From the IMG/VR virus record IMGVR_UViG_3300021138_001175, positions 1 to 24,786 of that record: DNA of 24,786 nt; one strand, given 5' to 3'. The DNA is from a virus. The notes under the pieces were generated by a model, which worked only from the letters and a program-made list of their open reading frames with translations, was not told the DNA's origin and did not search any database. Made by a program: the position numbers and the translations under genes. Shown one piece after another: positions 1 through 24,786 of this stretch; positions within the stretch are counted from its first letter, which is position 1; the number at the start of each line of letters is the position of its first letter.

Positions 1-1
1 A

Positions 2-298
2 GTTGATGATGATTTTTTAAACCAATGGGAACTTATTCTTGCAGATGTAAACAAGACAGATGTTCCTTTAGAGTGTATAAAGAAGGTTGTAGTTAAACTA
101 GCAGGTGGTCGTCAAAAGACTATCAATATACACACTCTAATCAAGCAGGGCCTGGAGTTAGAAGAAGTCGAAACAATGCTTACAAGATACTTTGCAGAGC
201 ACGATCACGAAATTCGAGATGTGGATTTTGTGGTAGACATTAAAGCCGTGGCCAATCTTGTCCAACCCGAAACCGACAAACTATTAGGCAAACTCTAG
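2..298 (+). CDS. 3' end of an unidentified phage protein (partial)
   Basis: An open frame enters from the left edge and stops with TAG at 296-298, giving 98 residues without a visible start. The fragment is acidic and probably mostly helical. It starts VDDDFLNQWE, contains a basic patch (IKKVVVKLAGGRQK) and ends QPETDKLLGKL. I recall similar short proteins in uncultured marine myoviruses but cannot name a function. Its stop lies inside the left half of a terminator stem, so it is the last gene of its transcript. The reading frame is well supported; the role is unknown. Confidence 0.75.
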   Translation, partial: VDDDFLNQWELILADVNKTDVPLECIKKVVVKLAGGRQKTINIHTLIKQGLELEEVETMLTRYFAEHDHEIRDVDFVVDIKAVANLVQPETDKLLGKL

Positions 299-320
299 AT
301 CGCAAGGTCTAGAGTTTTTT
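291..320 (+). terminator. Rho-independent terminator after the partial first gene
   Basis: A perfect 9-bp stem (291-299 with 308-316) encloses an 8-nt loop and runs into six T residues at 315-320. The stem overlaps the stop codon of the upstream gene. A TATAAT box follows 3 bp later, so this is a transcription-unit boundary. Confidence 0.85.
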
Positions 321-328
321 GCTATAAT
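320..328 (+). promoter_or_regulatory. Extended -10 promoter (TGCTATAAT) next to a start codon
   Basis: TGCTATAAT matches an extended -10 element (TGn plus a perfect TATAAT). No convincing -35 box lies 16-18 bp upstream, which fits extended -10 promoters. Only five bases separate TATAAT from the ATG at 334. Transcription should therefore begin at or next to that ATG, and no Shine-Dalgarno sequence fits in between. Confidence 0.6.
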
Positions 329-333
329 ACAGT

Positions 334-576
334 ATGCCAAAGATTACATTCCACACGTTTACCATGGGCGATGTTGAGGATCCGTATCTATATGCGGCCT
401 TTCCTATTGCAGAATGGCAAAAGACTGAACACGGACGTTGGTGCATGGAACATACCATTGGCGAAGGCGAATTTTTTTGTAGGCCAGATCCCAATACATT
501 TGGATTTCGTGTTACTATTACAGGCGAGTTGTCGGATAAAGACTGTACATATCTTAAATTAAAGTGGGGCAAATGA
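334..576 (+). CDS. Small conserved phage protein, first gene of operon
   Basis: An 80-residue acidic protein (starting MPKITFHTFTMGDVEDPYLY) of unknown function. It has no signal peptide or membrane segment. The second half (NTFGFRVTITGELSDKD, then YLKLKWG at the end) looks like a small alpha/beta fold with alternating hydrophobic residues. I recall similar short proteins in other uncultured aquatic phages, but no function. It follows a terminator and a TATAAT box and seems to be read from a leaderless message. Its stop overlaps the next start (ATGA), so the epimerase gene should be translationally coupled to it. Confidence 0.75.
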   Translation: MPKITFHTFTMGDVEDPYLYAAFPIAEWQKTEHGRWCMEHTIGEGEFFCRPDPNTFGFRVTITGELSDKDCTYLKLKWGK

Positions 577-1532
577 AAATCTTAGTTACAGGCGGCCTAG
601 GCTTTATTGGGCACAGTGTAGTTCGTGTGCTTGAGAGTTTTCGTCATGAGTGTGCTATTATCGATAGTAAAACCACCTATGGTATTATTCCACAAGCAGA
701 ATTAGATTACTTGATGCTAGAACGTATGTGCCACATACATACCCGTAATATTACTATAGCAGACATTAGTGCTCCGTTTGATGACTCGATATTTAACGGG
801 GTTGATGTTGTTATACACCTGGCCAGCTTTCCGAGACAACGAGTAGTGAATAAGAATCCAGCGCAGGGCAGTAGAGTAATGAGCGAAGGCTTGCTTAACT
901 TACTCGAGCTTGGTGTTAAACACAAGATTAAAAAGTTTGTATATGCTAGTAGCAGTATGGTTTACGGTAATTTTAATAAACACGAAATGCACGACGGCAT
1001 AGACGAGTTGTCTACGTGTAATCCTATCGGGCAGTACGCTATTATGAAATTAGCAGGGGAATGGTTAGTAAAAGACTATTCCAGGCAACACAATTTAAAC
1101 TATACTATTATTCGTCCTAGTGCTGTGTATGGGTCATACGATGTAGAAGATCGAGTAGTTAGTAAATTTCTTGCCGCTGCCATGAGAGGTGGCGAACTGA
1201 TTGTACGCGGTGCTGACGATTGTTTAGATTTTACACACGTTGACGATTGTGCCACAGGTATAGCATTGGCTGCAATCAGCGAAGACACTGCCAACGCTAC
1301 TTACAACATTAGCCGGGGTCAAACACACACGTTATTAGATGCGGCTAATCTTGCTGTTAAAATTGTTGGACAAGGCGTTATTAAAGTTATGGACCACGAT
1401 GATAACTTTCCATATCGAGGACAGTTAAGCACTATGCGGGCACGTTCAGACTTTGGGTTTTATCCTTCTGTAAATATAGAAGAAGGGTTTCAAGAATATT
1501 ATGATTGGCTTAGACAGGTGAAATATGATTGA
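573..1532 (+). CDS. NAD-dependent nucleotide-sugar epimerase/dehydratase (extended SDR)
   Basis: This is a 319-residue extended short-chain dehydrogenase/reductase, likely acting on a nucleotide-activated sugar in the cytosol. The Rossmann glycine motif GGLGFIG is at residues 7-13. The SSSMVYG strand is at about 126-132, and the catalytic pair is canonical YxxxK (Y155, K159, in QYAIMK). IRPSAVYG and the FTHVDD segment are typical of epimerases and GDP- or UDP-sugar modifying SDRs. I chose ATG 573 because it overlaps the previous stop as ATGA and begins directly at the beta strand MKILVTGG; a start at 564 would add three residues. The length is normal for the family. The substrate cannot be read from the sequence. 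It overlaps the next gene by 8 bp. Confidence 0.88.
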   Translation: MKILVTGGLGFIGHSVVRVLESFRHECAIIDSKTTYGIIPQAELDYLMLERMCHIHTRNITIADISAPFDDSIFNGVDVVIHLASFPRQRVVNKNPAQGSRVMSEGLLNLLELGVKHKIKKFVYASSSMVYGNFNKHEMHDGIDELSTCNPIGQYAIMKLAGEWLVKDYSRQHNLNYTIIRPSAVYGSYDVEDRVVSKFLAAAMRGGELIVRGADDCLDFTHVDDCATGIALAAISEDTANATYNISRGQTHTLLDAANLAVKIVGQGVIKVMDHDDNFPYRGQLSTMRARSDFGFYPSVNIEEGFQEYYDWLRQVKYD

Positions 1533-3111
1533 TGCATACTACGTTCCGGTAGAAAAAATAAATGAAGTGGCATGGGAAGGCGACTCAAAAGCATACGACT
1601 TGGCTCTGTATAATCTAGGACAAGGAGTTGACGAGTTTATCATTGTTAACCCAGCTTTTCCTAATTTTAGATTTGATGACAATGTTTCACTGCCATTGGT
1701 TAACTCTAATCGGTGTGTTGTATGGAAATATAAAGACACATGGATAGCAAAATATTTTAAACAAGATTGGATTGCTCAAAAGAAATACTGGGAGGTCAAC
1801 TGGGAGGTCAACTGGGAGGTCAACTTAGAACTTATCTGGGAACGAAATCCAGACATTGATGAATCAATAAAGTTTGACAAGCCCAGCATCAATGATTTAT
1901 ACGATTTAAACTATGAAATGACCTGGTATGCTGGCCATACATATTTGTCTTCAAATGAAAAGATTTGGGTATATAAATGTCGTTTATCACAATGTGACGT
2001 TGTTGGCAGTAAAGACATGGGCTATATTGAACCCGCACATCTTAGAATAATTCGTAATCCGGAGATTCCCGATATAGAATATTCCACAGAGTTAAAGGTA
2101 CCAGTTTACGATCTTAAGTACGAGTGTGTATGGTATCTAGATCCTAAATATAATCCCAGTAATGATAAAGTATGGGCTATTAAAGTTAAACTTCGAGGCG
2201 CAAACAAATCAATAAAAGATATGGGTTATGTTACTCCAAAAATAACCTACAACCCAGCACTTCCAGAACTAAAAATTACAGTCGACAATCGTATTCCATA
2301 CTATGAGCTAATTTATGAACATGTATGGATGCTAGACAGTGCTATTGCTAATAATGTCTGGGCAGCTAAAATTACTCCAAACAAATCAAAAGGTGTAAAG
2401 GCAGCCGGAATAGCTCAAGTTGACTTACCTAAACAATTGGACGTTATCTTTATTAGCTATAACGAACCTAATGCAGAAGAAAACTGGCAGCGGGTCAGAG
2501 AAAAAGCTCCAAAATCATTTCGCGTAAACGGTATCAAAGGCATTGTTAATGCACACAAGGCAGCCGCAGAATTGGCCACCACAGATATGTTCTATGTAGT
2601 CGACGGAGATGCTTACTTAACCGATGACTGGAATTTTGATTTTCAACCTGGTATATTTGACAGAGACTGTGTACATGTTTGGCGTAGTCGTAATCCTGTT
2701 AATGATTTAGAATATGGCTACGGCGGTGTTAAATTAATTCCACGCGAGCTCATGCTGGCCGCTGATGAATCTAATGCTGACATGACCACTAGCATTAGCG
2801 ATAAATTTAAGGTAATGCCACAGGTCAGCAATACAACTGTGTTTAATACAGATGCCTATAATGCTTGGCGCAGTGCCTTTAGAGAGTGTGCAAAATTAGC
2901 TGGTGGTATTATGCGTCGTCAACTAACTCGCGAAAGCGAATCACGGCTAGAAACATGGTGTACCATTGGTGCCGATCGACCTTATGGTGAATATGCTATT
3001 GCTGGTGCCTGTGCTGGTCGAAAATTTGGAGAAATAAATCAAGGCGATCTGACACTACTATCGCTGATTAATAACGCTGAGTGGTTACAGACTAAATTTA
3101 ATCAGCAATAA
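1525..3111 (+). CDS. Repeat-containing protein with C-terminal glycosyltransferase-like domain
   Basis: A 528-residue modular protein. Residues 1-120 form an undefined N-terminal region that contains WEVN three times (89-100), from an exact 12-nt tandem repeat. Residues about 125-305 hold three related units, each with a pattern like LxYExVWYLD, then (K/N)xVWAxK, and in the first two KDMGY and NPxxP. Residues about 305-520 resemble a GT-A-type glycosyltransferase, starting LDVIFISYNEPNAEENW and carrying a DGD motif at 360-362 suited to metal and nucleotide-sugar binding. This last domain is clearly homologous to the product of 16583-17509, including SYxEPNxEENW, AHKAAA and TTDxF. Probable role: sugar transfer, with the repeats as a binding or spacer module. 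The donor and acceptor are unknown. The gene ends 2 bp before a convergent gene, with no terminator visible. Confidence 0.75.
   Translation: MIDAYYVPVEKINEVAWEGDSKAYDLALYNLGQGVDEFIIVNPAFPNFRFDDNVSLPLVNSNRCVVWKYKDTWIAKYFKQDWIAQKKYWEVNWEVNWEVNLELIWERNPDIDESIKFDKPSINDLYDLNYEMTWYAGHTYLSSNEKIWVYKCRLSQCDVVGSKDMGYIEPAHLRIIRNPEIPDIEYSTELKVPVYDLKYECVWYLDPKYNPSNDKVWAIKVKLRGANKSIKDMGYVTPKITYNPALPELKITVDNRIPYYELIYEHVWMLDSAIANNVWAAKITPNKSKGVKAAGIAQVDLPKQLDVIFISYNEPNAEENWQRVREKAPKSFRVNGIKGIVNAHKAAAELATTDMFYVVDGDAYLTDDWNFDFQPGIFDRDCVHVWRSRNPVNDLEYGYGGVKLIPRELMLAADESNADMTTSISDKFKVMPQVSNTTVFNTDAYNAWRSAFRECAKLAGGIMRRQLTRESESRLETWCTIGADRPYGEYAIAGACAGRKFGEINQGDLTLLSLINNAEWLQTKFNQQ
1789..1824 (+). repeat. Three exact tandem copies of a 12-nt unit in frame
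   Basis: The unit TGGGAGGTCAAC occurs at 1789-1800, 1801-1812 and 1813-1824 without a mismatch. It encodes Trp-Glu-Val-Asn three times in the 528-residue protein. Because the unit is a multiple of three, gain or loss of copies would keep the frame. Confidence 0.97.
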
Positions 3112-3113
3112 AG

Positions 3114-4418
3114 TTATTCTAAATGCCAGGCTAGTTCTGGAAAGGTTTTAACAAAACTAGTTTCTCTAACACGATCAAGTCGTGAGTACCAGTCTTTATA
3201 GACACCTGGATCAATCCGAGTGCTGTCGTTTAGTGCATTGAAAAATCTATCAATGCTACTTAAAAATACCTGTGTGGCTTGCATTCTAACATGCGGTTGT
3301 TTTAACGGAATCATTTCGTCAAGATACCATTGTTTATATTCTGTTAACTTTGTTCTGAGCTCAGACTTCCAGGACAGAGATGCTGCTGAAATTGACATAT
3401 GATCCGGATATTGTAAAATGATGTTGTGTAGATCATTTTCCCACTCTGAGCTTGTATAAAACATTTGAGGTAATAAATTGTTGTCTTTGAAAAAGCCAAC
3501 GATCTCTTTGATTCTATGAGTATTCATTAAATTCCAAGTTGGAGTGATTACCCATTTATGTAGACTATCGGTAAAATTTTCATTTACCTGCCGAATATTG
3601 TTAACAATTTCGTCAAGTTGAGCAGGATATCTAATATAGTATAATCTATCCGCATCGACTTCGTCTAGACTTATTTGTAATTTAACTCGTTGCATTTTAT
3701 TCCAATAGTCTATAACATTAGTAGACTTGTATTTTAATGAAGTTAGATTAGTACTGTATGTAAAATTAATTTTGTCTACCCGGCCAACGTTGTCAATATG
3801 TTTTAAAATTTCATAATGCTCAGGTTGTATTAGTGGTTCTCCACCAGCAAAATATATGTCATCAACAATATTGGACTGCGACTTAATAGTGTTAATAAAC
3901 AGTTCTAAATCCTGGTTGCTAGTTTTAAATTTAACCTCGTCATTTTTTAAAAACATTTTATTTTCAATGTCTACCCATTTACTGCTACAACTAGGGCTAC
4001 ACATAGTACAGGCTAAATTACATAAGTTACTAAATCTGAAATCCCAACGACGAAACTCCATTTTATTAGTAAATCCAGTAGCATCTGTTGCTTGTTCAAC
4101 TAGGCTATCGTATAGGTGAGCGTACCTATTATTGATTATTCGTCTATACGAATGTTTATTGCCCCATTCTTCTTCTTTATAGCATCGGTCACAACTGTCA
4201 ACTGGAATTTCATTTAACATATTGCTACGAACTGTTTTATATTCAGACCCGTTCCAAATATTTTCAATGGTATCCTTGTATAAATTACCCATCGGTGCTC
4301 CCCATTTGCTCACGCAACAAGGCAGGATATCACCATTTGGCATCGTATGGATATGCATCCAGGTATTCATGCAAAACACTCGGCTTTCAGTTAATCTATA
4401 AACTTTTTTATTGGACAT
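3114..4418 (-). CDS. Radical SAM protein with N-terminal twitch-like cysteine region
   Basis: A 434-residue iron-sulfur enzyme. The radical SAM motif CxxxCxxC is C133, C137, C140 (CNLACTMC), which would bind the [4Fe-4S] cluster that cleaves S-adenosylmethionine. The GGEP motif is at 192-195. An N-terminal set of cysteines (C16, C34, C35, C76, C79; the pattern GDILPCC then CDRCY) resembles a twitch/SPASM-type auxiliary cluster site placed before the core, as in the family called N-terminal twitch radical SAM proteins. The C-terminus contains KTFPELAW, matching a TFPELA motif in the second radical SAM protein at 4776-6173. The start has a good ribosome site (AAAGGAAAG, 3 bp before ATG). The gene runs against its neighbours, convergent with 1525-3111 and divergent from 4523. 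The substrate is unknown; a sugar or peptide is possible. Confidence 0.85.
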   Translation of the reverse strand: MSNKKVYRLTESRVFCMNTWMHIHTMPNGDILPCCVSKWGAPMGNLYKDTIENIWNGSEYKTVRSNMLNEIPVDSCDRCYKEEEWGNKHSYRRIINNRYAHLYDSLVEQATDATGFTNKMEFRRWDFRFSNLCNLACTMCSPSCSSKWVDIENKMFLKNDEVKFKTSNQDLELFINTIKSQSNIVDDIYFAGGEPLIQPEHYEILKHIDNVGRVDKINFTYSTNLTSLKYKSTNVIDYWNKMQRVKLQISLDEVDADRLYYIRYPAQLDEIVNNIRQVNENFTDSLHKWVITPTWNLMNTHRIKEIVGFFKDNNLLPQMFYTSSEWENDLHNIILQYPDHMSISAASLSWKSELRTKLTEYKQWYLDEMIPLKQPHVRMQATQVFLSSIDRFFNALNDSTRIDPGVYKDWYSRLDRVRETSFVKTFPELAWHLE

Positions 4419-4436
4419 GCTTTCCTTTGACGTGTG

Positions 4437-4444
4437 TTATTTAA
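4437..4444 (-). promoter_or_regulatory. T4-late-like promoter element (TTAAATAA) for the radical SAM gene
   Basis: On the minus strand TTAAATAA lies about 18 bp before the start codon at 4418. It resembles the T4 late promoter box TATAAATA. A purine-rich ribosome site sits between it and the ATG. Similar TAAATA elements precede the genes starting at 4523 (+) and 22302 (-). Assigned by position and resemblance only. Confidence 0.4.
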
Positions 4445-4475
4445 GCAATAAATATTTCAGCACAAAGTAACTTTA

Positions 4476-4490
4476 GCTAAGTATATTAGC
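4476..4490. promoter_or_regulatory. Short inverted repeat in the divergent intergenic region
   Basis: GCTAA and TTAGC flank a 5-base spacer in the 104-bp gap between the divergent genes starting at 4418 (-) and 4523 (+). It could be an operator or a chance match; the arms are short and AT-rich. The rest of the gap holds only the two promoter-like elements. Confidence 0.25.
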
Positions 4491-4511
4491 ATCAACACTA
4501 TTTCTTTCATT

Positions 4512-4519
4512 CTAAATAA
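4512..4519 (+). promoter_or_regulatory. T4-late-like promoter element (CTAAATAA) adjoining a GTG start
   Basis: CTAAATAA at 4512-4519 ends three bases before the GTG start at 4523. It resembles the late box TATAAATA. No Shine-Dalgarno sequence is seen between it and the start codon, so a transcript from this element would be leaderless or nearly so. It would drive the 11.5-kb plus-strand operon. Confidence 0.4.
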
Positions 4520-4522
4520 TCC

Positions 4523-4783
4523 GTGGATATAAAAATTCAATTTAACAACTCTGATTTAGATTCTAGGTGGTTGGCTGAAATAACCAATGGCGAAGAATTA
4601 ATTCACGACATGGGCGGGTTAACCAGTAACCCAAACACATATCCAGAAGAAAAGTACATAGAATTTAATAATTGGTGCCAGGAAACACTCGGGTATAGTG
4701 CTAGATCTTCTCATCACATATTTGAGTTTAAAAACAAATCAGAACTTGACTGGTTTATACTACGTTGGCAAAATAATGAATAG
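4523..4783 (+). CDS. Small unknown protein, first gene of the long plus operon
   Basis: An 86-residue protein read from a GTG start. It is acidic and mixed hydrophilic, has no membrane segment, and ends ELDWFILRWQNNE. I do not recognise a family. The C-terminal hydrophobic/aromatic strand is loosely like the end of the small protein at 334-576 (YLKLKWG), which holds the same first-in-operon position; that may be convergence. The start has no ribosome site and lies directly after a TAAATA promoter-like element. Its stop overlaps the next start by 8 bp, giving translational coupling to the radical SAM gene. The GTG start is the least certain part. Confidence 0.65.
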   Translation: MDIKIQFNNSDLDSRWLAEITNGEELIHDMGGLTSNPNTYPEEKYIEFNNWCQETLGYSARSSHHIFEFKNKSELDWFILRWQNNE

Positions 4784-6173
4784 ATTAGAATTTTGGAAAA
4801 AAGAGAATTTGGATACTATTAGTCCTAGTTTCTGTGCAGCAAAATGGAAGCAGGTAACTATACATCTGCAGAACGGACATACTCATAGTTGTCACCATCC
4901 GTCACCACATAAAATACCACTTGATGAACTACGAGCTAATCCAGGTGCTTTGCACAATACTAATCATAAAAAACAACAAAGAAAATTAATGTTAGAAGGC
5001 GAGCGTCCTGCTGAGTGCGACTATTGCTGGCGTGTAGAGGATAACAATTTAATAAGCGATCGTGTTCACAAATCAATGATGCCTTGGTCCGAATCATATA
5101 TTCCAGACATTGTTTCTAAACCCTGGGATGACGATGTAGTGCCAAGCTATGTAGAAATTAGTTTTGGTCACGTGTGTAATTTTAAATGTAGCTATTGTTC
5201 TCCGCACATTAGCTCTAAATGGATGGAGGAGATTGAAAAATTTGGACCTTACCCAACATTAAGCAAATATAATAATCTTGAACATTATGCCAACACAGGA
5301 ATGACACCTATTCCTAATAATGAAGATAATCCTTATGTAGATGCATTCTGGGAATGGTGGCCTACTATTTCTGACAAGCTAGAGCACTTTAGAATTACCG
5401 GTGGGGAACCATTACTAAACAAGAACACTTATAAGTTCCTTGACGATATAATTGCAAATCCTCGTCCTAATTTGGATGTTAGCATTAATGCTAACATGTG
5501 TCCACCCGACGATCTGCTCGATAAGTTCATTGAACAAGCTAAAATTATTGTTAGCGAAAATAAAGTCAAAACATTCAGGATCTTTACATCTGCCGAGGCC
5601 TATGGAAAGCAAGCTGAATATATTCGTCACGGTATGGACTATGATAAATGGCTATTTAATATTGAGCGCATGTTTAAAGAAGTTCCAGGAATTATCTTTA
5701 CTGTAATGAGTACTTACAATGCATTAAGTGTGCCAAGTTACACAAGATTTCTTGAGGACATACTTAGATTAAAGAAACAATATTATAATCCTACGATCTA
5801 CAACAAAAGTCCAATAACAATAGACATTCCTTATCTGCGGCATCCTACACATCAAAGTATTTTTATACTAACAGAAGACTTTGTAGAGCGGATAGCCGAT
5901 CAAGTTACTTTTATGTTTACTCATTTAGAAAACAAAGGGTGGCACGGTAGTGCTCATGTAGGGTTTTATGACTACGAAGCAGAAGGTCTTAGACGCATAT
6001 ATGAAATGTTGCTTACACATCCTAAAAATCTATTGGAATCCTACAACAATTATAATCGTTTTAACTTTAAGGCATTTGTAGACGAGCATGATCGCCGAAG
6101 AGGAACTAATTTTTTAGAAACCTTTCCGGAACTGGCAGAATTTTATGAGCATTGTTCTAGTATAGTAATATGA
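4776..6173 (+). CDS. Second radical SAM protein with N-terminal twitch-like region
   Basis: A 465-residue radical SAM enzyme, paralogous in layout to the one at 3114-4418. The core motif CNFKCSYC gives C134, C138, C141, and TGGEP is at 208-212. The N-terminal region has C20, C39, C81 and C84 (CDYCW). Where the paralogue has PCC, this protein has SCHH, so the auxiliary cluster ligands may differ. The C-terminus carries ETFPELAEF, matching the paralogue's KTFPELAW. I chose ATG 4776, which overlaps the previous stop by 8 bp; longer in-frame starts lie wholly inside the upstream gene. The next gene overlaps by 4 bp (ATGA). Expected reaction: SAM-dependent radical chemistry on an unknown sugar or peptide. 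Confidence 0.85.
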   Translation: MNRLEFWKKENLDTISPSFCAAKWKQVTIHLQNGHTHSCHHPSPHKIPLDELRANPGALHNTNHKKQQRKLMLEGERPAECDYCWRVEDNNLISDRVHKSMMPWSESYIPDIVSKPWDDDVVPSYVEISFGHVCNFKCSYCSPHISSKWMEEIEKFGPYPTLSKYNNLEHYANTGMTPIPNNEDNPYVDAFWEWWPTISDKLEHFRITGGEPLLNKNTYKFLDDIIANPRPNLDVSINANMCPPDDLLDKFIEQAKIIVSENKVKTFRIFTSAEAYGKQAEYIRHGMDYDKWLFNIERMFKEVPGIIFTVMSTYNALSVPSYTRFLEDILRLKKQYYNPTIYNKSPITIDIPYLRHPTHQSIFILTEDFVERIADQVTFMFTHLENKGWHGSAHVGFYDYEAEGLRRIYEMLLTHPKNLLESYNNYNRFNFKAFVDEHDRRRGTNFLETFPELAEFYEHCSSIVI

Positions 6174-7591
6174 AACATCCATTAAATTTTTTATACGATT
6201 ACGTGTTTCCGACGTTTATATTGCCTAATGCATTGATACCCGAATATGCAATATTGAACTATATGAATAGTCAGTATTCCACTGAGCATACTGACAACTG
6301 TTTCACTGACCCAAATGCAACCAACGTTTCAACTTCTGTTTTTAATAACAAGCTGGGTTGGATGTGGCCAAACAGTATCAGGCACAGTGGTGGCAATATA
6401 ATGTCGCCGTTGTACACAGAGGAGATCATTGAAATCAATGAACAACCTTTATATTTTGGAAGAAAAATTTATCCCAAGTATGTTTATCCAATTTCAATTA
6501 CACCGTTTTTGGACGAGTTTGCCTGCTCTAATTTAAGACCTGGTAATAAACTAAATGGAGAATACTTTTGGAAACACATGTCTCTGCAAGCCTTGGAGGA
6601 TGCCCAGCAAGGACGAGCACTAATATTCATTGACTACGGACAAGAGAATTTCATTGAAAAAGAAACGTACGAAAGTCTGAATCACGCAATAAAGCTCAGT
6701 GGAATTCCAAAAGAACAGATAGTGCTGGCGTTTAACACGCTCAATGGTCGAGAACTATATGAATCTTGGTTTAGCCCTGAAGAACAAAGATTAACAGTGT
6801 GTAACTGGCCACACGTAATGGGAGAATCATCTAGATTTTATGCAACTAACCCGAGCCGACGATTAACTGTTGAACAATTTCTTGCTACTGAAGATACTAA
6901 AAGAAAAAATCATTTTTTATTTAAAATAAGAAACAACCGCCATCATAGAATAGCACTACTATATAAATTAGTATCAGACAATCTATTAGACAAAGGAGAC
7001 TGGTCTTGTCTAACAAAATTAGAGTTCAACGAAGCAACAACTGATTACTATTCTAAAATATACCAATTTGAGTTTGATATTGAGGCTGTTAAAACAATAT
7101 GCAATTTGACTCCGCATGTATTGCAATCTGAGCCAGCCATTCGCCACGAGTCAGTTAGTGCATGGACTGATGATAATACTAAACCGCATATTGATTCTTA
7201 TTTCTATATTTGTACAGAAACATTTGTACATGGCGAACATAAATCGCTAACCGAAAAAGTGTTTAAACCAATAGCAAACTTCCAACCGTTTTTATTTGTA
7301 GCATATCCGGGCGCACTGGCATTATTGCGTCGTTTAGGATTTCGCACATTCAGTCCATTTATCGACGAAAGTTATGACGATGAACCCGATGAAGGCAATC
7401 GACTGAATATGATTTATAAAGAAATTACCAAATTGTGTGCAATGACTACAGACGAAATACATGCTTGGTATTGGTCCATGAAGGATATAATGATTCACAA
7501 TCATAACCATCTCATAACGATGTACAAAAATAATCCTCCTGGTAGAGACCTAATAAATTATCTAAAAAAAGGAACTGGGTATGAGCTATAA
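6170..7591 (+). CDS. GT10-like putative glycosyltransferase (paralogue A)
   Basis: A 473-residue cytosolic protein. The N-terminal half has no motif I recognise. The C-terminal part (residues about 250-405) contains FKIRNNRHHRIALLY, then YICTETFVHG, TEKVFKPIANFQPF and FSPFIDESYDDE. The same string of motifs occurs in 9440-10801. The TEKxFxPIxNxQPF segment recalls the donor-binding region of GT10 fucosyltransferases and related GT-B enzymes, where a TEK motif precedes the region that holds the nucleotide sugar. This is a distant resemblance, so glycosyltransfer is probable rather than shown. It is coupled at both ends: ATGA with the upstream radical SAM gene and an 11-bp overlap with the RmlC-like gene. 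Confidence 0.7.
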   Translation: MKHPLNFLYDYVFPTFILPNALIPEYAILNYMNSQYSTEHTDNCFTDPNATNVSTSVFNNKLGWMWPNSIRHSGGNIMSPLYTEEIIEINEQPLYFGRKIYPKYVYPISITPFLDEFACSNLRPGNKLNGEYFWKHMSLQALEDAQQGRALIFIDYGQENFIEKETYESLNHAIKLSGIPKEQIVLAFNTLNGRELYESWFSPEEQRLTVCNWPHVMGESSRFYATNPSRRLTVEQFLATEDTKRKNHFLFKIRNNRHHRIALLYKLVSDNLLDKGDWSCLTKLEFNEATTDYYSKIYQFEFDIEAVKTICNLTPHVLQSEPAIRHESVSAWTDDNTKPHIDSYFYICTETFVHGEHKSLTEKVFKPIANFQPFLFVAYPGALALLRRLGFRTFSPFIDESYDDEPDEGNRLNMIYKEITKLCAMTTDEIHAWYWSMKDIMIHNHNHLITMYKNNPPGRDLINYLKKGTGYEL

Positions 7592-8132
7592 AGATACCGA
7601 TTGGAAAACATTCAACACCTCATATCTAAAAACTTTTGGCCAGGATGTTCCTGTTTATTCTCCGGCTGTTTATAGAGAGTTCAGAGGAGAGATTTTTACA
7701 ACTTACCACTCCAAATATCATCCTGTGAATTTGTTGTTACCTAACAACAGTGAAATAAACATACACAGTAGATTTTCAAAGTCCTATGCAGGTGTACTAA
7801 GAGGTCTACACTACGATATAAAGACTTGGAAATTAGTTCAGGCTGCTGTTGGAGACATTTACTTGGTAGTGCTCGATGTAAGGCCCGATTCTCTCACTTG
7901 TGGCAAATGGGAATCTTATATCATAAGTGAAAAGACCAGAGATCAAGTATTAATACCTCCGGGCTTTGCCAATGGTCACTACGCACTAACAGATTGTATT
8001 TTTCATTATACAATGTTGTATGAAGGTGAGTATGTTAATGAAAACGCACAGAGTGTGATCAAGTGGAATGACCCTGCGTATGCTATCGAGTGGCCTACAG
8101 ACTCTCCTATACTTCAACGAAGAGACAAATGA
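7581..8132 (+). CDS. dTDP-4-dehydrorhamnose 3,5-epimerase family protein (RmlC-like)
   Basis: A 183-residue cupin of normal length for RmlC. Recognisable blocks are GVLRGLHYD (71-79), KLVQAAVGDIYLVVLDVR (84-101), GKWESY, IPPGFANGHYAL, FHY (141-143), KWNDP (161-165) and PILQRRD at the end. The candidate catalytic residues are present: H77 in RGLH, Y143, and D164 in NDP. The family epimerises C3 and/or C5 of dTDP-4-keto-6-deoxyhexoses. No rmlA, rmlB or typical rmlD stands next to it, so the substrate may be supplied by the host or be a different 4-keto sugar produced by the neighbouring SDRs. It overlaps the genes on both sides. Confidence 0.9.
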   Translation: MSYKDTDWKTFNTSYLKTFGQDVPVYSPAVYREFRGEIFTTYHSKYHPVNLLLPNNSEINIHSRFSKSYAGVLRGLHYDIKTWKLVQAAVGDIYLVVLDVRPDSLTCGKWESYIISEKTRDQVLIPPGFANGHYALTDCIFHYTMLYEGEYVNENAQSVIKWNDPAYAIEWPTDSPILQRRDK

Positions 8133-8833
8133 AACAGTATGACATCCTACTATCATTTGGTTGCAGCTTTACCGAAGGCGGCGGATTAAATGCGCCCGAA
8201 TACCACAAGTTTTTAAATTCTGGTCTAAAACAAGAAGAAGAATTAAACGAATATGCAACCATGCATTCATTTCCAAAGTATCTAGCTGATCGATTAAATT
8301 GCAAATTTATAAATTTTGGTAGAGGAGCGGCCAGCAACGAGTACATATTTCAAACTGCTTACAATAATTGTCGGGCACATGCTGGTCAGAAAATACTGGT
8401 AACACTACAAACATCAATCTTATCACGCTTATTTTTAACGTCTGCCGCAGGCGAAAATGAATACCTGATAAATACTCCTGTAGGACAACCCAAATACGCT
8501 GCTGATTTTTACACACAATACCTTGATTTATTCTTTAATGAAAATACCGAATACTCTAAACTACTTAGAAATATAGATTTATTTCAAGCATGGTTCAGCG
8601 CAAACGATATTGATTTTGTATTTTTAGCCTGGGAAGCTCTGAGTGAGCTACCAGAAAAATATTTTTTTAAATTTCCAATCAATGACGGATCTTTTAAAGA
8701 GTATGCTAGAATCAATCAACTTTTAATAAAAGATATTCCTGGTATACCATTTAAAGATTATCACCTGACCGAGCAGGGCAACCGACAAGTTGCTGATTTA
8801 CTATTTGAACACATAAAGAGAAAATATGATTAA
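8129..8833 (+). CDS. SGNH-hydrolase-like protein (first of three)
   Basis: A 234-residue protein. Near the N-terminus LLSFGCSFTEGGG replaces the usual GDS block, with candidate nucleophile S13. Near the C-terminus, DYHLTEQGN supplies a DxH block (D210, H212) followed by the usual ExGN. GRGAASNEYI (about residues 66-75) fits block II. Such enzymes hydrolyse or transfer acyl esters, for instance O-acetyl groups on sugars. The ATG at 8129 overlaps the previous stop (ATGA) and begins just before the first strand; the longer frame from 8090 would add 13 residues inside the RmlC-like gene. No signal peptide, so it acts in the cytosol. An O-acyl esterase or transferase acting on the cassette's sugar is an inference. 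Confidence 0.75.
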   Translation: MKQYDILLSFGCSFTEGGGLNAPEYHKFLNSGLKQEEELNEYATMHSFPKYLADRLNCKFINFGRGAASNEYIFQTAYNNCRAHAGQKILVTLQTSILSRLFLTSAAGENEYLINTPVGQPKYAADFYTQYLDLFFNENTEYSKLLRNIDLFQAWFSANDIDFVFLAWEALSELPEKYFFKFPINDGSFKEYARINQLLIKDIPGIPFKDYHLTEQGNRQVADLLFEHIKRKYD

Positions 8834-9455
8834 AAACCTTGAACAATACGACATAGTCAGAACGATAGACTATAGCAAAGACGATTTAATTGCGTTTGAA
8901 AATCAAATCATCGCCCACTGGGAAGGCGCAAAGATTAGAGGACCGATACACTTGTCCAACGGTAACGAAGATAGTCTTATCGAAATATTCAAACGAATTA
9001 AAACTACCGATTGGATATTTTCAACTTGGCGCAGTCACTATCATGCGTTGTTAAAAGGCATTGACCCCCAGTGGATTGAGGAAGAAATTCTCAAAGGAAA
9101 ATCTATTAGTGTTTGCAATATTGATGAACAATTTTATTCTTCTGCTATCGTCGGTGGAACATTGCCTATTGCACTAGGATTGGCCAAGGCATTAAAAGAC
9201 AATAACAGCAGTGACAAGATATGGTGTTTTATTGGGGACATGAGTTTTGAAAGCGGTCTGTTCTACGAAGTTCACAAGTATGCACGAAATTTTGATCTGC
9301 CATTGTATTTTGTTGTCGAAGACAACGGTGTTTCAACTTATACTCCAACTGAAGCAACCTGGAATGTAAAACGTGAAGTTCCGGACGATGTAATTCACTA
9401 CGATTATAAATCAAAATATCCACACTACGGAACTGGAAAATGGATCGTATTTTAA
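8826..9455 (+). CDS. Miniature E1-alpha-like thiamine diphosphate-binding subunit
   Basis: A 209-residue protein resembling the TPP-binding half of 2-oxoacid dehydrogenase E1-alpha or transketolase. RSHYHALLKGIDP (69-81) matches the E1-alpha RxHxHxLxxGxxP region. IVGGTLPIALGLA (108-120) matches the usual GxVGxxxPxAxGxA. GDMSFESG (137-144) then EDNG (165-168) reproduces the GDG-x(26-28)-NN motif, with D138 and N167 at the family spacing as Mg ligands. The chain ends soon after, so it is much shorter than E1-alpha (commonly over 300 residues) and lacks the later loop region. The partner is probably the beta-like protein at 15500-16039. It overlaps the upstream gene by 8 bp and the downstream gene by 16 bp. 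The substrate is unknown. Confidence 0.82.
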   Translation: MIKNLEQYDIVRTIDYSKDDLIAFENQIIAHWEGAKIRGPIHLSNGNEDSLIEIFKRIKTTDWIFSTWRSHYHALLKGIDPQWIEEEILKGKSISVCNIDEQFYSSAIVGGTLPIALGLAKALKDNNSSDKIWCFIGDMSFESGLFYEVHKYARNFDLPLYFVVEDNGVSTYTPTEATWNVKREVPDDVIHYDYKSKYPHYGTGKWIVF

Positions 9456-10801
9456 AGGTAGTCTACGATAACTGGTTTAACAAAACCACACCCTTTGCCA
9501 ACGGATTCCCTCAAGAATTTATACATCAAGCTAACACTACAATCAGCCGAGATGATCCAGAAGATTTAGTAGATCAGCAAATTACTGCCCGTTATAGAAA
9601 CTTTACATCACCGTTCAGACCTCACAATAATTTTTTTCGTTACTTTAAAAAACATTTTCCCAATCAAATTGTATCACCCGATGCAGTCAACGACGCTGAC
9701 ATTTATTTGTATCCCATCGAAGCAGTAGGATTAAATGCATTAAAATCTTCTCATCAATCAACTGTTGCAGGAACAGATATAGAATATTCTATAATAGATA
9801 CTATTAATCCCGTTACCTTAAAGAACATAATAGATGGACAAGTTAAACTAGTAATAAATTTTATTCACGATCCTATAAATTTACACACAGATATTATTCC
9901 TATAGAAAATTACTTTGCACAATACGGCATGGCCGGCAACAATATAATCATTGTTGCCGGCCATAATTTTCCAGACTTAACTGGAACTGCTGTTCATGTC
10001 ATTGGTGGTAATTTGTTTTTTACACAAGGAGCAGAAGATTTACTAGCATTTCCTGTTATTGGAAGTTTAGGTTATCATTGCGATTGTGTACGCCCAGAGG
10101 ACCTTGATAGTGCTAAAGTTAGAAATAAAAAGTTTATTTCTTTTAATAGAAACATTGTTGGTAGACATCACAGAGAAGCACTAGCTTATCTTGCAGTAAA
10201 ACATAACTTTGTCAATGATAGTATTTTTAGCTTTTTAGAAAAACCAACAGTTCTAGGTATTAAATCTGATTTACTCAAACTGTTTCCCACAGTTGACGAC
10301 GATCTAGTACAACAAGTACATGAACTAGTTCCAATTGAAATAGACACACATACCCTGCCTGCCAATCAGAAAACTAGCTTTGCAACCAGCAACAATCAAA
10401 AAGAATTGTACTTAGATTCCTACATAAATCTAGTAACTGAAACAAGATTTATACACGGCAACGACCCATTTATATCCGAAAAAACATTCAGACCTATTAT
10501 AAATTTACAACCATTTTTAATGTTTGGCAATTATTATACCCTTAGAAAATTAAGAGATTACGGGTTTAAAACATTTGGTCCGTTTATTGACGAATCATAC
10601 GACGAGGAGAAGGATCCTGTCAAGCGCATGTTCTTGCTAGAACAAGAGATAAAGAAATTGTCCGGTATGGACATAACCCAGATACATATATGGTATCATT
10701 CCATTGTAGATGTGTTAGTATACAATCAACAGCATCTGAAAACATTTGTGGATTATAATCCATATCATGAAGTTTTTCAACGCATTCAAAATTTAAACTG
10801 A
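9440..10801 (+). CDS. GT10-like putative glycosyltransferase (paralogue B)
   Basis: A 453-residue protein sharing its C-terminal domain with 6170-7591: SFNRNIVGRHHREAL (about 234-248), LVTETRFIHG (331-340), ISEKTFRPIINLQPF (345-359), FGPFIDESYDEE (379-390), then IHIWYHSIVD. The N-terminal half differs from the paralogue. The SEKxFxPIxNLQPF block is the part that recalls GT10-type donor binding; the assignment is by resemblance only. The ATG at 9440 lies inside the end of the E1-alpha-like gene. The coding sequence contains a perfect 15-bp inverted repeat (9929-9964). It ends 8 bp before the next SDR gene. Confidence 0.7.
   Translation: MDRILKVVYDNWFNKTTPFANGFPQEFIHQANTTISRDDPEDLVDQQITARYRNFTSPFRPHNNFFRYFKKHFPNQIVSPDAVNDADIYLYPIEAVGLNALKSSHQSTVAGTDIEYSIIDTINPVTLKNIIDGQVKLVINFIHDPINLHTDIIPIENYFAQYGMAGNNIIIVAGHNFPDLTGTAVHVIGGNLFFTQGAEDLLAFPVIGSLGYHCDCVRPEDLDSAKVRNKKFISFNRNIVGRHHREALAYLAVKHNFVNDSIFSFLEKPTVLGIKSDLLKLFPTVDDDLVQQVHELVPIEIDTHTLPANQKTSFATSNNQKELYLDSYINLVTETRFIHGNDPFISEKTFRPIINLQPFLMFGNYYTLRKLRDYGFKTFGPFIDESYDEEKDPVKRMFLLEQEIKKLSGMDITQIHIWYHSIVDVLVYNQQHLKTFVDYNPYHEVFQRIQNLN
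9929..9964. repeat. Perfect 15-bp inverted repeat with 6-nt loop, inside a gene
   Basis: Bases 9929-9943 are the exact reverse complement of 9950-9964, with the loop ATAATC. The arms contain GGCCGGC, far richer in GC than the surroundings. They encode MAGNN and VAGHN-type segments of the GT10-like protein. AATTTT follows the right arm, so the structure could also resemble a weak terminator in the sense direction. Confidence 0.9.
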
Positions 10802-10809
10802 GAGAAAAA

Positions 10810-11793
10810 ATGAATATCAAAGATAAAGTAGTGTTAGTCACCGGCGCCAATGGTTTAGTTGGCGTACCAACTGTGCGTAAATGCCTGGAAGAGGGTGCTG
10901 CCAAGGTTATTGCTGTAGATATACGGTTAGGCGCCCAATTGTCAGCGTTAATCAGTGACAATCCAGCTGTGGAATTTAAAATAGCAGACTTAACATATCT
11001 AAATGTTTGTGAAGACTTATTCAAAGCTGATAAAATAGACATTGTACTACATATTGCTGGAGTAAAAGGCAGTCCTGCACGTAGTAGTAAACAGCCGTGT
11101 GACTACTTGTTTCCTATGTTGATGTTTAATACCAACATGATTAAGGCAGCATTTGATGCCCGTGTTGATTGGTTTGTTTATTTGTCAAGCGTGGGCGTTT
11201 ATCAGCCTACGGAAATCATGCGTGAAGAAGATGTCTGGGTCACTGTACCTAGTAAGAACGACTGGTACCCGGGTTGGACCAAGCGTATGGGCGAAGCTAC
11301 CCTGGAAAGTTTACAAGTACAGTATGGTTGGGATCGTTGGACTGTAATCCGCCCTAGCAATATCTACGGACTTAATGATAACTTTGCCGAGGATGCTACT
11401 GTTATTAGTAGTAATATCTGGAAATTATACAATGTCGAAGGCAACGATATGGTTTGTTGGGGTAACGGTTCTGCACGTAGAGACTTTGTCTTTGGTGACG
11501 ATGTTGCACAGGCAAGTATTGATGTAGTTAAAAAAGAAGTTAAGGATATTATTAACTTTGGCTGTGGGTCGGCTGTTACTATTAAAGAAACTATTGAAAC
11601 TATCGTGGACTGTTATCAAGAAATATCCAGCAAAACCAAGAACATTGTCTGGGATGAAACAAAAATGAATGGCGATCCTATTCGTTGTCTAAGTCCAGAT
11701 CGTCAAAAGAAATACGGCATACTACCGCAGACAACATTACGTGATGGTATCAAACAAACAATTTTAGCATACAAGGAAAAACTAGGCAAATGA
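10810..11793 (+). CDS. NAD-dependent nucleotide-sugar epimerase/reductase (SDR, GDP-fucose-synthase-like)
   Basis: A 327-residue extended SDR with TGANGLVG at 11-18, HIAGVKG at 81-87, LSSVGVY at 125-131, VIRPSNIYG, and RRDFVFGDDVA as the substrate-side strand. The layout resembles GDP-L-fucose synthase and related epimerases that act on nucleotide sugars. The catalytic region reads DWYPGWTKRMGE, so Y153 and K158 are five apart instead of the usual four, with Pro in the normal Tyr position. I have an impression that this W(Y/F)xGWxKRMGE pattern recurs in LPS-cluster SDRs, so it may be a family trait. It has a purine-rich leader (GAGAAAAA), follows the GT10-like gene after 8 bp, and shares ATGA with the next SDR. 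Confidence 0.85.
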   Translation: MNIKDKVVLVTGANGLVGVPTVRKCLEEGAAKVIAVDIRLGAQLSALISDNPAVEFKIADLTYLNVCEDLFKADKIDIVLHIAGVKGSPARSSKQPCDYLFPMLMFNTNMIKAAFDARVDWFVYLSSVGVYQPTEIMREEDVWVTVPSKNDWYPGWTKRMGEATLESLQVQYGWDRWTVIRPSNIYGLNDNFAEDATVISSNIWKLYNVEGNDMVCWGNGSARRDFVFGDDVAQASIDVVKKEVKDIINFGCGSAVTIKETIETIVDCYQEISSKTKNIVWDETKMNGDPIRCLSPDRQKKYGILPQTTLRDGIKQTILAYKEKLGK

Positions 11794-12782
11794 AACTGAC
11801 AGATAAAATTTTAGTAACAGGAGCCAGTGGGTTTATCGGTTCACATGTTCTGCGTGTGCTTTATCAGCGAGGCTATCGTAATCTACGTAGTAATGCGTGG
11901 AATCGTCCTTTACGCAATGACTTTGATGGCTCTGACACCGTTGAGCATGTACTAGGTGATCTGAGTGATGAAGCATTTTGTCGTGAGTTAACACGTGATG
12001 TAGACGTTGTGTTCCACTGTGCGGCTAATACTAGTAATGCACTAGACACCAAATACAATCCTATGTTACATGTAACACCCAATGTTATCATGAATACAAT
12101 TTTAATGGAGCAGTCATGGAAGAACCGGGTTGGAAAATTTGTGTTTCTGAGTACAGCCAATGTAAACGGTGACCTGGGTGACGTGTATGCTGTAGAAGAT
12201 CTTAACTTTATGAACATGCCATTGGTACCTGTGTACAAAGCAGTAGGCGCTATGAAACGCTTTGGCGAATTGATGTGTGACTTCTTTAGTAATCAAATTA
12301 ACGACCCTATGCAGTGTATTGTTATTCGACCAAGTAATGCGTTTGGTCCCAACGACAAGTACGATTTTGAAAAGTGTCACGTTACACCTGCTAGCATTCG
12401 TAAAGTAGCCGACGGATTTAATCCAATTCCGGTCTGGGGCGATGGCACCGAAGTTAGAGACTTGCTACACGCCAACGACATGGCCGATGGTATTGTATTT
12501 GTTGCCGAGAATGTTGACAAGTACGATATCTACAATGTATGCTATGGCCAAGGGTTTAGTGTAAATCAAGTAATTGAGTGGATTAAAGAAGCTGATAATA
12601 ATACCAACCCAATTGAATATGTAAACAACCGTGCGCCCATGATTCCTGTTAGACTAATTAGCAGTAAAAAAATCAACGATCTAGGTTGGCGCCCAAAGCG
12701 CGATATTAAAGAGGCCCTCAAAGATACCTTAGAGTGGTATAAAGCCCACCGGGATCAATTTGACCCTAATAGCCGACCATGA
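11790..12782 (+). CDS. NAD-dependent nucleotide-sugar epimerase/dehydratase (SDR) with atypical active site
   Basis: A 330-residue extended SDR. TGASGFIG at 10-17 is a good NAD(P) motif. HCAANTSN (76-83), VIRPSNAFGPND and RDLLHANDMADG fit nucleotide-sugar epimerases. The catalytic strand is unusual: the common SSxxVYG is STANVNG, and the Tyr-Lys pair appears as Y149 and K156 in VYKAVGAMKRFGE, seven residues apart. Either K150 or another residue serves, or the protein no longer does standard SDR chemistry. It is the middle of three consecutive SDR genes joined by ATGA overlaps (11790-11793 and 12779-12782), which suggests equal synthesis and a shared pathway. Confidence 0.85.
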   Translation: MKLTDKILVTGASGFIGSHVLRVLYQRGYRNLRSNAWNRPLRNDFDGSDTVEHVLGDLSDEAFCRELTRDVDVVFHCAANTSNALDTKYNPMLHVTPNVIMNTILMEQSWKNRVGKFVFLSTANVNGDLGDVYAVEDLNFMNMPLVPVYKAVGAMKRFGELMCDFFSNQINDPMQCIVIRPSNAFGPNDKYDFEKCHVTPASIRKVADGFNPIPVWGDGTEVRDLLHANDMADGIVFVAENVDKYDIYNVCYGQGFSVNQVIEWIKEADNNTNPIEYVNNRAPMIPVRLISSKKINDLGWRPKRDIKEALKDTLEWYKAHRDQFDPNSRP

Positions 12783-13717
12783 TTAAAGTTCTTATAACAG
12801 GTGGCGCAGGCTACATTGGTTCGACCCTGGCAGAGCATCTCCTTGATCAAGGATACAGTGTTACTGTTATGGATAACTTGTTATATAAACAACTGTCTCT
12901 ACTGCATCTGTTTAAACGAGGCAATTTTAAATTTGTATTAGGTGACGTTAGAGCCACCGAACAACTACTAGCGCAGGTTAGCTTACACGATGTTATTATT
13001 CCGTTGGCTGCCATTGTTGGAATGCCTGCGTGTAAGGCTAATCCACAACTAACTGTTGATGTAAATTTTAAACAGATTGATAACATTGTTAACGTACTAC
13101 GCCCAGATCAAAAGATTATACTACCAAATACAAATAGCCAGTATGGATCGTCTGATCAAATTATAACCGAAGAAAGTCCATTTAAACCTTTATCATTATA
13201 CGCAGAAACTAAATGTGATGCCGAGGATGCAGTGTTAAAACGGGGCAACGGAGTAGTCTTACGTCTTGCCACTGTATTTGGTGTAAGCCCACGCATGCGC
13301 CAAGATCTGCTGGTAAATGATTTTGTTTATAAAAGTTTAGTAGATGGATACCTTGTTCTATTTGAAGCACATTTTAAACGTAACTATATTCACGTTCAAG
13401 ATATCGCTCAGACATTTGAATTCATGATTAGAAATTATGATAAATGCAAAGGGCAAGCATATAATGTTGGATTGTCCTCAGCAAATTTAAGTAAACTCGA
13501 ACTGGCAGAAACAATAAAACAACACTTACCAAACTTGGTTATCAAGCAAGACGAATTTAAAGAAGATTTCGATAAACGCAATTATATTGTGTCTAACGAA
13601 AAAATAGAAGCCCTTGGCTGGGCACCGTTGTATGATTTAAATTATGGTATACAACAATTAATTACGGCATACCAAATGACTGTAGTACATAATAATAGGA
13701 ACTTTACAAATCTATGA
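12779..13717 (+). CDS. NAD-dependent nucleotide-sugar epimerase (SDR)
   Basis: A 312-residue extended SDR of regular build: GGAGYIG at 8-14, LGDVR at 54-58, PLAAIVGMPAC (about 75-85), NTNSQYG (117-123), catalytic YAETK (Y141, K145), then LRLATVFG and RNYIHVQDIA. The MPAC and substrate-loop pattern resembles UDP- or GDP-hexose 4-epimerase-like proteins of surface-polysaccharide clusters. A specific substrate cannot be assigned. It closes the three-SDR run and shares ATGA with the next gene. Confidence 0.88.
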   Translation: MIKVLITGGAGYIGSTLAEHLLDQGYSVTVMDNLLYKQLSLLHLFKRGNFKFVLGDVRATEQLLAQVSLHDVIIPLAAIVGMPACKANPQLTVDVNFKQIDNIVNVLRPDQKIILPNTNSQYGSSDQIITEESPFKPLSLYAETKCDAEDAVLKRGNGVVLRLATVFGVSPRMRQDLLVNDFVYKSLVDGYLVLFEAHFKRNYIHVQDIAQTFEFMIRNYDKCKGQAYNVGLSSANLSKLELAETIKQHLPNLVIKQDEFKEDFDKRNYIVSNEKIEALGWAPLYDLNYGIQQLITAYQMTVVHNNRNFTNL

Positions 13718-14145
13718 GCAAGAAAAAAGAAAGAAGATACATACAAACATTTTCGGAATTAATCGACCGATTGAGCATTGTTCAGCTCAAAGAAGTATTC
13801 ATTCCAGAATACAAAAAAGAATACAGTCAAGAAATTGCTGACATTGTACACGACATACAACTGATTATGGACGAACATCCAGGGTCTCAAGTTGATGCTG
13901 AAACAATTCGCGCTATCATTGTATTGGCTCAAATGAACTTACACATATGGCATAATGAATCAAATTATCGCAGAGGTATTAAAGATGGAAATAATCTTGA
14001 ATTAACTCACGGATTAAATGGTATACGCAATACTAGTAAGAATATTATTCAAGAAGTTGTTGGCGGACGTAAAGATTACAAAGTAGACTGTCTGGCCGCC
14101 GACTTTAAGGATTGGGAAATTAGTTGGACCAAGAATGACAAATAA
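13714..14145 (+). CDS. Unknown helical protein in the sugar operon
   Basis: A 143-residue soluble protein that I do not recognise with confidence. It starts with a basic stretch (MSKKKERRY) followed by TFSELIDRLSIVQLKEVFIPEY, later LAQMNLHIWHNESN, and ends with DWEISW. The spacing of hydrophobic residues suggests four or five helices. The RLSIxxLK and IWHxE elements faintly recall small helical proteins found in polysaccharide clusters (DUF4254-like), but this is weak. It overlaps both neighbours (ATGA at the front, 11 bp at the end) and so is co-translated with the SDR and the SGNH-like gene. No membrane segment is seen. Confidence 0.75.
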   Translation: MSKKKERRYIQTFSELIDRLSIVQLKEVFIPEYKKEYSQEIADIVHDIQLIMDEHPGSQVDAETIRAIIVLAQMNLHIWHNESNYRRGIKDGNNLELTHGLNGIRNTSKNIIQEVVGGRKDYKVDCLAADFKDWEISWTKNDK

Positions 14146-14953
14146 AGCTATTTTCCTTGGTGCTTCTAATACCTACGGTTGCGGACTGCATATGTTTAAC
14201 GGAAAATATGATACTATAGATAAAATAAAAGCATTAAACCCAGATGAAATATCAAGTCCGTACGAAGAAGACCAACCATTTGTATTTAATTTAAGGTGGA
14301 GTAAACGCATCGCTGACTATTTAAATCGAACAGAATTAAATTTAAGTCAAGCAGGAGGTTCTCCTGCCGAGTCCTTACACTTATTACAACTTACAGACCT
14401 AAGCGACGTTGATTATATCTTTATTGAGCTATCAGGCATCTTTAGTTTTTACGATAGATATATGTTTCCTCTGGGCATGCACAATTTGGTCCCCAGAACA
14501 CCCAGAGAAATAGAAAAGTTTTTAACTGACGGTAAAAAGGATCGACCAGAACTACGAAAAAAAATTAAAGAATGGCTTGTAACGTTTGACCCAGTCTCAT
14601 TTACAGATGAAGTAATGGCGGCGCTTGAAAAAGAATTGCAAACTCCAGAAATGCAAGATAAAAAGATTGCGTTTATTTGGTGGAGGTATTCCAGAATTAC
14701 CGACGATGCTGTTGATAGGAATCGTTATCCATTTTTTGACAAATACGCAGTTAAATTTCCTTATCCCGGTAACGAGAATAATTATGAAGCAGAAGCTATG
14801 TTACTAGATCTGAAATTAACAGTATATCAAGAACACCCACTTGGTGAACATATGGCATTTCCAGATCCTCACGCTGGTATTAAAGGAAATGATCTAATAT
14901 ACGAATGTATTCGTCGACACATTGATGAAAAAGAATCTACTAATAGCTGGTGA
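14135..14953 (+). CDS. SGNH-hydrolase-like protein (second of three)
   Basis: A 272-residue protein. FLGASNTYGCG (7-17) is in the position of the GDSL block, with S11 as candidate nucleophile. LSQAGGSPAESLHLL fits block II with its glycine, and a DYIFIELSG strand follows. DPHAGIKGN near the end gives D244 and H246. The full set of catalytic candidates is present. It may deacylate or transacylate a sugar; no substrate evidence exists. It overlaps the gene before it by 11 bp and the next by 29 bp. Confidence 0.72.
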   Translation: MTNKAIFLGASNTYGCGLHMFNGKYDTIDKIKALNPDEISSPYEEDQPFVFNLRWSKRIADYLNRTELNLSQAGGSPAESLHLLQLTDLSDVDYIFIELSGIFSFYDRYMFPLGMHNLVPRTPREIEKFLTDGKKDRPELRKKIKEWLVTFDPVSFTDEVMAALEKELQTPEMQDKKIAFIWWRYSRITDDAVDRNRYPFFDKYAVKFPYPGNENNYEAEAMLLDLKLTVYQEHPLGEHMAFPDPHAGIKGNDLIYECIRRHIDEKESTNSW

Positions 14954-15497
14954 TAGTTTTTCATCCGACTGGACTAAGAAGTACAAGGGCGTCGGCTGGG
15001 TAAATCTATTAGATCAATTTAATGTAACAAATGTTTCGCAAGCAGGAGTAAGTGAATATAAAATTTATAAACAATTAGAAAATCAAAAACTTACCAAATT
15101 TGATCAGATTATTGTTTGCCATACTAGCCCATATCGTATTCCTGTACAGAAACATCCAGTGCATGCTAACGACATCTTGCACAAAGACTGTGATTTAATA
15201 TACAATGATTTACTAGATTCAAAAGAAAATCCGTTAGCTAAGGTTGCTGCAGATTTTTTTGAAAACTTCTTTGATTTAGATTATGCTGTATTTGTACATC
15301 AACTAATTATAGATCAAATAAAAATAAAAGTACCAACAGCAATACATATAACATTTTTTGAGAATGAACAGGATGATATAGTTTCTTTTTATGATATATT
15401 TTTTAAGTATCGTGGATTAATGAATCATTTAAACGACGAAGGAAATAAAATCATCTTAGATAAAATCAATAAATTATTAAACAATGGAAAAAATTAA
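14925..15497 (+). CDS. SGNH-hydrolase-like protein (third of three)
   Basis: A 190-residue protein with a textbook first block, LLIAGDSFSSDW (S11 candidate nucleophile), then VSQAGVSEYKIY for block II and VCHTSPYR for block III. The C-terminal block is MNHLNDEGN: the His (H168) and the GN ending are kept, but the usual Asp two or three residues before the His is not there. ATG 14925 is preferred over TTG 14922. The 29-bp overlap with the preceding gene is the longest in this operon. It stops 2 bp before the start codon of the E1-beta-like gene. It may be inactive or use another acid residue. Confidence 0.7.
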   Translation: MKKNLLIAGDSFSSDWTKKYKGVGWVNLLDQFNVTNVSQAGVSEYKIYKQLENQKLTKFDQIIVCHTSPYRIPVQKHPVHANDILHKDCDLIYNDLLDSKENPLAKVAADFFENFFDLDYAVFVHQLIIDQIKIKVPTAIHITFFENEQDDIVSFYDIFFKYRGLMNHLNDEGNKIILDKINKLLNNGKN

Positions 15498-15499
15498 AA

Positions 15500-16039
15500 A
15501 TGACAACACCACAAATATCGCCGTATAAAAACGGGTTAATCGAAGCAATGACATTCTTGGGCGAACAAGATGACACTATATTTATAGGTCAACAAATTGT
15601 CTGGGCCGGTAATCCAATGAGTACTACCTTAGTTAATGTTCCAAAAACAAAAATGATAGAAGTTCCTGTACTAGAAGAAACTCAAATGGGCATGAGCTTA
15701 GGGCTTGCTATGGCGGGTCGAACTGTTGTTAGTTTTTATCCTCGTTGGAACTTTTTAATCTGTGCAGCTAACCAATTGATTAATCATTTAGACAAATACG
15801 AAGAAATGACTGGTAAGCAGGCCAACATTATTATACGAGTAGCCAAGGGTGCAGATATTCCACTTGATCCGGGTCCACAGCATAAAGCTAATTTCTTTGC
15901 AGAGTTTGAAGCGATGTGCCCAAACGTACATTTTTATGATTTAAAAACACCCGACGGAATGCTAGACACTTATCAAGCTGCTTATAAGAGTGGCGGCATA
16001 CATATTTTAGCCGAATACCCAGAATTGTATAACGGTTAG
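15500..16039 (+). CDS. Miniature E1-beta-like (transketolase pyrimidine-domain) subunit
   Basis: A 179-residue protein matching only the pyrimidine-binding domain of E1-beta or transketolase. DTIFIGQQI (25-33) opens the fold. IEVPVLEETQMGMSLGLAMAG (53-73) corresponds to the PLAE...GxAxG region and puts E59 in the place of the glutamate that activates thiamine. GPQHKANF gives H128 where E1-beta has its active-site His (LHS). FYDLKTPDGMLDTYQAAYKSGGIHIL matches the closing strands. The C-terminal transketolase domain (about 130 more residues) is absent, and the gene ends naturally with TAG. Probably pairs with 8826-9455 to form a compact TPP enzyme. It is the last gene of the plus operon and stops 1 bp from a convergent gene. 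Confidence 0.82.
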   Translation: MTTPQISPYKNGLIEAMTFLGEQDDTIFIGQQIVWAGNPMSTTLVNVPKTKMIEVPVLEETQMGMSLGLAMAGRTVVSFYPRWNFLICAANQLINHLDKYEEMTGKQANIIIRVAKGADIPLDPGPQHKANFFAEFEAMCPNVHFYDLKTPDGMLDTYQAAYKSGGIHILAEYPELYNG

Positions 16040-16040
16040 T

Positions 16041-16583
16041 CTACTTAGTACCAATTACCATATAGCGTGTAAACGACCACTCTGGGTAGACAAAGTTTAA
16101 TTTTCCACTATATGCTATCTCTGTTAATGGGTAGTGTTTGATAAAATCTTCAACAGTCGGTGAGTCTACTACGTGGTCATCGTGCGGCATATTGTTGCCT
16201 TGTATAATAACGCGAGTTCCAACAGTAATATTATCAAACCAATCCATACTATCAAAATGCTCACTACTGGTATTAATAATTAAATCCGGCAGGGACGGTG
16301 GACTTTGATTACAGTCTACAGTAAAGGCCTTAAATTGCCATTCTTTAATAACCCAGTTTTCATTGATCATGTCTGCTATTGTTTCGCAAGCAGGATCCAC
16401 ATCAAAACTTTCAATGCGACCAACTTGAAACTTTTCTCGACTTAGTAATAAAAATGCTAGTAGACCATACCAGCCACCATAGATATGTGTTAAATTACTA
16501 GTCCAACCTAATGCTTCTAACTCACGACACAGCCATAGTTTACTGTCTATTTGGCCATTGCTAAATGCATCTTTATCAAGCAT
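16041..16583 (-). CDS. SAM-dependent methyltransferase-like protein
   Basis: A 180-residue protein with a class I methyltransferase look: IYGGWYG (34-40) in the place of the glycine-rich motif I, then RIESFDVDP (56-64) with acidic residues ending strand 2 as for ribose binding, and LIINTSSEHFD (101-111) at strand 4. It is short for the class, so it may be a minimal Rossmann core without a substrate cap. A sugar or protein methyltransferase is the simplest reading, but a non-catalytic relative is possible. Its start overlaps the previous stop as TAATG, so translation is coupled to the glycosyltransferase-like gene. It ends 1 bp from the convergent E1-beta-like gene. Confidence 0.65.
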   Translation of the reverse strand: MLDKDAFSNGQIDSKLWLCRELEALGWTSNLTHIYGGWYGLLAFLLLSREKFQVGRIESFDVDPACETIADMINENWVIKEWQFKAFTVDCNQSPPSLPDLIINTSSEHFDSMDWFDNITVGTRVIIQGNNMPHDDHVVDSPTVEDFIKHYPLTEIAYSGKLNFVYPEWSFTRYMVIGTK

Positions 16584-17509
16584 TACCAGCCCTCTAGTTT
16601 ACGAATAACATCCATCTCGGTAATCATAATGCCTTTGTTTTGATGAGATTTAGCACGATGATCTTTAAAAAATTTACTAGCATTAGCATCAAGCATTACA
16701 ACAGGTAAGTCGAGCTGACCGACTAACTCCTCGGCAACAAGGCCTGCAATATTTTCAGGATTGTCTCCTTTGTTAATAGTTCCAAATAATTCTTTTAGGG
16801 CATCAAAATCCTGTACTAGTCGATAATCCCATGTAGGTGTAATCATAGTCATATAAGTTCCCATACGGGCGCCAAGTATAGACCATATGCCATGCTCAAC
16901 ATCGCGTCCAACATTATGCCATATTGTAAGATTGTCTAAGTTACGTCGATTAACCTGTGCTTTAAAATCAACGATAGTAGGACGGGCGCCGCGATTAAGA
17001 CACATCTTTACACCTTCACGGAAGCCGGCTCGCCATGCCTGGAATGGTGTTGAATTAATGTAAGTAGTAGAGTAACAATCATACATGGCCGTGTAATTAG
17101 GATAAAAACAAAACTCTACATCATTTTCTACTGCACCATCACTTGCTTCGTGTGTACGCATGGCGTAGACAAAGTCCTTGGTCCAGCACGATACTCCACC
17201 ATTCCCATAGACTAGTCCATTGGTGTGATTACGAGCTTTCCAACGGAATACATTATTGGCTGTGGTATCATCTAGCATTAGATATTGATCGAAGAAACTT
17301 TCGTCTGGGATATTATCACCATCAATTAAAATAAATCTATCTGTTGTACTAGCATCTGCAGCCGCTTTATGTGCGGCATCACTGCCTTTAACTCCGTCAA
17401 CTCGTACTGCCCACGGTACCATTTGCTTGATTTTAAGCCAGTTTTCTTCTTTGTTAGGTTCGTCGTAACTTAGATATACACAATCTAAGTCTGCTATGTC
17501 AATGTTCAT
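16583..17509 (-). CDS. GT-A-like putative glycosyltransferase, homologue of the C-terminal domain at 2440-3111
   Basis: A 308-residue protein. LDCVYLSYDEPNKEENW (8-24), AHKAAADASTTDRF (46-59) and the DGDN motif (63-66) line up with the C-terminal domain of the 528-residue protein at 1525-3111, which has SYNEPNAEENW, AHKAAAELATTDMF and DGDA. The shared section continues through YGxGGV and the FxAWRxxFRE segment. The DGD is probably the metal and nucleotide-sugar site. I chose ATG 17509 because it overlaps the previous stop as ATGA and has GGAAG ahead of it; ATG 17521 would add four residues. It has no repeat module, unlike its homologue. The end TAATG couples it to the methyltransferase-like gene. 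Confidence 0.75.
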   Translation of the reverse strand: MNIDIADLDCVYLSYDEPNKEENWLKIKQMVPWAVRVDGVKGSDAAHKAAADASTTDRFILIDGDNIPDESFFDQYLMLDDTTANNVFRWKARNHTNGLVYGNGGVSCWTKDFVYAMRTHEASDGAVENDVEFCFYPNYTAMYDCYSTTYINSTPFQAWRAGFREGVKMCLNRGARPTIVDFKAQVNRRNLDNLTIWHNVGRDVEHGIWSILGARMGTYMTMITPTWDYRLVQDFDALKELFGTINKGDNPENIAGLVAEELVGQLDLPVVMLDANASKFFKDHRAKSHQNKGIMITEMDVIRKLEGW

Positions 17510-17841
17510 CGTAACTTCCATTTTATATGTGGTTCAGACAGATCAACTACTATACTAATATTGTTAGGATGGCAGGGTGTGCCAAGCTCGCCGGGTTTCA
17601 ATTTTAATACAGTATTGGTTACAAGGTATTTTATTTGACCATCAACTACACGAACGTTCGTAGGCGACAGTCCAAATGTTGCTCGATCTATCTCTAAATA
17701 TTTACCGGGTAAATCTTCCATGGAGTAGAATAACGGTAATCCATTGTCATCATAATATAGTCGATAGATATGAGGTTTAGGTTCTGGTAAAGGCGCAAGA
17801 GCAGCCCAAAATTCTTCTTCAGTTAACGGAGTATCACTCAT
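17506..17841 (-). CDS. Small conserved phage protein of unknown function
   Basis: A 111-residue protein: a short Pro-rich start (LAPLPEPKPHIYRLYYDD), then a compact beta-rich region (FYSMEDLPGKYLEID, TNVRVVDGQIKYL) and an end IVVDLSEPHIKWKLR. I have an impression of similar proteins in uncultured aquatic phages but know no function. No membrane segment or metal site is visible. The start has a modest ribosome site (AGAG) and overlaps the upstream gene by 8 bp. The downstream overlap is ATGA, so it is co-translated with the glycosyltransferase-like gene. Confidence 0.72.
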   Translation of the reverse strand: MSDTPLTEEEFWAALAPLPEPKPHIYRLYYDDNGLPLFYSMEDLPGKYLEIDRATFGLSPTNVRVVDGQIKYLVTNTVLKLKPGELGTPCHPNNISIVVDLSEPHIKWKLR

Positions 17842-18112
17842 CGTTGCTCTTTTGATTGTTTCGCTTTTCTTGAATGGTTAATTTATCTTTGCGGGCACGA
17901 TTGTGCCTAGGATTTCCGCAAAGTGTGCAGTGAGGTTGGCCACAGTCCATGACATGATGCTTGGCTAGTCTGTGTGGCTGTGCTTCATCAATGCGTTTAC
18001 TTGCGGCACCAAAGTTTTTATGAGATTTTATAATACCAAGTTGTTTCTTAATAGCTACCCAAGCACGATGCATACGTGTTTTATGTTTAACTTTATCTTC
18101 TTCTTTACTCAT
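17834..18112 (-). CDS. Small basic Cys/His-rich protein (putative zinc knuckle)
   Basis: A 92-residue very basic protein. The centre reads HHVMDCGQPHCTLCGNPR: C57, H61, C62 and C65, with H52 and H53 upstream, could bind one zinc ion. The rest is rich in Lys, Arg and His, suggesting nucleic-acid or ribosome contact. It looks like a small conserved phage protein whose function is unknown to me. I prefer ATG 18112, preceded by AAAGGA at 9 bp, over ATG 18121, which directly abuts that site and adds three residues. It overlaps the upstream gene by 8 bp and the downstream gene by 8 bp. Confidence 0.7.
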   Translation of the reverse strand: MSKEEDKVKHKTRMHRAWVAIKKQLGIIKSHKNFGAASKRIDEAQPHRLAKHHVMDCGQPHCTLCGNPRHNRARKDKLTIQEKRNNQKSNDE

Positions 18113-18845
18113 TTTCAACATCCTTTACGTGATAATGAACTAACCCCCATTGCGCTACTGTATTAATTCTAATACCAGGGTTAGTATGTTCCCATACTAA
18201 TTCATCTGTCCAATTTTCTGCTGTAGTCGGAATCATACCCTTCTTCATATGTATCATAGTTGGACCATGGCCCAAAGGTAATGTCACACGTTCTGGACCC
18301 AGTATTACTGCGGCCATAGCATATACTACGTCAGTTGATGGCACTTCCTCAGGAAACTTTAACAATGTTCGATAAGTAGACCACTGCTCAAATATATTTT
18401 TAACTAAGCCAAAGAACTCTTGTGCCAGTGGACTACGGCGCCAGTAGGTTATACCATTATATACATCGGGTAAATTATTACGATCAAACAATTGACGGTA
18501 TTGCCTTGATCGTCCAGGTTGATCATAAAAGTCTCTACAACCTTGACTAATAACGACTTCGTGAGTTTTGAACAATTCCCACCAATGATCAATAGGACTG
18601 GCGCACCACATGTCTGCTTCTAATTTAATTGTTTCTTGATAAGGACTGGCTGTATAGCATTGCCAGTCATTGGCATAACCACCTTGATCTCCGTGGGGCA
18701 ACATTTCTTTTGTAAGGATAGTTACGTTAGCATCTGGATGCCACTCACGTATAGTGCCGGCAAGACGATGGGCACAGGCCATATAGTCTGTGGTGTCAGA
18801 GTTTATGGCTGGAATAAGATATCCACGTTCAGCTGGCGTTGGCAA
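18105..18845 (-). CDS. GT-A-like nucleotide-sugar transferase-like protein, TTG start
   Basis: A 246-residue protein. GYLIPAINSDTTDYMACAHRL opens a Rossmann-like half, ANVTILTKE is a second strand, and KLEADMWC (74-81) places an ExD acid motif (E76, D78) where GT-A enzymes have DxD. The later segment VYNGITYWRRSP is typical of GT8-like or related folds. The reading frame has a TAG stop 12 bp before TTG 18845, and a strong AGGAG lies 7 bp before that TTG, so TTG is the real start. It overlaps the partner gene upstream by 17 bp. Together with 18829-19629 it may form a two-protein transferase system; the substrate is unknown. Confidence 0.7.
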   Translation of the reverse strand: MPTPAERGYLIPAINSDTTDYMACAHRLAGTIREWHPDANVTILTKEMLPHGDQGGYANDWQCYTASPYQETIKLEADMWCASPIDHWWELFKTHEVVISQGCRDFYDQPGRSRQYRQLFDRNNLPDVYNGITYWRRSPLAQEFFGLVKNIFEQWSTYRTLLKFPEEVPSTDVVYAMAAVILGPERVTLPLGHGPTMIHMKKGMIPTTAENWTDELVWEHTNPGIRINTVAQWGLVHYHVKDVENE

Positions 18846-19629
18846 TGATCGCTCCTAAATGTCCTTTGCCCATGGCATGAAAGTCTTGTTTAAGTATAAT
18901 CCAGCGTGGCTTTTGTTGTTGGTTAACATAGTCTACACGGTATGTATCTTGATCAATTTGAGTTAGTTGATGCTCGTGACTGACACTGGCTAAACTCCAG
19001 GGTATGCCAGGCGAGATTAACGTGTGCCCACTGGTAATGTTTAATGCTATACTAAGTGCGTAGTCATTGCGGTAAGTCGTGCGGCCAATACCATAAAGAT
19101 TGCAATAGTGATTCCAATTATTTTTAATCATCGTCATTAAATCAAAGATCATTTTGGCATAGGAACTACGACGGAACATCATTACAGTGGCCCAGGACAT
19201 TGGCATGCGATTACGACCAAATGTATTATGTTCGTCAAAGCCAGGATGGTTAGTAACATCATAGGCCCGTCCGTGAGCAACAAAGTCGTGTTTAATTGCA
19301 AGCACAGTTTTTAACTGATCCGACGCTACTACATAATCAGCATCTAATACCAAGGTCTGTTGCCAAGGTGATAGTGCGTATGCATCTACGCGATTGCCGT
19401 TAAACCATGTAACGCTAGAATCAATATCGGCAAATTTGCGTGTCTGCTGACTGGTTGTAGCGGCATAAATTGTCTGCTCAAAATAATAATTAGCAGGCGG
19501 TACTTGATCAGTTACCACAGCCACTGGCAACCCAAGATGACGCCGTATATTCTTTGCTGACCAGTTGGCCATAGCAAGATAATCTATGTGCTCATTATTA
19601 TAAGCGAAAATTAATACGCCTGTGGTCAT
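18829..19629 (-). CDS. GT-A-like nucleotide-sugar transferase-like protein
   Basis: A 266-residue protein. VLIFAYNNEHIDYLAMANWSA opens the fold, LPVAVVTDQ is the second strand, and the strand LVLDADYV (93-100) ends in DAD (D96, D98), the metal-binding motif of GT-A folds. ATVMMFRRSSYAKMIFDLM follows as the usual acceptor-side helix. It shares layout with its downstream neighbour (18105-18845): strand, helix, acid motif, xFRRS or xWRRS. No signal peptide. Start ATG 19629 overlaps the previous stop as ATGA. Confidence 0.72.
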   Translation of the reverse strand: MTTGVLIFAYNNEHIDYLAMANWSAKNIRRHLGLPVAVVTDQVPPANYYFEQTIYAATTSQQTRKFADIDSSVTWFNGNRVDAYALSPWQQTLVLDADYVVASDQLKTVLAIKHDFVAHGRAYDVTNHPGFDEHNTFGRNRMPMSWATVMMFRRSSYAKMIFDLMTMIKNNWNHYCNLYGIGRTTYRNDYALSIALNITSGHTLISPGIPWSLASVSHEHQLTQIDQDTYRVDYVNQQQKPRWIILKQDFHAMGKGHLGAIIANAS

Positions 19630-19940
19630 CTATTTCGACTAAGTGCTTCGTATTCTTCGGTCCAAGATTTCATTTGTTCTTGCCAACGTTCTTGTGCTAG
19701 TGTTAATAGTTCTCGATAATCAACAGCAACGGGAGTGTCGTATAAATCAAGCAAATATAATCCTTGCTGACCAACAGTTAACGATGCCGTTAAAATATTA
19801 ATTAATTCGGGACCAGCCTGCCAAAGTCCGCCAGCATGAGCAAAAGTTAACCGGGCTTGATATTTTTCTTTTAAGGTACGCTTGGCAGCTTCGTGATCAA
19901 AACGAGCACGAACGGTGGCTACAATGTTTTCAGTTGTCAT
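19626..19940 (-). CDS. Small conserved phage protein, first gene of the minus accessory operon
   Basis: A 104-residue protein with helical ends (RTLKEKYQARLTFAHAGGLW at the front, LTLAQERWQEQMKSWTEEYE at the back) and a short beta middle (GLYLLDLYDTPVAVDY). I do not know a function. A TATAAT box ends six bases before its ATG and no Shine-Dalgarno sequence fits, so the message is probably leaderless. It shares ATGA with the following GT-A-like gene. This mirrors the arrangement of the small first genes at 334 and 4523. Confidence 0.75.
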   Translation of the reverse strand: MTTENIVATVRARFDHEAAKRTLKEKYQARLTFAHAGGLWQAGPELINILTASLTVGQQGLYLLDLYDTPVAVDYRELLTLAQERWQEQMKSWTEEYEALSRNR

Positions 19941-19946
19941 AGGTTT

Positions 19947-19975
19947 ATTATACTAGTAATTGTACATAAAGTAAA
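19947..19975 (-). promoter_or_regulatory. Sigma-70-type promoter (TTTACT, 17 bp, TATAAT)
   Basis: Minus strand: -35-like TTTACT at 19975-19970, a 17-bp spacer, and a perfect TATAAT at 19952-19947. The ATG begins six bases downstream at 19940. The -35 overlaps the stem of the terminator at 19973-19992, so termination of the structural operon and initiation of the accessory operon share DNA. Confidence 0.65.
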
Positions 19976-19992
19976 GCCCCTTGCGGGGCTTT
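19973..19992 (-). terminator. Terminator after the structural operon
   Basis: An 8-bp perfect stem (19973-19980 with 19985-19992) has a four-base loop that reads GCAA on the minus strand. It ends 21 bp after the stop of 20014-21006. The T tract on the minus strand is interrupted (CTTTACTTTA), so it may be partly leaky. On the plus strand the stem is followed by only a short T run. Confidence 0.7.
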
Positions 19993-20013
19993 TGGTAAGA
20001 CTGTTTGTGTAGT

Positions 20014-21006
20014 TTAGGCTACAGTTGACGCAACAGTTGGGGTGCCCCATGTGTTGGTCAAGTTGGTTGTTTCTGGTGGGAAATATGTAACTATAGTAGC
20101 CGGTGCTGTACCCCAAGAAATTGGATTTCCAGTTGTAGCAGTTCCGCCATTGATATTTGCTGGTGCGCCTGGGTTAGCATCACCGTTGTCATACCAGGTT
20201 GTAGTCAATGTAAGAACTCCTGAACCGTTTTGTGATGCGTTAACTTGTACATAGTTACTGGTATAGGCTGCACCTGTGTCAAATTGTTTAAAAATGGTTG
20301 TTGGTGATGATGTTAATTGATTGTAACCTGTTCCAGTTGTTAATGTGGTCGGAGTACCTGTACCACCTGTTTTAAATGTACCTTGAACTGCAGAACCTTG
20401 CGGAAGATTTTTACTTGTAGCATCAGCTGAGAGATAAACAGCAGAAGGTAGTTTAGCGCCAGCGCCAGCAGCACCAACAAATGCGTTCCACTCTGTATCA
20501 GCTACAGTACCTGTACTTGATTTGCCCCATTGAATGTTAATAACACCGCCTGCACCAAAGAAACTTGTTGCGGCTGCGGCGTTGGCAAAGGTAACAGTAT
20601 CAGTAAATGTGATTGTCCAAGCTGCTGCACCAGAACCTGTTGCGGCTGTTTTACTAACAGTACCAGTAAAGGCTGTGTATTGTGTGCCTTGAGTAGCGGC
20701 ATTAAAACGATTGTTATAACAATTTGTAATGTCTGTATTAACTGCAGACTGTGCAGTAATAGTACTACCTGCTGTTGGGCCTGTACGTGAAGTAATTGAT
20801 GTGCCTTGGTGTGTGGCCATTGATGCAATTGTTGTATTCAACGTTGCCCATTGTGTAGCTGTTACTGTACCTGCTGTAGATACGGTTGCTAATGCTGTTT
20901 GTCCATATGTTGTGTTCCACGTTGCGTTAACGTTGGCTCCAGCTGTAGTGCTAACAAAACCATTATAGTCTGCTGCTTGTATTAATCCGCCCGATGAGTA
21001 TGTCAT
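20014..21006 (-). CDS. Phage structural protein, low-complexity Thr/Ala/Gly-rich (tail/fibre type)
   Basis: A 330-residue protein, very rich in Thr, Ala, Gly, Ser and Asn with hardly any charge. It starts MTYSSGGLIQAADYNGFVST and contains ATWNTTYGQTA and WGKSSTGTVADTEWNAFVGA. This composition is typical of virion surface or tail-fibre-like proteins of marine myoviruses, exposed outside the cell. No catalytic motif is seen. It has a clear ribosome site (AAGGATTAAAAAGA). It lies downstream of a tail-fibre-like gene and ends the structural operon before a terminator. The exact virion position is not known. Confidence 0.65.
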   Translation of the reverse strand: MTYSSGGLIQAADYNGFVSTTAGANVNATWNTTYGQTALATVSTAGTVTATQWATLNTTIASMATHQGTSITSRTGPTAGSTITAQSAVNTDITNCYNNRFNAATQGTQYTAFTGTVSKTAATGSGAAAWTITFTDTVTFANAAAATSFFGAGGVINIQWGKSSTGTVADTEWNAFVGAAGAGAKLPSAVYLSADATSKNLPQGSAVQGTFKTGGTGTPTTLTTGTGYNQLTSSPTTIFKQFDTGAAYTSNYVQVNASQNGSGVLTLTTTWYDNGDANPGAPANINGGTATTGNPISWGTAPATIVTYFPPETTNLTNTWGTPTVASTVA

Positions 21007-21018
21007 TCTTTTTAATCC

Positions 21019-22302
21019 TTAATTTATTGTAACAATAGCTTCAACAGTGCCTTCGCCGCTGTCTACTTTATTTCTAAGTGCGCGGCCAATCACATTAAAT
21101 GCTGTCGCTTCACCTGGTTGTGCAGCTCTGGCTAGGCCATTGCCAGCTGATACTAATCGATCGCCCTTACTTACTCGACCAATGGTTCTTACCGGTACTC
21201 TTCCAGTCATTGCAACTGGGGGATGTGTATCATTTGTTCCGGCATTACTATTCATCAAATATGCTGCTCTAGTACTTATGACTCCAAAGACATTTTCACT
21301 TAAATCTGTGTTAACTTGAGTAATTTCAGCTGATCCACCCAATTCAACCACTGTTCCAGGAACAAGCGCAACATCTGACTCAAAGCGTTCTGCTAAGTCG
21401 GCATAGTTGGCATCAATTTGCAAACCAGTGATAACACCAGTGGCACCATTAATAGACATCGCTGTAGTTGGTGTTCCGGCAATATTAACACTAAAATTAA
21501 TATTACCATTTGTGTCTTGATTGGCAATAGTTGCTGTGGTGCCAGATATACTCAAACGAAGATCACTACTTGCACCAATTGATAGACCGGTATTGTTAAG
21601 AATACCCACTGTGCCTGTAGTCGAAGTGTTGGCGTCAGAGCGCATAAATTGACTGCTGGTTAACGTATTCAATGCTGATGCATTTGTAGCTGTGCCTGTA
21701 AATACAGCGCCAGCTACTCCGCCCACTCCATAGCTCATTGTATATCCAGGATATACCATTGCAAATCCTGCAATCGGTGTTGCTGGAGTAAAGGCTGGAT
21801 CTTTACTAATCATACCAACGATTGTGCCGCCTGCATATAATTCAACTACATAGTGGGTACTGCCAATATTGTCAAGAATTGAAGCAGAAACTGCACCCGT
21901 TGTGCCACCTGGTGTGTTTGAGCCAGGCCCAACTACTAACCAAGTACTGCCAGTCCATACATTTAATTGTTGTGTGCTTGTATTGTACCACAGGTCCCCG
22001 GTAACATTACCAGTTGGCGCTGTGCTTTGTGCGGTAGTAGAACTAATAGTTTTAAATGCACTACCATTATACACTTTGAGTAACGAGTTGCCAGAATCCC
22101 ACCAGAGCTGTCCGGTTAATGGAGCACCAGGCGGTGTAGTATTTGATGAATTTTCTAGAAGATGTACAAAGTTTGTATCTAGAAATGCACCGTATCCTGC
22201 ATAATTCTGCCCTACTAGCGTCATTGAGCTAGCGGTATTGATAGTACCATCTGCTACAACAGCAAATATGGTTCCATCAGTTAAGTTAATTGTATATGAC
22301 AT
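21019..22302 (-). CDS. Phage tail-fibre-like structural protein
   Basis: A 427-residue protein. The N-terminal 90 residues (YTINLTDGTIFAVVADGTIN, then LVGQNYAGYG, HLLENSSN, GQLWWDS) match the attachment-type N-terminus of fibre-like proteins in T4-like aquatic phages. A repeat of the GxLWxxxxxxLxVxxGSxW unit follows at about 65-115. The C-terminus (ADLAERFESDVALVPG, then ENVFGVISTRAAYLMN, GRVPVRTIGRVSKGDRLV, AFNVIGRAL) is a conserved fibre-tip domain, perhaps related to peptidase_G2-like C-terminal domains. It has AAAGGACGGAG ahead of ATG and a TAAATA promoter-like element further up. Probable role: distal tail structure. Confidence 0.75.
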   Translation of the reverse strand: MSYTINLTDGTIFAVVADGTINTASSMTLVGQNYAGYGAFLDTNFVHLLENSSNTTPPGAPLTGQLWWDSGNSLLKVYNGSAFKTISSTTAQSTAPTGNVTGDLWYNTSTQQLNVWTGSTWLVVGPGSNTPGGTTGAVSASILDNIGSTHYVVELYAGGTIVGMISKDPAFTPATPIAGFAMVYPGYTMSYGVGGVAGAVFTGTATNASALNTLTSSQFMRSDANTSTTGTVGILNNTGLSIGASSDLRLSISGTTATIANQDTNGNINFSVNIAGTPTTAMSINGATGVITGLQIDANYADLAERFESDVALVPGTVVELGGSAEITQVNTDLSENVFGVISTRAAYLMNSNAGTNDTHPPVAMTGRVPVRTIGRVSKGDRLVSAGNGLARAAQPGEATAFNVIGRALRNKVDSGEGTVEAIVTIN

Positions 22303-22323
22303 TTATGTTTACTCCGTCCTTTT

Positions 22324-22332
22324 GTATTTACC
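22324..22332 (-). promoter_or_regulatory. T4-late-like element (GGTAAATAC) before the tail-fibre-like gene
   Basis: On the minus strand GGTAAATAC lies 21 bp before the start codon at 22302, with the ribosome site AAAGGACGGAG between them. It shares TAAATA with the elements before 4418 and 4523. The match to TATAAATA is partial. Confidence 0.35.
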
Positions 22333-22352
22333 GCATAATAATATACTCATAT

Positions 22353-22958
22353 TTATGCCGCACTCAAATTAGTTAAAGTCTGAATACGTAGAGTATAGTC
22401 TATTTGTATCTGTCTGTTTAAACTCTTTTGTACAGGATGGAAGATTACATGCGTAATTAATAACAAATTATCAGCACTTCCATTCCAACATTGTAATCCT
22501 AGCTCATCAAACACATAATCACCGTTAAAATTGGTGCTATTATCAAAGGCTTGTTGACCAGCAGGCTCACCGTAATCCAACAAACAAGTAGTCACGATAT
22601 CAGTATACACATTGCCCGAGGTATGTAATACTGTAAGATAGTTATTAACTGGGTCTACGTCAGCTGCTGAATTTTGATTTACTACTTTGGCATAGGTTTC
22701 GTTATATAAACTAGCATTTTGCCCAGTGGTGTTTGGAGGCAAATAGGTAATAACACCAGTTGGATCTACAGCACTTCCGCCGTTTCCAAATGCCATGGCA
22801 TAGATAAATCCAATATTGTTATCGGCTAATGTATTTGCCATAGCAATACTGATATTTTCGTAATGAATTTGATTGGACCCATCAAAAAATACCTCTTTTG
22901 TAGATGGGTCATATATTTTCAAAAATCCTCTTATTGACAGGTTGCTGTTAGTCAACAT
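22353..22958 (-). CDS. Phage structural protein, gene body downstream of a homing endonuclease
   Basis: A 201-residue protein. The N-terminus reads SIRGFLKIYDPSTKEVFFDG followed by NQIHYENISIAMANTLAD, and the middle has YAMAFGNGG and ITYLPPNTTG. It ends LNRQIQIDYTLRIQTL. The whole resembles a structural protein widespread in marine T4-like phages. I chose ATG 22958, with AAAGGAAAG ahead of it, because a longer frame from 23003 lies inside the endonuclease gene and adds unrelated residues. The first 25 or so residues are a second, diverged version of those encoded at 23592-23741. The gene therefore seems to have been split and its 5' end rebuilt. It overlaps the endonuclease gene by 11 bp. Confidence 0.75.
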   Translation of the reverse strand: MLTNSNLSIRGFLKIYDPSTKEVFFDGSNQIHYENISIAMANTLADNNIGFIYAMAFGNGGSAVDPTGVITYLPPNTTGQNASLYNETYAKVVNQNSAADVDPVNNYLTVLHTSGNVYTDIVTTCLLDYGEPAGQQAFDNSTNFNGDYVFDELGLQCWNGSADNLLLITHVIFHPVQKSLNRQIQIDYTLRIQTLTNLSAA

Positions 22959-23595
22959 ACACTTTCCTTTTATTTTTGGTTCCGGATCGAACACTTTTTC
23001 CATTTTTCATTGATTTCCATCCGTTTCGTTGATAATATACTTGATAGAAATTTACATTGTTTTCTCTACACCAAGGGCGAAGGCCATTAACTAAATGTTC
23101 GATGCCGTCTGGAGTAGTAATTATCCAATCTAAATTGCACAAGGCATCACGACCGTTTTTTTTCCAAAGCTCTTTAGTTTTGTCAGATACTGCTGCTCCG
23201 GTTCTTTGTTTTGACCATATTTTTTTTGTTTCAATCGATGGAATCCATCCTTTTTTGCTGTCAGACCAGTTTTTCTTGTGTGTTTCAGATCTTGGAGGCA
23301 TTTTTCCACCAGGTGGAAAACCGTCTAAACCTGTTTCAGGAACCAAATTTGCCCAATCATTACTATGGACAATATCAAAAAACTCGCTGAAAAATGTTGC
23401 AAACTCAAAAATATCTGATTCTTCTGTAAATAATTTATGCCACACAGTACTAACGTCTTTGCCGTGCTCATTCAAATGTCTTGACCAATAAACACCAGAG
23501 CCCGGATATATCTCTGGATCAGGTGCTACAGTTTTTCCAAAATAAAGTTTACCTGTTTTGTTATGTTGTTTGATATAAAGATTTGTCGGAATCAT
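22948..23595 (-). CDS. GIY-YIG/Seg-like homing endonuclease with NUMOD3-type repeats
   Basis: A 215-residue protein resembling free-standing phage homing endonucleases. LYIKQHNKTGKLYFGKT (6-22) is in the form of the GIY-YIG motif, followed by YPGSGVYWSRHLNEHG (30-45) and SNDWANLVPETGLDG (78-92), a usual end of this nuclease domain. Residues 102-147 contain three short units (RSETHKKNWSDSKKGW, then IETKKIWSKQRTG, then DKTKELWKKNG) like NUMOD3 DNA-binding repeats. DWIITTPDGIEHLVNGLRPWCREN (156-179) is a C-terminal DNA-binding module. It would cut an intron- or insertion-free allele and promote its own spread. The gene begins inside the stop of a 49-codon fragment (ATGA) with a GGAG ribosome site. 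It interrupts a structural gene. Confidence 0.8.
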   Translation of the reverse strand: MIPTNLYIKQHNKTGKLYFGKTVAPDPEIYPGSGVYWSRHLNEHGKDVSTVWHKLFTEESDIFEFATFFSEFFDIVHSNDWANLVPETGLDGFPPGGKMPPRSETHKKNWSDSKKGWIPSIETKKIWSKQRTGAAVSDKTKELWKKNGRDALCNLDWIITTPDGIEHLVNGLRPWCRENNVNFYQVYYQRNGWKSMKNGKSVRSGTKNKRKVYVD

Positions 23596-23741
23596 GCTCT
23601 TTTCTCCACAAATACTTTTTTGGTAGCAGGATCAAAAATTTTAATAAATCCTTCAACTGACATAGCGCCAGTTTCGTTAGGTCGTTTAGCCGCAGGTTTT
23701 GCAGCTGGGTCAGGTTGTTTTGGCATGATATTTTCAGTCAT
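23592..23741 (-). pseudogene. 5' fragment of the structural gene, cut off by the endonuclease insertion
   Basis: A 49-codon frame that starts MTENIMPKQPDPAAKPA, continues GAMSVEGFIKIFDPATKKVF and stops as VEKRA then TGA, with the stop overlapping the endonuclease start. Residues 28-45 correspond to the N-terminus of the protein at 22353-22958 (SIRGFLKIYDPSTKEVF): S, GF, KI, DP, TK and VF are shared. The DNA differs at many synonymous and other sites, so this is not a recent duplication. It has its own ribosome site (GAGGT), so a short peptide may still be made. Read as the original gene head; the Pro/Ala/Lys-rich leader of 25 residues is not found in the rebuilt downstream version. Confidence 0.65.
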
Positions 23742-23757
23742 ATTCTATTTACCTCGA

Positions 23758-24786
23758 TTATAGTCCCCGTAAAAACCTTGCGGCTATTGTTTCAGTTTCT
23801 TGTAACGGATTACCATTGCTAGGAGTACCCGCGCCAGGTGCATACCAAGTTACTCCACGATTTATTAAGATTGTAACATCAACACCTGCAACCGGAGCCG
23901 TTGTAAAGAGTATAGTAACCGGACTATCAGCAGTAACAGTATATCCAGATACAACCAAAATTCCGCCAACATAAACTTCAATGGCGTCATTGTCAGTAAT
24001 AGTAATATCCGTAGCAGTAAAGACCGTAGTTGACCCATCAGCTAATGTTGTGTCACTTACAATGTAATTTTGATATTCTGCTGGTAATAAATTACCACGG
24101 CCCATATTGTAAACCGTTGCTCCAGATGTGTGTGGTGCTAGGGCTGTACCGGCAGTACCTCTCAACAATCCACTAACAGTGTTAGCCACAGTATCTTTAT
24201 AGCGATACATAATCCGTTCTGCCCCAATAGTTAACACACCCCAGATGTTAGCAGCTAAGTCTGGATCAACTAAGGCACCGGCGTTGGTAACATATATAGT
24301 ATCATCGGTGATTAGAACTGGTTGAGTTGTCGTAGTTGTGGTCTCAGGAGTAATACGATAGGTAGCCTGTACTCCACGCATATCTTGGAAAATTCTAAAT
24401 GCCATTGCCTCGGGAACTACAAAGTTTGTAAATTGTGTTACCATCAGGACATCAGTTGCGTTTAATAATCCAGATGTTAGCATTAGCTGTGTTTCATCTA
24501 TTGTAAAGTTGATACCATAAAATAGTTGACAGCCATTCAATGATACTAGCAAGCGGCTTGGATCGTCGATTACTGTACCAAGATCAATATTATTGATAGT
24601 GGTAGTTTCGCCTGTACTGTAGTCAAAACTGCCGGGATCGCCAGTAACTGGGCCTACATCAAAATCTGTTGTATCATACCCTTCGGTTACTGTAATACCT
24701 TCGGTGATTGGGCCCACAAAGCATTGTGTTAGAATATTCTGTTGTCGTGGATCGTTCCAGGTAGTAATATCAATTAATGCTCCAAC
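23758..24786 (-). CDS. Phage structural protein (5' end outside the window)
   Basis: The frame is open to the right edge of the window (342 codons visible, beginning VGALIDITTWNDPRQQN), so a start at GTG 24717 would be internal. The visible part holds NDPRQQNILTQCFVGPITEG, a beta-rich region with SLNGCQLFYG and INFTIDETQLMLTSGLLNATD, and an end with DAIEVYVGGILVVSGYTV then VTILINRGVTWYAPG. This resembles large virion structural proteins of marine T4-like phages, perhaps tail or baseplate-associated. No enzyme motif is visible. Stop TAA at 23758-23760, 16 bp before the next small reading frame. Function beyond virion structure is not assigned. Confidence 0.7.
   Translation of the reverse strand, partial: VGALIDITTWNDPRQQNILTQCFVGPITEGITVTEGYDTTDFDVGPVTGDPGSFDYSTGETTTINNIDLGTVIDDPSRLLVSLNGCQLFYGINFTIDETQLMLTSGLLNATDVLMVTQFTNFVVPEAMAFRIFQDMRGVQATYRITPETTTTTTQPVLITDDTIYVTNAGALVDPDLAANIWGVLTIGAERIMYRYKDTVANTVSGLLRGTAGTALAPHTSGATVYNMGRGNLLPAEYQNYIVSDTTLADGSTTVFTATDITITDNDAIEVYVGGILVVSGYTVTADSPVTILFTTAPVAGVDVTILINRGVTWYAPGAGTPSNGNPLQETETIAARFLRGL

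Follow-up and report, generated by a model that had tools for sequence, protein, structure and literature searches.

The locus considered here raises the question of what two radical SAM enzymes encoded back to back, on opposite strands, are doing in a virus. P1 and P2 diverge within a 24,786-base record of an uncultivated virus (the whole of this stretch is called the window below). The initial annotation had read them as a pair with different auxiliary ligand sets, acting in a two-step or two-substrate reaction of a glycan pathway. We asked to which family they belong, whether their auxiliary sites differ, whether they occur together elsewhere, and which substrate their neighbours point to.

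Two members of the N_Twi_rSAM family

Both ORFs were found as divergent genes with CxxxCxxC cores, each with the Pfam radical SAM domain PF04055 above cut-off, an N-terminal Cys-rich region and a terminal TFPELA, as the initial annotation had it:

3114..4418, minus strand: P1, 434 amino acids, N_Twi_rSAM, CC type (PCC)
3999..4022, minus strand: P1 radical SAM core CxxxCxxC, C133/C137/C140 (sequence and alignment, PF04055)
4182..4373, minus strand: P1 predicted N-terminal twitch ligands C16, C34, C76 and C79, with C35 as the extra Cys of PCC (BtrN twitch alignment, conservation)
3129..3146, minus strand: P1 TFPELA, residues 425-430 (sequence)
4523..4783, plus strand: small ORF, 86 amino acids, 8-nt overlap with the P2 start
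4776..6173, plus strand: P2, 465 amino acids, N_Twi_rSAM, CHH type (SCHH)
4833..5027, plus strand: P2 predicted N-terminal twitch ligands C20, C39, C81 and C84, with HSCHHP at residues 37-42 (conservation)
5175..5198, plus strand: P2 radical SAM core CxxxCxxC, C134/C138/C141 (sequence and alignment, PF04055)
6120..6137, plus strand: P2 TFPELA, residues 449-454, where the last helix begins (AF2)

P1 and P2 are fresh members of NCBIfam NF033640 (N_Twi_rSAM), an existing named family without an assigned function. Against a cut-off of 170 bits, P1 scores 309.4 bits (model positions 2-395 of 398) and P2 337.3 bits (1-398 of 398), so that both match nearly the whole model, and nothing was found that excludes either. 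With a mutual identity of about 20% they are ancient paralogues, and they mostly occur apart. For P2 the ATG at 4776 is preferred over an upstream GTG at 4698, because the small ORF at 4523-4783 overlaps this ATG by 8 nt; in five viral loci a homologue of the small ORF immediately precedes that of P2. No experimental study of N-terminal-twitch enzymes came up in searches of the literature.

One twitch domain and one set of auxiliary cysteines

By homology the N-terminal region of P1 and P2 is a genuine twitch domain. Both proteins carry the motif C-x9-15-G-x4-C-gap-C-x2-C, which corresponds to the first four SPASM cysteines and to one auxiliary cluster; the region matches Pfam SPASM in P1, and in a profile of the P1 group residues 8-81 align with the C-terminal twitch of BtrN (E 1e-6). 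In BtrN, a butirosin biosynthetic enzyme, a single [4Fe-4S] cluster is fully ligated by four cysteines of the twitch domain (PMC6231123). These four ligands align with those of P1; the twitch is C-terminal in BtrN whereas it is N-terminal in P1 and P2, and the match of P1 to this dehydrogenase of amino-cyclitol oxidation is confined to the twitch domain.

The alignment with N-terminal twitch relatives shows the N-terminal cysteines to be conserved: C16/C34/C76/C79 of P1 and C20/C39/C81/C84 of P2 are near-invariant among 83 family members, and all four are kept in 532 of the 562 relatives with an intact core (from a set of 566). The seven-cysteine SPASM motif of two auxiliary clusters is absent, the four auxiliary cysteines being what is conserved family-wide. 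Since these four are shared throughout the family and the BtrN twitch aligns to the same residues, the ligand set of P1 and P2 is identical, and the proposal of different sets does not hold. Nor does the exchange of PCC for SCHH mark a cluster difference as had been suggested, as it sits beside the second ligand and is a subfamily signature. In BtrN the Cys of LPCF aligns with the first C of PCC, and a Phe stands in place of P1 C35.

The residue or residues after the second ligand define three types, CC, CHH and CYH; the labels are taken from these very residues, and the purity of each type is thus by definition. A label-free tree nonetheless puts CC and CHH/CYH on separate branches, with one CC member falling on the CHH/CYH side (support 0.993); all trees reported here are quick trees only. 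One of the types may perhaps hold a non-canonical cluster. Around an auxiliary ligand of P2 lies a His-rich stretch, GHTHSCHHP..H (residues 35-45, positions 4878-4910), which is strongly conserved in the CHH type and might serve cluster tuning or substrate binding.

The TFPEL region

The TFPELA motif had been regarded as a possible docking tail shared by P1 and P2. Its Pro is kept in 439 of 469 alignable relatives, Phe being the commonest residue before it, and in the AF2 model of P2 (pLDDT 95.6) the region belongs to an ordered, confidently modelled and helical C-terminal part. This family-wide conservation rules out chance for the P and F of TFPEL, as it does for the cysteines, and the motif is not limited to these two proteins. 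It argues equally against a docking element peculiar to the pair, and the modelled position in a well-ordered helical region fits a structural role, with docking as a further possible function.

A dedicated pair or pieces of a larger cassette

The adjacency of P1 and P2 in the window, where their genes diverge, is what first suggests a dedicated pair, with different auxiliary clusters and a reaction in two steps. Elsewhere, 36 dereplicated viral cases have a CHH gene directly before a CC gene on the same strand, and a CHH-type enzyme can be naturally fused with a second radical SAM enzyme. In this fusion, from a Bdellovibrio MAG, one ORF of 834 aa (L090:7971-10475) encodes both enzymes, the second being of CC type. 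The close relatives of P1 tell against this reading: in five loci (L003-L007) the neighbouring family members within 10 kb are all of CC type, and the four records with its closest relatives that were scanned whole hold exactly two members over cut-off each, with CC-type partners only. A single member over cut-off was found in 24 of 36 P2-type records; the scanned records are fragments, so that such counts per record are lower bounds, and the samples were ranked by similarity, which biases them as a measure of how often the P1 and P2 types co-occur. Because the close relatives of P1 lack a CHH partner and most P2-type records hold one member, the dedicated pair is unsupported, and with identical ligand cysteines in both enzymes we consider it improbable. 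The multi-step idea survives in a weaker form, given this fusion and the tight synteny that larger cassettes keep between CHH/CYH and CC types. Two CC-type ORFs, in L152 (851 aa) and L192 (981 aa), may also be fusions.

It is this conserved cassette that is worth following. A profile search for P1-like proteins gave a best 80 viral loci, which were chosen by similarity, so that frequencies among them are not prevalence; at least three family members are present in 74 of the 76 distinct loci. A cassette of this larger kind is common to many uncultivated phages and some Bdellovibrio-like bacteria. The core in uncultivated phages, all on the same strand, is a GT-A-like gene followed by CYH, CHH and three CC genes. 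The usual order among the best 80, from which variants exist, is v6-v3-v2-v2-v5-v0-CYH-(v1)-CHH-CC-CC-CC-v4-carbamoyltransferase, and in one example cassette all five radical SAM enzymes are over the family cut-off. The carbamoyltransferase (v8) is a TobZ/GdmN-like O-carbamoyltransferase which often follows the core in extended cassettes; v11, an amidinotransferase akin to AGAT and StrB, occurs in 11 of the 80 loci, and certain loci carry extra radical SAM genes, namely v7 or the B12-binding v10. In quick trees P1 groups with the first CC enzymes of the cassette (CC1; support 0.996) and P2 with its CYH enzymes (support 0.887). The window holds v0, v5, v2, v2, v3 and v6 as a minus-strand block (16583-21006) and a v0-like domain at 1525-3111; because these are retained, it has the appearance of a rearranged and reduced cassette. 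P1 and P2 look like two loose, independently assorting pieces of it, one CC1-like and one CYH-like, rather than an exclusive pair. In 31 loci the final CC enzyme is followed by v4, a protein of about 350 aa (for instance L178:11689-12729), which had no match in Pfam, PHROGs or NCBIfam.

Partner genes and flanks

The partner genes of the window are as follows:

1525..3111, plus strand: 528-aa protein with a v0-type (GT-A-like) domain (v0 HMM, E 1.2e-80)
6170..7591, plus strand: 473-aa v1-family protein, 4-nt overlap with the P2 stop
16583..17521, minus strand: v0 proper, GT-A-fold protein with a DGD motif (AF2 pLDDT 92.6, fold matches, synteny)
17506..22302, minus strand: upstream-flank block of v5, v2, v2 (GT8-like by motif), v3, v6 and a tail-fibre-like protein (HMM matches)

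In fold comparison residues 6-156 of v0 resemble GT-A proteins and related nucleotidyltransferases (B4GALNT1, Z 9.4), and they include an invariant D-x-D. The v0 gene lies directly upstream of 45 of 136 dereplicated viral CHH/CYH enzymes as against 3 of 237 CC enzymes, with ends that mostly overlap or are closely spaced, and relatives of P2 frequently overlap a GT-A-fold gene. In the window the 528-aa v0-domain gene is on the same strand as P2, with P1 lying between. P2 itself is the first gene of a run that includes rmlC-like and epimerase/dehydratase genes. The block at 17506..22302 is syntenic with the upstream flank of the cassette, and its last gene (21019-22302) has PHROG tail/virion matches. 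The initial description of these enzymes as twitch-type radical SAM proteins among glycan genes is supported.

The GT10 label given to the v1-family genes, to which 9440-10801 also belongs by HMM match, received no confirmation from Pfam, PHROGs or PDB. Compared with solved structures, v1 returned only TAL repeats, with no single stretch passing alone, and this match was discarded as an artefact. The T4 late promoter motif TATAAATA had 1 match against 3.65 expected, and sigma-70-like sites were no better than in shuffles. Among annotated phages, P2, v0 and v6 found no match and P1 a single weak one. Two short proteins of the window (8826-9455 and 15500-16039) resemble parts of a TPP-dependent E1/transketolase, perhaps a sugar-building enzyme; they are far apart here, and homologues of both occur in several related loci.

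Cellular homologues

Nearly all homologues of P2 from cells come from Bdellovibrionota MAGs; contigs in bins assigned to Neomarinimicrobiota, Pelagibacterales, Beijerinckia and other groups also gave matches, and some of these contigs may belong to phages. Nine cellular genomes that were scanned hold from 1 to 20 members each (E 1e-20 or better), with a dense array on one contig. Arrays were seen on Bdellovibrionota contigs at L317-L319 (G043:C192) and L320 (G047:C7), one of them with Asp/Asn beta-hydroxylase-like, amidinotransferase and UDPGP-like neighbours. From a reading of the sequences, L320 adjoins an ATP synthase operon and L317 a DnaG-like primase gene, and because of these core genes both arrays look chromosomal. 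Some Bdellovibrionota arrays lack recognisable glycosyltransferases.

Possible role and substrate

The reading that we put forward, with the balance about even, is that P1 and P2 belong to the host-recognition island of a T4-like phage, where they tailor a glycan or sugar in separable radical steps. Each enzyme would combine a SAM-cleaving [4Fe-4S] site with one N-terminal twitch domain; this domain probably binds a single additional Fe-S cluster, for which both enzymes use the same four cysteines, placed by homology. They would probably catalyse separate steps, for instance by oxidising, dehydrating or epimerising a sugar or glycan assembled or transferred by the neighbouring glycosyltransferases, and might in this way alter the surface of the virion or of the infected host chemically. 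Pelagimyophage host-recognition clusters combine glycosyltransferase genes with radical SAM cassettes (PMC7029224) and one T4-like marine genome has 12 radical SAM genes (PMC5332604); P1 and P2 share this setting, a hypervariable island rich in tail-fibre and glycosyltransferase genes. Placement in such an island is weak evidence for a glycan role, since host-recognition islands are rich in glycosyltransferases anyway. Against the glycan reading also speak the P2 homologues of context B (L046, L063, L067 and similar loci), whose neighbours are DNA ligase, Bax1-like and structural genes, with no obvious glycan genes.

An alternative that we regard as possible, though rather unlikely, is modification of a protein of the phage or host, such as a receptor-binding protein or tail fibre, which the GT-A partner would also glycosylate. 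Peptides are the substrates of many SPASM/twitch enzymes, and SkfB (Z 14.0) and SuiB (Z 12.7), whose SPASM/twitch is C-terminal, are among the best fold matches of the P2 barrel. The surroundings are also suggestive, as the v0-P2 block comes after tail-fibre-like genes in context A and P2 lies near a fibre-like gene in context B. On the other hand, a search of the cassettes for small ORFs gave no RiPP-type precursor tied to the radical SAM genes, although a distant or unlinked one may exist. One candidate, a micro-ORF of 33-40 aa ending in KRDPFIYK, recurs in 26 loci; in an independent scan a carbamoyltransferase follows it in 61 of the 64 cases with room, but it occurs with a radical SAM gene in only 19 of 44, and because it thus tracks the carbamoyltransferase it was rejected as a precursor or substrate. 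Examples of it are L117:12812-12913, L118:14077-14181 and L121:12453-12557, and it often overlaps the start of the next gene. Reading the substrate from the fold search was likewise dropped, since the peptide-acting SkfB and SuiB match the P2 barrel about as well as the sugar- or nucleotide-acting DesII, BlsE and MoaA.

Phages hypermodify DNA with glycosyltransferases and carbamoyltransferases, and MoaA, BlsE and viperin folds are close to P2, so that DNA or nucleoside hypermodification also comes into consideration. We think this improbable for the present enzymes: the genes sit among tail-fibre and sugar-nucleotide genes, and the cellular arrays in Bdellovibrionota look chromosomal.

Extending the preferred tailoring of glycans or sugars, we can sketch tentatively, and as a minority view of our own, a poly-radical pathway of 3-7 N-terminal-twitch enzymes in uncultivated T4-like phages and in Bdellovibrionota chromosomes (up to 20 copies per genome). 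It would build heavily tailored surface sugars like those of aminoglycosides, to which butirosin belongs, and in phages it would be coupled to the GT-A glycosyltransferase and, in many cases, to carbamoyl- and amidinotransferases. The types, the gene order and the GT-A-fold coupling give a concrete handle on the substrate of the family: if the cassette tailors sugars, radical chemistry is added to phage surface modification, and if it does not, it points to a novel modification of phage proteins or nucleotides. Three tandem N_Twi_rSAM-like genes, of which two were tested and both are over cut-off, are present in the GenBank-deposited Vibrio phage K566 (OZ196521.1, L196:8705-13107), a possible experimental system.
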